Source: a virus. Taken from it: a stretch of 50,193 nt of DNA. The notes under the pieces are model-generated. The model was not told the origin of the DNA. It searched no databases and worked only from the letters and a program-made list of their open reading frames with translations. The stretch's first letter is position 1, and the number at the start of each line of letters is the position of its first letter. The DNA is taken from positions 1 through 50,193 of IMG/VR virus record IMGVR_UViG_3300030116_008164; one strand, written 5' to 3'. The translations under genes and the position numbers were made by a program. This document shows positions 1 to 50,193 of the stretch, in pieces.

Positions 1-140
1 TCTTCTTCAGTTTCTCCAACGATAGTAATTGGGTCGTCGGTGTGGGCATAAATACTACCGTCTTCATTGTAAAAGACTTCGTGGACACTATACCAAGTAG
101 CTCCATCCTTTTCGTGTTTTATGATTCTATTGTTCCACAT
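1..140 (-). CDS. Partial conserved small phage protein, cut by the window edge
   Basis: An open frame starts with ATG at 140, two bases after the queC stop, and runs off the left edge with no stop. The visible 46 residues begin MWNNRIIKHEKDG and contain a WYSVHEVFYNEDG stretch followed by an acidic TDDP segment. The pattern resembles short conserved proteins of marine T4-like phages of unknown function. Spacing suggests co-transcription with queC. No catalytic motif is visible and the C terminus is missing. Confidence 0.7.
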   Translation of the reverse strand, partial: MWNNRIIKHEKDGATWYSVHEVFYNEDGSIYAHTDDPITIVGETEE

Positions 141-142
141 CC

Positions 143-853
143 TTATTTACCTATCATATTTAACACTTTATCCCATGGAATCTCTCTGCTATATTCGAGA
201 GGGTCTTTGATACCTGCGTCAATAAATCCTTGTAATCTAGACGAACAGCTCGTACACTCGCCGCATGCTTTATCTTTACCTTCATAACAAGTCCATGTAT
301 TACTAAAATCAACCCCTAGCTCATCACCCCATTCAATAATTTCTTTCTTTGACTTCTCAATAAGAGGTGCTTCAATCTTAATTCTATTCTTTCTATTAAG
401 AGCATTTAAGCTATTAATTGATTCCAAGAACTCTTCACTACCATCCCAATAACCAGCTTGTGTATCTACCTGAGCTGCTCCATGAAATACCGTATCAGCG
501 CCGGCAGACTCAGCCATCGCACTACAAATAGTAAGTAACATCTGATTTCTGAACGGTACGTAATTAACAGTCTGTGCATCTCCAAGTACATCTCTTGTCT
601 TAGCCACATCAATATCTGGATTAGTTAATGAAGATGTATCTGCAATAGAATTAAAGAAGCGTAGATCTACAACTTTATGAGGTATCTTTAACTCTTTAAC
701 AGTTTTCTCTGCATATAGTAGTTCCTTATCATGTCTCTGTCCGTAATTAAAGGAAACAGCATATACATTATCAAATCTACCCGATTTTACTGCATAATGC
801 AATAGAACAGTAGAGTCTAAGCCTCCAGAAATAGGTACAATACACTTACTCAC
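143..853 (-). CDS. queC: 7-cyano-7-deazaguanine (preQ0) synthase QueC
   Basis: QueC converts 7-carboxy-7-deazaguanine, ammonia and ATP to preQ0, the last step of preQ0 synthesis. The 236-residue protein has the PP-loop ATP pyrophosphatase motif SGGLDST near residue 9 and a C-terminal zinc-binding cysteine cluster (CYEGKDKACGECTSC), both hallmarks of QueC. Length is normal for the family. The start is GTG at 853, placed 6 bases after a TATAAT box, so the transcript should be almost leaderless. The other preQ0 genes (folE2, queD, queE) lie at 15145-17895. PreQ0 could feed tRNA queuosine or a 7-deazaguanine DNA modification; no transglycosylase is visible in this window. Confidence 0.95.
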   Translation of the reverse strand: MSKCIVPISGGLDSTVLLHYAVKSGRFDNVYAVSFNYGQRHDKELLYAEKTVKELKIPHKVVDLRFFNSIADTSSLTNPDIDVAKTRDVLGDAQTVNYVPFRNQMLLTICSAMAESAGADTVFHGAAQVDTQAGYWDGSEEFLESINSLNALNRKNRIKIEAPLIEKSKKEIIEWGDELGVDFSNTWTCYEGKDKACGECTSCSSRLQGFIDAGIKDPLEYSREIPWDKVLNMIGK

Positions 854-859
854 ACAACT

Positions 860-888
860 ATTATATATGATGAGAATAAATAATTCAA
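860..888 (-). promoter_or_regulatory. Sigma70-type early promoter for queC
   Basis: On the minus strand TTGAAT (888-883) and TATAAT (865-860) are 17 bases apart. The -10 box ends 6 bases before the GTG start at 853. Confidence 0.75.
875..882 (+). promoter_or_regulatory. T4-late-type promoter box AATAAATA
   Basis: AATAAATA lies 9 bases before the ATG at 892. It fits the NATAAATA pattern found before other late-type genes here and has no -35 partner. It overlaps the divergent queC promoter. Confidence 0.55.
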
Positions 889-891
889 GCT

Positions 892-1329
892 ATGACTCCT
901 AAATTTGACCTTTTAGTAGAAAAAACTAATCCATCTAAAGATAAAAAAGATATTATTGATAGAATGGATCCTGTTGATAAGTTACAATTAGCTCTAGATG
1001 TAATAGGTATTGAACCTTCAGTAGGTACTATAGCTGATGCTGCAAATATTGTTATTTCATTAGGTCGTATGCTTAATAATGCACGGAAGAAAGAAACGAG
1101 TGAAGTTAAGAGACATGCTATTAACGCTGGTATATCAGCTATATCATTAATACCTTTAGGAGATGTAGCAAAGTTGCTGAAAATCCGTACTTTAGCAAGA
1201 AAAGGTAAGATGGGAAAAGCTGCAGCTAAAGCTAGCATTTCAGGACTTAGATCAGCTAAAACAGGATTAGCTGCAGTTAAGCAAGATAGAGCTGAAAAGA
1301 GTTTACAAAGCGGAGAGTATAGAGCTTAA
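892..1329 (+). CDS. Late-type small protein with pretoxin-like middle and capsid-targeting-like N terminus
   Basis: A 145-residue protein of unknown function. The first ten residues, MTPKFDLLVE, resemble the T4 internal-protein capsid-targeting sequence (MKTYQEFIAE), with a [LIV]-x-E site at residue 10. Residues about 30-95 alternate small hydrophobic segments (VIGIEPSVGTIADAAN, ISLIPLGDVAKLLK) in a way reminiscent of the glycine-rich pretoxin (PT-TG-like) regions of polymorphic toxins; that resemblance is weak. The C terminus is basic and Ala/Lys-rich. It is the only plus-strand gene among early minus-strand replication genes, has its own late box, and overlaps the 3' end of uvsX by 4 bases convergently. 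A head-packaged protein is a possible reading, not shown. Confidence 0.75.
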   Translation: MTPKFDLLVEKTNPSKDKKDIIDRMDPVDKLQLALDVIGIEPSVGTIADAANIVISLGRMLNNARKKETSEVKRHAINAGISAISLIPLGDVAKLLKIRTLARKGKMGKAAAKASISGLRSAKTGLAAVKQDRAEKSLQSGEYRA

Positions 1330-2423
1330 TCATCCTCTAATGTATCATCCTTGCTCTGTGCAGGTTCTTCACTATCACCATACTTATATCTCTCCTTTAG
1401 AGCATCTTCTAATGCAGGTATAATAGTCGTATTCCAAAGATTATGATCTTTACGCCATGACTTATAGTAGCCAAGCTTAGTACCGTCTGCTAGAGCATAC
1501 GTAGAACCATTCTGCTCAATAACTTCTAACCCAATAGCGAGCTCCTTAAGACCGGAATACTTATCTAGACCAGTCTTAAAGTTAAGATACATTTCACACT
1601 CGAGGAAAGGAGGTACAAACCTATTCTTAACCGTAAGAGCTCTTAAGGTAGCACCGCTAAAGTTCTTAGCAGTAGGTAAGATCTCATCATCTACATTAGC
1701 AGAGTCTTGTTTCTCGTTCTTAGAAGCTAATTGCACTAAAACACTAGCAAGATAAACAGGACCTTTACCACCAGACTGTTGCTTAACAAGAGTTGGAAAT
1801 AAAGCAGCCGGATCATCATATGTATGATTAGAGAAAAGAATAGTAGTACCTGTCTTCGCTGCTTTATAGGTGAGAAGTCTCATCATAGACTTAAGAGACT
1901 TAGCTCTCATACCCATATCCATAGCTGCTTTACCTTTTTCTGCGTCTGTTACTTCTTTATCAGCAGCTAAGTTACCAAGGGAATCAATAGAAATAATAAA
2001 CTTACCATGTAAATTATTTTTTTCGATACCGTCGAGGAAAGAGAACATTTGATTTCTGCATTCCCCGACGGTATTTACTGGAACATACTTAGTAGTATCA
2101 GGATCTAACCCAACACCACGCGCAGAACCTTCATCAACTGCCACTTCTGTATCAAAGATAACAGGCATTAGTCCTTTTTTCTGCGCATGCCCAAGAATCT
2201 TATTGATGATATAAGTCTTACCAGTCATCGATGGTCCAGAAAAACCGGTAATACGACCTTTTGGAACGCCACCAAACAAACTACCAGATATAATAGCATT
2301 TAATGCCATACATCCTGTATCATAATAATCTTCAACATTAGATAAACTAGCATCGGTAAGAAAAGATGCTTCTGGATTCAGCTTATCTAAAGATTCAAAG
2401 GCTTTAAGTACGTTTTTATCCAT
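1326..2423 (-). CDS. uvsX: UvsX RecA-like recombinase
   Basis: UvsX forms filaments on single-stranded DNA and drives strand invasion for T4-type recombination-dependent replication. The 365-residue protein carries Walker A GPSMTGKT (residues 63-70), a Walker B-like IISIDS stretch, and a RecA core with an acidic C-terminal tail (DDTLEDD). Length is close to T4 UvsX. The ATG overlaps the stop of the upstream 126-residue gene (TAATG), so the two are translationally coupled and share the promoter at 2815-2842. Its partners UvsY and UvsW are encoded at 10051-11903. Confidence 0.93.
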   Translation of the reverse strand: MDKNVLKAFESLDKLNPEASFLTDASLSNVEDYYDTGCMALNAIISGSLFGGVPKGRITGFSGPSMTGKTYIINKILGHAQKKGLMPVIFDTEVAVDEGSARGVGLDPDTTKYVPVNTVGECRNQMFSFLDGIEKNNLHGKFIISIDSLGNLAADKEVTDAEKGKAAMDMGMRAKSLKSMMRLLTYKAAKTGTTILFSNHTYDDPAALFPTLVKQQSGGKGPVYLASVLVQLASKNEKQDSANVDDEILPTAKNFSGATLRALTVKNRFVPPFLECEMYLNFKTGLDKYSGLKELAIGLEVIEQNGSTYALADGTKLGYYKSWRKDHNLWNTTIIPALEDALKERYKYGDSEEPAQSKDDTLEDD

Positions 2424-2803
2424 TACTTAGATTCTTCTTCATCATCAAACAACTTAACTACACCAGGCTCTTCTGCAGGAGGAGCACCAGCAGGCGGGCC
2501 ACCAGCAGGAGCATTAACAATATTAGTATATTGGTCAACTAATTGTTTATTAAGCTGTAGTCCAGTTGAAGAAACAACACTATTTTTAGGAAATGACCAA
2601 ACAGTATCATTTTCTGTCTCATTAAACTCTTTAAAGAAGTATGGAATTAGTTGCACAGCAATCTGACCTGTTTGTTGATTAGGCTGTACATGTACAATTA
2701 CAGGCTTCTTAACATTAACTGAATCCTCTGGTCCGTCAACAACTTCGCCAAGAAGCGCTCTACCAATAGAATCTACGAATACGGTATGATTAGTATCACT
2801 CAT
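2423..2803 (-). CDS. Conserved phage protein upstream of uvsX, Pro/Ala-rich C terminus
   Basis: A 126-residue protein of unknown function. I chose the ATG at 2803 (MSDTNHTVFVDSIGR); an in-frame TTG at 2812 lies only 2 bases from the -10 box and is less likely. The N-terminal two thirds look like a small beta-rich fold. A P/A/G repeat tract (APAGGPPAGAPPAEEP) precedes an acidic C-terminal tail (LFDDEEESK), a layout common in phage replication-associated proteins that bind partners by an acidic tail. It is coupled to uvsX by a 1-base overlap, so a role in recombination or replication is inferred only from context. Confidence 0.8.
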   Translation of the reverse strand: MSDTNHTVFVDSIGRALLGEVVDGPEDSVNVKKPVIVHVQPNQQTGQIAVQLIPYFFKEFNETENDTVWSFPKNSVVSSTGLQLNKQLVDQYTNIVNAPAGGPPAGAPPAEEPGVVKLFDDEEESK

Positions 2804-2814
2804 AAGTTTCAAAT

Positions 2815-2842
2815 ATTATAACATCACATAAGTTGTTATCAA
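2815..2842 (-). promoter_or_regulatory. Sigma70-type early promoter for the uvsX operon
   Basis: Minus-strand TTGATA (2842-2837) and TATAAT (2820-2815) are separated by 16 bases. The -10 box ends 11 bases before the ATG at 2803. Confidence 0.75.
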
Positions 2843-2844
2843 CT

Positions 2845-5469
2845 TTAAATTTTAAGTAAATCGAATAAATCTGTCTGTACCATCTCTCCTGGTTTACGGC
2901 ATTTCCAACCTACAGATTCATACAACCTTTCAAAAACACTATATACAATCTTCTCAAACATTTTTTCTCTATCAGGTTGGATATCATTTTGAAATTCTTT
3001 CGGGAATGTATACTTGTAACCGAAAGATGGTATTCCATATTTGTTAGGCTTCTTACAATAAAAGTACCTTACCTTATCTCCACTATTAATAGCTTCATAT
3101 TTGTTAGTAAGATTACTTTTTTCTAAGAGGTAGTTATAAAAGTAAGCCGACTTAGCATGTATAGGCATACCCTTATAAGTTTTAAAGTTATTACATTCTT
3201 CGCCAGTTGTTTCAGATATAGTAGTATAGCTTTTAACACCCATAACGAATGCAATATCTTCTAACGGTAGAGTATCAAACAATTCATACATCTCATTAAA
3301 TAAAGTATTAGTTGTATTATAATCCTTAGTACGAATCATCGTCTCAATAATATTTTTAACATGAGGTTTAATAGCTTTAGGCATTGTAGTACGTACAACC
3401 TCAACACCAGTATATTTAAACTTATCAACTGGTATACCCTCATCATCTAGTACATGCAAGATATATCTTTTTTTCTGTAAGAATATACCCCTGCTACAGA
3501 TAGCTTCTCTCTTAAACTCAAACCTACAATCCTGAGAGTTAAGAGCATGCTCACCCCAAGTCTTAATAGAATTATTAAGTATCGTCTCGATTTCATCGGT
3601 AAGTTCAATTATCTCTTTAGTTACTTTCTTACCTTTAGTAAACGGAATATTGCCATGCTCAATAAGATGTTTAATGGTTACGTATACAGAGTCAGTATCA
3701 TTATAAATAACAACAGGATCTTTTCTAATATCCTCATCAGATAAACCTGTTCTTTCTTTTACTAACTCAGTTAAAATCTTATTTGATTTCTTAATAATAG
3801 ATTGACCAGTAAGAGTAATTGATCTTGTAATATCAGGGTCACCCATAGGGGATACTTTATTACCAAAATAACCATAGATACGGTTAATAAGAATCTTAAT
3901 AGTTAACTGCTTAATCTCAGCTTGATCAGCTCTTAACTTAGTTTTAGCATAATCAGGATCATCTTTTTCAAGCTTAGTTAACTTACGTTTAGCAATTGCT
4001 AAGTCTTTCTTAACTGCTTTACGTTTATCATAGTACTTATCTGTAATAAGTGGGAAGATACCTTTCTTCTTTTGAGAGAATAAACAGTTAGCTCGAGTTA
4101 TAGATATATTTTCTTTTTCTACGAACCGAGCAAACTTCTCTTTAGTTAGCTCAACAACTTTACCAGTAATAGATGTAACAACAATATTACCATCACTAGT
4201 AACTTCAAACCTACCAACCTTTGTTTCTGGTGATAGATTAAGCGATATCATAATACTTGGATATAGACTGTTAAGGTCAAAAGAAACTACATTATCTTTG
4301 AAACCTCTCTCAGGTTCACCGACATAAGCACCTTCATATTTGTCACCTGATCTTTCTACTTCAAATGTAGGTACTATCTTTCCTTGACTTCGTGCTTCAA
4401 TAGTAGCTGCTCCAGTAACAACGTTAATAGTACCCATAGCATTTTCTAAGGGTGTAAGTCCGACATATGCTAACATTCGTAGAAGCATCATAAATTGAAG
4501 CTTCTCTTCCATACGCACAAGCAAATTAACGTCTTGAATATTATAATCAACAAACGTTTGCCAATCATTATCAGCTAACGATGCAAGGTTCTGTTCGCCA
4601 TATTCAACCTTCTTTTCTCCAAGTTCAAGTTCAGCAATATCATTAAGCTTATATGATTCACGTAAGCCCTGGGTAAAGCCTTTATAGATATCAAGATAGT
4701 CAACACAGGATACACCTTTTAAATGCCATCTGGTATTCATCTTACCAAACTTGCCTTGAAACTCTCGTTTATAAGAAACATTAACAGGTGAAAGACGATT
4801 AGCAACTTCTTCACCTAGAATCTTAGTAATACGATTCATAAGGTATGGCATATCAAAGAACTCAGAGTTCCAACCAGACAATAAGTCAGGATGATCTTTT
4901 TCAATATGCTCAACAAAACTTAATAATAAGTCCCTTTCACTTTTACATTTTTTATAAGTTACATTATCTAAAGTAGGTTTATAATCTTTCTGTAACCCCC
5001 AAGTATAAAAATGATTTTCTAATGAATCCCATAATGTAATAACATTTACAGTATCTTTAGCGAATTCGGGTATGGGAAACTCATCTGGGCTATATGTTTC
5101 AATATCAATAAATTGTATTTTTAACGGGTTCTCGGTAAATTCAGGTGTATCATTTACCTTCCAATATCTATCAATAAGGAATTGTTGTAATACAGATAGG
5201 TTTTCAAATACACGTACACGTACTTTCTCACCATTCTCTCTCTGCGACCTAACCATTTGACGTATTTGTTCGCCGCGTCTATATTCAACAGGAAACTCGA
5301 ACTTTTTAACAGGAGTATTAAAGATAGAAACACCGTCAGACTTTTGAGTAGTTTCCATATAGAAATAAGGATGGTGAGGTATATCAACAGACATTCTCTT
5401 CCCGTCTTCATCCCACGTAAATAAACGAACACATTGCTCGTCGGGTAAATATGCAATATTCCTATACAC
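2845..5469 (-). CDS. 43: Family B DNA polymerase gp43
   Basis: The replicative polymerase of T4-like phages with 3'-5' proofreading. At 874 residues it is close to T4 gp43. The exonuclease domain shows Exo I DIE (D122/E124) and an Exo II-like GWNSEFFDMPYL segment. Polymerase motif A is SFDLNSLYPSI, motif B is KILINRIYGYFG and motif C is NDTDSVYV, so all catalytic aspartates are present. The C terminus ends in a hydrophobic clamp-binding-like peptide (LFDLLK). Translation starts at GTG 5469, 7 bases after a -10 box that overlaps the downstream end of the glycosyltransferase operon, giving the polymerase its own early promoter. Confidence 0.97.
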   Translation of the reverse strand: MYRNIAYLPDEQCVRLFTWDEDGKRMSVDIPHHPYFYMETTQKSDGVSIFNTPVKKFEFPVEYRRGEQIRQMVRSQRENGEKVRVRVFENLSVLQQFLIDRYWKVNDTPEFTENPLKIQFIDIETYSPDEFPIPEFAKDTVNVITLWDSLENHFYTWGLQKDYKPTLDNVTYKKCKSERDLLLSFVEHIEKDHPDLLSGWNSEFFDMPYLMNRITKILGEEVANRLSPVNVSYKREFQGKFGKMNTRWHLKGVSCVDYLDIYKGFTQGLRESYKLNDIAELELGEKKVEYGEQNLASLADNDWQTFVDYNIQDVNLLVRMEEKLQFMMLLRMLAYVGLTPLENAMGTINVVTGAATIEARSQGKIVPTFEVERSGDKYEGAYVGEPERGFKDNVVSFDLNSLYPSIMISLNLSPETKVGRFEVTSDGNIVVTSITGKVVELTKEKFARFVEKENISITRANCLFSQKKKGIFPLITDKYYDKRKAVKKDLAIAKRKLTKLEKDDPDYAKTKLRADQAEIKQLTIKILINRIYGYFGNKVSPMGDPDITRSITLTGQSIIKKSNKILTELVKERTGLSDEDIRKDPVVIYNDTDSVYVTIKHLIEHGNIPFTKGKKVTKEIIELTDEIETILNNSIKTWGEHALNSQDCRFEFKREAICSRGIFLQKKRYILHVLDDEGIPVDKFKYTGVEVVRTTMPKAIKPHVKNIIETMIRTKDYNTTNTLFNEMYELFDTLPLEDIAFVMGVKSYTTISETTGEECNNFKTYKGMPIHAKSAYFYNYLLEKSNLTNKYEAINSGDKVRYFYCKKPNKYGIPSFGYKYTFPKEFQNDIQPDREKMFEKIVYSVFERLYESVGWKCRKPGEMVQTDLFDLLKI

Positions 5470-5476
5470 TCTCTAT

Positions 5477-5505
5477 AGTATAGTATAACTACCTATTTTC
5501 TTCAA
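5477..5505 (-). promoter_or_regulatory. Sigma70-type early promoter for gene 43
   Basis: Minus-strand TTGAAG (5505-5500) and TATACT (5482-5477) are 17 bases apart. The -35 lies inside the 3' end of the upstream glycosyltransferase gene. The -10 ends 7 bases before the GTG start. Confidence 0.7.
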
Positions 5506-6709
5506 GCGAATTTATCTTAATTCTTTTGGGAGATTTGTATGGATGAGTATATAGCTCGGCATATTTGTCGATATTATCATCTAATTCCAACCATCTACCT
5601 TCTGCTACCTTGCGCGCATCTTTCGACGCTTGCATATACTTTTTATAATTACGTGTTAAGCTTTTTATCTGGTCAATCATCTCATCACCAGTTTTAAATT
5701 TATATGGTGCATTTTCATATGTACATAAATCTTGACATATAACAGGTATACCATAACAGCAAGCTTCTATATATTTTAGATCACTCTTGGCTTTATTAAA
5801 AGTATTATCAACTAACGGAGCAATAAACATATTAGGATTAACATTATGTAATAATTCCGGATATTCATATAATCTTTGCCAAGGATGAAATTCAATTTGA
5901 CCGGAATCTACATATGGTGCTAATGTTAGTGGATAAGCGCCGATAAATACCCATTGAAAATCTTTTACTGTTTTAATAATAGCATCATTAACATGAAAAA
6001 AATCATCTCTTTGCTTTACTCTATTATCAACATCAAAATGGGCACCACTTGCAGAATATACAATTCTAGGCTTTCTTTTATGTTTACTAAAATTTCTCTT
6101 TACTCTTTCAAAGTCATAAAACCTACCCATCCACCATTTAGGTGGGTAATTTGGTATAACAGTAACATTTTTATTACCAGTTTTATCCATGTAATACTGT
6201 TGCATGAATTTATTTGTTACAGTTATTTCGTCTGCTAACTGCATTATCTTTAATGCTGAATCTCTTATTTCAGGATTCTCAAATGCTGGTTTAAATTTAT
6301 TATAATCGGGTATATCTTCTTTAAAGACAATATCATCGATTTCATATAGTATTCTGAAATTTTTTCTACTGCTAAAATCTCTTAATAAATTAGCAAACTT
6401 AAGCTGACTTGGAGTTGCTTGTCTTTGTAAGCGCACAGAATCTGTTGCTTCATACCACCTTTCGTCAAGACACATCATCGTTGTACTATGAACGACAGCT
6501 TTTTGATGTGCATTAAGTAAATGTTCGGGCCAAATCATTCTCCAATAACCACAACCACTATAATCAGCCAAGTAATTAATATTTTTTGTAGCTATTTCTG
6601 GTTTATGATCAATAGGTTGAGGTTGTTGAACCTGAACTGGCGGTTGAAATCTTGGCGCCTGTAACGGTACCCCTATTGGATTAAAACCTATTGGTGCAGT
6701 CTGAAACAT
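5489..6709 (-). CDS. GT-B (GT4-like) glycosyltransferase in the replication operon
   Basis: A 406-residue protein with a Pro/Gln-rich N-terminal 40 residues followed by a glycosyltransferase core. The segment YEIDDIVF and the C-terminal-half motif KSDLKYIEACCYGIPVI (donor-binding E-x7-E-like region of GT4-type enzymes) support the call. It sits downstream of gene 46 in the early uvsY-uvsW-55-47-46 operon rather than in the glycan cluster at 21-38 kb. That position raises the possibility that its acceptor is modified phage DNA, but a cell-surface acceptor is equally possible from sequence alone. No clear promoter of its own is visible; 17 bases separate it from gene 46. Confidence 0.8.
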   Translation of the reverse strand: MFQTAPIGFNPIGVPLQAPRFQPPVQVQQPQPIDHKPEIATKNINYLADYSGCGYWRMIWPEHLLNAHQKAVVHSTTMMCLDERWYEATDSVRLQRQATPSQLKFANLLRDFSSRKNFRILYEIDDIVFKEDIPDYNKFKPAFENPEIRDSALKIMQLADEITVTNKFMQQYYMDKTGNKNVTVIPNYPPKWWMGRFYDFERVKRNFSKHKRKPRIVYSASGAHFDVDNRVKQRDDFFHVNDAIIKTVKDFQWVFIGAYPLTLAPYVDSGQIEFHPWQRLYEYPELLHNVNPNMFIAPLVDNTFNKAKSDLKYIEACCYGIPVICQDLCTYENAPYKFKTGDEMIDQIKSLTRNYKKYMQASKDARKVAEGRWLELDDNIDKYAELYTHPYKSPKRIKINSLEENR

Positions 6710-6726
6710 TTACAGTAGTTATTTTT

Positions 6727-8529
6727 TTAAGCCATATAGGCAACTCGTCGAGTTATACCGTTTTCTTTTTCAAGTTGAATAATATCACCAGTAGCTGCTT
6801 TGGTACTTTCTTTTCTATGACTTATAACAAAAATACATTCATTATGTTTTTCTACTCTTTCACGTAAGATATCTAATACTAACTCTACTCCACGCTCGTC
6901 TAAACTTGAATCAAGTAGCTCATCATAAACACTAAAATTATATGATACATTGCCTTGCAATTTTCTTATATCCATAAAAGCGAATAAGCATGCTAAATCA
7001 ATATTTTTTCTTTCTGCTCCGCTAAAATTAAAATAAGAACAAAGCTTACCTTTTTCATCAATAATTTCATCTTCAAAATACTCATTAAAGATACAAAGAC
7101 AGTTTGCATCCATTTTATTAAGATAATGAGCTAATCTATTATTAAACAATTGTAAAAGTTTCTTTACAATATAAGACTTAACACCTTCTTCAGATACAAT
7201 AAATTTAACTACCTCTAATAAAGATAAATTTAATTTTATATCAGCAAGTTTATCTTCTACTTCTTTTAAACGGCTTTCAGTTTCCTTAATAACATCATCA
7301 AAATCAACTGTACTTTCCTTTAACTTCTTAATATCATCTTTAATTTGTTTATTCCAAACTTCAAGCTGTACTATTCGTGTCTTATTATTTTCAAACTGAT
7401 TTTGTTCTATCTTAAGATTACCGACTTGATCTTTATATTGAGTCTTTTTTCTTTTAAGCTTTTGTTTCGTATCAGAAAGTGTATTAACTTGTGTTTCAAT
7501 TTCTTTTTCTGCACTAGTAAGATCGTTAATCTTATTTGTTAAAGTATTTTTTTCTTCATTAATAGTATCTTTATCATGTTCCGAAAAAGGTTTAAGACAA
7601 ACAGGACATGTTGCATCTTCTGTACCTAATGTATTTCGTTGATTCTTTAAATGGGTCTTGTTAGTTCGATGCTCTACCGACTCACCAGTTAGTTCAGTAA
7701 TTTTATTAGAACATTTATTTATATAATCTTCGAGCTCAATAATCTTATTACTATAGGTCGCTAATTCTTTATCATAATCTATATCAACAGTCTTTTGTAA
7801 TGTATCAAGCTCTTTAATATTATCATCTCTTCTCTTTAAGAGCTCCAACTCACGTTCTCTTTTATCATTTTCAATTTTATCTTTCTGCCTTTTATGTGTT
7901 GAAAGTGATTTTTCAACTTCTTCTTGTTTACTAAATTGTACATCATAATCTCTCTTTTTATCATTATATTGAGAACGTACAGATTGAAGCATATTACTAA
8001 AAACTTCTAAATTAAAAATACCTTCAATAAATTTTCTCTTTTCAACTTTCTTCTTTCCCATAAACGGGATAGTATTATTAAGAGTCATAATAACACAATT
8101 TTGAAATATATCTTGTGATGCTGACAACTGCTTTAGTATAAAATCTGTTGTATTATTAATTGAATCTCTTGTTTTATCTTCTCCGTCAATATAAAGATAA
8201 CATTTAGAAGGCTCTAATTTACGAATAATTCTGCAGTTTGATACTCTTTCATCTACTTTAATATCAAACTCTAAGTTAACTTCACAATCTTTTTGATTAA
8301 TATGATTGACAATATTTTCTTTCTTTAGTTCACGTATAGTGCTACCAAAGATAGCAAAGTGAATGGCATCGGCAATAGTAGACTTACCGACACCATTACG
8401 CCTGTCTTCTTTATCCTTGTTTATTCCTGTAATAATATGAAGACCAGGCTTAAAATCTATTACAACCTCATCATCTCCAACTGAGAGGAAGTTTCTTATA
8501 CTTAACTTTTTTAAATCTATCTGCTTCAT
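6727..8529 (-). CDS. 46: gp46 recombination endonuclease subunit (SbcC/Rad50-like ATPase)
   Basis: With gp47 this forms the T4 Mre11/Rad50-type nuclease complex that processes DNA ends for recombination and host DNA breakdown. The 600-residue protein has an N-terminal Walker A NGVGKST (residues 45-51) in a loop longer than usual, two long charged coiled-coil arms, and a zinc hook CPVC at about residue 300. The C-terminal lobe has the ABC signature-like FSGAERKNIDLA and Walker B VYDELLDSSLD. Start ATG is 8529, four bases after the gp47 stop, so the two are co-translated. Confidence 0.95.
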   Translation of the reverse strand: MKQIDLKKLSIRNFLSVGDDEVVIDFKPGLHIITGINKDKEDRRNGVGKSTIADAIHFAIFGSTIRELKKENIVNHINQKDCEVNLEFDIKVDERVSNCRIIRKLEPSKCYLYIDGEDKTRDSINNTTDFILKQLSASQDIFQNCVIMTLNNTIPFMGKKKVEKRKFIEGIFNLEVFSNMLQSVRSQYNDKKRDYDVQFSKQEEVEKSLSTHKRQKDKIENDKRERELELLKRRDDNIKELDTLQKTVDIDYDKELATYSNKIIELEDYINKCSNKITELTGESVEHRTNKTHLKNQRNTLGTEDATCPVCLKPFSEHDKDTINEEKNTLTNKINDLTSAEKEIETQVNTLSDTKQKLKRKKTQYKDQVGNLKIEQNQFENNKTRIVQLEVWNKQIKDDIKKLKESTVDFDDVIKETESRLKEVEDKLADIKLNLSLLEVVKFIVSEEGVKSYIVKKLLQLFNNRLAHYLNKMDANCLCIFNEYFEDEIIDEKGKLCSYFNFSGAERKNIDLACLFAFMDIRKLQGNVSYNFSVYDELLDSSLDERGVELVLDILRERVEKHNECIFVISHRKESTKAATGDIIQLEKENGITRRVAYMA

Positions 8530-8533
8530 TACC

Positions 8534-9601
8534 TTATTGCAATGTGCTCTTATATAACTCTAGAGTATACTCGGTAACCTTAGTTTTATTATCGATATCC
8601 ATCAAGTCAATAAACTCTTCTATAGCTGCTTCTATATCAATACCAGATAAATCTTTTCTCGTATCGTCACTAATTGCAAACATATTAAAATTATTTGCAT
8701 AATCAACATTAATAGAGATTGGTTTATATGAATTTAATTTTTGTACAACAAAGTCAATCTCATCTGGTGCAATATTTCTATCAATTATAAATTTAACAAA
8801 GCTATTTTCAAGACTTTCTTTTACATCTTTAGTTAACTTCTTTTGTTTTACTAAATCTGATAGAAGTAGCTTAGTATGCTTTGGAGATATCTCATTCTCA
8901 AAAAAATCAAACGTTTTATCCTCAACATCTAATATATAGTATCCCTTTGAACTACCAACGTCTCCAAAATCCATCTGAAATGGAGATCCTAAATAAAGAA
9001 TCGTACCATTATTATACTTTCTTTCTTCTCTTAAATGAAAATGACCAGTAATAATTAAATTAGACTTTGCTAATAGATCTTTTGAACTTACTCCAGACTG
9101 ACACACCTTAAAATTAGTTTGTTTAAATGAATTTATCTCAAAATGTCCGAAAACAATATCGCTTTCCGGAATATCTTCTACCCCAACACCCCAAGGTACA
9201 AAGGTAATTTTTTTACCAAAGATGGTTTCACTACGTAGCTCTGGAACAATAGTAATATTAGGCCAACCTTGAAGAATAGTTAGTGAATTAACATCAGATC
9301 TATCTTTATAGTAAGCATCATGGTTACCAACAAGAATAATAATATTAAACTCTCTCCACTCATCTAATATCTCTTTTACAAAATGAATAGTATTAACAGC
9401 AATTTCATCTCTATAGTGAAAAAAATCACCACTAATAATAATATCTTTTATATCTTTATCTCTTAACTCATTAGCTAACCATTTTGACCATTGTAAAATA
9501 ATTTGATGCCATTGAGAGCTATTTTGATGGACACCTATATGTATATCACTAACGCAGCAGACACGTCTATCGTTTAAAAAAATATCTCTCTTATTATTCA
9601 T
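8534..9601 (-). CDS. 47: gp47 recombination endonuclease subunit (SbcD/Mre11-like nuclease)
   Basis: The metal-dependent nuclease partner of gp46. The 355-residue protein shows calcineurin-like phosphoesterase motifs in order: SDIHIG (D19/H21), SGDFFHYRD, GNHDAYY and GHFHLR, which supply the two-metal ligands. Length matches T4 gp47. Its ATG overlaps the end of gene 55 by 8 bases. It is part of the early operon from uvsY. Confidence 0.95.
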   Translation of the reverse strand: MNNKRDIFLNDRRVCCVSDIHIGVHQNSSQWHQIILQWSKWLANELRDKDIKDIIISGDFFHYRDEIAVNTIHFVKEILDEWREFNIIILVGNHDAYYKDRSDVNSLTILQGWPNITIVPELRSETIFGKKITFVPWGVGVEDIPESDIVFGHFEINSFKQTNFKVCQSGVSSKDLLAKSNLIITGHFHLREERKYNNGTILYLGSPFQMDFGDVGSSKGYYILDVEDKTFDFFENEISPKHTKLLLSDLVKQKKLTKDVKESLENSFVKFIIDRNIAPDEIDFVVQKLNSYKPISINVDYANNFNMFAISDDTRKDLSGIDIEAAIEEFIDLMDIDNKTKVTEYTLELYKSTLQ

Positions 9602-10085
9602 TTAACTCTTGAGAGGTATTATTCGTATTATTGTTTGTATATATGTTTGATCCTGGATTGGAATTAACTAAATCGGCATAAATAGTCTCTTGATAGCTAT
9701 TAACCGTTTCTCGATATTTCTTTTCCTTTTTAATACGATTAATAAAAGCATGAAACGCAATAGTTGTATAATACGAGAAAGGATTATGTTTAGATGTTAT
9801 GTCAAACTTCTTGCCTTTCAGAGCGGAAAACATTTTTAGTATAGCATCTCCAACCATTTCATCTTTATAAGAGTAATTAATAAAGTTTGGTGCATAACTT
9901 AATCCATTAGCAATCTTAGTCACCATTTGAGCTAAATTATCAGTAATATTATCTGTTTCATAATATGCTTTAAGCTCTTCTAAAAACTCTTTAGAATTAA
10001 CGTAATGTTTAGCCTTATCAGTATTTTTAGGCTTTTTCTTTCTGCCCTTTTTAGGTGCTGTTTTCTTTAATGGTTTTTCTCCCAT
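9594..10085 (-). CDS. 55: gp55 late-transcription sigma factor
   Basis: gp55 redirects host RNA polymerase to late promoters of the TATAAATA type. The 163-residue protein has a Lys-rich N terminus, a central region with SYKDEMVGDAILKMFSAL, and HNPFSYYTTIAFHAFINRIKK, which parallels the sigma-2-like core of T4 gp55 ([21 protein letters not shown]). The C terminus is Asn/Thr-rich. It overlaps uvsW by 35 bases and gene 47 by 8. Late-type boxes found in this window (for example at 17891 and 42178) are its expected targets. Confidence 0.88.
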   Translation of the reverse strand: MGEKPLKKTAPKKGRKKKPKNTDKAKHYVNSKEFLEELKAYYETDNITDNLAQMVTKIANGLSYAPNFINYSYKDEMVGDAILKMFSALKGKKFDITSKHNPFSYYTTIAFHAFINRIKKEKKYRETVNSYQETIYADLVNSNPGSNIYTNNNTNNTSQELNE

Positions 10086-11511
10086 AACAAATTTCTTCCT
10101 TGTTGTAATGTTCTATACGTTTTTGAAGATGTTGTCTCCCATACATAAGATCATCACCAATATCAATGATTATAAGCTGCTGTTTCGTCTTATGCAACCG
10201 TAAACCTCTACCAATTGATTGAATAGTCTTAATTTTGGCTTTACCACCACCTGCAAAAATAATATAATGTAAGTTTTTAATATTAATACCTGTTGAAAAT
10301 ATTTTAGATATTGCAATAACAACTACATCATTACTAACTTCCATCAGTTGTTTTACTTTATCTCTATCTTTAACAGCAACTTCACCTCTTATAAAATATA
10401 CCTTCTTATTATTACAATGCCTTTCAACATAATCTAATAAAATTTCTCCATGTTCAATATAGTCAATTAATATAAGAGCATTATTTGTAAATTTATTAGC
10501 TAACTTACCAATAATATTATTCCTAAAATCACTATTAATAATAAAGTCGATTTCTCTTTTGTATCTTTTCGTAGGCGTAAGTGGTTCGGATGGATATAAA
10601 ACATATTTTGGTTGAGTTTCGTATTTTAAATCTAAAATTTGTGCCTTAACTTGTGCAATATAATTTTCCTCTCTTAATGAGGCGCTATTCTTTTCATATA
10701 AAACAGGACCAATCTTACCTATTATGTTCCATTGATCCATCATCTCTTCTGGCATCGTACCTGTAAACCCGTATCTATGTGGTGTACGAATCTTATTAAT
10801 AATTTTATTAATTTTATTACCCTGTCTTACTTTATGTACCTCATCTATAATACATAAATCAACATGATGTATCCAATCTGTATCTGACTTGCTGCTTTGT
10901 AATATACCCAAATTACAAATAACTATATTAGTTGTAAGATCTAGTTCATCATCTCCTGTCCATTTTGAAAAAGTAAATGTTACACCATAATCTTTTAAAT
11001 CATTATATGTCTGTTCAACTAACCCTCTATCAGGTACTATAATGACACCTTTAAAATTATTCTCATCTTGTTGTTTATAAATAGATTGAACTAAAGAAGA
11101 CATTGTTAATGTTTTACCTCCAGCAGTCGCAAGTATAACTGTACCTCTACCTACCTTAAGACATCTGTTAACGATATCTTCTTGGTAGTCTCTTAATTTT
11201 AGATCAAGTTGTAAGGGTACTGTTTTATCATAGCCAGGTTTAACGTTAGATAAAAATGTATCAGTATAGTTTATATCATCATCAATATTATGTTCAGATA
11301 TAAAATCAATAATCTGTTTATATAATCCAGCATCAAATCTACCTGCAGGTGTTATTGCATATTTTCTTGCTGGTATAAACGTTCTACCAAACCTTCTTGC
11401 AAACTTTGCTGCATCATTCTTTACAGAAAAATGTTCTCTTATCTGATCCAGGCTTTCACATTTCATGATACCCTGTCTTCTACCACTATCCCATTCGAAG
11501 TTGAGGCTCAT
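10051..11511 (-). CDS. uvsW: UvsW SF2 helicase
   Basis: UvsW unwinds R-loops and branched DNA and drives the switch to recombination-dependent replication in T4. The 486-residue protein shows Walker A LATAGGKT (residues 127-134), motif II DEVH (223-226), motif III TGTMP and motif VI SIGRGLRLHK. The ATG overlaps the uvsY stop (ATGA), and the 3' end overlaps gene 55. Length is close to T4 UvsW. Confidence 0.93.
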   Translation of the reverse strand: MSLNFEWDSGRRQGIMKCESLDQIREHFSVKNDAAKFARRFGRTFIPARKYAITPAGRFDAGLYKQIIDFISEHNIDDDINYTDTFLSNVKPGYDKTVPLQLDLKLRDYQEDIVNRCLKVGRGTVILATAGGKTLTMSSLVQSIYKQQDENNFKGVIIVPDRGLVEQTYNDLKDYGVTFTFSKWTGDDELDLTTNIVICNLGILQSSKSDTDWIHHVDLCIIDEVHKVRQGNKINKIINKIRTPHRYGFTGTMPEEMMDQWNIIGKIGPVLYEKNSASLREENYIAQVKAQILDLKYETQPKYVLYPSEPLTPTKRYKREIDFIINSDFRNNIIGKLANKFTNNALILIDYIEHGEILLDYVERHCNNKKVYFIRGEVAVKDRDKVKQLMEVSNDVVVIAISKIFSTGINIKNLHYIIFAGGGKAKIKTIQSIGRGLRLHKTKQQLIIIDIGDDLMYGRQHLQKRIEHYNKEEICYGRKTIKENST

Positions 11512-11903
11512 GTTGTTTCAAGTTTCATAATTTCTGTAACGTTCTTGATATCAAACGTCATAGAACTAAAAATTTTCTCTACTTTCTCTAAATACTCAAT
11601 TACTAAATATGTTTCTTTTATCTTAGCGTCTATTTTTAATACAGAATCTACCTTCGATACTTTCTTTTCAGCAATAGGTTCAGCTATCTTAACTGGACTT
11701 TCACTTATTAATTTAACAGTTAATTCTCTAATTAATAATTCTTTTTCTTTTCGAAGTTCTTTGACTTCATATTTATGTCTCATCAATCTACCAACCCATT
11801 TATGTTTAATAGCTGGAAGTTTCATCTGTATATCTAACAAATTAAAATTATCTACACTGGTGTCTTGCACCATTTCTTCCATATATTTGTCTAATGTCGA
11901 CAT
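11508..11903 (-). CDS. uvsY: UvsY recombination mediator
   Basis: UvsY loads UvsX on single-stranded DNA covered by gp32. The 131-residue protein matches T4 UvsY in size, mostly helical charged character and order of elements: an N-terminal helix with LDKYMEEMVQD, the central KWVGRLMRHKYEVKELRKE helix, and VDSVLKIDAKI in the C-terminal half. It is the first gene of the early operon, directly followed by uvsW through an ATGA overlap, the same pairing as in related phages. Function is assigned by similarity and context; no catalytic motif exists in this family. Confidence 0.8.
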   Translation of the reverse strand: MSTLDKYMEEMVQDTSVDNFNLLDIQMKLPAIKHKWVGRLMRHKYEVKELRKEKELLIRELTVKLISESPVKIAEPIAEKKVSKVDSVLKIDAKIKETYLVIEYLEKVEKIFSSMTFDIKNVTEIMKLETT

Positions 11904-11909
11904 AACCTA

Positions 11910-11917
11910 TATAAATA
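11910..11917 (+). promoter_or_regulatory. T4-late promoter box TATAAATA
   Basis: A perfect TATAAATA on the plus strand, 24 bases before the ATG at 11942. It overlaps the divergent early promoter of uvsY. Confidence 0.65.
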
Positions 11918-11942
11918 ATAGTATAAGATTGGAATAATTCAA
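11915..11942 (-). promoter_or_regulatory. Sigma70-type early promoter for the uvsY-uvsW-55-47-46 operon
   Basis: Minus-strand TTGAAT (11942-11937) and TATTAT (11920-11915) have a 16-base spacer. The -10 ends 11 bases before the uvsY ATG. Confidence 0.65.
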
Positions 11943-12178
11943 TGAGTAATCTTTTTGAAAATCGTTTTGTTAAGCTTTTAGAGGATATGACTGCTGGTGG
12001 AGAAGGTAGTGCTTTCGGTCCAGGAGTAGATTCAACAGCTAATCAATTTTCTGGAGATAATTATGCACCAGGGGATGCTCGTAACCTTTTTGGATCAGGC
12101 AAAAAGCCAGTTATACAAACTAGACCAGGTTTAAAACGTAAATGTCCTAAAAAGCGTGGCAAAAAGAAATGTAAGTAA
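11942..12178 (+). CDS. Small basic late protein with capsid-targeting-like N terminus
   Basis: A 78-residue protein of unknown function. The N terminus MSNLFENRFVKLLE has an amphipathic character and an L-x-E site at residue 14 like the T4 prohead protease consensus. The middle is Gly/Ser/Ala-rich (FGPGVDSTANQFSGDN) and the C terminus is strongly basic (KCPKKRGKKKCK) with two cysteines, suited to binding DNA. It has a late-type promoter and heads a run of late genes. A packaged internal head protein is the simplest guess; no domain was recognised. Confidence 0.8.
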   Translation: MSNLFENRFVKLLEDMTAGGEGSAFGPGVDSTANQFSGDNYAPGDARNLFGSGKKPVIQTRPGLKRKCPKKRGKKKCK

Positions 12179-12189
12179 TAACTAATCCT

Positions 12190-12600
12190 GTGGAGGATAA
12201 ATTAGATATAGGACATTGGACGTTTAATGGTGTATGGCCTACTGAATGCTTCGGGTTTATCTATGAAATAACTAATAACACCACTCAAAAGAAGTATATT
12301 GGTAAAAAACAAGTTCAAAAAATTATAAAACGTCCTCCGCTTAAAGGTAAAAAGAACAAACGTCATGTAATTACCGAGTCAGATTGGAAAACTTATACAG
12401 GATCATGTAATGAGCTTAATAATCAGATTGTTTCCGATGGTAAAGATAAGTTTACCTTTAATATACTGCGTATTTGTAATAATAAGTGGGAGTTATCCTA
12501 CTATGAAGCTGAATTGCAATTTAAATTAGGTGTTTTGCTAAGAGATGACTACTATAACGGTATAATTAACTGCAGAATCGGAAAAAAACCACGAAAATAG
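12190..12600 (+). CDS. GIY-YIG-like nuclease-domain protein
   Basis: A 136-residue protein starting at GTG 12190. Residues about 22-42 (GFIYEITNNTTQKKYIGKKQ) match the GIY-YIG nuclease core, with the first motif degenerated to GFIY and the second present as KYIG. A conserved-looking SDWKTYTGS stretch follows, then a Tyr/Glu segment (YYEAELQFKLGVLL), where the family usually has its catalytic Glu. Such short GIY-YIG proteins are common in T4-like phages as free-standing homing-type endonucleases. It follows the 78-residue late gene by 11 bases. Whether it still cuts DNA cannot be judged. Confidence 0.7.
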   Translation: MEDKLDIGHWTFNGVWPTECFGFIYEITNNTTQKKYIGKKQVQKIIKRPPLKGKKNKRHVITESDWKTYTGSCNELNNQIVSDGKDKFTFNILRICNNKWELSYYEAELQFKLGVLLRDDYYNGIINCRIGKKPRK

Positions 12601-12629
12601 TTGCACTAGTGGGAAAAAGTAGCTATAAT
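12601..12629 (+). promoter_or_regulatory. Sigma70-type promoter
   Basis: TTGCAC (12601-12606) and a perfect TATAAT (12624-12629) are 17 bases apart. The -10 ends 7 bases before the GTG at 12637. The -35 is weak. Confidence 0.55.
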
Positions 12630-12636
12630 CCGCGTA

Positions 12637-13212
12637 GTGGGACAGAAAGAAACATATTCACTTAATAATTTTACTATAATTGACTTTCATACCCTATTCC
12701 TCCGTAAAATTGAAGGTAAAATTATTAATGATTACAGTGATTACGGTTTATTAGATAAAAAACTACGTCTAAACAACAAAGATACACGTAATTTACTGTT
12801 ACATCACGTAATATTTGAGTTATGCCAGTTTATTCTTAGTAAAAAAACCGGTAAACATGTTATATTTGTTAGTTTAGATCATAAATCATTAGCTGGTTCA
12901 CAATTTTTAACATTAAATTTAATTGATCCGACTGAGCTTAACATATTTTTAACTAAAAAACTACAAAGATTAGCTAAGATACTTCCAATTAGGTTTATTT
13001 TTACAGAAGATATATTTAACAATTATATTTTTGAACTACAAACATGCGGCGGACAGCGAGAAGAGCTTAATATGTTTATTGATTCAACGGATAATAAATT
13101 TGTTAAATATAGATTTGATAAGTTATTACAATTTGCAAAAAGATTTAATCTTACTTTTTTATCTGAAGACTATTTTAAACAAATAAAGAATAAGCAGCTA
13201 CTTATAAAATAA
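12637..13212 (+). CDS. Hypothetical protein, early-type promoter
   Basis: A 191-residue protein I do not recognise. It starts at GTG 12637, just downstream of a TATAAT box, so initiation would be nearly leaderless. The sequence alternates hydrophobic strands (KHVIFVSLDH, LPIRFIFTEDIF) with charged helices and ends in a basic tail. Such alternation would fit a small alpha/beta fold. No membrane segment or signal peptide is seen. The neighbours are late genes, so its early-type promoter is unusual here. Confidence 0.7.
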   Translation: MGQKETYSLNNFTIIDFHTLFLRKIEGKIINDYSDYGLLDKKLRLNNKDTRNLLLHHVIFELCQFILSKKTGKHVIFVSLDHKSLAGSQFLTLNLIDPTELNIFLTKKLQRLAKILPIRFIFTEDIFNNYIFELQTCGGQREELNMFIDSTDNKFVKYRFDKLLQFAKRFNLTFLSEDYFKQIKNKQLLIK

Positions 13213-13215
13213 ATA
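13208..13215 (+). promoter_or_regulatory. T4-late-type box AATAAATA
   Basis: AATAAATA spans the stop codon of the preceding gene and lies 6 bases before the ATG at 13222. Confidence 0.5.
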
Positions 13216-13221
13216 TTTTAT

Positions 13222-13530
13222 ATGTCCAGTTTCGCGAAAATAATCTCAGAACAAGGTTCCCAATATGGAGTTCACTTTGAACAAGAAGCACCTCCGGTTG
13301 AACCTGTACCAGCTCCTGCTCCTGAACAAGATGTTACTGAACCTGCTGAGCCAGCCCAGCTATCTTCAGAAGGTAAAAAATTTATGATTAGTTTAGGTCT
13401 TAAAGCTCTACGTATTGATTCTGATCTTTTATCTGAGGATGATTTATTTAATGCAGCTAGTGATGTAACAGATGAGAATGCAGATGATATGTTAGATTTT
13501 TTGATGGCTAAAGTTGAAGAGCACAAATAA
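13222..13530 (+). CDS. Small acidic late protein with capsid-targeting-like N terminus
   Basis: A 102-residue protein. MSSFAKIISE at the N terminus has an I-S-E site at residue 10, the same position as in the T4 internal proteins. A Pro/Glu/Ala tract (VEPVPAPAPEQDVTEPAEPA) follows, then an acidic helical C-terminal half (ALRIDSDLLSEDDLFNAASD). It is followed after one base by the ligase-like gene and has a late-type box. A scaffold or internal head protein is plausible; no function can be assigned. Confidence 0.78.
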   Translation: MSSFAKIISEQGSQYGVHFEQEAPPVEPVPAPAPEQDVTEPAEPAQLSSEGKKFMISLGLKALRIDSDLLSEDDLFNAASDVTDENADDMLDFLMAKVEEHK

Positions 13531-13531
13531 A

Positions 13532-14596
13532 ATGATTACATTTGAAGAATATTGCTTATTACAAGAAGGAGGAGCTGGTGGACATATGGCTCATCCTTTT
13601 GATTTGCCCGATGTCAATAACGGTAAACAACTTCTTAAAAAGTTTGATCAAGTAATTAATTATCTACAGAACACTCCTGCAGCAATTAAACTTGACGGTG
13701 TTAATGCAGCTGTAAAAATTATTACTAATGAAAATGGCGATAAAGAGTTTGCCATGGATAGAGGTTCAATGAAGCCTCTTGATGTTAAAGGTATAACACA
13801 GAGAGATTTATTAGATAGATTTGGCGAAGGTCATGGTATGGTCAACGTAGGTCAGGTTCTTCTTCCAATTCTGAATGCAGTAATAGAAACTGCTGAACCA
13901 GAATTAACTAAATTAGGACTTTTAGGTGATCAAGACCCTACTGAGTCTATATTCTTGAATATAGAATATATATCCGGTAAGACCAATGTCGTCGATTACG
14001 GGCAAAATATCATAGCACTGTTAGGGGTCAATAAGTTTACTGTAGCTCCAACAGGCAAATCAAGAAGAGGGTCAGAAATAAAATACAATCCAAAAGTTCT
14101 TGAAAGCCTTAAGGATAAATTACAAATTGTTGCCCGTAATCAAGACTTTACAGTTTATACCAGTATACCCGGTTCATTAAATGGGAGAGTGAGTTATAGT
14201 GATGTTCTTCAAGAACCAATTACAGTACAATATACACCCGATGAAGCTGAGACAAAAAGTTTAGGTGTTTGGTTAAATACAGCTATTAACCCACGTGATA
14301 CAAAAGTAGACATTAATGGTAAGAAGCAAACTGCTATGACCAAATCATTATATTTTTATGTAATGCAAGGTCAAGGACCATTAAGCGATCTTACTGAAGA
14401 TAAAAAAGCTCAAAAAATGATTGTAGATGGAGCTGTTATATATCACGCTACAAAAAATATTGGTGAGTTAATTAAACTTAATGTTGTATCTCCAGTAGAT
14501 GTAGGAGAAGGTTTAGTAATAAGAGGCCTTGGTAACATCCCATTTAAGATTACGGGTGAATTTATTGTTAGCGGCTTAATGACAGGATTCAGATAA
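13532..14596 (+). CDS. Ligase-fold nucleotidyltransferase with capsid-targeting-like N terminus
   Basis: A 354-residue protein; ATG 13532 is chosen because it gives the N terminus MITFEEYCLLQE and lies directly after the preceding stop. Motifs of the covalent nucleotidyltransferase (ATP-dependent ligase/capping) superfamily are visible: motif I K53-L-D-G, with K53 as likely adenylation site; a DRGSMKPLD stretch; a motif III-like FLNIEYI; motif IV EGLVIR (326-331); and motif V lysine K339 (PFKI). There is no recognisable OB domain. It overlaps the downstream HxGH nucleotidyltransferase gene by one base. Substrate (DNA, RNA or other) is unknown. The N-terminal L-Q-E site at residue 12 suggests packaging in the head and cleavage by the prohead protease. 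Confidence 0.7.
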   Translation: MITFEEYCLLQEGGAGGHMAHPFDLPDVNNGKQLLKKFDQVINYLQNTPAAIKLDGVNAAVKIITNENGDKEFAMDRGSMKPLDVKGITQRDLLDRFGEGHGMVNVGQVLLPILNAVIETAEPELTKLGLLGDQDPTESIFLNIEYISGKTNVVDYGQNIIALLGVNKFTVAPTGKSRRGSEIKYNPKVLESLKDKLQIVARNQDFTVYTSIPGSLNGRVSYSDVLQEPITVQYTPDEAETKSLGVWLNTAINPRDTKVDINGKKQTAMTKSLYFYVMQGQGPLSDLTEDKKAQKMIVDGAVIYHATKNIGELIKLNVVSPVDVGEGLVIRGLGNIPFKITGEFIVSGLMTGFR

Positions 14597-15144
14597 TGAA
14601 AACGTTCAAGCAATTTGTAACTGAAGCTGAAAGAACTGGTGTTGCTATATTACCAGGTGGATTTAAACCACCACATAAAGGACATTTCGAAGCTCTCAGA
14701 CATATCGTCAATCAAAATAATGCAGCTGCAGCTGTAGTATTTATTGGTAAGAAAGACCGAGATGGTATAACTGCAGAACAATCAAAAGCAATTTGGGACA
14801 TATATGGTAAGTATGTTGGAGTACCTGTCACAGTTGCTGTCTCACAAATAACACCTGTTAAGGATGTATATGAATACGCTGAAGAAGTAAAAGATAGACC
14901 TATTTTTGTTGGAGCGGGTGAAGAAGACATGGCAAGATATTCTTATTTTGAAAAGAATAAAGAAACTTTTCCTAATGTAAGTTTAGTTGCTATACCTCCT
15001 CAATTTGGTCGTATTAGTGGTACCGATACAAGAAAAAAGATCCAAGATAATGATCTCGAATCTTTAAACTTTATTCCAGACCAAGTACATTGGACTGATA
15101 AAGAAGTTATATATAAAGATATTCTTGGTCTTACAGTAAGCTAA
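14596..15144 (+). CDS. HxGH nucleotidyltransferase (NMNAT/cytidylyltransferase-like) with capsid-targeting-like N terminus
   Basis: A 182-residue protein. MKTFKQFVTEA is nearly the T4 internal-protein leader MKTYQEFIAEA. After it comes a Rossmann-like nucleotidyltransferase: GGFKPPHKGH (the HxGH motif, here H-K-G-H) and the C-terminal ISGTDTRKK (ISGTxxR) motif that binds the triphosphate. These motifs are shared by NMN adenylyltransferases, phosphopantetheine adenylyltransferases and relatives; which nucleotide and acceptor are used is unclear. It is coupled by a 1-base overlap to the ligase-like gene and is convergent with folE2. A NadR-kinase-like gene lies at 19611. Confidence 0.82.
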   Translation: MKTFKQFVTEAERTGVAILPGGFKPPHKGHFEALRHIVNQNNAAAAVVFIGKKDRDGITAEQSKAIWDIYGKYVGVPVTVAVSQITPVKDVYEYAEEVKDRPIFVGAGEEDMARYSYFEKNKETFPNVSLVAIPPQFGRISGTDTRKKIQDNDLESLNFIPDQVHWTDKEVIYKDILGLTVS

Positions 15145-16182
15145 TTATCTTAAGCCTGTTGACTCAAATACATCTCTTGCTACTCCAGCTGTAAAACCTC
15201 CTTCAACACCCTTTACGATAACTGATACAGCGTTATGACTATGAAGACTCTCATTATGAGAAGCTACAATCTTAAAGTCTGTAATACGTGACTCATTAGT
15301 AAGTTTATCATACATCAATCTTACTGCATCCTCTACAAACTTTAAATAAGCTCCATTCTTTTCCGCAAATGCTTGTTCATCTTCTCTCTTTACCATAACT
15401 TGGGTTTCAGTTTGAAGAGCATCTAAACACAATTCCTGAAGATCTTCTATCCATAACATCTCATCAAATTTAACACTAACACGTGCTACACTTCTTTGAC
15501 TGTGAGGTACTGTTGCTCTGTTACGATACTTTTCAGCATGTTCACTTAGCTCAAAGCTACATGGACAAGCAGAGGAATAAACAAAATCAAAATGGATATA
15601 TTTTTTAAATTCACCATCTTTAGTTAAGTCTCCCTCAAAAACAACATCATAATATTGATAACCTTCCAGACCGCTACGTAAGCTTTTTTGTCTAATAGGA
15701 TATGAAATCTTCAACATAATACGTGAGTCAAAAGATTTAAGATTATTTTTATATGTCTCTAATACATCTTTAATCTTATCAATACTAAACGTCTCATCCT
15801 TATGGTCATAAAAGCTTCTCATGATACGAGACATATTAATACCCTTCTTATGTGCTTCTAAACTAACACTACCAGTAACACTAGTCTCGAGCTCAATAGT
15901 TTTACCATTCCGCTTTTTATAAGTTAATGGTAATTTAAAATTATGAATACCAACTTGTTGAATAGGTACAGCAGCACCTTGAATTAAACTAGATGGTCCG
16001 TTCTGTAAATCTGGTAAGGAAGAAATATATTTCTTATCAGCATTTACCTTATTATCATATACTCTAATAGGTGGAAAATAGCTCTTACTATACTCATCTC
16101 CCATGATGTCTTTTGCAATAGCATCCTTCTCACCAGTAAGCTCATCATCATCACCGAGCCATTCATAAGTAACGTCACTCAT
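15145..16182 (-). CDS. folE2: GTP cyclohydrolase IB (FolE2)
   Basis: FolE2 converts GTP to 7,8-dihydroneopterin triphosphate, the first step of the preQ0 and folate pathways, without strict zinc dependence. I place the start at ATG 16182 ([14 protein letters not shown]), 8 bases after a -10 box, giving 345 residues; a longer upstream frame would run through the promoter. The catalytic cysteine region is [15 protein letters not shown], followed by [10 protein letters not shown], both typical of FolE2. The C terminus contains [12 protein letters not shown]. Next to it, divergently, are a small late gene and then queD and queE. Confidence 0.93.
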
Positions 16183-16185
16183 ATG

Positions 16186-16193
16186 AATAAATA
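16186..16193 (+). promoter_or_regulatory. T4-late-type box AATAAATA
   Basis: AATAAATA on the plus strand, 31 bases before ATG 16225 and overlapping the divergent folE2 -10 box. Confidence 0.4.
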
Positions 16194-16218
16194 ATAATAT
16201 ACAATAATTTATTTTCAA
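16191..16218 (-). promoter_or_regulatory. Sigma70-type early promoter for folE2
   Basis: Minus-strand TTGAAA (16218-16213) and TATTAT (16196-16191) with a 16-base spacer. The -10 ends 8 bases before the ATG at 16182. Confidence 0.75.
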
Positions 16219-16224
16219 GTAAAA

Positions 16225-16521
16225 ATGTTTAACTTTGATTACAATATTAATAATTTGATGCACCAAATACATGCTAAACCTGCAATACCGCGTGTAATAA
16301 TGATCCAAAAAATTGAATCTAGATTTAATGAATTCAAAAAATTTGCTGCGCAAGATTTAATGAAAGAGGATGATTTATCTGAAAACTCTGCAGAAGTTCA
16401 ACAAATTTTAAATGCTCCAAATATGGAGGATCTAAGAATATTCTTACAGCAATATGGATACTGTGCAGATGGTATAAATAAATTGCAGCAACGTTTCATT
16501 CTTAACGTATTTGATAGTTGA
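16225..16521 (+). CDS. Hypothetical small protein
   Basis: A 98-residue protein of unknown function, predicted mostly helical from its composition ([22 protein letters not shown], cut here as [18 protein letters not shown]). It is divergent from folE2 and its end overlaps the -35 element of the queD promoter. A late-type box lies upstream. No domain, membrane segment or catalytic motif is visible. Confidence 0.65.
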
Positions 16522-16545
16522 ACTTATCTCATATGCATATATAAT
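16518..16545 (+). promoter_or_regulatory. Sigma70-type early promoter for queD-queE
   Basis: TTGAAC (16518-16523) and TATAAT (16540-16545) with a 16-base spacer. The -10 ends 7 bases before ATG 16553. Confidence 0.75.
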
Positions 16546-16552
16546 TTTGTAT

Positions 16553-17098
16553 ATGTCTTTTGAGAGTACTAAAGTTATTGATCTAGGTAGTTGTGCCTTC
16601 AGACAACCTCAAGCAGAGAGTCATTGTAAATTTATTCATGGATATAGACTTAAAGCTAAGTTTTGGTTTACAGCTGATAAATTAGATAAAAATCATTGGG
16701 TTGTTGATTTCGGAGGCTTAAAAGAGCTTAAGAAAATCTTAGAAAAACAATTTGATCATACTACCTGTATTGCTTTCGATGATCCTAAAAGAGAAATCTT
16801 TGAAAATCTTCATGAAGAAGGTATTGTTGATTTACGTATTATGCCTCGAGGTACTGGTATTGAACGTATTGCAGAGTGGTGTTATGAAGCTGCCAATAAT
16901 CATGTAATTAAACTTACTAAGGGTAGATGTGTATGTAGTAAGGTTGAAGTTTGGGAGCATGAAAAAAATAGTGCAATATGTACAGGTGTATTGGACACTA
17001 TAGAAGAAGATAACGAACAGCTTTTATTAGAAGATATTACTAAGGATACATCAAGTACAGAAAAGAGTGAATGGGATTTAGGTACAAAATGGATATAA
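16553..17098 (+). CDS. queD: 6-carboxytetrahydropterin synthase-like QueD
   Basis: QueD turns dihydroneopterin triphosphate into 6-carboxy-tetrahydropterin in the preQ0 pathway. ATG 16553 (MSFESTKVIDLG) is chosen from the promoter position; 181 residues. Family features: the Cys-x3-His segment CKFIHGY, VVDFGGLKELKKIL, FDHTTCI and the C-terminal VEVWEH. The usual zinc motif HGH is HGY here and the N-terminal AAH-type histidine is not obvious, so metal binding differs from E. coli QueD. It overlaps queE by 10 bases. Confidence 0.85.
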   Translation: MSFESTKVIDLGSCAFRQPQAESHCKFIHGYRLKAKFWFTADKLDKNHWVVDFGGLKELKKILEKQFDHTTCIAFDDPKREIFENLHEEGIVDLRIMPRGTGIERIAEWCYEAANNHVIKLTKGRCVCSKVEVWEHEKNSAICTGVLDTIEEDNEQLLLEDITKDTSSTEKSEWDLGTKWI

Positions 17099-17895
17099 AA
17101 GAAAGAACTGCAACATTAAATTTATCTGAACATTTTTATTCTGTTCAGTGTGAAGGGGCATCAACTGGTTATCCTGCTTATTTTATTAGACTTAAAGGTT
17201 GTAACCTTATGTGTGGTGGTAAGGATGGTAGCTTAATGAAAGAAGGTAAAGCTACTTGGTGGTGTGATTCTGAAGCTGTATGGAGACAAGGTAATAAGAC
17301 TAATTTTGATATATTAATTGATGCATGGAGAGAGCAAGATATCTTGAAATGGGTTCTTAACGGAAGAGTACATCTTATATGGACTGGTGGTGAACCTACT
17401 ATGAAGAAACATCAAGAGTCTATTGTAAACTGTATTAATTATATTGAAAATGATTGCACTGGTGAGGAGTTTGATAATATAGATTATTTTAATCCTATAA
17501 ATTTATATAATGAAGTAGAAACTAATGGTACTCAATATATTGAGGATGAATTTTTTAATAAATTAGATCAGATCAATTGTAGTGTTAAGTTAGCTAACTC
17601 AGGTATGAGTAAAGAAAAGCGTATTGTACCTAGATCGTTAGAAAGAATTACTTCACATAAAGGTTATTGGTTTAAATTTGTTGTAAGTAAGGAAGAAGAC
17701 TTAGATGAAATTGAGAATGATTTTATTAAGCCGTTTAATATTGATCCTAAACGTGTATTAATGATGCCTGGTCTTGATCATCAAGATAATTTTCATGAGA
17801 GAACTAAGTTTATTCTCGAGCTAGCTGGTAAGCATGGTTATATCGGTTTAACAAGATTACATATTTCTGCGTGGAATCAGACGACAGGAGTATAA
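17089..17895 (+). CDS. queE: 7-carboxy-7-deazaguanine synthase QueE (radical SAM)
   Basis: QueE rearranges 6-carboxy-tetrahydropterin to 7-carboxy-7-deazaguanine using SAM and a [4Fe-4S] cluster. The start is ATG 17089 (MDIKERTATL), inside the end of queD; 268 residues. The N terminus SEHFYSVQCEGASTGYPAYFIRLKGC and the IWTGGEPT motif are typical of QueE. The cluster-binding cysteines are spaced C38-x3-C42-x16-C59, with an insertion replacing the usual CxxxCxxC. It completes, with folE2, queD and queC, the preQ0 pathway. Confidence 0.9.
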   Translation: MDIKERTATLNLSEHFYSVQCEGASTGYPAYFIRLKGCNLMCGGKDGSLMKEGKATWWCDSEAVWRQGNKTNFDILIDAWREQDILKWVLNGRVHLIWTGGEPTMKKHQESIVNCINYIENDCTGEEFDNIDYFNPINLYNEVETNGTQYIEDEFFNKLDQINCSVKLANSGMSKEKRIVPRSLERITSHKGYWFKFVVSKEEDLDEIENDFIKPFNIDPKRVLMMPGLDHQDNFHERTKFILELAGKHGYIGLTRLHISAWNQTTGV

Positions 17896-17898
17896 ATA
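17891..17898 (+). promoter_or_regulatory. T4-late promoter box TATAAATA
   Basis: Perfect TATAAATA overlapping the queE stop codon, 9 bases before the ATG at 17908. Confidence 0.65.
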
Positions 17899-17907
17899 TT
17901 AATAACT

Positions 17908-18225
17908 ATGGCATACGTAAATCCAAATGAATGTAGATCTTACAATCAACCAGCAAATACTGCGTTCTTGCCTCTTTCTTCACAAGTCTGCAGTGAAGTT
18001 TTTATTATTAATAAAACTGGACAAGATCTTAAAATTGTAGATGATCCAAACGGACCAGCCTCTGCTGACCGTGTTGGTGCTGAGAGTGTTTTATTAATAG
18101 GTGATGATGAATCTGTTACCATTCGCGGTATAACTAATGCAAATCAAGTTTCAGCTGCTACATCATCTGGTAATGGTACTATATATTATAGAACACAATT
18201 CTATTCTATTAATCCATCCAGATAA
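17908..18225 (+). CDS. Probable small virion protein
   Basis: A 105-residue, beta-rich, Ser/Asn/Thr-rich protein with no recognisable enzyme motif. It has hydrophobic strand-like segments (EVFIINKTGQDLKIVDD, SVLLIGDDESVTIRGI), resembling small phage decoration or fibre-associated proteins. It carries a perfect late promoter box and is coupled by a 1-base overlap to the following virion-like gene. Assignment as structural is inferred from promoter class and composition. Confidence 0.7.
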   Translation: MAYVNPNECRSYNQPANTAFLPLSSQVCSEVFIINKTGQDLKIVDDPNGPASADRVGAESVLLIGDDESVTIRGITNANQVSAATSSGNGTIYYRTQFYSINPSR

Positions 18226-18881
18226 TGCCTCCAGAACATCCTGTTCATTCTATTTTTAGTACCGATACAGGAAAGCATAGTCCTGTAGGAAAAAAATCTT
18301 CTGGTGGTGGTGGTGGTAGCGGTATTAGATCATTAGGCTTTAATCTTTTCACAGATTACGAAAGTGCCTTTACAAGCCAAACAAATGACACAACCCCTAT
18401 TCGTTTATCAGTTCGTATATATGAGTTAAACAATTTAGCATCAAAAAGTTTTGTAAAAACAGTCTATGATAGTGGAGTAATAAATATGAATGCTGCCGGC
18501 GCCTTTGATCTTGGTGCTGGAGATCAAATAATTTCAGATACAACAGGTATATCAGCCAATAATGATACTAGTAAATATTATGGATTCAGAATAGAACATG
18601 AAGATTTTGATCCGGAGTATGCAATAGTATCTACGCCTGGTAGTCCAATTGAAGAGGACTCTGGCAATGATGCGGGAGAGGTATTTTCCCTTCCAGTTAA
18701 TGGGTCAGCCGGTGTAGCGCAGCATGCTGCAGGTAATGGAGTTAATATAGCAGATGTAACTTCTGCACCAGCATTTGCTGGCGGAGGTTTCCCAGCAGCT
18801 AGATATAGTAACGCTGATACAGCTGTTATTAATTTATCAGCTAATAGAAATGTATACTATATCATAGGAATACAACAATAA
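18225..18881 (+). CDS. Probable virion structural protein
   Basis: A 218-residue protein with a disordered N-terminal part ending in a Gly-rich linker (KKSSGGGGGSGIRSLG), then a beta-rich region with few lysines and many Asn/Thr/Ala residues. This layout fits a fibre, whisker or decoration protein, but no named family was recognised. It shares the late transcript of the preceding gene. The 45 bases downstream hold the promoter of the semiSWEET gene. Confidence 0.65.
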   Translation: MPPEHPVHSIFSTDTGKHSPVGKKSSGGGGGSGIRSLGFNLFTDYESAFTSQTNDTTPIRLSVRIYELNNLASKSFVKTVYDSGVINMNAAGAFDLGAGDQIISDTTGISANNDTSKYYGFRIEHEDFDPEYAIVSTPGSPIEEDSGNDAGEVFSLPVNGSAGVAQHAAGNGVNIADVTSAPAFAGGGFPAARYSNADTAVINLSANRNVYYIIGIQQ

Positions 18882-18892
18882 TAAAATTGCTC

Positions 18893-18920
18893 TTGATATT
18901 TAGTTTTTATACATTACACT
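18893..18920 (+). promoter_or_regulatory. Sigma70-type early promoter for the semiSWEET gene
   Basis: TTGATA (18893-18898) and TACACT (18915-18920) with a 16-base spacer; the -10 ends 6 bases before the ATG at 18927. Confidence 0.6.
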
Positions 18921-18926
18921 GTCTTT

Positions 18927-19190
18927 ATGGGTAATGTTGGCGAATTTTTTGGAGCTTTAATGGTTATAAGTTTCATTTGCTGCTATATTCCTCAAATTAT
19001 TAAGATGATTAAAAACAAATCATCTAAAGATGTTAGTCTTCTTATGATAGCTCTTACCGCATTAGGTTACACTAGTGGTATGATATATATGTTTAGTACA
19101 GAATTTGGTATTTGGTGGTTTTTAAACTATGGAATTGGTTTAATTATGTGTGTCATACTTACTTATTGTTGGTTTAAATACGATAAATAA
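18927..19190 (+). CDS. SemiSWEET / PQ-loop (MtN3) membrane transporter
   Basis: An 87-residue inner-membrane protein with three predicted hydrophobic helices (about residues 5-22, 38-57 and 63-83) and the PQ-loop motif (P22-Q23 in CYIPQIIKMIKNKSSKD). Three helices per chain is the semiSWEET layout; bacterial semiSWEETs dimerise to move sugars across the membrane. It has an early-type promoter, so it would be made soon after infection. Substrate is unknown; sugar import to feed the phage glycan cluster is only an idea. Confidence 0.82.
   Translation: MGNVGEFFGALMVISFICCYIPQIIKMIKNKSSKDVSLLMIALTALGYTSGMIYMFSTEFGIWWFLNYGIGLIMCVILTYCWFKYDK
19182..19189 (+). promoter_or_regulatory. T4-late-type box GATAAATA
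   Basis: GATAAATA overlaps the end of the semiSWEET gene and ends 5 bases before the ATG at 19195. Confidence 0.45.
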
Positions 19191-19194
19191 TAAT

Positions 19195-19575
19195 ATGGAT
19201 GGTTTAATCGAAGACCCACATGCATGGCTCTTAGATGTACTAGAAGATGCACACAGAGATAAAGAATCTACCTTAAGAATCTACCAAACTGTAACAAGAT
19301 ACATAGTTGATACTAGAGATTTTGTTGGCGTTTTAGAGTCTATACAACCAAATACGATTAAATTTAAAGAACCAAAAGATTTAGCTGATGATTGCTTTAT
19401 AGGTGTGTCTGTTTTTCATAGAACTCTTGAAAATAAACATAGAAATCACGGACTACCACATATAAAGTTTTATAAACATACAGGACGAAGCGCTTTTAAT
19501 CAGATTGGATACCCAAAAATAGCAGAAGATTGGAATTTTTGGGAGAAATACGTACAAGAGTTTATAGTTTTATAA
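19195..19575 (+). CDS. Hypothetical protein
   Basis: A 126-residue protein of unknown function. I use ATG 19195 (MDGLIEDPHAWLLDV); an upstream in-frame start would lie inside the semiSWEET gene. It has an acidic helical N-terminal half and a C-terminal half with aromatic and His residues (HGLPHIKFYKHTGRSAFNQI). A late-type box precedes it. No domain recognised. Confidence 0.7.
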   Translation: MDGLIEDPHAWLLDVLEDAHRDKESTLRIYQTVTRYIVDTRDFVGVLESIQPNTIKFKEPKDLADDCFIGVSVFHRTLENKHRNHGLPHIKFYKHTGRSAFNQIGYPKIAEDWNFWEKYVQEFIVL

Positions 19576-19610
19576 GTTGATTATAATTCTGTGTATAATA
19601 ATTAATATAA

Positions 19611-20351
19611 ATGCGTATTTCCGTAAGTGGCACAGCTAGTCAAGGTAAAAGTACCTTTGTTAACGATTTCATAAAGGAATGGTCTAATTATTCTACTCCT
19701 GAAAAGACATATCGGGACCTTATCAAAGAAAAAGGATATGAGCATAGTCAAAAAACAACGAAAGATGCTCAATGGGACATCTTAAACTTCATGATTGATG
19801 AGCAAATGAAGTATACACGGGATGATTATGTTATTTTTGATCGTTCTCCACTAGATAATATAGTTTATACAATTTGGTCCTGTGCAAAGCAAGATACAGA
19901 CATTGATGATGAATTTGTTAATAAGTGTATGCCACTTGTTAAAGAGTCAATGAAGTTTTTAGATGTTATTTTTGTAACTCCTATTACAAAAGCAGCACCA
20001 ATTGAGATAGAAGAGAATGGTGATAGAGAGGTTGATAAAGTTTATATTCACGAAATAGATCATCTTTTTAAAGCAATAAAAAGAGATTGGGAAGAAAATA
20101 CCGAATCTAAATTTTTCCAACATGATGATAGACCTGCTATGATTGATATGTTCGGGCAACCACACGAACGAATACAGATAGCAAAATTATATATTGATGC
20201 AGACGGGGATTGTATAGGTCAATCTGATTCTCCTTTAGTTACAGAAGAAGAATTAAGAGAAATGGAAGCATGGAAGTATAAGTTTGGTATAACAAACAAT
20301 CAGACAAAAGCTTTGAACGATCCTACGAAATCTGACAGGGGCTATCAATAA
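19611..20351 (+). CDS. P-loop kinase, NadR/AAA_28-like
   Basis: A 246-residue P-loop protein with Walker A GTASQGKST (residues 7-15) and a DxSP-type segment VIFDRSPLDNIVYTIW that resembles the catalytic Asp/Arg region of NadR-type ribosylnicotinamide kinases and deoxynucleoside kinases. The C-terminal 60 residues are charged and specific to this protein. A TATAAT sits 11 bases before the ATG but no convincing -35 was found. NadR fuses an NMNAT and this kind of kinase; an NMNAT-like protein is encoded at 14596, so a NAD-related role is possible. A nucleotide kinase role is the main alternative. Confidence 0.65.
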   Translation: MRISVSGTASQGKSTFVNDFIKEWSNYSTPEKTYRDLIKEKGYEHSQKTTKDAQWDILNFMIDEQMKYTRDDYVIFDRSPLDNIVYTIWSCAKQDTDIDDEFVNKCMPLVKESMKFLDVIFVTPITKAAPIEIEENGDREVDKVYIHEIDHLFKAIKRDWEENTESKFFQHDDRPAMIDMFGQPHERIQIAKLYIDADGDCIGQSDSPLVTEEELREMEAWKYKFGITNNQTKALNDPTKSDRGYQ

Positions 20352-20354
20352 ATA
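20347..20354 (+). promoter_or_regulatory. T4-late-type box AATAAATA
   Basis: AATAAATA overlaps the preceding stop codon and ends 5 bases before the ATG at 20360. Confidence 0.45.
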
Positions 20355-20359
20355 ATTAT

Positions 20360-20785
20360 ATGTCCGAAGAAAATAGAGAAACTAAATTTGATCAAGTATT
20401 AGAAGGTTACCGTCCAATGGCGATGGGGCGTATGTTTTACCCACGTGGTATGAAGCTTAGCGAAGATTTTGTTAATGCTTTTCACCGCGAATATGATAGA
20501 TTAGTTTCTGAAGGACAAAATCCTAAGAGTCTTCTTGAGCGATTTGGTAAAGCTCTCAAGTTTCATGTTTCTGAAACACGTAAGTATCCAGAGCTTGATG
20601 CACGTACCGAAGCATATAACACAGGTGCAGAAGGTAATTATGTTGAAGTATCAACCGATAAAGGCATGAAGCTCATGACCCCCGAAGAGGCCGAAGCGTA
20701 TTATAAGAAGAAAAAAGCTGCGGGTAAAAAGAAAACTACCAAGTTCGGTAAGCAGTTACAGAAATGGGCCGACGATGACTCCTAA
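20360..20785 (+). CDS. Hypothetical protein with basic C terminus
   Basis: A 141-residue protein of unknown function. The N-terminal part contains FDQVLEGYRPMAMGRMFYPR and a helical middle; the C-terminal 40 residues are Lys-rich (YYKKKKAAGKKKTTKFGKQ), suggesting nucleic-acid contact. A late-type box precedes it. It is convergent with phoH, with ten bases between the stops. Confidence 0.7.
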   Translation: MSEENRETKFDQVLEGYRPMAMGRMFYPRGMKLSEDFVNAFHREYDRLVSEGQNPKSLLERFGKALKFHVSETRKYPELDARTEAYNTGAEGNYVEVSTDKGMKLMTPEEAEAYYKKKKAAGKKKTTKFGKQLQKWADDDS

Positions 20786-20795
20786 ACCGGTTATC

Positions 20796-21566
20796 TTATA
20801 TATTTTTTAATTTCTTTGTTACATATCTTACTAAAGGTGATCTCATAATATCATCTTCATCGAATGTAAATGTGTGTATACCTTGAGCTTGACTCTCTTG
20901 ATCTGTAAACACATTAAACATCTTCTCAAATGCTCCTACTGATCCGTTCTTAAGATCAGTTTGCATTGGATCAGCTAAAATAAACAACTTACTATGTGGC
21001 CCTAGCCGGGTCATAACTGTTGTTATTTCTTTTTGAGTACAATTTTGAGCTTCATCTAAGATAATAAACTTAGCATTCCAACTCATACCACGTGCAAAGT
21101 TAACCGGAAACATTGAAATGCGTTTTTCTTTTTCTAACTTCTCAGGATTAGTAGAAGTTAAGAGTTCATCTAATTTATCAAGGAATGGTAAATTATAAAA
21201 AGCAAGTTTATCTTCTGCTGCTCCGGGTAAAAATCCTAATTTAGCATCACTACTCTCTACAGCACTTCTTAGATACATTAAGTCTGAAACTTTTTTGTAG
21301 TTGAGAAGTTTTAATCCGCAATATACTGCAAGCAGAGATTTACTAGTGCCTGCTGGTCCATTAACAAACATTATATTTGTATTATCATCTAAAGCTAACC
21401 TGAAAAAATCTCTTTGTTTTTCAGTCCACGCTAGCTCTTTAATACGGAGCTTAGTTTTAATTGGTGGTCTTTGAAATACTATTTCATCTGGTATCAATGC
21501 TTCATCAATAATGGTGCGCTCTTCCGTTTTCGCACGAGCGCGAGATGCAGTTTTTGCTCTTGACAT
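20796..21566 (-). CDS. phoH: PhoH-like ATPase
   Basis: A 256-residue P-loop ATPase of the PhoH family, common in marine phages; its role in infection is not settled (RNA-related or phosphate-stress-linked functions have been suggested). Walker A GPAGTSKS and Walker B IILDEAQN are visible, followed by RLGPHSKLFILADPMQTD. The basic, low-complexity N terminus (SRAKTASRARAKTEER) is an extension. Upstream on its strand is a late-type TATAAATA box without a -35, so it may be expressed late, unlike the glycan operon that starts divergently beside it. Confidence 0.93.
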   Translation of the reverse strand: MSRAKTASRARAKTEERTIIDEALIPDEIVFQRPPIKTKLRIKELAWTEKQRDFFRLALDDNTNIMFVNGPAGTSKSLLAVYCGLKLLNYKKVSDLMYLRSAVESSDAKLGFLPGAAEDKLAFYNLPFLDKLDELLTSTNPEKLEKEKRISMFPVNFARGMSWNAKFIILDEAQNCTQKEITTVMTRLGPHSKLFILADPMQTDLKNGSVGAFEKMFNVFTDQESQAQGIHTFTFDEDDIMRSPLVRYVTKKLKNI

Positions 21567-21573
21567 CTATGAA

Positions 21574-21581
21574 TATTTATA
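21574..21581 (-). promoter_or_regulatory. T4-late promoter box TATAAATA for phoH
   Basis: Perfect TATAAATA on the minus strand, 7 bases before the phoH ATG at 21566; no TTGAAA-like -35 upstream. Confidence 0.55.
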
Positions 21582-21582
21582 G

Positions 21583-21611
21583 TTGAAAAGTTAAAAGATC
21601 GCGGTTATTAT
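21583..21611 (+). promoter_or_regulatory. Sigma70-type early promoter for the glycan cluster
   Basis: TTGAAA (21583-21588) and TATTAT (21606-21611) with a 17-base spacer; the -10 ends 7 bases before ATG 21619. A TATAAATA also occurs at 21609-21616 but is too near the ATG to give a useful late transcript. Confidence 0.65.
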
Positions 21612-21618
21612 AAATAAA

Positions 21619-22425
21619 ATGAATCCTAAAATTGGTATAGGCATTGTTACATGCAATCGTGAAAATTTCTTTAGAAAATGTCTAGAGAGTGTTGTAAATT
21701 CTAAAGCTGATATAATTGTAGCAGTTAATGATGGTAAGCCTTTAGATCCTAATATAAAATACCTTAAAAAAATAAACTGTATACAACATGAAACAAATAA
21801 AGGTGTAGGTATATCTAAGAATGATGCAATGAAATTTTTAGTAAATGCTGGATGTGAACATATTTTTATTATTGAAGACGATATTATAATTAAAGATAGC
21901 GATATTTATAACAAATATATTAATGTTGCTAAGAACTCTGGTATATGGCATTTAATGTATGCTTATCATGGTCCAGCTAATAAGATGCCTAATAAAGAAC
22001 CTAACCCAAGAAAAGTAATAACTTATGAAGATGGTACGTCTTTATCTTTAAATAGGCACTGCGTGGGTGCATTTTGTTACTATCATAAAAATATTTTAAA
22101 ACATGTCGGATATATGGATGAAACTTTTGTTAATGCTTGGGAGCATGTTGAACATAGTTATAGATGTGTTAAAAATGGTCTTTTACCAGGATACTGGTGG
22201 TGGCCTGATGTAGGTAATAGTACGGAGTTATTAGATGAACAGGCTTGTAGCGAAGATAATTCTACTATTAGACCTAGAGATGATTGGCAAAAAAATATTC
22301 AAGAAGGAGCAGAGTATTTTGCAAGTAAGCATACCTACTCTCCAATAGCAGTTCCTGATCTACCAGGCGATAAGGTAGTTGAAGTACTTGAAAAAATTAA
22401 TAAACATTATAGTAAAGATGTGTGA
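21619..22425 (+). CDS. GT2-type (GT-A) glycosyltransferase
   Basis: A 268-residue GT-A glycosyltransferase: N-terminal IGIGIVTCNRENFFRKCLES is the typical GT2 start, and HIFIIEDDIII supplies the DxD-like metal motif (EDD). A KGVGISKNDAMKFL segment matches the usual donor-binding helix. It opens the 16-kb glycan cluster behind an early promoter. Acceptor and sugar are unknown; a surface polysaccharide or LPS-like glycan is the likely product of the cluster. Confidence 0.88.
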   Translation: MNPKIGIGIVTCNRENFFRKCLESVVNSKADIIVAVNDGKPLDPNIKYLKKINCIQHETNKGVGISKNDAMKFLVNAGCEHIFIIEDDIIIKDSDIYNKYINVAKNSGIWHLMYAYHGPANKMPNKEPNPRKVITYEDGTSLSLNRHCVGAFCYYHKNILKHVGYMDETFVNAWEHVEHSYRCVKNGLLPGYWWWPDVGNSTELLDEQACSEDNSTIRPRDDWQKNIQEGAEYFASKHTYSPIAVPDLPGDKVVEVLEKINKHYSKDV

Positions 22426-22855
22426 TAGAAAATACTTACCTACGTTTGCTGAACTTCTTGATAGAATGACAATATGTCAACTTAAAGCTATCTTTATACC
22501 TGAAAATAAAAAAGCTTATGATAAAGAAATAGATGATATTAAGCATGACATCGACAAAATTATTAATGAAAAAGATGTAAAAGTTTCTGCAGAAATGATA
22601 AGAGCAATTTGTGTCGTAATGCTATCAAATAGATATATCTGGGAAAATGAAAGTAAGTGTAGAAGTGGTACAGATCAAGATTTGTCTCTGCTTAAGCTAA
22701 CTCATTCTATTAATGGGGTACGTAATGTAGCTAAAAATGTTATATCTAGAGAGTTAGGTGAAAGAGTTGATCTTAAAATTGATTGTCTTGCTGCAGAGTT
22801 AAAATCCGATCTACAAAACTGGGATATATTCAAAGATGAAAAAACAAACTCTTAA
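22418..22855 (+). CDS. Conserved hypothetical protein in glycan operon
   Basis: A 145-residue, helical, charged protein. ATG 22418 (MCDRKYLPTFAELLDRM) overlaps the upstream stop; a longer frame would run into the glycosyltransferase. The N-terminal LPTFAELLDRMTICQLKAIF pattern recurs in unnamed proteins of marine viruses in my recollection. No catalytic motif seen. Coupled at both ends by short overlaps. Confidence 0.7.
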   Translation: MCDRKYLPTFAELLDRMTICQLKAIFIPENKKAYDKEIDDIKHDIDKIINEKDVKVSAEMIRAICVVMLSNRYIWENESKCRSGTDQDLSLLKLTHSINGVRNVAKNVISRELGERVDLKIDCLAAELKSDLQNWDIFKDEKTNS

Positions 22856-23153
22856 AGAATATTACAAACATTATCTTACATTACATAAAAATAAAAATTG
22901 TAGACGTATGCATGTACTCGGACAATTAGTAACTATTTGTTTTGTAATAAATGTTGCTTGTGTATCTTATATAAAAGGTATACAATATGTACCATTACTT
23001 CTTTTGAGCCCATTTATAGTTTATCCGTTTGCATGGACAGGTCATTATTTGTTTGAGAAAAATAAACCAGCTGCATTTAAGGACCCTATTAAAGCTAAAT
23101 TATGTGACTGGATTATGTTATATGATATTATAAAAGGTAAAATTAAGTTGTGA
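22836..23153 (+). CDS. Mpo1-like / DUF962 membrane protein
   Basis: A 105-residue protein matching the DUF962 family (yeast Mpo1/YGL010w), whose characterised members are iron-dependent dioxygenases in 2-hydroxy fatty acid alpha-oxidation. Visible motifs: YYKHYLTLHKNKNCRRMHVLG near the N terminus and GHYLFEKNKPAAF in the second half, with the His residues expected for iron binding. Two hydrophobic segments (about 28-45 and 50-66) suggest membrane association. It overlaps both neighbours. Its presence in a phage sugar operon suggests lipid work, for example on a lipid-linked glycan or lipid A, but this is inference. Confidence 0.75.
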   Translation: MKKQTLKEYYKHYLTLHKNKNCRRMHVLGQLVTICFVINVACVSYIKGIQYVPLLLLSPFIVYPFAWTGHYLFEKNKPAAFKDPIKAKLCDWIMLYDIIKGKIKL

Positions 23154-23677
23154 GTGTTGCTTATAACATTAATGATATTCCTGGGCTAACGCTCATAAGA
23201 CCCAAACTCTTTAAAGATAATCGAGGGGAAAATTTTGAAGGTTTTGATACAAAAAATTTTTCCAATATAATAAAACCAGACATTACATTACGCAAAGCTT
23301 TTAAACATAAAAGGTTTATTTTAGATACATTCTCAAAGTCTAAACAAAATGTTTTTAGAGGTCTTCATGGTGATAATAAAACATGGAAACTAATAACTTG
23401 TTTATATGGAGAAATATTTTTTATTGTTCTCCATCCAAAAACTAAAACAGTTGCTAAGTTTAAATTAGATAGTAAAAATAGAGATCAAGTTTTAGTACCT
23501 AATGATTGTGTTAATGGACATTATTGTATTAGTGATGAATGTCTTTTTAGCTATAAAATGACAGAACATTATGGCGGTATAAAAAGTCAATATACCATAA
23601 AATGGCATGATAAAAAATACAATTTTAACTGGCCGTTTGACATAACAAATGCTATAATATCTGACAGAGATAATTAA
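23150..23677 (+). CDS. RmlC-like dTDP-sugar 3,5-epimerase
   Basis: A 175-residue cupin-type epimerase starting at GTG 23150. The pattern GLTLIRPKLFKDNRGENFE, the FRGLHGD segment (RGLHxQ in RmlC), and the C-terminal VNGHYCISDECLFSYKMTEHY fit the RmlC family, which epimerises 4-keto-6-deoxy sugars at C3 and C5. No RmlA or RmlB is seen in this window, so the sugar nucleotide may come from the host or from outside the window. Followed by an SDR after one base. Confidence 0.85.
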   Translation: MSVAYNINDIPGLTLIRPKLFKDNRGENFEGFDTKNFSNIIKPDITLRKAFKHKRFILDTFSKSKQNVFRGLHGDNKTWKLITCLYGEIFFIVLHPKTKTVAKFKLDSKNRDQVLVPNDCVNGHYCISDECLFSYKMTEHYGGIKSQYTIKWHDKKYNFNWPFDITNAIISDRDN

Positions 23678-23678
23678 A

Positions 23679-24620
23679 ATGAGTAAAGTTCTTATAACAG
23701 GAGGTGCGGGTTATATTGGCAGTACACTTACGAGGATGCTTTTAGAGCGTGATAATGAAGTAACTGTTATTGATAATCTTATGTATGGACAGTCTTCTTT
23801 AACTAATTTATGTTCATATAAGACGTTTAATTTTATTGAGGGTGATGTAAGAGATGAAGATTTATTAGAAGAGCAAGTTAAAAAGCATGATGTAATTATA
23901 CCGTTAGCTGCTATTGTAGGCTTTCCAGCCTGTGAAAAGGATAAAGAATTAGCAACGGCAGTTAACTATAAACATGTATGGAATATTTGTAAGTGGTCTT
24001 CTCCTGACAAAAAATTAATTTATCCTAATACAAATAGTGGTTATGGTGTTGGAGAGGGGGATACATTATGTACTGAAGAAACACCATTAAGCCCTATCTC
24101 GCATTATGGGAATACTAAATGTAACGCCGAGGCTAATATACTCAGTAAGGGAGGTATTTCATTAAGACTAGCGACAGTATTCGGTATGTCACCACGTTTT
24201 AGAAATGACTTGCTTGTTAATGATTTTGTTTATAGAGCATTTGATGATGGGTTTATTGTTTTATTTGAAAAACATTTTAAGCGTAATTTTGTACATGTAG
24301 TAGATGTTTGTGATGCATTTATATATATGATAAATAATTACGATAAAGCAAAAGGAGAAGCATATAATGTCGGTCTTTCATCTGCTAATTTAAGTAAACT
24401 TGAGTTATGTGAAAAGATTAAAGAGTATGTACCTAATTTTGCTATTTTATCAGATGATATCAATACTGATCCAGATAAAAGAAACTATATAGTGTCTAGT
24501 GAAAAAATTGAAAAGCTTGGATGTAAAGCCCGTGTTTCACTTGATGATGGTATTCAAGAGCTTTTAAAAGCCTACCCAATGATCCGCAAAGTCAAAAATA
24601 GCAATTACACTAACTTGTAA
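23679..24620 (+). CDS. NAD-dependent sugar epimerase/dehydratase (SDR)
   Basis: A 313-residue extended SDR. The Rossmann motif GGAGYIGS (residues 8-15) and the catalytic YGNTK (Y-x3-K) are visible, with an NFVHVVDV segment typical of nucleotide-sugar epimerases. The exact reaction (4-epimerase, 4,6-dehydratase or reductase) cannot be fixed. It overlaps the aldolase gene by one base and follows the RmlC-like gene. Confidence 0.88.
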   Translation: MSKVLITGGAGYIGSTLTRMLLERDNEVTVIDNLMYGQSSLTNLCSYKTFNFIEGDVRDEDLLEEQVKKHDVIIPLAAIVGFPACEKDKELATAVNYKHVWNICKWSSPDKKLIYPNTNSGYGVGEGDTLCTEETPLSPISHYGNTKCNAEANILSKGGISLRLATVFGMSPRFRNDLLVNDFVYRAFDDGFIVLFEKHFKRNFVHVVDVCDAFIYMINNYDKAKGEAYNVGLSSANLSKLELCEKIKEYVPNFAILSDDINTDPDKRNYIVSSEKIEKLGCKARVSLDDGIQELLKAYPMIRKVKNSNYTNL

Positions 24621-25267
24621 TGAACTGGTACGGACCAAAATCACAAATTGTTCACTTTGGGAAGCACCTATATAATAAAAAATTAGTTACAGGTTATGAT
24701 GGCAATATTAGCTTCAAAAAAGAAGATGGTACATATCTTGTAACTAAAACAGGAATTTGTAAAAAGTTTATTCAAGAGTCTGATATTATTAATGTTAATA
24801 AAGATGGTACAATAATTTCGGGACCTGGTAAGTGCACTACAGAATTTTCAACACATACATCATGTTATGACGCCCGGCCGAATGCTACTTATGTTGTACA
24901 TGCGCATCCTCTAAAAGCAACCTCTCTGACTTTTATGGATAGAGAATATTTGTTATGTAAAAATATTGTACCTGAAGTTACAAGTCAAATTGGTCCAATA
25001 CATACAGTTCCTTATTTTACACCTGGATCAGAAGAGTTAGCCACTGCAGTACAGGAAGTACTTGTATATAATACAGATTGCAATTTTATAATGCTTAAGC
25101 AGCACGGTATTATAGGTATTGGTACTAATTTAATACAAATTTGTATGCATATTGAAAAGATAGAATACCTTTCAGAAATTATATTTAATACAAATTTTGT
25201 ACCAAGAGAGTTAACTGAACTTGAAGTTAAAGATCTTAAAAAATACAAATATCCTACCTTGAAATAA
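24620..25267 (+). CDS. Class II aldolase/adducin-family protein
   Basis: A 215-residue zinc enzyme of the AraD/FucA/MtnB superfamily. The zinc histidines are visible as HAHP and KQHG, and the TEFSTH segment supplies the usual catalytic acid and a further His. GYDGNIS matches the phosphate-binding N-terminal loop. Members act as sugar-phosphate aldolases, epimerases or dehydratases; the substrate is unknown. In a glycan operon it might make or break a sugar chain precursor. Confidence 0.88.
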   Translation: MNWYGPKSQIVHFGKHLYNKKLVTGYDGNISFKKEDGTYLVTKTGICKKFIQESDIINVNKDGTIISGPGKCTTEFSTHTSCYDARPNATYVVHAHPLKATSLTFMDREYLLCKNIVPEVTSQIGPIHTVPYFTPGSEELATAVQEVLVYNTDCNFIMLKQHGIIGIGTNLIQICMHIEKIEYLSEIIFNTNFVPRELTELEVKDLKKYKYPTLK

Positions 25268-25286
25268 ATCTTAATTATTATAAAAT
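25259..25286 (+). promoter_or_regulatory. Sigma70-type early promoter inside the glycan cluster
   Basis: TTGAAA (25259-25264) overlaps the aldolase stop and TAAAAT (25281-25286) follows after 16 bases; the -10 ends 7 bases before ATG 25294. Confidence 0.6.
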
Positions 25287-25293
25287 ATAAGTA

Positions 25294-26814
25294 ATGAGTT
25301 TAGATGTATTGTTAATCCATCCTAATGCTGCTAAGCGTATATACCAAGAGCTTAGTAATACACTTAACGGTATTGAGCAACCGATATGGGCCGGGATGAT
25401 TGCTACATATTTACGGGATAGAAATGTTAAAGTAGATATTTTAGATTGTGAAGCTAATGGATTAACAGTTGATGAAGCTTATGAGAAAGTAAAAGAGCTT
25501 AATCCTAAGATAGCTTGTATTGTAGTTTACGGGCAGCAACCATCTGCATCAACTCAAAATATGGTAGGTTCACTTGAATTAAGTCTTCGTTTAAGCGATC
25601 TAGATATACAGAGAGCTTATATCGGTGCACATCCTACTGCATTACCTCAAAAAACTATTGAAGATGATCCGGGAGCTTTTGTATGTAAAGGTGAAGGAGT
25701 ACGTACTTTAGAAGTATTAAATCAAGTAGATGATTATACTGATTATAATAAATTAAGAGATGTACCTGGTCTTTGTTTTCATAACGAAGAAACTAAACAA
25801 ATTGAAGTTAATCGCCCGGCAATGCTTATTGATGATCTTGACGGTGAGATGGGTGGCGTTGCATGGGATTTACTTCCTATGGAAAATTATCGTACAGCAA
25901 ACTGGCACAGCTGGACCAATAATAATGAACAGCAACCATTTGCTTCTATCTATACAAGCTTGGGATGCCCGTTCCAATGTACGTTCTGCATGATTAATGC
26001 TCCTTTTAATGAAGGAGATAATAAGAACAATAAAATTAGAACATGGTCACCGGATAATATTATAAAACATTTTGATTATTTTGCATCTTTAGGTATTAAA
26101 AATCTCAAAATAGCAGATGAACTCTTCGTTCTTAAACCTAATCACTTTTTAAAAATATGTGAAATGTTAAAAGAGAGAGATTATGGTTTTAATATTTGGG
26201 CTTATGCACGTATTGATACAGTTAGAGAAAAATATTTAGAAGCTTTAAAAGATGCAGGAGTTAACTGGTTAGGATTAGGTATTGAATCTGCAAATAAAAA
26301 TGTAAGATTTGAAGTTACTAAAGGTAAATTCCAAGAAACTAATATTAAAGATATTGTTAGTAAGATTGGTGAAGCAGGTATTAATACAACAGGTAATTAT
26401 ATCTTTGGACTGCCCACTGATACTCATGAAACGATGCAAGAAACATATGAATTATCTCGCGAGCTTGATACTGAGTATGTAAATTATTATTGTGCAATGG
26501 CATATCCAGGCTCTCAGCTACATAGAGATGCAGTAGCTAATAATCCTAAATTATTACCTGAAAATAATGGTGTAGGGTGGATTGGTTATTCACAACATTC
26601 ATATGAATGTTTTCCTCTTGCTACTGATAAACTTGCTAACTGGGAAATTCTTAAGTTTAGAGACCAAGCTTTTTTAAATTATTTTAACGATCAAAATTAT
26701 ATTAAGAAAACTACAGATAAATTTGGACCTAAATTTAAAGAACAGATTAACAATATGTTAGCAGCTACAGATAATAAACCTCTTAAAAGAAAAATAGTTA
26801 GCGAAAATAGTTGA
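25294..26814 (+). CDS. B12-binding-domain radical SAM protein
   Basis: A 506-residue protein. The N-terminal 190 residues look like a cobalamin-binding Rossmann-type domain (LLIHPNAAK, then VVYGQQPSAS and AYIGAHPTALP), as in BchE-type enzymes, though a clear DxHxxG cobalamin motif is absent. The radical SAM core has TSLGCPFQCTFCM (CxxxCxxC), followed by LGIESANKNV and GNYIFGLPTDTHETM. Such enzymes methylate or rearrange unactivated carbons. Substrate unknown; the glycan cluster context suggests a sugar or lipid carrier. Confidence 0.88.
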   Translation: MSLDVLLIHPNAAKRIYQELSNTLNGIEQPIWAGMIATYLRDRNVKVDILDCEANGLTVDEAYEKVKELNPKIACIVVYGQQPSASTQNMVGSLELSLRLSDLDIQRAYIGAHPTALPQKTIEDDPGAFVCKGEGVRTLEVLNQVDDYTDYNKLRDVPGLCFHNEETKQIEVNRPAMLIDDLDGEMGGVAWDLLPMENYRTANWHSWTNNNEQQPFASIYTSLGCPFQCTFCMINAPFNEGDNKNNKIRTWSPDNIIKHFDYFASLGIKNLKIADELFVLKPNHFLKICEMLKERDYGFNIWAYARIDTVREKYLEALKDAGVNWLGLGIESANKNVRFEVTKGKFQETNIKDIVSKIGEAGINTTGNYIFGLPTDTHETMQETYELSRELDTEYVNYYCAMAYPGSQLHRDAVANNPKLLPENNGVGWIGYSQHSYECFPLATDKLANWEILKFRDQAFLNYFNDQNYIKKTTDKFGPKFKEQINNMLAATDNKPLKRKIVSENS

Positions 26815-26838
26815 AATGTTTTTGATCGATAGTATAAT
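26811..26838 (+). promoter_or_regulatory. Sigma70-type early promoter before panB
   Basis: TTGAAA (26811-26816) and perfect TATAAT (26833-26838) with a 16-base spacer. The -10 touches the ATG at 26839, so transcripts would start inside the first codons. Confidence 0.7.
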
Positions 26839-27861
26839 ATGGCTATCGATCATATGAAAGAAGTTAATAAAAAAGTTGATACCTCAGAAGCGAGTGATAA
26901 AAACTTTCATTCGCCAACTCCAGCACAAGCAGTACCTCATGGCTTTCCTAATGAAAGACGCGGTGATATTCCACCTGAGCTTCGTAAAAAGACTACTATC
27001 TTAACTCTCAACAACCAAAAGAAAAAGGGTATTAAGACTGTAGGTGTAACTGCTTACGATTATCCACAAGCTCTCTTAGCTGATAAAGCTGGAGTAGATT
27101 GGATCCTTGTAGGGGATTCTATTGGTATGACTACATTAGGTTATAAAACTACCATCCCAGTAACAATGGATGATATGTTACCTCATTGTACTGCAGTATG
27201 GAGAGCTAATCAAAGTGCTTTCTTAGTTGGCGATATGCCGTTTATGTCTTACCAGATTTCAGATGAACAAGCTATTGAGAATGCAGGCAAGTTTATTGTT
27301 AAAGGTATGGACGCTGTTAAAGTAGAAGGTGCTATGTATGACAGGATTGGTGCAATTGCTAAAGCAGGTATTGTAGTTATGAGCCACTTAGGTCTTACAC
27401 CACATACACGAGCTAAGCTAGGTGGTTATAGAGTACAAGGTAAGACTAAAGAGTCAGCTGATATTATTCTTGAACAAGCTCTTAGACTTCAAGATGCAGG
27501 AGTATCTTTTTTACTTCTAGAAGCTATGCCGAGAGAAGCTGGTCAATATGTTGCTGAGCAACTTGATATTCCAATTTATGGAATCGGAGCAGGTGATAAA
27601 GTAGACGGTCAGCTTGTAATTCAGCATGATTTAACAGGTATGTTCTTTGAGTTTAAATCAAAGTTTGTTAAAAGATATTGTGAAGCAGGTAAACTTATTG
27701 AAGATTCTCTTAAGGATTATGCTCAAGAGGTAAGAGAGGGTAAATTCCCCGGACCAGAGCAGTTCTATGAGATTAAAGATGAAGAACTTGATAAACTTAT
27801 GGCAGATGAGCGGTGGAAGTATGAAACTGACCCAGAAAAGACCCGTTCACATAGTTTTTAA
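26839..27861 (+). CDS. panB: PanB-like ketopantoate hydroxymethyltransferase
   Basis: PanB adds a hydroxymethyl group from methylene-THF to 2-oxoisovalerate. Metal ligands D93 (VGDSIGM), D132 (GDMPFMSY) and E163 (KVEGA) and the catalytic base E228 (LLLEAMP) are all present, with the GIGAG and DGQLVIQHD segments. The protein (340 residues) has an N-terminal extension of about 60 residues. Since the -10 box abuts ATG 26839, the ATG at 26854 (MKEVNKKVDTSEAS) may be the real start. It sits inside a glycan cluster directly before an acetolactate-synthase-like gene; it may serve CoA synthesis, or act on another keto acid for the glycan. Confidence 0.9.
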   Translation: MAIDHMKEVNKKVDTSEASDKNFHSPTPAQAVPHGFPNERRGDIPPELRKKTTILTLNNQKKKGIKTVGVTAYDYPQALLADKAGVDWILVGDSIGMTTLGYKTTIPVTMDDMLPHCTAVWRANQSAFLVGDMPFMSYQISDEQAIENAGKFIVKGMDAVKVEGAMYDRIGAIAKAGIVVMSHLGLTPHTRAKLGGYRVQGKTKESADIILEQALRLQDAGVSFLLLEAMPREAGQYVAEQLDIPIYGIGAGDKVDGQLVIQHDLTGMFFEFKSKFVKRYCEAGKLIEDSLKDYAQEVREGKFPGPEQFYEIKDEELDKLMADERWKYETDPEKTRSHSF

Positions 27862-27865
27862 TTAG

Positions 27866-29737
27866 ATGAAAGTAGCAGATTATATAATTAACTTCCTTGC
27901 TGATAAAGGAATTGATAAAATGTTTGTTGTCTATGGTGCAGCAAATGGAGATATTATTGATGCCTTTACACGCACAGATAAAACTGAGTATGTAGCTGTA
28001 ATGCATGAACAAGGAGGCGGCTTTGCTGCTGAAGGTTATGCAAAAGTCTCTGGACGTCCAGGTGTAGCTATTGCAACTAGCGGTCCAGGTGGACAAAATA
28101 TGCTTACATCTATGGGAAATTGTTTTTATGACTCTATTCCATGTATTTTTATTACAGGACAGATTAATTCTAGATTTCTGCGACCAGATCCTTCTATTAG
28201 ACAGGTAGGTTTTCAAGAAACAGACATTGTTGCTATGGCAAAGCCAGTAACAAAACATGCTGTTATGTTAACAGATCCAGAAATGGTAAGGTATGAGGTG
28301 GAAAAAGCATGGCACCTCGCAACAGAAGGTAGGCCTGGACCTATTCTTCTGGATGTACCACTTAATATTCAAAAAATGGATATTAATCCTGAAGAGCAAG
28401 ACGGGTTTGAAGTTAATGTTTATGAAAGAGAGTATAATTTAAAGTTAGTTGATGAAAAGATTGATCAACTCATTTATGATATTGTACATTCTGAAAGACC
28501 ATGTATGCTTATTGGTGGAGGTGTAAGACTAGCTGATGCAGTTGAAGAGTTTAGAGAGCTTGGGAGACTATTAAAGATACCATGTTTTCCAACTTGGAAC
28601 GCATTAGATGCAGTTTCTTCCGATTATGAATATTATGGAGGTAGAGTTGGTACTTATGGAGGTGCTGGTCGTAACTTTGGTATTCAAAATTCAGACTTAT
28701 TAATGGCAGTTGGTTGTAGATTATCAGGTAGAATTACTGGTGGTAATGTACACTCCTTTGCTAGAGAGGCTAAGAAGTATGTTGTTGATGTAGATAAAGC
28801 CTTACTACAGAAGAAACTTCAGCAAGTACCTTTTGATGAAAATATCTATTGCGATGCTAAAGTATTTTTAACTCGTATGATTAAAAGAGTTAAAGAGCTA
28901 AAAGAGCCTGTAGCAAATAGCGGTTGGTTAAATCCTGACGGTGAAAGTAATACAGGGGCAGATCCCTTTCCAGATTTTTCTAAATGGGTAGAAGTTGTAA
29001 TGGGATGGAAAAAGAAGTATGATCCAGTACAACCAGAAATGTATGATCAAAAAGAAAATGTACATCCGTATGTTTTCTTTAGAACTCTTTCTGAAGAAAT
29101 GGATAGAAATGCAGTACTAATTGGTGACTGTGGTGGTAATATTGTTGCCAGTAACCATTCTTTTGAGACTAAAGATCAACAGCGTAACTTAACTAATAAT
29201 GGTAATTCTCCTATGGGATTTTCATTTGCTGCTGTTATGGGTTGCTACTTAGCTGACCCATCTCGTCAATCAGTTTGTACTATCGGTGATGGTGGCTTTA
29301 ATATGAATATTCAAGAACTTCAAACGTTCGTTAATTATAATATTAAAGCTAAGACATTTATTGTTAATAATCATATCTACGGTATTACAAAAGCATATCA
29401 AGAAACAAACTTTAATGGTAGAGCTGAAGCATGTGGACCGAAAGGATATAATCCACCTGACTTTGTATCTATTGTAAAAGCATATGGTATTAAAGTTGTT
29501 GAGATTAAGAACCATAAAGAGCTTAGAGAAAAAATTAGAGAGGTACTCGACTATGACGGGCCAGTAGTGTGTGATGTTAATTGTCATGAGTTTCATACGT
29601 ATGAACCTAAGATTATCGGATGGGAAACACCTATTGAGGACATGTATCCATACGTACCTAGAGATGAGTTTCTTAAAAATATGCAAATTAAACCTTTAGA
29701 TAACTGGAAAAATCCTTTCCAACCAGACGTAAAATAA
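27866..29737 (+). CDS. Acetolactate-synthase-like TPP enzyme
   Basis: A 623-residue thiamine diphosphate enzyme of the IlvB/YerE type. The catalytic Glu48 is in VMHEQGG, the TSGPGGQN and GFQETDIV segments match acetolactate synthases, and the TPP/Mg motif is GDGGFNMN...NN in the last third. An insertion of about 40 residues (around LNPDGESNTGADPFPDF) precedes the C-terminal domain. It lies 4 bases after panB and 1 base before a ColD/E1-type dehydratase. Acetolactate synthesis is one option; acetyl transfer onto a 4-keto sugar, as by YerE in yersiniose synthesis, fits the neighbour better. Confidence 0.88.
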   Translation: MKVADYIINFLADKGIDKMFVVYGAANGDIIDAFTRTDKTEYVAVMHEQGGGFAAEGYAKVSGRPGVAIATSGPGGQNMLTSMGNCFYDSIPCIFITGQINSRFLRPDPSIRQVGFQETDIVAMAKPVTKHAVMLTDPEMVRYEVEKAWHLATEGRPGPILLDVPLNIQKMDINPEEQDGFEVNVYEREYNLKLVDEKIDQLIYDIVHSERPCMLIGGGVRLADAVEEFRELGRLLKIPCFPTWNALDAVSSDYEYYGGRVGTYGGAGRNFGIQNSDLLMAVGCRLSGRITGGNVHSFAREAKKYVVDVDKALLQKKLQQVPFDENIYCDAKVFLTRMIKRVKELKEPVANSGWLNPDGESNTGADPFPDFSKWVEVVMGWKKKYDPVQPEMYDQKENVHPYVFFRTLSEEMDRNAVLIGDCGGNIVASNHSFETKDQQRNLTNNGNSPMGFSFAAVMGCYLADPSRQSVCTIGDGGFNMNIQELQTFVNYNIKAKTFIVNNHIYGITKAYQETNFNGRAEACGPKGYNPPDFVSIVKAYGIKVVEIKNHKELREKIREVLDYDGPVVCDVNCHEFHTYEPKIIGWETPIEDMYPYVPRDEFLKNMQIKPLDNWKNPFQPDVK

Positions 29738-29738
29738 T

Positions 29739-30926
29739 ATGAATGTACATTCATTAATGGAAGAGAATATCGACCGGTCAGATATCGATGAAGTAATTAG
29801 TTTTCTTCAACAGGATCCTTTGCCGCGACTAACTAACGGACCTAAGGTAGAAGAATTAGAAGCTGAATGGTCAAAATGGTTGGGTGTAAAGTATAGCGTA
29901 TTTGTTAATTCAGGTACAGCGGCGAATTATATGACTATGCATCTATTAAGATATTTGCATGGACCATGTGATATTATTGTACCACCTCTTACATGGGTAT
30001 CGGATATTGCAAGTGTTATTAATAATCAACATAATCCCATATTTGTTGATATTAATTTGAGCAATTTATCTTTTGATATTGATAAGCTTAAAAAAGCAAT
30101 AACACCTCATACTAAAGCTATTTTCTTAACTCACGTATTAGGTCTTAACGGTATTACAGATGAGTTGTTAAGTTTATGTGCAGAAAAGAATATTTTACTT
30201 ATTGAAGATGTCTGCGAATCTCATGGCGCAACATATAGAGATATGAAGGCTGGTACAATAGGTCAAATAAGCAATTTTAGTTTTTACTTTGCACATCATA
30301 TGTCTACTATTGAAGGTGGTATGGTGTGTACAAATAATATTGAATATTATGACTTATTGAGATCATTTAGATCGCATGGTATGGTACGAGAATGTAAAAG
30401 AGAAACATTTAAAGACTGTGTCAAGCATGCACACCCAGATTTAAATCCTGATTTTATATTTTTATCTCCCGCATATAATATGCGAAGTTGTGAGATAAAT
30501 GCAGTTTTAGGTTTAAGTCAAATTAAAAAACTTGATGCAAACAATAAAAAAAGACAAGAAAATTTTCATTACTTCTTATCTAATTTAAATAACCAAAAAT
30601 ATATTACAGATTTTAATATTGTTGGTCAAAGCAACTATGCTCTTATTGTAATGCTTAAGCAAGGTGCAACTTTAGCTGAAAGAGATAATATTGAGAATCT
30701 CCTTAATAGACATTGTATTGAGTTTAGACGAGGGTTGTCTGGTGGAGGTAATCAGCTAAGACAACCATATATAGAAAAGTACGGTTTAGAAGTTTCAGAG
30801 GATGTGCTTAAGAACAACTTTGCAAATGTTGAACACGTGCATAATTATAGTTGGTATGTTGGTAACTATCCAACTTTACCTAAAGAGAAAATTGATACTT
30901 TAATTAATTTATTGAATAACGTCTAA
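29739..30926 (+). CDS. PLP/PMP sugar 3-dehydratase of the DegT fold (ColD/E1-like), His in place of Lys
   Basis: A 395-residue DegT/DnrJ-fold protein. The N-terminal FVNSGTAANYM and IEDVCESHGA segments are standard for the fold. Where sugar aminotransferases have the PLP lysine (SFxxxK), this protein has H186 in SFYFAHHMSTIEGG. His at this site is the mark of the 3-dehydratases ColD (colitose) and E1 (ascarylose, yersiniose), which remove the C3 hydroxyl of 4-keto-6-deoxy sugars. It is therefore more likely a 3-deoxygenating dehydratase than an aminotransferase. It is next to a YerE-like TPP enzyme. Confidence 0.82.
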   Translation: MNVHSLMEENIDRSDIDEVISFLQQDPLPRLTNGPKVEELEAEWSKWLGVKYSVFVNSGTAANYMTMHLLRYLHGPCDIIVPPLTWVSDIASVINNQHNPIFVDINLSNLSFDIDKLKKAITPHTKAIFLTHVLGLNGITDELLSLCAEKNILLIEDVCESHGATYRDMKAGTIGQISNFSFYFAHHMSTIEGGMVCTNNIEYYDLLRSFRSHGMVRECKRETFKDCVKHAHPDLNPDFIFLSPAYNMRSCEINAVLGLSQIKKLDANNKKRQENFHYFLSNLNNQKYITDFNIVGQSNYALIVMLKQGATLAERDNIENLLNRHCIEFRRGLSGGGNQLRQPYIEKYGLEVSEDVLKNNFANVEHVHNYSWYVGNYPTLPKEKIDTLINLLNNV

Positions 30927-30927
30927 G

Positions 30928-31869
30928 ATGAACAAATACCTTGTAGTTTTTAATACGTGTGAGATTAACGTACCTAACTTAGAATGGTATATTGAATGCA
31001 TAGATAATCTATTAGATACTGATTATGATAATTTTGACCTGGCTATTTCAGGTTGTATGTTAACTGATAATACTAAAAAAGTACTTTTAGAAAAATATAA
31101 AAATAAAGCTTTCTTTAATTTTATTGATTGTAGGTTACCTGTTAATATTACATTTAATCATACTGTAAATAAGATTGTTGAGAAGGTCGGTCGATATGAT
31201 GGTTATGTCTATTTTGATTCAGGTGTTAATATCGGAGAAGATAAACATTATTTAAAAGAAATAGATGATAGATTTTCAACCGGTAAATATGAAATGGTAT
31301 CAATGCAAACAGATACTGATACTGGTTTTTGGATATTCGGTTTACATGGGTATTTTTATGATCATGATTATGTTGTACCGGTTGGTAAAGCCTGTAATCT
31401 ACATGTAACTTGTTTTGGAGATAAGCTTTTAAAGCAATATAACAAGATACTTCCAGATATCTTCTTAGCATATTGTACTGAATCTGTTTTCTCGTTTATG
31501 ACTGCAGCTTTAGAATCCCGGTGGATTATTATTAAAGATCTTCTTTTGAAACATAAAAAGTCAGTTGATGGTGCATCCGCTGGCTTTGATCATACTGGAC
31601 CAAAAGAGCCATGGAATAATTTATACGGTGGTTTAGATATGCTTGATATTATTAAAGATCCTAGAGCTCATGCTTTAGGGTTAGGGTATGAAGAATGTCA
31701 TGGGATAATGATGCATAACCCAGAAAAATTTTGTGATAGAGGGTTTGCAAAAGAACCTGAATTAAAGAATTATATTAGGGATAAGTTGTTTTTACAAGAT
31801 AATGTTCTTAATTATTCACACATACCATACGAAATTTACTATGAAGATAAGCTTAATAATACCAACTAG
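30928..31869 (+). CDS. Probable GT-A glycosyltransferase
   Basis: A 313-residue protein with a GT-A-like beginning (YLVVFNTCEI, then NLDYDNFDLAISG) and a DxD-like YFDSGVNIGED. The second half contains DHTGPKEPWNNLYGG and many aromatic residues. I do not recognise a specific family; the glycosyltransferase call rests on fold-like pattern and context. It overlaps the next glycosyltransferase by 29 bases. Confidence 0.6.
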   Translation: MNKYLVVFNTCEINVPNLEWYIECIDNLLDTDYDNFDLAISGCMLTDNTKKVLLEKYKNKAFFNFIDCRLPVNITFNHTVNKIVEKVGRYDGYVYFDSGVNIGEDKHYLKEIDDRFSTGKYEMVSMQTDTDTGFWIFGLHGYFYDHDYVVPVGKACNLHVTCFGDKLLKQYNKILPDIFLAYCTESVFSFMTAALESRWIIIKDLLLKHKKSVDGASAGFDHTGPKEPWNNLYGGLDMLDIIKDPRAHALGLGYEECHGIMMHNPEKFCDRGFAKEPELKNYIRDKLFLQDNVLNYSHIPYEIYYEDKLNNTN

Positions 31870-32551
31870 AAAACGTGTTTCCAATGTAAAGCGGTTGGTT
31901 GAGTCTGTTTATAACACAGCGCAGGATATTAAAAATATACAACTAATGTTTTATGTTGATGATGATGATCAAGATTCTATTGATTTTTTTGATAAGGAAA
32001 AAGCTAATCCTAAATTTACACATTTAATTGATACAAAGGTAGTGGTTGAGCCACGTCAAGAAAGATTTGGTGAAACAAATAATATCTTATATAGAGCAAG
32101 TGATGGAGATATATTAATGCTTGGTGCTGATGATATTGCATTTAGAACTAAAAATTGGGACCATATTGTTAGAGAAGAATTCGGTAAAGAAGCTGATAAC
32201 CTTCTTTTAGTCTTTGGTTATGATGGCATCCAGCCTCCAGGTACACTTGCAACACATTGCTTTATATCAAGAAGAGGTGCTGATATTGTCGGTTATGCCT
32301 CACCTGGAGATTTTGGATACAATTATGCTGATAATTGGATGACAGAATTATATAGACAAATTGATAGATTAAGATATGTTCCTATGCATATTGAGCATAT
32401 GCATTGGGGAGTTGGTAAAGCCGAATATGATGAAACATATAGATTAGGTTCAGACGCTCCTCACGATGAAAGTAAAGCAATATGGGAAGATAAAGATAGA
32501 CTTACTGCAGATATTAAGAAGCTACAAGATAAAGTAGGCACTGTAGACTAA
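31841..32551 (+). CDS. GT2-like glycosyltransferase
   Basis: A 236-residue GT-A protein; ATG 31841 (MKISLIIPTRKRVSNVKRL) gives the classic GT2 N terminus and lies inside the end of the previous gene. YVDDDDQDS and ILMLGADDIAF supply DxD-type metal motifs. Acceptor unknown. Followed after one base by the HldE-kinase-like gene. Confidence 0.85.
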   Translation: MKISLIIPTRKRVSNVKRLVESVYNTAQDIKNIQLMFYVDDDDQDSIDFFDKEKANPKFTHLIDTKVVVEPRQERFGETNNILYRASDGDILMLGADDIAFRTKNWDHIVREEFGKEADNLLLVFGYDGIQPPGTLATHCFISRRGADIVGYASPGDFGYNYADNWMTELYRQIDRLRYVPMHIEHMHWGVGKAEYDETYRLGSDAPHDESKAIWEDKDRLTADIKKLQDKVGTVD

Positions 32552-32552
32552 C

Positions 32553-33326
32553 ATGAAGCCGATACTACTACTAGGAGACTCATGTAGAGATGAGTTTGTG
32601 TATTGTGATTGTAAAAGATTATGTCCTGAAGCTCCTGTCCCTGTTTTAGATAAAAAAGAAATCGTTAGGACTAACGGGATGGCAGGTAATGTTTGTAAAA
32701 ACCTAAGATCCTTTACACATAATTGTATCTTTTTAACTAATAAAAATTATACTGATATTACAAAGACGAGATATGTAGATAGAAAAACTAATCATATGTT
32801 TATACGTATTGATACTAGTGTACAATCTACTAAGCTCACAAGCAGACAACGTAATAGTATAGTATTTGATGATTATTCTGCCGTTATTTTATCTGACTAC
32901 GATAAAGGTTATTTAAGTGAAGAAGATATAGCTTATATTTCTAGCAAACATCCATTGACTTTTTTAGATACAAAAAAGTTATTAGGAGATTGGGCAAACG
33001 ATATTTCATTTATAAAGATAAACAGGCCGGAAACTTTAAATACAAAACATACATTAACGGATAAGTTAGAAAGCAAACTTATTACAACTTGTGGAGATGA
33101 AGGTGCTTCATATCGCGGTAAACAATATGCGGTAAACCCTGTTGAAGTTAAAGATGTATCAGGTGCTGGAGATACATTTCTGGCTACTTTGGTATACACT
33201 TATGTTCGAACAAATGATATAGATATAAGTATCGAAGCAGCCAATCAAGGAGCTACATATGTTGTGCAACGTAAGGGCGTTTCATGCGTTGATGGTTCTA
33301 TAATAAGCAAACTTATAACAGTATGA
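32553..33326 (+). CDS. PfkB-family kinase like the HldE N-terminal domain
   Basis: A 257-residue ribokinase-fold protein. The N terminus LLLGDSCRDEFVYCDCKRLCPEAPVPVLD matches the start of HldE heptose kinases, GMAGNVCKNL matches their GGAANVA region, and DVSGAGDTF is the PfkB catalytic motif with the base Asp. HldE kinase phosphorylates heptose-7-phosphate at C1. It is about 60 residues shorter than typical. The matching adenylyltransferase is a separate gene at 35980, so together they form a split HldE for ADP-heptose. Overlaps the next gene by 4 bases. Confidence 0.82.
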   Translation: MKPILLLGDSCRDEFVYCDCKRLCPEAPVPVLDKKEIVRTNGMAGNVCKNLRSFTHNCIFLTNKNYTDITKTRYVDRKTNHMFIRIDTSVQSTKLTSRQRNSIVFDDYSAVILSDYDKGYLSEEDIAYISSKHPLTFLDTKKLLGDWANDISFIKINRPETLNTKHTLTDKLESKLITTCGDEGASYRGKQYAVNPVEVKDVSGAGDTFLATLVYTYVRTNDIDISIEAANQGATYVVQRKGVSCVDGSIISKLITV

Positions 33327-34255
33327 GTAAGACATTATACATATATGAACAAGCGTCGCCTCATGTACATGATAGCTCAGAAAGGTACAAAGGTTGTGTA
33401 CCTCTAAGCGAGTCCGGCATTAAAAAACATTTTACTGTCGTTAATAATCCTGATGCAGCAGATTATTTATATGTTGGTCAGATACGAGAAGATAGTAATG
33501 TACCTCTTTTTAAATCAGACGGTACTGAGTTTGAATATTATAAAGAACATTCATCCCGACATATAGCAGATATGGAAGGAGAGGGAGGTTGGGATATTCC
33601 AGAATGGTTACATAAATGTATTTTAACTACAATGGGACCGAGAAAAGAGTTTGACGTATATAAGCTTTTTACAAGACCAACATTCTCAACTATGATGGTT
33701 GATATGATGGAAGACCATCGTACGTTTGAATTTCCTGAGAAAAAAGGATATGGGTTTAGAGGTTGTATAAATCATAAAAGCAGAGATGTAATGTTTCAAG
33801 CGTTGGATATACCTTTATTAGACAATAAAAGAATAAGAAGAGAAGCTTATGTAAATTCAGGATGGGCTGGGTCTATCCCATCCGGGCATGATATACATAG
33901 AATATATGAAGAGTTAATGCTTAAGCATCCATTGTCTTTATGTCCAAGGGGCTCAGGTATTGATACAACAAGAATAATAGAAACATGTTTTTATAATAGA
34001 GTACCTGTCATGGTAACAGACAAAGATTTTTATCTTGTTGGTGAAGATGAATATGACGTGGATTTTTGTTTTAGAATAGTAGGAGATCTTTCGCCTGAAG
34101 ATATGGCAAATGAGTTAGTTAAAGTATATAATACTGATATAGGAGAATTAGAAGAAAGAGGAAAAGCAGCACGCAAATATTTTGATACAGTAATAAGAAA
34201 ATATTTCGAAGACCCTACTTTATATTTTATAAATTGGTTAGAAAGAAATAAATGA
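33323..34255 (+). CDS. Exostosin-like glycosyltransferase
   Basis: A 310-residue GT-B-like protein. The C-terminal segment LCPRGSGIDTTRIIETCFYNRVPVMVTD is the typical nucleotide-sugar region of exostosin (GT47-like) enzymes, with the key Glu in IIETC. The N-terminal half is less conserved. It lies between the HldE-kinase-like gene and an SPASM radical SAM gene, with 4-base overlaps on both sides. Confidence 0.75.
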   Translation: MSKTLYIYEQASPHVHDSSERYKGCVPLSESGIKKHFTVVNNPDAADYLYVGQIREDSNVPLFKSDGTEFEYYKEHSSRHIADMEGEGGWDIPEWLHKCILTTMGPRKEFDVYKLFTRPTFSTMMVDMMEDHRTFEFPEKKGYGFRGCINHKSRDVMFQALDIPLLDNKRIRREAYVNSGWAGSIPSGHDIHRIYEELMLKHPLSLCPRGSGIDTTRIIETCFYNRVPVMVTDKDFYLVGEDEYDVDFCFRIVGDLSPEDMANELVKVYNTDIGELEERGKAARKYFDTVIRKYFEDPTLYFINWLERNK

Positions 34256-35457
34256 TTGGCGAAAGTAAAATTTTTAATCCGCAAGCTAAGATCTATGCAA
34301 ATGCAGATAGAGTATTAGATTTTTTAGATAAAAAAAATCCAGCCCCTATCTTAGTTGAATTTGATCCAAGTAACACTTGTAATCATGGTTGTTATTTCTG
34401 TATCTCTTCTTATATACATCTACCTGAATCTAAAGACTTGGAAACTTATAATAAAACTGTTATGCCGCGTGATATACTGATGGGCGCATGCAAGGATTTT
34501 ATTGATATGGGTGTAAGAGCTATTAATTGGACTGGTGGTGGAGAACCTACAATTAATAAGCATTTAAAGGAAGCAATTGAATATATTGGTACAAACTCTG
34601 ATATAAAGATGGGCATTTTTACTAATGGTACATTAATTGATAAATGGGACATGTTTGATACTATGGTAGATAATATGTCTTGGGTTAGATTTTCTGTTGA
34701 TGCTGGCACTCCAGAAACGTATAATGGTATACGTAGAGCAAAAGGTAATCATGGTTGGGATAAGATGTCTTCTAATCTTTTAAAACTAACCGAGGTAAAT
34801 AATGCAAAAGGTAAGAAGATACAAATCGGTACAGGGTTTGTTATTACTCCTGACACATATAAAGAAATTACAGACTTTGCAAAATACTTTTCTCAATTTG
34901 ATATAGACTATTGTCAATATAAACCTGAAGTAGTAAACAGAGAAAGAGAAGAGGGTGTTCAGAGAGATTTAGACTTTTGGGAAGCTGAAGTGGAACCAAG
35001 GCTTAATGAAGCAAAAGAAATATTGGGTGATAGATTTCAAATTAATGGTTATAAACTAAAAGATCTTATAAATGACAGATCATTATTTGGACGTAATTAT
35101 AAAAAGTGTTTAGGTTCTCAAATACAACCTTGTGTTGGTGCAGATGGTGAGGTATATGTATGTACTAATCACCGCGGATATAAACAATATAGTTATGGAT
35201 CATTACATGAAAAATCGTTTAAAGAAGTCTGGTCAGATATACAAACCAGAGAAAGTGTAATGAATCAAATAGAGAACGTAGAATGCTTTAAAAACTGTAC
35301 GCAACTGTGTAAACCTCACGAAAGTAATAAAGCAGTGTGGAATATTCATGAAGAGTATACTACACTAAAAGGAGAAGAAAAAGATAAAGCTAAGCAGCAT
35401 TATCTTGAAGATGCAGATAAGATAAAATCTGAAATAATACACAGTGAGTTTATATGA
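34252..35457 (+). CDS. Radical SAM / SPASM-domain protein
   Basis: A 401-residue radical SAM enzyme. CNHGCYFC (CxxxCxxC) follows LVEFDPSNT, and NWTGGGEPT is the SAM-binding GGE motif. The C-terminal third has the SPASM-like cysteines: CLGSQIQPCVGADGEVYVC and CFKNCTQLC, for auxiliary Fe-S clusters. SPASM enzymes modify peptides, and some act on sugars or alcohols (dehydrogenation). Substrate unknown; context suggests a sugar. Overlaps both neighbours by 4 bases. Confidence 0.88.
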   Translation: MIGESKIFNPQAKIYANADRVLDFLDKKNPAPILVEFDPSNTCNHGCYFCISSYIHLPESKDLETYNKTVMPRDILMGACKDFIDMGVRAINWTGGGEPTINKHLKEAIEYIGTNSDIKMGIFTNGTLIDKWDMFDTMVDNMSWVRFSVDAGTPETYNGIRRAKGNHGWDKMSSNLLKLTEVNNAKGKKIQIGTGFVITPDTYKEITDFAKYFSQFDIDYCQYKPEVVNREREEGVQRDLDFWEAEVEPRLNEAKEILGDRFQINGYKLKDLINDRSLFGRNYKKCLGSQIQPCVGADGEVYVCTNHRGYKQYSYGSLHEKSFKEVWSDIQTRESVMNQIENVECFKNCTQLCKPHESNKAVWNIHEEYTTLKGEEKDKAKQHYLEDADKIKSEIIHSEFI

Positions 35458-35987
35458 TTATTCTTAAAAATGGTAGAGGACAGCTCGGAGAAGCATTACA
35501 GGCCTACTTATCTAATTTAAAGATTATCCCAACCGAAGATGTGTTTATATATCATACATGGGATATGGATAGCGATAAAAATAACGTTGATGCACAGCGT
35601 GAATGTTTTGCAAAATTTAGGGAGTTTGTACATTTTAATAGCAGAAAAAAAATATTTTATATATCAACATATTCTTCGAAGCATAACTTTTATAACATAT
35701 ATAAACAGCAATGTGAAAGCTATTTAATGCTCCATGGAGATCAAGGATATAATATCAAATTACCTACTTTAACAGGTAAAGGTATATGTGATAAGCTTAG
35801 AAAGGGTTTAGCAAAACCATATGGAGAAATAGAGCTTATGACACCCAAACAAGCTGCGAGAAAAATTTTAAGTATTGTAGAAGAAGTCTTAATGATGGAC
35901 AAAAAAGAACCAATCAGCAAATCATATAGATTGTATGGTACAAAAGTACCAGCCGAATTAGTGGAGGAATTAGTTAAAGATGAATAG
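35454..35987 (+). CDS. Hypothetical protein in glycan operon
   Basis: A 177-residue protein. The N terminus MIILKNGRGQLGEAL resembles the nucleotide-binding start of 4-keto-sugar reductases (G-x-GQLG), and a FYISTYSSKHNFY segment lies mid-protein, so a shortened SDR-like fold is possible, but the usual Y-x3-K is not clear. It overlaps the HldE-C-like gene by 8 bases. Confidence 0.6.
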   Translation: MIILKNGRGQLGEALQAYLSNLKIIPTEDVFIYHTWDMDSDKNNVDAQRECFAKFREFVHFNSRKKIFYISTYSSKHNFYNIYKQQCESYLMLHGDQGYNIKLPTLTGKGICDKLRKGLAKPYGEIELMTPKQAARKILSIVEEVLMMDKKEPISKSYRLYGTKVPAELVEELVKDE

Positions 35988-36372
35988 AGTTATTTTTACT
36001 AATGGGTGTTTTGATATCTTGCATAGGATGCATATTGAACTTTTAAAATTTTGTAAAAGTAGAGGGGATTATGTTGTGGTAGGACTTAATAGTGATGCTA
36101 GTGTTAAAGCCTTAAAAGGAGATAAGCGACCTATTAATAAAGAAGACGATAGAAAGTATGTTCTGGAGTCTTTGAAATTTGTAGATGAAGTAATAATATT
36201 TGAAGAAGAAACACCTTTTAATTTAGTTAAAGAATTAAGACCAGATGAGATTGTTAAAGGTGGTGACTACAAAGTTGAAGATATAGCAGGTCATGAGTTT
36301 GCGCCAGTAGTTCTTTTTAACTATAATAATAGCTATTCAACAACAAAGGCGCTTGAAAAGCTAAATTCTTAG
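35980..36372 (+). CDS. Heptose-1-phosphate adenylyltransferase-like protein (HldE C-terminal domain)
   Basis: A 130-residue cytidylyltransferase-fold protein. TNGCFDILHRMH has the HxGH site as H15-R-M-H18, with Met replacing the usual Gly. GLNSDASVKALKGDKRPINKEDDR and VKGGDY match RfaE/HldE adenylyltransferase domains that make ADP-heptose. The kinase half is encoded separately at 32553. Whether the G-to-M change lowers activity is unknown. Confidence 0.85.
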   Translation: MNRVIFTNGCFDILHRMHIELLKFCKSRGDYVVVGLNSDASVKALKGDKRPINKEDDRKYVLESLKFVDEVIIFEEETPFNLVKELRPDEIVKGGDYKVEDIAGHEFAPVVLFNYNNSYSTTKALEKLNS

Positions 36373-36380
36373 TTTATAAT
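36353..36380 (+). promoter_or_regulatory. Sigma70-type early promoter
   Basis: TTGAAA (36353-36358), inside the end of the preceding gene, and TATAAT (36375-36380) with a 16-base spacer; the -10 ends 8 bases before ATG 36389. Confidence 0.75.
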
Positions 36381-36388
36381 ATACCCAT

Positions 36389-36979
36389 ATGATTATTGAT
36401 AATATTGATGTTTACGACGGTAACATAATCCATAACCGATTTGCTTATCAATACTTCAGAGATAAGACTTTACCTATTGGTAATATTCTTGCTTTTAGAG
36501 CTCCTATGAAAGTCGAGACTGAAGGTATGATTGATTATGAAGATGTTTTAAAAGATGATTTTATTTATAGTGATGATGCAATTAATTTTATCTGGGAGAT
36601 TCCAGGCCTAGATAGCTTTGGAGCTGTAGCATGGCAACGACTGTTTAATACTCAGATTGCTAATGTATTATCATCTAACTATCTTAAAGCTCCTATTGAG
36701 GTAGATGGTGATGATTTAATTGTTCATAAGGAACATCAACAAGGTGGTATTGTGCAACCTCATGGTAAATGTAGTGTGAGTATTACGTATACTAAGAGTG
36801 GTGCAGCGTTAGGTCATACAGCAATTAATGTTACTGCAGGCAAGAAAGCTCCTGCGTTTGCATATTCTACTAATCTTACAGACGAACAATGTACTGACTT
36901 CATGAAGAATGCTATTGATATTTTCTATACAATGAATGATGATATGTTTATTGCTACTACGAAAATTATAGCAAAGTGA
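36389..36979 (+). CDS. DUF366-like protein
   Basis: A 196-residue protein that resembles the DUF366 family, found mainly in archaea and in some marine phages, function unknown. Visible conserved-looking stretches: FAYQYFRDKTLPIGNILAFR, VETEGMIDYEDVL, VDGDDLIVHKEH and GHTAINVTAG. It has its own early promoter and overlaps the following SDR by 4 bases. No catalytic motif can be named. Confidence 0.65.
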   Translation: MIIDNIDVYDGNIIHNRFAYQYFRDKTLPIGNILAFRAPMKVETEGMIDYEDVLKDDFIYSDDAINFIWEIPGLDSFGAVAWQRLFNTQIANVLSSNYLKAPIEVDGDDLIVHKEHQQGGIVQPHGKCSVSITYTKSGAALGHTAINVTAGKKAPAFAYSTNLTDEQCTDFMKNAIDIFYTMNDDMFIATTKIIAK

Positions 36980-37887
36980 AGATTTTAGTAACAGGAGCAG
37001 CAGGATTTATTGGTAGTAAGACTGTTGATGTACTTCATGATCTCGGACATGATGTAATTAGTATTGATAACGAGAGTGCTATTTCTAACGAGAAGTTTTA
37101 CTGGCATAAAGAAGTTCGAGGTTGGAAGCATGATATATGTGATGCAGGAGCTATAGATGCTGTTTTTGCATATTATAAACCGGATGCGGTAATGCATTGT
37201 GCTGCACAAGCTAGAATTCAAATTGGATATAATTCTCCGCTTGATACCTATAATACAAATTATATTGGTACTGTTACTCTTTTAGAAGCTTGTGTAGAGC
37301 ATAAATGTAAAAGGTTTGTATTTGCCTCTACTTCATCTTCTTACGGTTTAGCAAATGATATACCATTAAGAGAAGATTATGAAACAGATTGTTTAACTCC
37401 TTATTCTATAAGTAAGGTTGCTGCAGAGAAAGCATGCAAGGATTATCATAAGAATTGGGGATTAGAAACAATGACGTTAAGGTATTTTAACGTATATGGA
37501 GATAGACAACCTATAAAAGGTACGTACGCTCCTGTTGTTGGACTTTTTCATAGACAAAGAGAAGCAGGCAAGCATTTAACTATTGTAGGTAATGGTAACC
37601 AAACAAGAGATTTTACGAATATTGATGATGTAGTTAATGCTAATATGCTTGCACTAACAGGTATATATAAAGATAAAAATTACGGAGAAATCTATAATAT
37701 AGGTACAGGTCAAAATTATTCTATTAATGATGTTGCAAAAATGATCTCACCAAATGGTTCATATATGTATATTGCTCACAGACCTGGCGAAGCTAAAGAT
37801 ACAAGAGCAGATATAACAAAAGCAAAAACTGTTTTAAGCTGGAAACCTACCATCGAGCTGCCACAATGGATTAAAGAAAATTATTAA
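36976..37887 (+). CDS. GalE-like NAD-dependent nucleotide-sugar epimerase
   Basis: A 303-residue extended SDR starting at GTG 36976. Rossmann motif GAAGFIGS, the STSSSYG serine region, YSISK (Y-x3-K), LRYFNVYGDRQ and TRDFTNIDDVV are classic for UDP-hexose or UDP-HexNAc 4-epimerases. It probably closes the glycan block by supplying an epimerised sugar nucleotide. Its stop overlaps the start of the next gene by one base. Confidence 0.9.
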   Translation: MKILVTGAAGFIGSKTVDVLHDLGHDVISIDNESAISNEKFYWHKEVRGWKHDICDAGAIDAVFAYYKPDAVMHCAAQARIQIGYNSPLDTYNTNYIGTVTLLEACVEHKCKRFVFASTSSSYGLANDIPLREDYETDCLTPYSISKVAAEKACKDYHKNWGLETMTLRYFNVYGDRQPIKGTYAPVVGLFHRQREAGKHLTIVGNGNQTRDFTNIDDVVNANMLALTGIYKDKNYGEIYNIGTGQNYSINDVAKMISPNGSYMYIAHRPGEAKDTRADITKAKTVLSWKPTIELPQWIKENY

Positions 37888-38294
37888 TGAAGACAATTTT
37901 CGACTATCTTAGAGATTTATTATTTACTAAAGATGGTAAATCTATGCAAAATATAGATGATGAAGGTGGCTATAATACGTATATGGTAAATCGATGGATA
38001 AGTATGTATTCGCCTTCTTTAGCAATATTGGTTAATGAGACTACAAATAAATATTGGACATTATTTACAAAGAAAAAAGACTGTTATAATTTTCTATATA
38101 AAATACTACCACAAGTACCTAATAGAAGAATCTATTATATTAAAAAACAAAAGTCTGAAAAAACTGAAACTAATGAAATTATCAGTACATTAGCTAAAAA
38201 TATGGAACTTTCAAAAAGAGAGATTACTTATTATATAGAAGCGTCAAATATTGACCTAGATAAATTTAAAGATTATGGCAAAAGCAAGCGTTGA
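37887..38294 (+). CDS. Small replication-type protein, possibly clamp-loader small subunit (gp62-like)
   Basis: A 135-residue protein. YNTYMVNRWISMYSPSLAIL followed by a Phe-Leu helix (CYNFLYKILPQVPNRRI) and a basic YIKKQK run resembles the gp62 clamp-loader small subunits of marine T4-like phages, as I recall them. The C-terminal 45 residues form a charged helical region (LAKNMELSKREITYYIE). T4 gp62 sits beside gp44, which is not seen here, so the call is tentative. Its end overlaps the co-chaperonin gene by 20 bases. Confidence 0.45.
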   Translation: MKTIFDYLRDLLFTKDGKSMQNIDDEGGYNTYMVNRWISMYSPSLAILVNETTNKYWTLFTKKKDCYNFLYKILPQVPNRRIYYIKKQKSEKTETNEIISTLAKNMELSKREITYYIEASNIDLDKFKDYGKSKR

Positions 38295-38724
38295 TCAACT
38301 CGGACCAGTCCCAAAAGGATTAATTAACCTCGATAAATACGTTGAAGACAATTTTACGTTATTTGGATTTTCCTTAGACCAAGTATATGATGATATTATT
38401 ATTGTTGAGTATGCTGATTTATCTGATGATGGAGATTCTATTGTTCGTAATGGTTTGCATATCCCTATTCATCAAGTACAAAAAGCATGGCGCATCGGTC
38501 GTGTAATATTACACGGGCCTAATACTCAGTCTGTTAATGAAGGAGATTATGTATGTTTTCCTAATGATAAAGGTATTCCCGTTTCTAATATGAACATTAA
38601 AGGTACAGTTATTAAGAATGCAGTATTTTTAAATGAAGATCGTTTGTTCGGTAAAGTAAGCCCTATTAAAAATGAGAGTAAATCTAGGAACACTAGCGAG
38701 CGTGTTGCAGGAAAACGTAGCTGA
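38275..38724 (+). CDS. GroES/gp31-like co-chaperonin
   Basis: A 149-residue protein with the GroES fold pattern: YDDIIIVEYADLSDDGDSI, a mobile-loop-like NGLHIPIHQV, WRIGRVILHGP, and EGDYVCFPNDKGIPV. T4 gp31 replaces GroES on GroEL to fold the major capsid protein, and T4-like marine phages carry relatives. The C-terminal 25 residues are basic and low-complexity. It overlaps the next gene by 53 bases. Confidence 0.72.
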   Translation: MAKASVDQLGPVPKGLINLDKYVEDNFTLFGFSLDQVYDDIIIVEYADLSDDGDSIVRNGLHIPIHQVQKAWRIGRVILHGPNTQSVNEGDYVCFPNDKGIPVSNMNIKGTVIKNAVFLNEDRLFGKVSPIKNESKSRNTSERVAGKRS

Positions 38725-39049
38725 AGTTAAATTCACGCGACGAAGACCTAAAGCAGGAAGCCCAGCAACACGCCGTATGTTATGTACGAATGCTTATAAC
38801 TTGCTAAATTCTGCAGAAGGTAGGGTTGCCTTAAACTTTAAACCACCGACTAATTATCCAAAATATAATCCACAAGCAAAAAATTTAGTAGTAACATGGG
38901 ACATAATTATGCAAGGCTTTAGAACAATAAGTATAGAAAGTTGTGAGCTTGTCTCTGTATTACCAGCTAACGATGAGTTTTGGAATTATTTTAATGAAAA
39001 GCTAGCACCTATGTCCCAAGCAGAAAAAATAAACTTCATGAACGTATGA
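38672..39049 (+). CDS. DUF2693-like small phage protein
   Basis: A 125-residue protein. LQENVAEVKFTRR, followed by an RRMLCT segment and a late VVTWDIIMQGFRTISIESC, resembles DUF2693-type phage proteins (short beta-rich proteins with a C-terminal WD...R element). An insertion separates the two halves. The start lies inside the co-chaperonin gene (53-base overlap) in another frame. Function unknown. Confidence 0.6.
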   Translation: MRVNLGTLASVLQENVAEVKFTRRRPKAGSPATRRMLCTNAYNLLNSAEGRVALNFKPPTNYPKYNPQAKNLVVTWDIIMQGFRTISIESCELVSVLPANDEFWNYFNEKLAPMSQAEKINFMNV

Positions 39050-39402
39050 TTATTTCCGACCATGTTGAACAAGTATTGAAGGACACATTACAAAATAATG
39101 TTCAATTTATTCTCAATGGAAAAATTATACGGGAAGGTAAAATGGTGATCTATACAGTAAAAGATTACTATATTACATTTAATTTTATTAATACAAAAGG
39201 TCAAGAAAAGCATTACGAAGTACCCGTTCCATTTGATATCGTAAAAAACAAAAATGAAATTATAATGTCATATGAAGTTCATCATGCTACTAAAAACGAT
39301 TTTAATTGTAATTGGCTTGTTAAACAACTTGTAACAAAATTAAAGAAAAAAAGTAAACTAATGAATAATAAATTAGTTGTAAAATGTGAGACACTAGTAT
39401 AA
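39046..39402 (+). CDS. Hypothetical protein
   Basis: A 118-residue beta-rich protein (GKMVIYTVKDYYITFNFINT) with a Lys-rich C-terminal helix (KQLVTKLKKKSKLMNNK). No family recognised. It overlaps the preceding gene by 4 bases, and the promoter of the helicase gene lies in its last codons. Confidence 0.7.
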   Translation: MIISDHVEQVLKDTLQNNVQFILNGKIIREGKMVIYTVKDYYITFNFINTKGQEKHYEVPVPFDIVKNKNEIIMSYEVHHATKNDFNCNWLVKQLVTKLKKKSKLMNNKLVVKCETLV

Positions 39403-39403
39403 T
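39377..39403 (+). promoter_or_regulatory. Sigma70-type promoter for the helicase gene
   Basis: TTGTAA (39377-39382) and TATAAT (39398-39403) with a 15-base spacer; the -10 ends 8 bases before GTG 39412. Confidence 0.55.
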
Positions 39404-39411
39404 ATTATACT

Positions 39412-41037
39412 GTGTTTGACCTTGTTAAAAATTTTCCTGATGGCTACTCGCCTACCTCTCAACAAAAACGAATTTTAAAACGTGTAGAACAGGCGTTAAA
39501 CGGTAAGAAGAAATTTGTTATTATATGTGCTCCAACTGGTACAGGTAAAAGCATGATAAGTAAGAGTATTGGTAACTGTACACCGGTACCGGATAATAGT
39601 TGGATAGAGTTAGTTGATGATAATTTAATGTTCAAGCAAACCCATACCGGGGAATATGTACATGCAGATAAATCATACGAAAGCGAACCATTTGGATCAT
39701 ATGTATTAACAATAACTAAAAATCTTCAAAATCAATATAAAGAGCTTTTTGAGGATACCTCTATACTAAAAGGTAAGAGTAATTATAAGAGCACTATAGA
39801 TCCAAACATAGATGTGGAGCTTGAATCGCTTATTATGCCTAAGAAAATTCTAGATGAGCATAGGGCGCAAAACAAATGTCCTTATCATAATGCTAGAAAT
39901 GAAGCTTTGGTTAATAATTTTACTGCATTAAATTATAAGATGTTTTTCTCATTACCGCAACACGTGAGGAGAAGAAGTGCTATTATATGCGATGAAGCAT
40001 CAGAACTCGAAGAAGAAATAGTAAAGAGATTTTCTATTACAATTGATTATGGGCAGCTCGATCGGTTAGGTGTTACATATTCAAAACTTATAACCGTTAA
40101 TAAGAAGGGAGTTCTTAATTGGATTACATCCCTTGTAAATGAATTAGCAGATATTCGAGATGAATTATTGACTAATAAAAATAAAAATAAAATACAGCAA
40201 TCTTTAAAGCAAAAAAATAAACTTTTATCTGTAAGCAGACTTTATAATTCTCTAATAACAATACATGCGCATTGGTACGAGAGTGATTTTATTGTTGAGA
40301 AAGATGGGAGTGCTGTTAAGCTAACTCCACTTAAAGTTAATGTACTGTCCGATACTATATTTTCACATGGTGATAAAGTTATATTAATGTCGGCAACAAT
40401 TGTTGATCATAAATCATTTGCAAAAACTTTGGGTATAACAGATTATGAATATATTGAAGTAGGCTGTGAATTTGATTCTGAGCTCAGCCCTATATACGTC
40501 AGTACTAAAGCTAAACTAAATCATAAAAATTTAGTTAAGGAAATGCCCAAAGTTGTTGATCAGATTAGAAAAATTTTAGATATACATAAATTTGATAAAG
40601 GAGTCATCCATACACATACTAATGCTATTACGAGTATGGTTAACGGCAGTATTAAAGATAAGAGAATGCTGTATAGACAGGTAAATTCCACTAATGAAGA
40701 TATATTAGAATTACATTCTGCAGATAATAAACCAACAGTGCTTGTTAGCCCCTCTTTAACATATGGTGTTGATCTTAAAGATAACCTTGCAAGATTTCAA
40801 ATTATTGTGAAATTACCTTATTCTCCGCTTGGATCTAAAAGAGTTAAAGCCCTCTTTGAGCAAGATAAACGATGGTATGAAAATAAAATGCTCGTAAATC
40901 TTATTCAAGCCTGTGGAAGAGGTACGAGAAGCACAACAGATCACTGTAAAACCTATATTTTAGATGGAAATGTTGTGCGAGTATTACAGTCTTGTAAAGA
41001 ACGGCTTCCTAAGTATTTTCTAGAGAGATTCGTTTAA
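39412..41037 (+). CDS. XPD/DinG-like SF2 DNA helicase
   Basis: A 541-residue helicase starting at GTG 39412. Walker A APTGTGKS (residues 40-47), motif II DEAS (194-197), motif III-like MSATIVD, and the C-terminal GVDLKDNLARFQIIVKLP and IQACGRGTRS (motif VI) place it in the XPD/DinG group. Between motifs I and II this group normally has four cysteines for a [4Fe-4S] cluster; here the SILKGKSNYKS and NKCPYHNAR segments align with that domain but only one cysteine (C156) remains between residues 57 and 192. The enzyme probably works without the cluster. It has its own early-type promoter. Confidence 0.85.
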   Translation: MFDLVKNFPDGYSPTSQQKRILKRVEQALNGKKKFVIICAPTGTGKSMISKSIGNCTPVPDNSWIELVDDNLMFKQTHTGEYVHADKSYESEPFGSYVLTITKNLQNQYKELFEDTSILKGKSNYKSTIDPNIDVELESLIMPKKILDEHRAQNKCPYHNARNEALVNNFTALNYKMFFSLPQHVRRRSAIICDEASELEEEIVKRFSITIDYGQLDRLGVTYSKLITVNKKGVLNWITSLVNELADIRDELLTNKNKNKIQQSLKQKNKLLSVSRLYNSLITIHAHWYESDFIVEKDGSAVKLTPLKVNVLSDTIFSHGDKVILMSATIVDHKSFAKTLGITDYEYIEVGCEFDSELSPIYVSTKAKLNHKNLVKEMPKVVDQIRKILDIHKFDKGVIHTHTNAITSMVNGSIKDKRMLYRQVNSTNEDILELHSADNKPTVLVSPSLTYGVDLKDNLARFQIIVKLPYSPLGSKRVKALFEQDKRWYENKMLVNLIQACGRGTRSTTDHCKTYILDGNVVRVLQSCKERLPKYFLERFV

Positions 41038-41043
41038 TAAATA
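41036..41043 (+). promoter_or_regulatory. T4-late-type box AATAAATA for gene 15
   Basis: AATAAATA overlaps the helicase stop and lies 6 bases before the GTG at 41050. Confidence 0.5.
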
Positions 41044-41049
41044 TTTAAA

Positions 41050-41742
41050 GTGAAGAAGTCTCCTTTCCAATTCGAGATTAAGGATATTATGACGCAATTT
41101 ATAGCTGCGTTTAATGATGTTACTATTAGTAGGTACAATAAAGATAGAGAGGTACAAGATAAAATTAATGTTAGATACGTATACGCTCCTAAACAGCGCG
41201 TATTGCATGATCTTATAAATAAAAACCAACATATAACTTTACCTGCAATTGCTGTATCTATAGGCGGTATTTCAAGAGATGAAACAAGAGTCTTTAATAA
41301 GATTTTTGGGACATATATGCATACTGGGCAAGAAGATGACTCAATTAATACGAGTTCAGACTTTATGCCGGCTCCAGTGCCAATCAATATTAGTGTTAAT
41401 ATGTCTATATTAACAAAATATCAATCTGATATGGATCAGATATTGTCTAATTTTATACCATATAATAACCCTTATATTATAATTTCCTGGAAAGTGCCAA
41501 CTGATTTTGTTACAGATATACAGGAGATAAGAACTGAAGTAGAATGGGCAGGTAATGTAAGTTTAGAGTATCCAACTGATATAGATCCAAATACACCTGC
41601 ACGTATATCTGGAGATACAAGTTTTACTATTAAAGGGTGGCTATTCCCAGATAAGAATAAAGAAGATGGTAAAAATATTCTTTATGTTAACACTGACTTT
41701 CAAACATTAAGTACACCAGGATTATCGGCATTTTATAGCTAA
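41050..41742 (+). CDS. 15: gp15-like tail sheath stabiliser / terminator
   Basis: gp15 caps the contractile tail and joins it to the head. The 230-residue protein (GTG start) parallels T4 gp15 in order: FNDVTISRYN, INVRYVYAPKQRVLHDLINK, LPAIAVSIGGI, PAPVPINISVNMSILTKYQSDMDQI, and VEWAGNVSLEY...FTIKGWLFPD. It is a late gene with a NATAAATA box, followed directly by an Ig-like protein and the portal, as expected of a structural block. Confidence 0.8.
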   Translation: MKKSPFQFEIKDIMTQFIAAFNDVTISRYNKDREVQDKINVRYVYAPKQRVLHDLINKNQHITLPAIAVSIGGISRDETRVFNKIFGTYMHTGQEDDSINTSSDFMPAPVPINISVNMSILTKYQSDMDQILSNFIPYNNPYIIISWKVPTDFVTDIQEIRTEVEWAGNVSLEYPTDIDPNTPARISGDTSFTIKGWLFPDKNKEDGKNILYVNTDFQTLSTPGLSAFYS

Positions 41743-42182
41743 TGAATATATACGTTACACCAATGTCTGCAGAATCAACTATGCGAGTTGAACGCGTTAG
41801 TATATCTGCACGACCAATCATTACGCGCATTGATCCTGGCTATGTTAATCTTGGTTTTGATAAAAAGGTTAATGTCGAAGGTTACAATTTAGATATAGTT
41901 GAGAGTGTTTATTTGAGCGCATCTCCTGGTATATATACAACAGCAGAATTATCTGGCGTGTCTGCATTTGATTTTTTCAGTAGCTTGTCTGGTTTATCCG
42001 CTCTTTATCCACCGTTTAACGGGTTTGAAGTTAAATCTTCAGATTATATAAAATCAAGAAATGTACTTACTTTATCAGTAAGTGCAACGCAAGCCCTCGG
42101 AGGACAAAAAATTAATATTCTAATAAAAAATCCAGCTGGTTATACAATTGATTCTACTAGAACCTTATCAGTCAGCACATAA
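41742..42182 (+). CDS. Virion protein with an IPT/TIG (Ig-like) domain
   Basis: A 146-residue protein. PIITRIDPGYVNLGFDKKVNVEGYNL and the later KINILIKNPAGYT have the pattern of IPT/TIG immunoglobulin-like domains found on phage structural proteins. It is coupled to gp15 by a one-base overlap and is followed by the portal gene, so a neck- or head-associated role is likely. Its stop codon forms part of the portal late box. Confidence 0.7.
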   Translation: MNIYVTPMSAESTMRVERVSISARPIITRIDPGYVNLGFDKKVNVEGYNLDIVESVYLSASPGIYTTAELSGVSAFDFFSSLSGLSALYPPFNGFEVKSSDYIKSRNVLTLSVSATQALGGQKINILIKNPAGYTIDSTRTLSVST

Positions 42183-42185
42183 ATA
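42178..42185 (+). promoter_or_regulatory. T4-late-type box CATAAATA for gene 20
   Basis: CATAAATA lies 10 bases before the portal ATG at 42196. Confidence 0.6.
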
Positions 42186-42195
42186 ATAATATAAT

Positions 42196-44019
42196 ATGGC
42201 AAACGCAGGTACAGATAGAGAAGGTACATTTGGAAGAGCATTACAAAACTTTATTACTAGTAAGCTTCCTTATGGTAAACCGCATGATATGATTGATAAT
42301 GTCGCGGAGATCAATCCTAAATTTAAAGACTTTTTCGAGCTAGGTTCAAGACGAGAAGAACTTTTAAGGAAGCATAGCATTTCGATTAATGATCCGAGTA
42401 ATCAAAATCACCCTTTAGGATCAGTTGCTATTGATAAAAATTATCATGCATTCATGTATGCTAATGTAGATCATGATAAGTCTAAACGTTTAAGAGACTA
42501 TCGTGTAATGGGTCAATTTGCTGAAGTAGCTGATGCATTAGATGAAATATGTGATGAATGTATTGTAAAAGATGATAATGATAAATTTATCCATCTTCAT
42601 CAAACAGACAAAGAATTAGATACTTCAATTCTAAGTAAAATACAAGGTGAGTTTGATAAGTTTGTTTCCTATTATCAATTAGATAAATATGGCTGGGAAT
42701 ATTTTAGACATCTTCTTGTTGACGGCGAAATTTATTTTGAACATATTATTCATGCTAAACATAAAGATAAAGGTATATTAGGTATTGTCAACATACCATC
42801 TGAACTAATGGATCCTATATATGATAATGTTCAGAATATGCAGATAAAAGGTTTTCTATTACGAAAGCCTGTTGAAAAGGGAGCTAATAAATATGGTAAA
42901 CCTGGTCAATCTAGCGGACCAAAAGACATACACCATATACCATTTGATTCAAATCAAATAACTTATATCCATAGTGGTATATGGAATGAGACTAAAACAT
43001 TAAGATTACCGTTTATTGAAAATGCTAGAAGGTCTTATAGACAATTATCCCTTATTGAAGATGCAATTATTGTCTATCGATTAGTTAGAGCGCCAGAACG
43101 TCTTGTATTTAATGTTGATGTTGGTAATATGGCACCTCCTAAAGCAGAAGCTTATCTTAAAAAGCTTATGCAAAATTATTGGTCACGTAAAACATATGAT
43201 AGTGGTCAAGGAAAGTCTGTACAGGCATTTAACCCGCAATCAATGTTAGATAGTTTTTGGTTTGCTAAAAGACAGGGTAGTGAAGGTACAAGTGTTACTC
43301 AGCTTGCAGGCGGTGCTAATCTTGGCGAACTTTCTGACTTAATGTACTTTAAAGAAAAATTATATAGATCTCTTAAGGTACCTATTTCTAGACTCAATTC
43401 CGATTCTCAAGCAGATGCTCAAGGGAATACAATTTTGAGAGAAGAGCTCAAATTTGCTAAATTTATTATTAGACTGCAACAAGCAATGGCTACTGGTCTT
43501 AAGAATGCTTTCATTTCTCACTTAAGACTTCGTGGTATGTGGAATAAACATAATATTAAAGAAACTGATTTTGATATTAAGTTTACTGAACCAACTAATT
43601 TTCATGAGCTTAGACAGCAACAAATACATGAACTTAAATTTAATAATTATCAAAGCATGGCTAATATGGAGCTTATTTCAGATACTTATGCAAAGAAAAA
43701 ATATTTAGGGTGGACAGATCAGCAAATACTTTCTAACAGAGAATTCTTAAGAAAAGATGCTGCATTATCCTGGGAGTTGCAACAAATTACGGCAGGTGGT
43801 CCAGGTTGGAGAGAACAACAAGAAGCTGAAGCAGATGCCGTTGCCGCGGGAGCAGCTCCAGCAGCCGGTACTCCTGGCGCAGCAGGTGGAGCTCCTCCAG
43901 CTTTTGGTCCTGGCCCTACAGGCGATGCCCCGCCCGCAGGAGGAGAGGAAGAACAAGCTGATGCAGCTCCAACTCCAACTGATGTAAGCGGACCAGAAAA
44001 TACGGCTTTACCAACTTAA
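42196..44019 (+). CDS. 20: gp20 portal vertex protein
   Basis: The dodecameric portal through which DNA enters and leaves the head. The 607-residue protein matches T4 gp20 in RLVRAPERLVFNVDVGNM, then PKAEAYLKKLM, DSFWFAKRQGSEGTSVTQL, GGANLGELSDLMYFKEKLY and RSLKVPISRL. It is about 80 residues longer than T4 gp20, mostly because of a C-terminal Pro/Ala/Gly-rich tail from about residue 550. It has a late box and lies after gp15. An 8-base inverted repeat (44014-44021 with 44031-44038) lies just after the stop. Confidence 0.95.
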   Translation: MANAGTDREGTFGRALQNFITSKLPYGKPHDMIDNVAEINPKFKDFFELGSRREELLRKHSISINDPSNQNHPLGSVAIDKNYHAFMYANVDHDKSKRLRDYRVMGQFAEVADALDEICDECIVKDDNDKFIHLHQTDKELDTSILSKIQGEFDKFVSYYQLDKYGWEYFRHLLVDGEIYFEHIIHAKHKDKGILGIVNIPSELMDPIYDNVQNMQIKGFLLRKPVEKGANKYGKPGQSSGPKDIHHIPFDSNQITYIHSGIWNETKTLRLPFIENARRSYRQLSLIEDAIIVYRLVRAPERLVFNVDVGNMAPPKAEAYLKKLMQNYWSRKTYDSGQGKSVQAFNPQSMLDSFWFAKRQGSEGTSVTQLAGGANLGELSDLMYFKEKLYRSLKVPISRLNSDSQADAQGNTILREELKFAKFIIRLQQAMATGLKNAFISHLRLRGMWNKHNIKETDFDIKFTEPTNFHELRQQQIHELKFNNYQSMANMELISDTYAKKKYLGWTDQQILSNREFLRKDAALSWELQQITAGGPGWREQQEAEADAVAAGAAPAAGTPGAAGGAPPAFGPGPTGDAPPAGGEEEQADAAPTPTDVSGPENTALPT

Positions 44020-44038
44020 ACGTTGATTAAGTTTAAGT
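44014..44038 (+). other. Inverted repeat after the portal gene
   Basis: ACTTAAAC at 44014-44021 pairs perfectly with GTTTAAGT at 44031-44038 across a 9-base loop. It overlaps the portal stop region and the -35 of the next promoter. It is AT-rich and lacks a following T run, so it is at best a weak hairpin; a terminator role is uncertain. Confidence 0.35.
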
Positions 44039-44051
44039 AGTTCGTTATAAT
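44023..44051 (+). promoter_or_regulatory. Sigma70-type early promoter
   Basis: TTGATT (44023-44028) and TATAAT (44046-44051) with a 17-base spacer; the -10 ends 8 bases before ATG 44060. Confidence 0.7.
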
Positions 44052-44059
44052 TAACTTCT

Positions 44060-44623
44060 ATGGCTCAAAAGAGGTTTAAATGCTTGGTATCTGGTGATGA
44101 AAAATATTTCCCACCAACATCACTCGCTAAAAAGATAGCCAAATTTGGTACGGAAAATGAATTTGCAAGACATTACATTTCTCCTAAAGCTAGAAAACTT
44201 ATTAAGAGCGGTTTGACGGTTGAAGAAGCTCGAAATGCATTAGGAGTTACCGAAGAACTGCCTGAAATAGACATTGAGATTTTATATAAACTTAAATTAA
44301 TTAAGTTAAATAAACGCAAAGGAACAAAAGAAGCTGAAGAAGCAAAAAAACGACATGCTTATCTTAACTCAGCTGAGTTTAAGGAGAAGATGCGTGCTAT
44401 CCAGGAAAGACGGGAGAATATGTCGTTCCGGGAGCAAGTAATTGAAATGACAGGAGGTCCTGATGGTTGTCAGATAGAGCAGGGTGGTACATGTGTACGG
44501 CCAGATATTTACTTAACTCATAATCATAAAGCATGCGATGGTTGTGAATATTATGAATTTTGCGTCTGTATAATTAAAAGACTATCTCATGAAAAAAAGA
44601 CTAGGAGACGTAAACGGAAATGA
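44060..44623 (+). CDS. Hypothetical protein, paralogue of next gene, Cys-rich C terminus
   Basis: A 187-residue protein. Residues 5-70 (RFKCLVSGDEKYF, YISPKARKLIKSGLTVEEAR, NALGV) are clearly related to the N-terminal part of the next gene product. The C-terminal half is basic and has a cysteine set (CQIEQGGTC, CDGCEYYEFCVC) that may bind zinc or an Fe-S cluster, ending in KKTRRRKRK. Early promoter. A nucleic-acid-binding role is plausible but unproven. It overlaps the next gene by 4 bases (ATGA). Confidence 0.78.
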   Translation: MAQKRFKCLVSGDEKYFPPTSLAKKIAKFGTENEFARHYISPKARKLIKSGLTVEEARNALGVTEELPEIDIEILYKLKLIKLNKRKGTKEAEEAKKRHAYLNSAEFKEKMRAIQERRENMSFREQVIEMTGGPDGCQIEQGGTCVRPDIYLTHNHKACDGCEYYEFCVCIIKRLSHEKKTRRRKRK

Positions 44624-44982
44624 GTAGAAAAACAAGAAAACTTATTTGTCAAGTAACTGGCAAGCCATTAATGGCAGCTGTTGATTACTATAATAAAAAG
44701 CTTGAAAAAGTGGATGGAGATGAGGATGTTTTACATGCAAATTATATTTGTCAAGCTGCAAAAAAGTTTCTTAAAAAAGGTTATTCTATACAAGAAACAA
44801 GAGATGCAGTAGGTATATATAAGAATTTTCAACCTACTCTTGTAGATGAAGATATACCTAATATTATAAATGATAAAAATGCGATTAATTTGAGATTAAA
44901 TAATATTGATAACGTTAAACTGGGTGTTATTAAGACAGATCCGGACGTACAAGAATTTTTAGATAATTTAAAAAATGAGTGA
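44620..44982 (+). CDS. Hypothetical protein, paralogue of the preceding gene
   Basis: A 120-residue protein. KLICQVTGKPL, a YYNKK segment, YICQAAKKFLKKGYSIQETR and DAVGIYKNFQP mirror the N-terminal domain of the gene at 44060, so the pair arose by duplication. It lacks the Cys-rich C-terminal part and instead has an acidic, Asn-rich end. Function unknown. Overlaps the next gene by 8 bases. Confidence 0.75.
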   Translation: MSRKTRKLICQVTGKPLMAAVDYYNKKLEKVDGDEDVLHANYICQAAKKFLKKGYSIQETRDAVGIYKNFQPTLVDEDIPNIINDKNAINLRLNNIDNVKLGVIKTDPDVQEFLDNLKNE

Positions 44983-45202
44983 TATTTACTATGCAAAAAA
45001 TTTAGGTAACGTGATACGCATTATTGATGCTATGACAGGGGTAACAGCGGGACAAATTTCTATACGTGGAGATATATCTAAAGGTCGCGAACCTATTGTA
45101 CAAGGCGATACATGTACTTATGTAGCAGATCAAAACGGAAAAATGTATGGTTATGTGCACAAAGTACCTTCAGGACAATTAATAAGACAATTTACAGTTT
45201 AA
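44975..45202 (+). CDS. Hypothetical small beta-rich protein
   Basis: A 75-residue protein (NVIRIIDAMTGVTAGQISIR, CTYVADQNGKMYGYVH) that looks like one or two beta-propeller-type blades or a small beta barrel. Coupled to the preceding gene by overlap. No family recognised. Confidence 0.65.
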   Translation: MSDIYYAKNLGNVIRIIDAMTGVTAGQISIRGDISKGREPIVQGDTCTYVADQNGKMYGYVHKVPSGQLIRQFTV

Positions 45203-45203
45203 T

Positions 45204-45231
45204 TTGAATTATATGCAATATGGTGTATAAT
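45204..45231 (+). promoter_or_regulatory. Sigma70-type early promoter for nrdA
   Basis: TTGAAT (45204-45209) and TATAAT (45226-45231) with a 16-base spacer. Unlike the others, the -10 ends 47 bases before the nrdA ATG, so this transcript would have a real leader of about 40 bases. Confidence 0.7.
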
Positions 45232-45278
45232 TTTAGAAAGATAACAACTCAACATTTATAAGAATTTTTTGATAGACA

Positions 45279-47543
45279 ATGAACGTAGTCAAACGCGATG
45301 GTAGAACAGAACTTTTAAATATCGAAAAGATACATGAAGTTTTATATTGGGCTACGGAGAATATAAAAGGCGTTAATATTAGTGATATCGAGATAAAAAT
45401 CGGTGTACAGTTTTATGATGGTATTAAATCTGAAAAGATTCATGAAATGCTAATTAATTCATGCGCAGATTTAATTACAGAAAAAACGCCTAATTATCAA
45501 CAAGTAGCTGCTAACCTTCTTAATTTTTATCTCCGTAAACAAGTTTTTAATACTTCGGATAATATGCCTTCATTACGGACTGTTATTAGACGTAACGTTG
45601 AAGATGGTGTATATGATAAAATATTGCTTGACAAATATAGCAAGGATGAACTTAAAAAGTTAGATAATATTATACGACATCAGAGAGATTATAAGTTCGT
45701 ATATGCAGGCTTACAGCAACTAATAGACAAGTACCTCCTAAAAGATAGATCAACGGGTCGCATTTACGAGACCCCGCAATTTATGTATATGCTTATATGT
45801 ATGACCTTAATGTCTGATGTAGAGGATGTGCATGAAAGAAGAAGGTTAATTAAAGATCTCTATAATGATCTTTCTTTGTTTAAGATAAGTCTACCAACAC
45901 CGATAATGTGCGGCGTTCGCACTCCGTCTAGACAATACTCAAGCTGTACATTAATTGATGTAGGAGATAACCTACCAAGTATTTTCCACTCTAATACTGC
46001 TGTAGGTTATTATACAGCTAATAGAGCTGGCATTGGATTAAACTTTGGTAGTATACGAGGCGTAGGTTCTAAGATTAGAAATGGTGAAGTGGTTCATACA
46101 GGAGTTATTCCATTCCTTAAAATGTTTGAATCAACGACTAAGTCATGTACTCAGAATGGTGTACGTGGTGGTTCGAGTACGACCCATTTTCCATTTTGGC
46201 ATAAAGAGATTGAAGATATAATTGTACTTAAAAATAATAGAGGTACAGATGATAATAGAGTAAGAAAAATGGATTATTCTATTCAATTTTGTCGCTTGTT
46301 TTATAGGCGCTTTGTTTCTAATGAAAATATAACTCTCTTTTCTCCTCATGAAGTAAAAGATTTATATGAAGCATTTGGTCATGATAATGATGAGTTTGAA
46401 AGATTATATGAGCATTATGAACGTTCAAGATCAGTTTGGAAAAAGCAGATAAAAGCTCGTGATTTTTTCAATGCCTTTTGTCAAGAGAGAATTGGTACTG
46501 GTAGAATGTATGTAATGAATGTTGATCATTGTAATGATCATAGCTCATTTTTAGACCCGATTAGGATGTCTAATTTGTGTCAAGAAATTACTCTACCTAC
46601 AAAACCGTTAACGCATATTGATGATGGAGATGATACTGAATCTGAAATAGCATTATGCGTATTATCTGCTATTAATGTTGGTGCTATTAAGAAAGTAGAA
46701 GAGTTTGAGGGGATATGTCACAACATTGTACGTAGTTTAGATTACGTTATTGAACATCAATTTTATCCTGTAAATGCATCGCTAAAAATGAAAAAGAGGC
46801 GAAGTATTGGTGTTGGAGTAACGAATCTTGCTTATTATCTAGCTAAACATGGCGTAACATATGACGACCCTAAAGCCTGTGACGTTGTTGATGAGATGAT
46901 GGAACATATTCAGTATAATCTTATTAAAGCATCAGTTGAATTAGCGAAAGAAAAAGGACGTTGCGAATATTTCAATAGAACCAAATATTCAAAAGGTATA
47001 TTGCCTATTGATACATATTGCAAAGAAGTAGATAAATTAGTAACTAGAAAGCTTTCTCTAGATTGGGAAGGTTTACGAGCGGAAGTTAAAAAATATGGAA
47101 TGCGTAATTCTACGTTAACTGCGTTAATGCCTTGTGAGTCAAGCTCACTAGTAACTAATTCAACTAATGGAGTTGAACCACCTCGAGGACTTCTCTCTAT
47201 TAAAAAGTCAAAGCAAGGTCTTATACCTCAAGTAGTTCCGGAGATACACAATCTTCAAAAGAAATATACTTTAGCTTATGATATTGACTCTAATAAAGGA
47301 TATACTAATATTATTGCAACGATACAAAAATATGTTGACCAAGCTATATCTGCTAACCATTATTACAACTTTAGCAAATATGAAAATGGTAACTTGCCAA
47401 TAGCAGATATCGCAAGAGATATATTATATAGTTACAAAATGGGTCTTAAGACTTTATACTATGCAAATACTGATGATGGAAAAACAGACAATCATTTAGA
47501 TTCCGATGATGGAGATTGTGAAGGAGGTGCATGTAAGTTATGA
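45279..47543 (+). CDS. nrdA: Ribonucleotide reductase class Ia large subunit NrdA
   Basis: NrdA reduces ribonucleoside diphosphates to deoxyribonucleotides. The 754-residue protein has an N-terminal ATP-cone (MNVVKRDGRTELLNIEKIHE), the redox cysteines in QYSSCTLID and EIALCVL, the active-site SNLCQEI (N-x-C-x-E), and the C-terminal CEGGAC pair that passes electrons from thioredoxin or glutaredoxin. All catalytic residues are present. It is followed by a 52-residue ORF, a ferredoxin and nrdB, forming one early operon. Confidence 0.96.
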   Translation: MNVVKRDGRTELLNIEKIHEVLYWATENIKGVNISDIEIKIGVQFYDGIKSEKIHEMLINSCADLITEKTPNYQQVAANLLNFYLRKQVFNTSDNMPSLRTVIRRNVEDGVYDKILLDKYSKDELKKLDNIIRHQRDYKFVYAGLQQLIDKYLLKDRSTGRIYETPQFMYMLICMTLMSDVEDVHERRRLIKDLYNDLSLFKISLPTPIMCGVRTPSRQYSSCTLIDVGDNLPSIFHSNTAVGYYTANRAGIGLNFGSIRGVGSKIRNGEVVHTGVIPFLKMFESTTKSCTQNGVRGGSSTTHFPFWHKEIEDIIVLKNNRGTDDNRVRKMDYSIQFCRLFYRRFVSNENITLFSPHEVKDLYEAFGHDNDEFERLYEHYERSRSVWKKQIKARDFFNAFCQERIGTGRMYVMNVDHCNDHSSFLDPIRMSNLCQEITLPTKPLTHIDDGDDTESEIALCVLSAINVGAIKKVEEFEGICHNIVRSLDYVIEHQFYPVNASLKMKKRRSIGVGVTNLAYYLAKHGVTYDDPKACDVVDEMMEHIQYNLIKASVELAKEKGRCEYFNRTKYSKGILPIDTYCKEVDKLVTRKLSLDWEGLRAEVKKYGMRNSTLTALMPCESSSLVTNSTNGVEPPRGLLSIKKSKQGLIPQVVPEIHNLQKKYTLAYDIDSNKGYTNIIATIQKYVDQAISANHYYNFSKYENGNLPIADIARDILYSYKMGLKTLYYANTDDGKTDNHLDSDDGDCEGGACKL

Positions 47544-47698
47544 GCAGTGTAAGTAATTTTGAAAGAGATAAACCTAAAAAAACATATAACGCAATTAAAG
47601 CAATGTCCGATTATATTAATTCTAATGAAGAATATGATAAAAAAGAGTTGCAAAAATTAATGGAAAATGTTAAACTTAATTTTTTAAGTGGTAGTTAA
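47540..47698 (+). CDS. Small hypothetical protein between nrdA and ferredoxin genes
   Basis: A 52-residue frame: ATG 47540 overlaps the nrdA stop (ATGA) and TAA lies at 47696-47698, directly before the ferredoxin ATG. An AAGGAGG sequence at 47521-47527 could act as ribosome-binding site. The peptide is charged and helical (MSSVSNFERDKPKKTY, NSNEEYDKKELQKLMENV). The tight packing on both sides argues that it is a real gene. No function known. Confidence 0.72.
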   Translation: MSSVSNFERDKPKKTYNAIKAMSDYINSNEEYDKKELQKLMENVKLNFLSGS

Positions 47699-47932
47699 AT
47701 GGCAGAAAAAGAAAACAAATATGAAGATAACGTCGATGGTAAATTTTACGTCGATGATGAGTGTATTGATTGCAACCTTTGTAGAGAATTAGCTCCGGAG
47801 AATTTTAAAGCTAACGAAGAAGGTGGTTACTCTTATGTTTACAAGCAACCTGAAAATGATGAAGAGACTAAGCAATGTGATGAAGCTTTAGGGGATTGTC
47901 CTGTAGAAGCTATTGGTAATGATGGTGAATAG
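47699..47932 (+). CDS. Single-cluster ferredoxin
   Basis: A 77-residue, very acidic ferredoxin. C22-x2-C25-x2-C28 (ECIDCNLCRELAPENF) and C67-P (GDCPVEAI) are the four ligands of one [4Fe-4S] cluster; C60 is an extra cysteine. It lies between nrdA and nrdB. In enterobacteria a [2Fe-2S] ferredoxin (YfaE) next to nrdB helps maintain the NrdB tyrosyl radical, so a similar electron-donor role with a different cluster type is likely. Radical SAM enzymes of this phage (QueE, glycan cluster) are alternative clients. Confidence 0.88.
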   Translation: MAEKENKYEDNVDGKFYVDDECIDCNLCRELAPENFKANEEGGYSYVYKQPENDEETKQCDEALGDCPVEAIGNDGE

Positions 47933-49006
47933 ATGAAGCATATAATTAATAAAAATAACGTAGATACAACTAAGCAACCTTTGTTCTTTGGCGAAGGACT
48001 TAACTTACAACGATATGATAAGTATCGATATAAAAAATTATTTGATCTTTTCTTGCAGCAAATGTCCTTCTTTTGGAGACCAGAAGAAGTTGATCTTAGC
48101 GGTAAAGAGAAAAATGATTTTCTGTCTTTAACAGAACAAGAAAAATTTATTTTTACAAAAAATCTTTCATATCAAATTTTATTAGATAGTATTCAAGGAA
48201 GAGGTATCTCCCATCTATTAGATGATTGTTCTAACCCAGAGCTAGAAGCTTATTGTAAAGCGTGGGAGTTTTTTGAAACTATTCACTCCTATTCTTATAC
48301 ATATATTATTAAGAATGTTTACCCTAACCCATCTGAGATTTTTGATGAGATTTTAACAGATAAAGAAGTTCTAAAACGAACAACTTCTGTCACGGAATAT
48401 TATGATGATCTTATTAATTCTGTGGGAGAGAAAGATATAGATAGCAAGAAACGTAAGCTCTATTTAACTCTTGTTAGTATTAATATTCTTGAAGGTATTA
48501 GATTTTATGTATCTTTTGCTTGTGCTTATGCTATGGCACAGAATAAGAAGATGGAAGGTAATGCAAAGATTATATCTCTTATTAATAGGGATGAAAACTT
48601 ACATCTAGCATTTACGCAAAATGTTCTCAAATATCTTAGAGAGAATGAAGATGAAGGATTTCAGCATATTATAAAAGATACAGAAGAAACTGTAATACAA
48701 ATGTTTAAGGATGCTGCTCAAGAAGAAACAGAGTGGGCTGCTTATCTATTCGAAAATGGTTCAATGCTCGGATTAAATGAGAAAATTTTAACTCAGTACA
48801 TGCATTTCTTAACTAATAAACGTATGAAAGCTCTTGGATTAAAACCTGTCTTTAAGGAGACAACTAATCCTATTAACTGGATTCAAAGCTGGACAGAGAG
48901 TAAAAAAGTGCAAGTTGCACCACAAGAATCAGAAATCGAATCATATAAGATAGGTTCTTTTGATCAAAATTTAGATGATATATCTACTGATGAGTTTGAT
49001 TTCTAA
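47933..49006 (+). CDS. nrdB: Ribonucleotide reductase class Ia small subunit NrdB
   Basis: NrdB holds the di-iron tyrosyl radical cofactor used by NrdA. The 357-residue protein keeps all ligands and the radical tyrosine: LLDSIQGR (first Asp), FETIHSYSY (Glu, His and the radical Tyr), LEGIRFYVSFAC (Glu) and NRDENLHL (Glu, His). The C-terminal tail (DDISTDEFDF) is the acidic/aromatic peptide that docks to NrdA. Start codon follows the ferredoxin stop directly, and its stop overlaps the deaminase ATG (TAATG). Confidence 0.96.
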   Translation: MKHIINKNNVDTTKQPLFFGEGLNLQRYDKYRYKKLFDLFLQQMSFFWRPEEVDLSGKEKNDFLSLTEQEKFIFTKNLSYQILLDSIQGRGISHLLDDCSNPELEAYCKAWEFFETIHSYSYTYIIKNVYPNPSEIFDEILTDKEVLKRTTSVTEYYDDLINSVGEKDIDSKKRKLYLTLVSINILEGIRFYVSFACAYAMAQNKKMEGNAKIISLINRDENLHLAFTQNVLKYLRENEDEGFQHIIKDTEETVIQMFKDAAQEETEWAAYLFENGSMLGLNEKILTQYMHFLTNKRMKALGLKPVFKETTNPINWIQSWTESKKVQVAPQESEIESYKIGSFDQNLDDISTDEFDF

Positions 49007-49431
49007 TGCCTGACCAAACAAAATTAGACGAAGCTTATATGGATATAGCCCAATCATGGGCTAAGATGTCTCACGCTAAGCGAAAGCAGGTTGGCTGTAT
49101 TATTACTAAAGACGAGCAAATTATATCAGATGGTTATAATGGTACACCTCATGGATTTGATAATAATTGCGAGGTTGAAACTAGATTTGGTTTTGAGACT
49201 AAACCAGAAGTACTTCATGCAGAAAGTAATGCTATAACAAAGCTTGCTAAAGGAACACAAAGTAGCATTGGTTCTACAGTTTATGTAACTCTTATGCCTT
49301 GCTTTGATTGTGCTAAATTAATGATTCAAAGCGGTATTAAACGAGTAGTTTATTTAGAAGAATATAGATTTACTAATGGAGTTGATCTTCTTAAGAAAGC
49401 TGGTATTGAAGTATGCCATTTAGTCAAATGA
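49006..49431 (+). CDS. dCMP deaminase
   Basis: A 141-residue zinc deaminase. The zinc and catalytic residues are in HAESNAI (H-A-E) and TLMPCFDCAKLMI (PCxxC). KRKQVGCIITKDEQIISDGYNG and GFDNNCE are usual for deoxycytidylate deaminases, which make dUMP for thymidylate synthesis. It is the last gene of the nrd operon and is convergent with the baseplate-like gene, overlapping it by 12 bases. Confidence 0.92.
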   Translation: MPDQTKLDEAYMDIAQSWAKMSHAKRKQVGCIITKDEQIISDGYNGTPHGFDNNCEVETRFGFETKPEVLHAESNAITKLAKGTQSSIGSTVYVTLMPCFDCAKLMIQSGIKRVVYLEEYRFTNGVDLLKKAGIEVCHLVK

Positions 49432-50193
49432 TTCGCCTCTTGCAGTTTGACCTCCACCTTTAATAGTATTTTCTACAGGGTGTGGAACATTCTTACCTAT
49501 TGAATTATTTCTTGCCCCTACCTTACGCACATCATCGCTAGTCTTCATTAGTGATAAAGGTAAGTTTTTAAACTGATGACTATGAGCATATATCTTAACT
49601 GAGTTAGGTGTTGCTTCTGCGATACCGCTACCATTAGTGACTGTCTTTCCAGCAACAAGTTCACCATATAAAACAACTTCTTCAGTCTCTTGTATCTCTA
49701 AGGGTGCAGTAACATGTTGTACAGACAGCTCTCCTTCAACATGCATACCACCACCTATAACAACATTTTTAGATACTCCGAGATTACTATCAACTAATAC
49801 TTGATTACCAGATTTCTGTCTTAAGGTTAATATGTCCGATACAATATTTAGCCTCTTTTCAGCAACAATATTAATTTCATTTTCAGATGCAATATTAACT
49901 TGCTCACCACCGAGGTTCATAATCGTACCTCCAATATCAACTGGTCCATACGATTTCATACTAATACCACCTGAGCCTACAACCACATTATATTTGTTAC
50001 AGGCAGTCATTGAATATGTACCACCGGGCATATCATCAACATGTACATATTCAATTAGAGGGGTTGCTTTTTTATTAACAACTACACCACCAGGTAGTAT
50101 TTTAACTTCGCTATTAGATATCTTACCAGCTTCATCAATTCGTACAGATGGAAATTCGTTCATTACTAAACCGATAGTTTCACTTTTATGTTT
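49420..50193 (-). CDS. Baseplate spike-like (gp5/VgrG beta-helix) protein, probably extending beyond the window
   Basis: An ATG at 50163 gives 247 residues, but the frame stays open with no stop up to the window edge, so the true start may lie outside. The sequence has repeated short beta strands with alternating Asn/Ile/Val (GGEQVNIASENEINIVAEKR, then NIVSDILTLRQKSGNQVLVD and NVVIGGGMHVEGELSVQ), as in the triple beta-helix part of phage tail spikes, and a C-terminal HSHQFKNLPLSLMK segment. A tail-puncturing baseplate component is the best guess. Confidence 0.6.
   Translation of the reverse strand, partial: KHKSETIGLVMNEFPSVRIDEAGKISNSEVKILPGGVVVNKKATPLIEYVHVDDMPGGTYSMTACNKYNVVVGSGGISMKSYGPVDIGGTIMNLGGEQVNIASENEINIVAEKRLNIVSDILTLRQKSGNQVLVDSNLGVSKNVVIGGGMHVEGELSVQHVTAPLEIQETEEVVLYGELVAGKTVTNGSGIAEATPNSVKIYAHSHQFKNLPLSLMKTSDDVRKVGARNNSIGKNVPHPVENTIKGGGQTARGESFD

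What the first reader, a model, noticed from the sequence alone, without database searches (positions are those of the whole stretch)
892..15144. A family of late proteins sharing a capsid-targeting-like N terminus
Five late-region proteins begin with a short peptide like T4's MKTYQEFIAE leader, ending in [LIV]-x-E: MTPKFDLLVE (892), MSNLFENRFVKLLE (11942), MSSFAKIISE (13222), MITFEEYCLLQE (13532) and MKTFKQFVTE (14596). In three the Glu is exactly residue 10, as in T4 IPI-IPIII. The bodies after it are unrelated: pretoxin-like, basic, acidic, ligase-fold and HxGH nucleotidyltransferase. T4 uses this leader to pack internal proteins that are cut by gp21 protease and injected into the host. This suggests a set of injected effectors, two of them enzymes.
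Basis: partly seen in the sequence, partly recalled or inferred. Interest (0 to 1): 0.78.

Follow-up and report, generated by a model that had tools for sequence, protein, structure and literature searches.

The report
Portable head-packing tags on phage enzymes
Several unrelated proteins of this T4-like phage start with a short removable tag that probably sends them into the virus head for delivery into the next bacterium; the same kind of tag occurs on dozens of unrelated protein families in uncultured phages, and sometimes inside long multi-enzyme chains, so it can be used to find cargo that phages carry in their heads.

Summary
Judged on the window alone they are weak evidence (p=0.12 for a range test, 0.0007 for exact residue 10, post hoc). 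Relatives make the case. The ligase-like protein keeps [LIV]-x-E just before GGAGGHM in 51 of 51 distinct sequences; in 37 the site lies inside a longer protein, usually a fusion to an HxGH nucleotidyltransferase, like a polyprotein cut site. The 11942 protein resembles the gp23 segment just after gp23's own predicted cut site, and its gene carries a conserved T4-type late promoter. The 892 body occurs elsewhere as a module after L-K-E. A related leader, MIKLKDLL[x]E, heads 58 unrelated bodies in viral contigs (Nudix, 2H/Acb1-like, zeta-toxin-like kinases); a scrambled pattern gave no hit, and residue 10 is Glu in 85% when not required. gp21-type (S77) proteases sit in 24 of 30 relatives' contigs. 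Best reading: head-targeting propeptides cut by a gp21 homologue, as in T4 internal proteins, extended to enzymes, large cargo sets and polyproteins. Packaging, cutting and injection are inferred; the window is a 50-kb fragment without the protease.

The parts
892..921 (+). Leader MTPKFDLLVE of the 892-1329 protein; predicted cut after Glu10
   Evidence: similar leader MKFDLLVE in front of a different, HxGH-like protein in G002
922..1329 (+). 892 body, 135 aa, basic (pI 10.2); function unknown
   Evidence: No Pfam/PHROG hit; only relative found is a C-terminal module after ...FKLKE| of a leader-bearing ligase-like protein in L165, E=2.8e-17
11910..11917 (+). TATAAATA, T4-type late promoter consensus directly upstream of the cargo cluster
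   Evidence: total count in the window is at chance level; conserved directly upstream of the 11942-family gene in 15 of 26 relatives, about 0.01 expected per upstream stretch
11942..11983 (+). Leader MSNLFENRFVKLLE; predicted cut after Glu14
   Evidence: leader varies (MEKSTGKFARYFKRILQE, MSLFDNIVNSILKE, MKTFKQFVYSE, MISFKQYYNE) while the Glu at its end and the following DMTAGG-like body persist
11984..12178 (+). Body resembling the gp23 mature N-arm (DMTAGGEGSAFG...DNYAPGDAR) plus a basic tail
   Evidence: Family HMM matches 10 gp23 proteins of relatives at E 1.4e-11 to 1.9e-6, starting at or just after their predicted cut site; shuffled gp23 E>=1.8
12190..12600 (+). SegE-like GIY-YIG endonuclease, no leader; neighbour in the conserved cluster
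   Evidence: PF19835 E=4.2e-32
12637..13212 (+). Unknown protein without leader, conserved in the cluster
   Evidence: No Pfam/PHROG hit; relatives among the fetched loci
13222..13251 (+). Leader MSSFAKIISE; cut after Glu10 (or alternatively after Glu20, VHFE)
   Evidence: distant relatives have leaders of other length ending in a similar site (PLLE, AIYNE, QINE)
13252..13530 (+). Acidic body (pI 4.1), function unknown
13532..13567 (+). Leader MITFEEYCLLQE; predicted cut after Glu12
   Evidence: P1 Glu 51/51, P3 I/L/V 51/51 and P4 hydrophobic 50/51 in non-redundant relatives, 14 leader-type and 37 internal; leader disordered in the model
13568..14596 (+). RNA-ligase-like nucleotidyltransferase body (KLDGVN, EGLVIR and FKI motifs)
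   Evidence: Invariant K53-x-D-G-x-N, E326-G-x-V, K339 in 36 sequences; AlphaFold2 pLDDT 90; best PDB matches include RNA ligases and capping enzymes but are weak, RNA editing ligase 1 E=0.01
14596..14625 (+). Leader MKTFKQFVTE; predicted cut after Glu10
   Evidence: T4 IPI begins MKTFKEF; 42 of 45 non-redundant standalone relatives have hydrophobic-x-E within residues 7-15
14626..15144 (+). HxGH nucleotidyltransferase body (NMNAT/PPAT type; GGFKPPHKGH, ISGTDTR)
   Evidence: AlphaFold2 pLDDT 92.8 with leader about 61; PDB matches PPAT 1.8e-6 and NadD 7.9e-6; cellular homologues begin where the leader ends

Best explanation
The leaders are head-targeting propeptides of the T4 internal-protein type. 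Late in infection the tagged proteins are made, their amphipathic N terminus holds them in the prohead core, and a gp21-family (S77) prohead protease cuts after the Glu of [LIV]-x-E, which frees the body inside the head. The freed enzymes (RNA-ligase-like and HxGH nucleotidyltransferase) would then enter the next cell with the DNA, most likely to act against host defence or RNA/nucleotide damage before phage genes are expressed. In relatives the same sites sit between domains, so several enzymes travel as one polyprotein and are separated in the head. Shown by sequence: portable leaders, conserved cut motif at leader ends and domain junctions, match to the gp23 cut-site region, late promoter, co-occurring S77 protease. 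Inferred: packaging, cleavage, injection and function.
For: Leaders persist in distant relatives while other leader residues change. Ligase-like family: Glu at P1 in 51/51 and I/L/V at P3 in 51/51, in both leader and internal positions; two internal copies look like a former leader including its Met (MKLKDLIVE|GG, MRFKDLIIE|GG). Predicted gp23 sites in the same phages follow the same rule (KQLVTE|A, WCIQE|A). The 11942 family matches gp23 at that site. MIKLKDLL[x]E heads 123 ORFs with 58 unrelated bodies; scrambled pattern 0 hits; Glu10 in 68 of 80 when not required. Unrelated proteins of one genome share N termini far above background: G012 64 pairs against 0-1. S77 protease in 24/30 contigs, and in 10/21 contigs found only through the MIKLKDLL pattern. 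T4 control: 8 of 9 known gp21 substrates in the stretch read show hydrophobic-x-E within the first 20 residues. T4 biology: gp21 cuts after L/I-x-E, and the IPIII leader targets through residues 4 and 7 and is processed through 8 and 10 (PMC9026906).
Against: No virion proteomics for any of these phages. No protease in the window fragment. Many marine HxGH relatives end in Y/F-F-E at residue 9, an aromatic P3 that is not the T4 L/I-x-E consensus, and three have no hydrophobic-x-E at all (L013, L014, L042). Immuto-type polyproteins lack an N-terminal leader, and only three of their conserved hydrophobic-x-E positions fall at plausible junctions. G001 and G002 show no significant excess in the simple motif count. 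892 has only one relative.
Confidence: 0.77

Rival explanations
1. Head proteins, not effectors: the leaders target proteins to the prohead and are cut, but the bodies work in the capsid (core, DNA condensation, head maturation) and are not delivered to act in the host.
For: 11942 resembles the gp23 N-arm plus a basic tail; 13222 is a small acidic protein that could be core-like; in T4, head proteins 21, 22, 24 and 68 also begin with such a site.
Against: The bodies of 13532 and 14596 keep catalytic motifs, and tagged bodies in other phages include Nudix, 2H/Acb1-like and zeta-toxin-like kinases, which have no evident role in a capsid.
Confidence: 0.25
2. Polyvalent proteins processed by their own metallopeptidase: the multi-domain chains are cut by zincin domains that they carry, as proposed for polyvalent proteins, and not by the prohead protease.
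For: Immuto-type chains contain HExxH-like motifs (HEMIHH, HEIEHL) with a weak, below cut-off Peptidase_M91 match; autoprocessing was proposed for polyvalent proteins (PMC5512222).
Against: Standalone tagged proteins and simple HxGH-ligase fusions show no such domain by eye, yet keep the same site; the site matches the predicted gp23 sites of the same phages.
Confidence: 0.12
3. Coincidence or common ancestry only: the N termini are ordinary starts and the Glu belongs to the folded domain.
For: Window-only statistics are weak (p=0.12); Glu directly precedes a conserved GGAGGHM motif in the ligase-like family.
Against: Leaders are low-confidence in the models, absent from cellular HxGH homologues and shared by 58 unrelated bodies, with a scrambled control of zero.
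Confidence: 0.03

Closest known systems
T4 internal proteins IPI-IPIII and Alt with capsid targeting sequences (cut by gp21)
   Same: Short N-terminal leader, often F/Y at residue 4 and aromatic/hydrophobic at 7, cut motif [LIV]-x-E, otherwise unrelated bodies, late expression, S77 protease in relatives
   Different: Bodies are RNA-ligase-like and HxGH nucleotidyltransferases; leader lengths vary more; dozens of tagged families; sites also inside polyproteins; packaging not shown
Polyvalent proteins (Iyer et al. 2017, PMC5512222)
   Same: Several unrelated enzymatic domains in one phage polypeptide, predicted to be injected
   Different: Here domain junctions carry prohead-protease-type sites and the same modules also occur as separately tagged genes; the passages read discuss autoprocessing by a built-in metallopeptidase
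Prohead-protease-processed ejection proteins of giant phages (phiKZ, 201phi2-1, SPN3US)
   Same: Many head proteins lose propeptides after a Glu-ending motif
   Different: Those use an S80-type protease and A/S-x-E motifs (PMC5694885); here the motif is [LIV]-x-E with S77-type proteases and short T4-like leaders
Phage RNA ligases and NadM/NadR-type adenylyltransferases (PMC9503650)
   Same: Catalytic motifs; proposed role in RNA repair and NAD+ salvage against host defence
   Different: Here they carry removable head-targeting leaders, which implies delivery with the DNA instead of synthesis after infection

Membership tests
T4-type internal protein with capsid targeting sequence | N-terminal leader of about 10-19 residues ending in L/I-x-E | tested here: met
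   Four of five leaders have L or I at P3 (LVE, LLE, ISE, LQE); 14596 has V; ligase-like family P3 I/L/V 51/51
T4-type internal protein with capsid targeting sequence | Targeting residues at positions 4 and 7 (Y4, F7 in IPIII) | tested here: inconclusive
   MKTFKQFVTE F4/F7 and MITFEEY F4/Y7 fit; MSSFAKI F4/I7 partly; MTPKFDL and MSNLFEN have F5. Residue roles from PMC9026906
T4-type internal protein with capsid targeting sequence | gp21 (S77) prohead protease in the same genome | tested here: inconclusive
   Absent from the 50-kb fragment; present in 24 of 30 contigs of relatives
T4-type internal protein with capsid targeting sequence | Late expression | tested here: met
   TATAAATA upstream of 11942, conserved in 15 of 26 relatives: sequence evidence only, for the cluster 11942-15144; for 892 no exact match
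T4-type internal protein with capsid targeting sequence | Presence in virions with the N terminus starting after the Glu, and injection | not testable with these tools
   No proteomics found for these phages
Polyvalent proteins | Several domains of disparate activity in one phage polypeptide | tested here: met
   For relatives, not the window: HxGH-ligase fusions, L135, L142, immuto gp088
RNA ligase / nucleotidyltransferase superfamily (13532) | Motif I K-x-D-G, motif IV EG-x-V, motif V lysine | tested here: met
   Invariant in 36 sequences
RNA ligase / nucleotidyltransferase superfamily (13532) | Superfamily fold by structure comparison | tested here: inconclusive
   RNA ligases and capping enzymes are among the top PDB matches, but best E=0.01 and TM-scores about 0.2
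HxGH nucleotidyltransferase, NMNAT/PPAT type (14596) | HxGH motif and Rossmann-like adenylyltransferase fold | tested here: met
   HKGH in the sequence; PDB matches PPAT 1.8e-6, NadD 7.9e-6; sequence profile match to an NMNAT-type protein 5e-5. Substrate not determined

The most novel reading that the evidence does not exclude
Uncultured T4-like phages share a modular packing code: short, interchangeable leaders ending in [LIV]-x-E mark dozens of unrelated proteins per genome for the head, many of them enzymes against host defence, and the same leaders are fused in frame to build polyproteins that the prohead protease splits inside the capsid. The leader alone then predicts the injected arsenal of a phage from its sequence.
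Probability: 0.55. Interest if true: 0.87.

Novelty: new variant of a known kind. Interest (0 to 1): 0.77.

Why it matters
Which proteins a phage delivers with its DNA is known for few phages. A leader readable from sequence would give a list of candidate first-strike and counter-defence proteins for many uncultured phages, would suggest a role for many nameless families, and provides natural tags for loading enzymes into phage heads. Polyproteins matured by a prohead protease inside a capsid would be an unusual maturation route for phage cargo.

Tried and rejected
DNA-level and protein searches of named phages found no close relative; only Flavobacterium immuto phages, and weakly Prevotella Lak phages, for the HxGH protein. 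Pretoxin domain for 892: no Pfam/PHROG hit. The search for related loci for 892: none. PDB sequence search with the ligase-like profile: only chance hits. Enrichment of short basic modules (CWxGY, CKxRAD, FCARM) among leader proteins: too few, p=0.09. TATAAATA count in the window as a whole is not above chance. A regular expression for leader Met kept at internal junctions found none because it demanded K as the fifth residue; the cases MKLKDLIVE and MRFKDLIIE are visible. Literature searches found no earlier description of these leaders in environmental phages, in an open-access library only.
Full report
Observation. The window is a whole 50,193-base IMG/VR record, a fragment of a T4-like phage. 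All five proteins and leaders are present. 13532 is an internal ATG of a longer reading frame; near relatives begin with the matching MISFKNYTLLQE. The T4 comparison holds for IPII and IPIII (MKTYQEFIAE) but T4 IPI has its Glu at 19; its start, MKTFKEF, is however closest to the window's MKTFKQF. The 'pretoxin' label for 892 has no profile support.

Chance in the window. Hydrophobic-hydrophobic-x-E with Glu at 8-16 is found in 9 of 61 genes, p=0.12 against positions 21-60. With Glu exactly at 10 there are 4 against 0.39 expected (p=0.0007), but this test was chosen after seeing the data. The window alone would not settle the matter.

Near relatives. Related contigs keep the leaders with changes at other residues: MKTFKQFVTE/MQTFKQFVHE, MITFEEYCLLQE/MISFKNYTLLQE, MSSFAKIISE/MSSFEKLIAE, MSNLFENRFVKLLE/MNNLFEQRFNRLLE.

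HxGH family (14596). Of 45 non-redundant standalone relatives, 42 have hydrophobic-x-E between residues 7 and 15, mostly at 9 (MKTFKEYFE, MINFKQFFE), and 43 have an aromatic residue at 3-5. The marine versions have an aromatic P3, unlike the T4 consensus, and three lack the Glu. Cellular homologues begin where the leader ends. AlphaFold2 gives a confident body and an unsure leader; PDB matches are PPAT and NadD.

Ligase-like family (13532). Aligned at GGAGGHM, 14 leader-type and 37 internal non-redundant sequences all have Glu at P1 and I/L/V at P3; P4 is hydrophobic in 50 of 51; no other upstream position is fixed. In the internal cases the domain is mostly fused behind an HxGH-type domain (45 of 56 fused sequences hold a PG[RG]F[QK]P motif upstream). 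Two internal junctions, MKLKDLIVE|GG and MRFKDLIIE|GG, look like a leader swallowed whole, Met included. Motifs K-x-D-G-x-N, EG-x-V and a late Lys are invariant; the model is confident but its PDB matches, led by RNA editing ligase 1, are weak, so 'RNA-ligase-like' rests mainly on motifs.

Basic protein (11942). In its relatives the leader is exchanged (MEKSTGKFARYFKRILQE, MSLFDNIVNSILKE, MKTFKQFVYSE, MISFKQYYNE) while the Glu at its end and the body persist. The body, TAGxGG...S-D-x-YAPGDAR-x-PK, matches gp23 of ten relatives at or just after their predicted cut site, E 1.4e-11 to 1.9e-6, with shuffled gp23 at 1.8 or worse. So this protein appears to reuse the gp23 maturation-site region with a basic tail, which ties the motif to a capsid cut site. 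A T4-type late promoter, TATAAATA, lies directly upstream of this gene in 15 of 26 relatives (about 0.01 expected each) and in the window at 11910-11917.

Acidic protein (13222) and 892. Distant relatives of 13222 begin with other leaders that end in a similar site, such as MKFTETLKKYQPLLE|Q and MKTLNIFKKYEAIYNE|A. For 892 the one relative is the C-terminal module of a leader-bearing ligase-like protein in L165, directly after FKLKE; its leader resembles MKFDLLVE of an HxGH-like gene in G002. This member is the least certain.

Breadth. In G012, 64 pairs of unrelated proteins share their N-terminal 12 residues against 0-1 in background windows; G002 has 12 against 0-1 and immuto 19 against 0-6. 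G012 has a run of adjacent genes starting MIKLKDLL[x]E or MKKSEL[x]LIRE. Without asking for Glu, residue 10 is Glu in 68 of 80. Bodies include three Nudix clusters, a 2H/Acb1-like phosphoesterase (below the Pfam cut-off) and two zeta-toxin-like kinases.

Polyproteins. L135 and L142 (1,213 and 1,317 aa) hold shared modules in different order, with hydrophobic-x-E near module borders by eye; L135 includes a plastocyanin-like domain. Immuto-type chains keep three hydrophobic-x-E sites at likely junctions (286, 496, 702), but also have such motifs inside domains and no N-terminal leader.

Protease. S77 (gp21) was found in 24 of 30 contigs of relatives, gp23 in 19, and S77 in 10 of 21 contigs found only through the MIKLKDLL pattern; the background rate among viral contigs was not measured. 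It is not in the window fragment.

Mechanism and status. In T4, gp21 cuts after L/I-x-E, and the IPIII leader targets through residues 4 and 7 and is processed through 8 and 10 (PMC9026906); T-even internal proteins are diverse defence proteins joined by a common leader (PMC3012670). The same logic fits here. What is new is the kind of cargo, the number of tagged families, and the reuse of the leader as an internal cut site. Packaging, cutting, injection and enzyme function remain inferences. No earlier report of these leaders was found in the open-access library searched; subscription papers and preprints were not covered.

Noticed in passing
window 143-853, 15145-16353, 16511-17098, 17071-17895: Genes for 7-deazaguanine (preQ0-type) synthesis: QueC-like and FolE-like by eye, QueD and QueE by PHROGs; suggests modified phage DNA. 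Immuto phage has such genes plus DpdA.
   Followed up: partly
window 21619-37887: Long block of sugar and glycosyltransferase genes (epimerases, rhamnose-type epimerase, aminotransferase- and TPP-enzyme-like proteins), large for a phage.
   Followed up: partly
L135:5439-9077: Plastocyanin/azurin-type copper domain (PF00127, E=1.6e-15) inside a phage polyprotein next to HxGH and ligase-like modules.
   Followed up: partly
G012 (L253 3072-16264) and immuto (L002, L004): Further leader classes shared by unrelated proteins: MKKSEL[x]LIREEV..L[x]E, MENFDLKKFLVENKLTxNSxLLxE, MKKQILSEQFxRMQxLAGIITE.
   Followed up: partly
L010 3367-4536; L045 3400-4726; L051 6517-7936: A longer leader of the form SL[x]D[x]Y..P[x]LPRQ shared by proteins with different bodies.
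   Followed up: no
L013 7861-9246; L035, L039, L043; G012 7307-7891: Short Cys-containing basic modules (RRKSFCARMSG..., CKRRADSVYGKKTSAY..., CWKGYRQFGMKKKG...) recur in otherwise unrelated proteins, possibly DNA- or core-binding.
   Followed up: partly
L013 3-2792: Protein of at least 929 aa made of many repeats of the type IGGGxxNxASGxYSTIGGG, probably a tail-fibre or adhesin head-repeat protein.
   Followed up: no

What the first reader, a model, noticed from the sequence alone, without database searches (positions are those of the whole stretch)
27866..30926. Phage pathway logic for a branched 3-deoxy sugar: YerE-like TPP enzyme beside a ColD/E1-like dehydratase
The DegT-fold protein at 29739 has His186 (SFYFAHH) where aminotransferases have the PLP lysine. 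This substitution marks sugar 3-dehydratases ColD and E1. Directly upstream, one base away, is an acetolactate-synthase-like TPP enzyme. In yersiniose synthesis E1 removes the C3 hydroxyl and the TPP enzyme YerE adds a two-carbon branch at C4. The two genes together thus suggest a branched 3,6-dideoxy sugar on a glycan directed by the phage. Standard annotation would probably call them aminotransferase and acetolactate synthase and miss this.
Basis: partly seen in the sequence, partly recalled or inferred. Interest (0 to 1): 0.72.

Follow-up and report, generated by a model that had tools for sequence, protein, structure and literature searches.

The report
Phage pathway for branched rare sugar
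A T4-like phage carries a gene set that most likely builds an unusual branched sugar, and it suggests that the widespread viral gene annotated as a vitamin B5 gene (panB) really makes the side-chain building block for that sugar.

Summary
The DegT-fold protein (29739-30926) has His186 at the PLP-lysine site and groups with the 3-dehydratase ColD. The thiamine (TPP) enzyme (27866-29737) belongs to a clade sister to YerE-like ketone ligases, apart from acetolactate synthase. In 80 of 80 related viral loci this PanB clade sits beside a YerE-type TPP gene of one of three lineages, with repeated partner switching, and never beside PanC; in a control set of bacterial PanB loci, 24 of 25 had PanC and none such a TPP gene. 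Cellular YerE-like clusters carry 4-hydroxy-2-oxo-acid aldolase genes instead, and the related enzyme ErwE is reported to use such acids. Best reading: PanB makes a 4-hydroxy-2-oxo acid; the TPP enzyme decarboxylates it and adds the hydroxyacyl unit to the 3-deoxy-4-keto nucleotide sugar made by the ColD-like enzyme. The branch is then probably hydroxylated and longer than the two carbons proposed. Substrates and target glycan are inferred, and no 4,6-dehydratase motif was found in the window. Published work reads viral PanB as vitamin B5 metabolism; these data argue otherwise.

The parts
26839..27861 (+). PanB-family (ketopantoate hydroxymethyltransferase) gene of the phage 'sugar-PanB' clade; proposed to make the 4-hydroxy-2-oxo-acid donor
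   Evidence: PF02548 320 bits; TIGR00222 272 bits, over its cut-off; E. coli residues D45 D84 K112 E114 H136 E181 kept; clade residues Y200, I214, H142; beside a TPP gene in 80/80 viral loci
27866..29737 (+). TPP-dependent carboligase, sister clade of YerE-like enzymes
   Evidence: trees; AlphaFold model (pLDDT 80) best PDB match JanthE 8rph
29739..30926 (+). ColD-type nucleotide-sugar 3-dehydratase (His186 at the PLP-lysine site)
25294..26814 (+). B12-binding radical SAM enzyme, recurrent neighbour of the TPP gene; role unknown (branch or sugar modification)
   Evidence: PF04055 + PF02310; present in 17 viral, 23 Nitrospira and 8 other cellular loci
23679..24620 (+). Extended SDR, recurrent neighbour; TNSGYG site, not a T[DS][EQ] 4,6-dehydratase; candidate reductase or epimerase of the product
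23150..23677 (+). RmlC-like 3,5-epimerase; recurrent in the viral loci
   Evidence: PF00908 98 bits; TIGR01221 84 bits, below its cut-off
24620..25267 (+). Class II (FucA-like) aldolase; not seen in the other loci, role unknown
   Evidence: PF00596 132 bits; no hit
32553..33326 (+). HldE-N-like sugar kinase (pfkB family)
   Evidence: TIGR02198 108 bits, below its cut-off; PF00294; in 21 of 80 viral PanB loci
35980..36372 (+). HldE-C-like nucleotidyltransferase
   Evidence: TIGR02199 157 bits, below its cut-off of 181.5; in 19 of 80 viral PanB loci
36976..37887 (+). GalE-like SDR (TSSSYG site)
   Evidence: TIGR01179 182 bits, below its cut-off
21619..22425 (+). Family 2 glycosyltransferase, candidate for transferring the sugar
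   Evidence: PF00535 32 bits

Best explanation
The window of a T4-like phage encodes a module for a C-branched 3-deoxy sugar. (1) The ColD-type enzyme (29739) removes the C3 hydroxyl of a nucleotide-linked 4-keto sugar (inferred from His186 and the tree). (2) The PanB homologue (26839) makes a 4-hydroxy-2-oxo acid by adding a hydroxymethyl group, or another small aldehyde, to a small 2-oxo acid (family chemistry; the actual substrate is inferred). (3) The YerE-like TPP enzyme (27866) decarboxylates that acid and adds the hydroxyacyl carbanion to the C4 ketone, giving a tertiary alcohol with a hydroxylated branch of three or more carbons (inferred from ErwE-type donors, phylogeny and gene pairing). 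(4) An SDR probably reduces the branch ketone, and glycosyltransferases attach the sugar to an unknown glycan, perhaps the host surface or the virion. Steps (1) and (3) are well supported as enzyme types; the PanB-to-TPP link is supported by gene association, not by assay. The nucleotide sugar is unknown.
For: TPP enzyme: the window clade (100/100) is sister to YerE-like proteins (99/96), together apart from AHAS (100/99); the AlphaFold model's best PDB match is JanthE (2e-53) ahead of AHAS (1.5e-49); the AHAS Trp574 position is Tyr511. Dehydratase: ColD side of the tree, no E1 cysteines. PanB link: all 80 viral loci of this PanB clade have a YerE-type TPP gene next to them, at most 102 bp away, 42 groups at 95% identity; three TPP lineages; about 10 partner changes on the PanB tree. 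Control: of 25 PanB loci from random Pseudomonadota genomes, 24 have PanC nearby and none a YerE-type TPP gene. A CPR genome (Harrisonbacteria) has a single PanB, inside this cluster, and no PanC. Donor logic: a cellular cluster RfbF-RfbG-E1-HpaI-TPP-SDR-DmpF-DmpG (L238) and two more with DmpF-DmpG between E1 and TPP; ErwE is reported to use 4-hydroxy-2-oxo acids (PMC12247030); E. coli PanB makes 4-hydroxy-2-oxo acids from many 2-oxo acids and formaldehyde (PMC10127515).
Against: No activity is shown. PanB keeps its canonical catalytic residues and scores over the PanB cut-off, so classical ketopantoate synthesis is not excluded by sequence. Nitrospira and other cells have a close TPP homologue with a class I aminotransferase and no PanB in the cluster, so PanB is not obligatory. 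No 4,6-dehydratase motif was found in the 50 kb window (the record may be a fragment). ColD-like and TPP genes are adjacent in few loci; in others they are several kb apart. The 80 viral loci were collected with patterns taken from this PanB clade and ranked by similarity to it, so the 80/80 figure describes this clade, not every viral PanB.
Confidence: 0.68

Rival explanations
1. Yersiniose-type pathway: the TPP enzyme takes pyruvate and adds a two-carbon acetyl branch to the 3-deoxy-4-keto sugar; PanB serves something else.
For: YerE, the best known member of the sister clade, prefers pyruvate (PMC12247030); a 3-dehydratase is present.
Against: Does not explain PanB beside the TPP gene in 80/80 viral loci across three TPP lineages with partner switching, nor the 2-oxo-acid aldolases in cellular YerE-like clusters.
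Confidence: 0.13
2. Vitamin and amino-acid AMGs: acetolactate synthase plus PanB boost branched-chain 2-oxo acids and pantothenate/CoA in the infected cell.
For: PanB is over the NCBIfam panB cut-off; viral pantoate transferase was read this way in a marine viral survey (PMC8940887).
Against: The TPP protein is below the ALS cut-off and outside the AHAS clade. No PanC hit in the 80 viral PanB loci. In three CPR genomes this TPP gene is the only relative found, and in one of them the only PanB lies in the sugar cluster without PanC.
Confidence: 0.05
3. The ColD-like gene and the PanB-TPP pair belong to two different pathways that share a glycan gene island.
For: The genes are often several kb apart in other loci; S-CAM7 has Gmd-Fcl-ColD-like with no TPP gene in the annotated stretch; some loci with the TPP gene show no ColD-like gene.
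Against: His-type dehydratases are found near most of these TPP genes (viral, Nitrospira, CPR, alphaproteobacteria) and no Lys-type DegT was detected near them. E1 plus YerE is the known yersiniose logic.
Confidence: 0.1
4. PanB hydroxymethylates the sugar itself (alpha to the C4 ketone of the 3-deoxy-4-keto sugar), and the TPP enzyme acts separately.
For: The 3-deoxy-4-keto sugar has an acidic CH2 next to a ketone, chemically a possible PanB acceptor (inference).
Against: PanB family chemistry is on metal-bound 2-oxo acids; K112, E114, H136 and the metal aspartates are all kept. The aldolases found in cellular clusters act on pyruvate.
Confidence: 0.04

Closest known systems
Erwiniose pathway (ErwE, Pectobacterium) and the L238-type cluster RfbF-RfbG-E1-HpaI-TPP-SDR-DmpF-DmpG
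   Same: 3-dehydratase plus a YerE-like TPP enzyme plus a gene able to make a 4-hydroxy-2-oxo acid; ErwE is reported to use such acids as donors
   Different: Cells use pyruvate aldolases (HpaI, DmpG) and E1 with CDP sugars; the window uses PanB, a ColD-type dehydratase and no CDP-glucose dehydratase. That L238 is the erwiniose locus itself is not shown.
Yersiniose A pathway (E1 + YerE + reductase)
   Same: 3-deoxygenation followed by TPP-dependent branching at the C4 ketone
   Different: Two-carbon branch from pyruvate, Fe-S enzyme E1, no PanB
Colitose pathway (ColD); phage S-CAM7 Gmd-Fcl-ColD-like island
   Same: His-type 3-dehydratase on the ColD side of the tree; phage-borne
   Different: No TPP enzyme or PanB in the annotated stretch; Gmd is present there and not found in the window
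Bacterial PanB (pantothenate synthesis)
   Same: Family, catalytic residues and probably the basic reaction
   Different: Separate clade (96/84), clade-specific Y200 and I214, beside a TPP gene instead of PanC

Membership tests
ColD / nucleotide-sugar 3-dehydratase | DegT aminotransferase fold with His replacing the PLP lysine | tested here: met
   His186 aligns to ColD His188; conserved in all homologues that cover the site
ColD / nucleotide-sugar 3-dehydratase | Groups with ColD rather than E1 or Lys aminotransferases | tested here: met
   Tree: window on the ColD side, 100/98; only one Lys-type reference and one E1 were included
ColD / nucleotide-sugar 3-dehydratase | C3 deoxygenation with PMP regenerated from glutamate | not testable with these tools
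   Needs an assay
E1 (RfbH/DdhC) | [2Fe-2S] cysteine cluster | tested here: not met
   The Cys motif of 3bcx is absent in the window
YerE-like ketone-accepting TPP lyase | Phylogenetic placement with YerE-like enzymes, apart from AHAS | tested here: met
   Sister clade, 100/99 joint support; JanthE is the only characterised member in the tree, so this is kinship with the group, not membership inside it
YerE-like ketone-accepting TPP lyase | Adds a decarboxylated 2-oxo acid to a ketone | not testable with these tools
   Needs an assay
Biosynthetic acetolactate synthase (IlvB) | Curated score cut-off and AHAS clade | tested here: not met
   378 bits against a cut-off of 538; outside the AHAS clade; AHAS Trp574 position is Tyr511
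PanB (ketopantoate hydroxymethyltransferase) | Family profile and catalytic residues D45, D84, K112, E114, H136, E181 | tested here: met
Pantothenate pathway gene | Genomic company of panC | tested here: not met
   No PanC hit in the 80 viral loci; 24 of 25 control PanB loci have it

The most novel reading that the evidence does not exclude
A large clade of viral PanB proteins, so far read as vitamin B5 genes, is a dedicated donor-making enzyme for branched-sugar synthesis: phages pair it with any of three lineages of YerE-like TPP ligases and with ColD- or E1-type 3-dehydratases to build new hydroxyacyl-branched deoxy sugars, possibly heptose-based. No such use of PanB was found in the papers searched.
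Probability: 0.62. Interest if true: 0.82.

Novelty: new variant of a known kind. Interest (0 to 1): 0.76.

Why it matters
It turns a common viral 'vitamin B5' annotation into a testable sugar pathway and explains why the viral panB genes examined here lack panC. It gives a donor module (PanB feeding a YerE-like ligase) not found in the papers searched, many ready-made enzyme pairs for making chiral tertiary alcohols, and a concrete route by which aquatic phages could change surface glycans.

Tried and rejected
Chance ORFs or misread frame: rejected, both ORFs recur in related viral contigs. Pantothenate/valine AMG reading: rejected on clade, gene company and CPR genomes. E1-type identity of 29739: rejected, no Fe-S cysteines. 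PanB and class I aminotransferase as alternative donor genes: never together in 38 dereplicated TPP groups (15 PanB, 9 aminotransferase, 14 neither; Fisher p = 0.006), but confounded with virus/cell lineage, so only suggestive. PLSDB search with JanthE gave mostly acetolactate synthases, no use. Canonical PanB patterns in viral contigs found one locus only; the patterns were narrow, so this is not a census. The Microcystis phage record with panB and panC looks like the ordinary pathway and may hold host DNA; not pursued.

Full report
What is there. The window is a virus record with T4-type genes: portal gp20 (42196-44019, PF07230), a DNA polymerase and a ribonucleotide reductase large subunit. 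Between about 21.6 and 38 kb on the + strand lies a sugar-type gene island. The two genes of the finding are real, one base apart, and recur in related viral contigs.

The dehydratase. The 29739 protein is a DegT-fold protein whose best solved relatives are ColD and its mutants (178 bits), then E1. His186 aligns to ColD His188; 3b8x and 2r0t carry N and K there, which fixes which of the two His is meant. All 54 rows from viral and cellular loci near the TPP gene keep it, and 56 of 57 in a later viral set, the last being a fragment. The tree puts the window on the ColD side (100/98), and the E1 Fe-S cysteines are missing. A ColD-like gene also lies in a Gmd-Fcl-ColD-like row in the cultured cyanophage S-CAM7. 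The catalytic His as base and acid, and the ColD and E1 branches of the mechanism, are described in PMC8987622.

The TPP enzyme. It falls below the acetolactate synthase cut-off; its best PDB hit is JanthE, a YerE-like enzyme. In a tree with 18 YerE-like proteins found with JanthE in a phylum sample, AHAS and other TPP paralogues, the window family is a clade sister to the YerE-like clade, both apart from AHAS (repeated with more viral rows). The AlphaFold model (pLDDT 80) matches JanthE best. The YerE-like set was chosen by likeness to JanthE, and only JanthE is characterised.

The missed gene. PanB (26839-27861) ends 4 bp before the TPP gene. In the TPP-based viral loci it is the commonest direct neighbour. 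A separate scan with a PanB alignment gave 80 viral loci; all 80 have a YerE-type TPP gene at most 102 bp away on the same strand. The TPP partners fall in three lineages (50 YerE/JanthE-type, 18 window-type, 12 L216-type), and mapping the partner on the PanB tree needs about 10 changes: for example the PanB proteins of L175 and L176 are 92% alike but have partners of different lineages. As a control, 25 PanB loci from random Pseudomonadota genomes had PanC nearby in 24 and a YerE-type TPP gene in none. The windows differ (about 1.5 kb of flank in the control, 5 kb in the viral set), which does not affect a partner within 102 bp.

Cells. A scan of genome contigs gave 51 loci with this TPP family: many Nitrospira, Pelagibacter, CPR, Rhodospirillales and archaeal MAGs. 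Frequent neighbours are ColD-like, B12-radical SAM, SDR1, HddA/HddC-like heptose kinase and guanylyltransferase, and a class I aminotransferase. Some of these contigs (L053, L080) look like phage DNA in single-cell or MAG assemblies. L072 has Gmd, Fcl, ColD-like, aminotransferase and TPP genes in one stretch. In Harrisonbacteria (L063) the only PanB found in the genome lies in this cluster, and no PanC was found; in three CPR genomes this TPP gene is the only relative found. These are assemblies of unstated completeness.

Donor logic. One cellular YerE-like cluster (L238) reads RfbF-RfbG-E1-HpaI aldolase-TPP-SDR-DmpF-DmpG; L239 and L240 have DmpF-DmpG between E1 and the TPP gene. HpaI and DmpG make or split 4-hydroxy-2-oxo acids (family knowledge). 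[quoted passage not shown] E. coli PanB is a promiscuous maker of 4-hydroxy-2-oxo acids (PMC10127515, PMC7610986, PMC7611260). So PanB in the phages can stand where the aldolase stands in cells. Clade residues Tyr200 and Ile214, shared with the CPR PanB, and Leu212 lie at or next to positions 202, 212 and 214, which those papers mutate to widen substrate range; a changed 2-oxo-acid pocket is therefore plausible, not shown.

What is not known. No T[DS][EQ] dehydratase motif was found in the window; the HldE-like kinase and nucleotidyltransferase hint at a heptose. Other viral loci do carry Gmd-like or RmlB-like dehydratases. The donor, the acceptor sugar, the role of the B12-radical SAM enzyme and the target glycan are open.

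Novelty. The chemistry is a variant of the erwiniose/yersiniose kind. What appears new is the PanB donor module and its spread in phages. A marine survey read viral pantoate transferase as vitamin B5/CoA metabolism (PMC8940887); no paper in the searches joined viral PanB to branched sugars, but the library holds open-licence papers only.

Noticed in passing
window 25294-26814: B12-binding radical SAM enzyme that recurs beside the TPP gene in phages, Nitrospira and CPR; top but sub-threshold matches are HpnJ, PhpK, BchE and AprD4 models.
   Followed up: partly
window 22379-22855: Small protein without a Pfam match that recurs in 12 viral loci of this cluster and in L053.
   Followed up: no
window 22836-23153: Mpo1-like (PF06127) protein, recurrent in 11 viral loci of the cluster.
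   Followed up: no
window 36389-36979: DUF366 protein (PF04017) inside the sugar island.
   Followed up: no
window 34252-35457: Radical SAM/SPASM protein, 59-71% identical in several related viral loci.
   Followed up: no
window 30928-31869 and 31802-32551: Proteins without a Pfam match that recur in the island, possibly glycosyltransferases; the two ORFs overlap by 68 bases as called.
   Followed up: no
L030-L050, L052, L056, L068, L077: Many Nitrospira genomes carry the TPP family in one conserved heptose-type cluster with a class I aminotransferase where phages have PanB.
   Followed up: partly
L053, L080: Contigs binned as Prochlorococcus and Pelagibacter that have the phage gene order; probably phage DNA in the assemblies.
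   Followed up: no
L114 (Synechococcus phage S-CAM7): Gmd, GDP-fucose synthetase and a ColD-like gene in a row in a cultured cyanophage, suggesting a phage colitose-type pathway.
   Followed up: no
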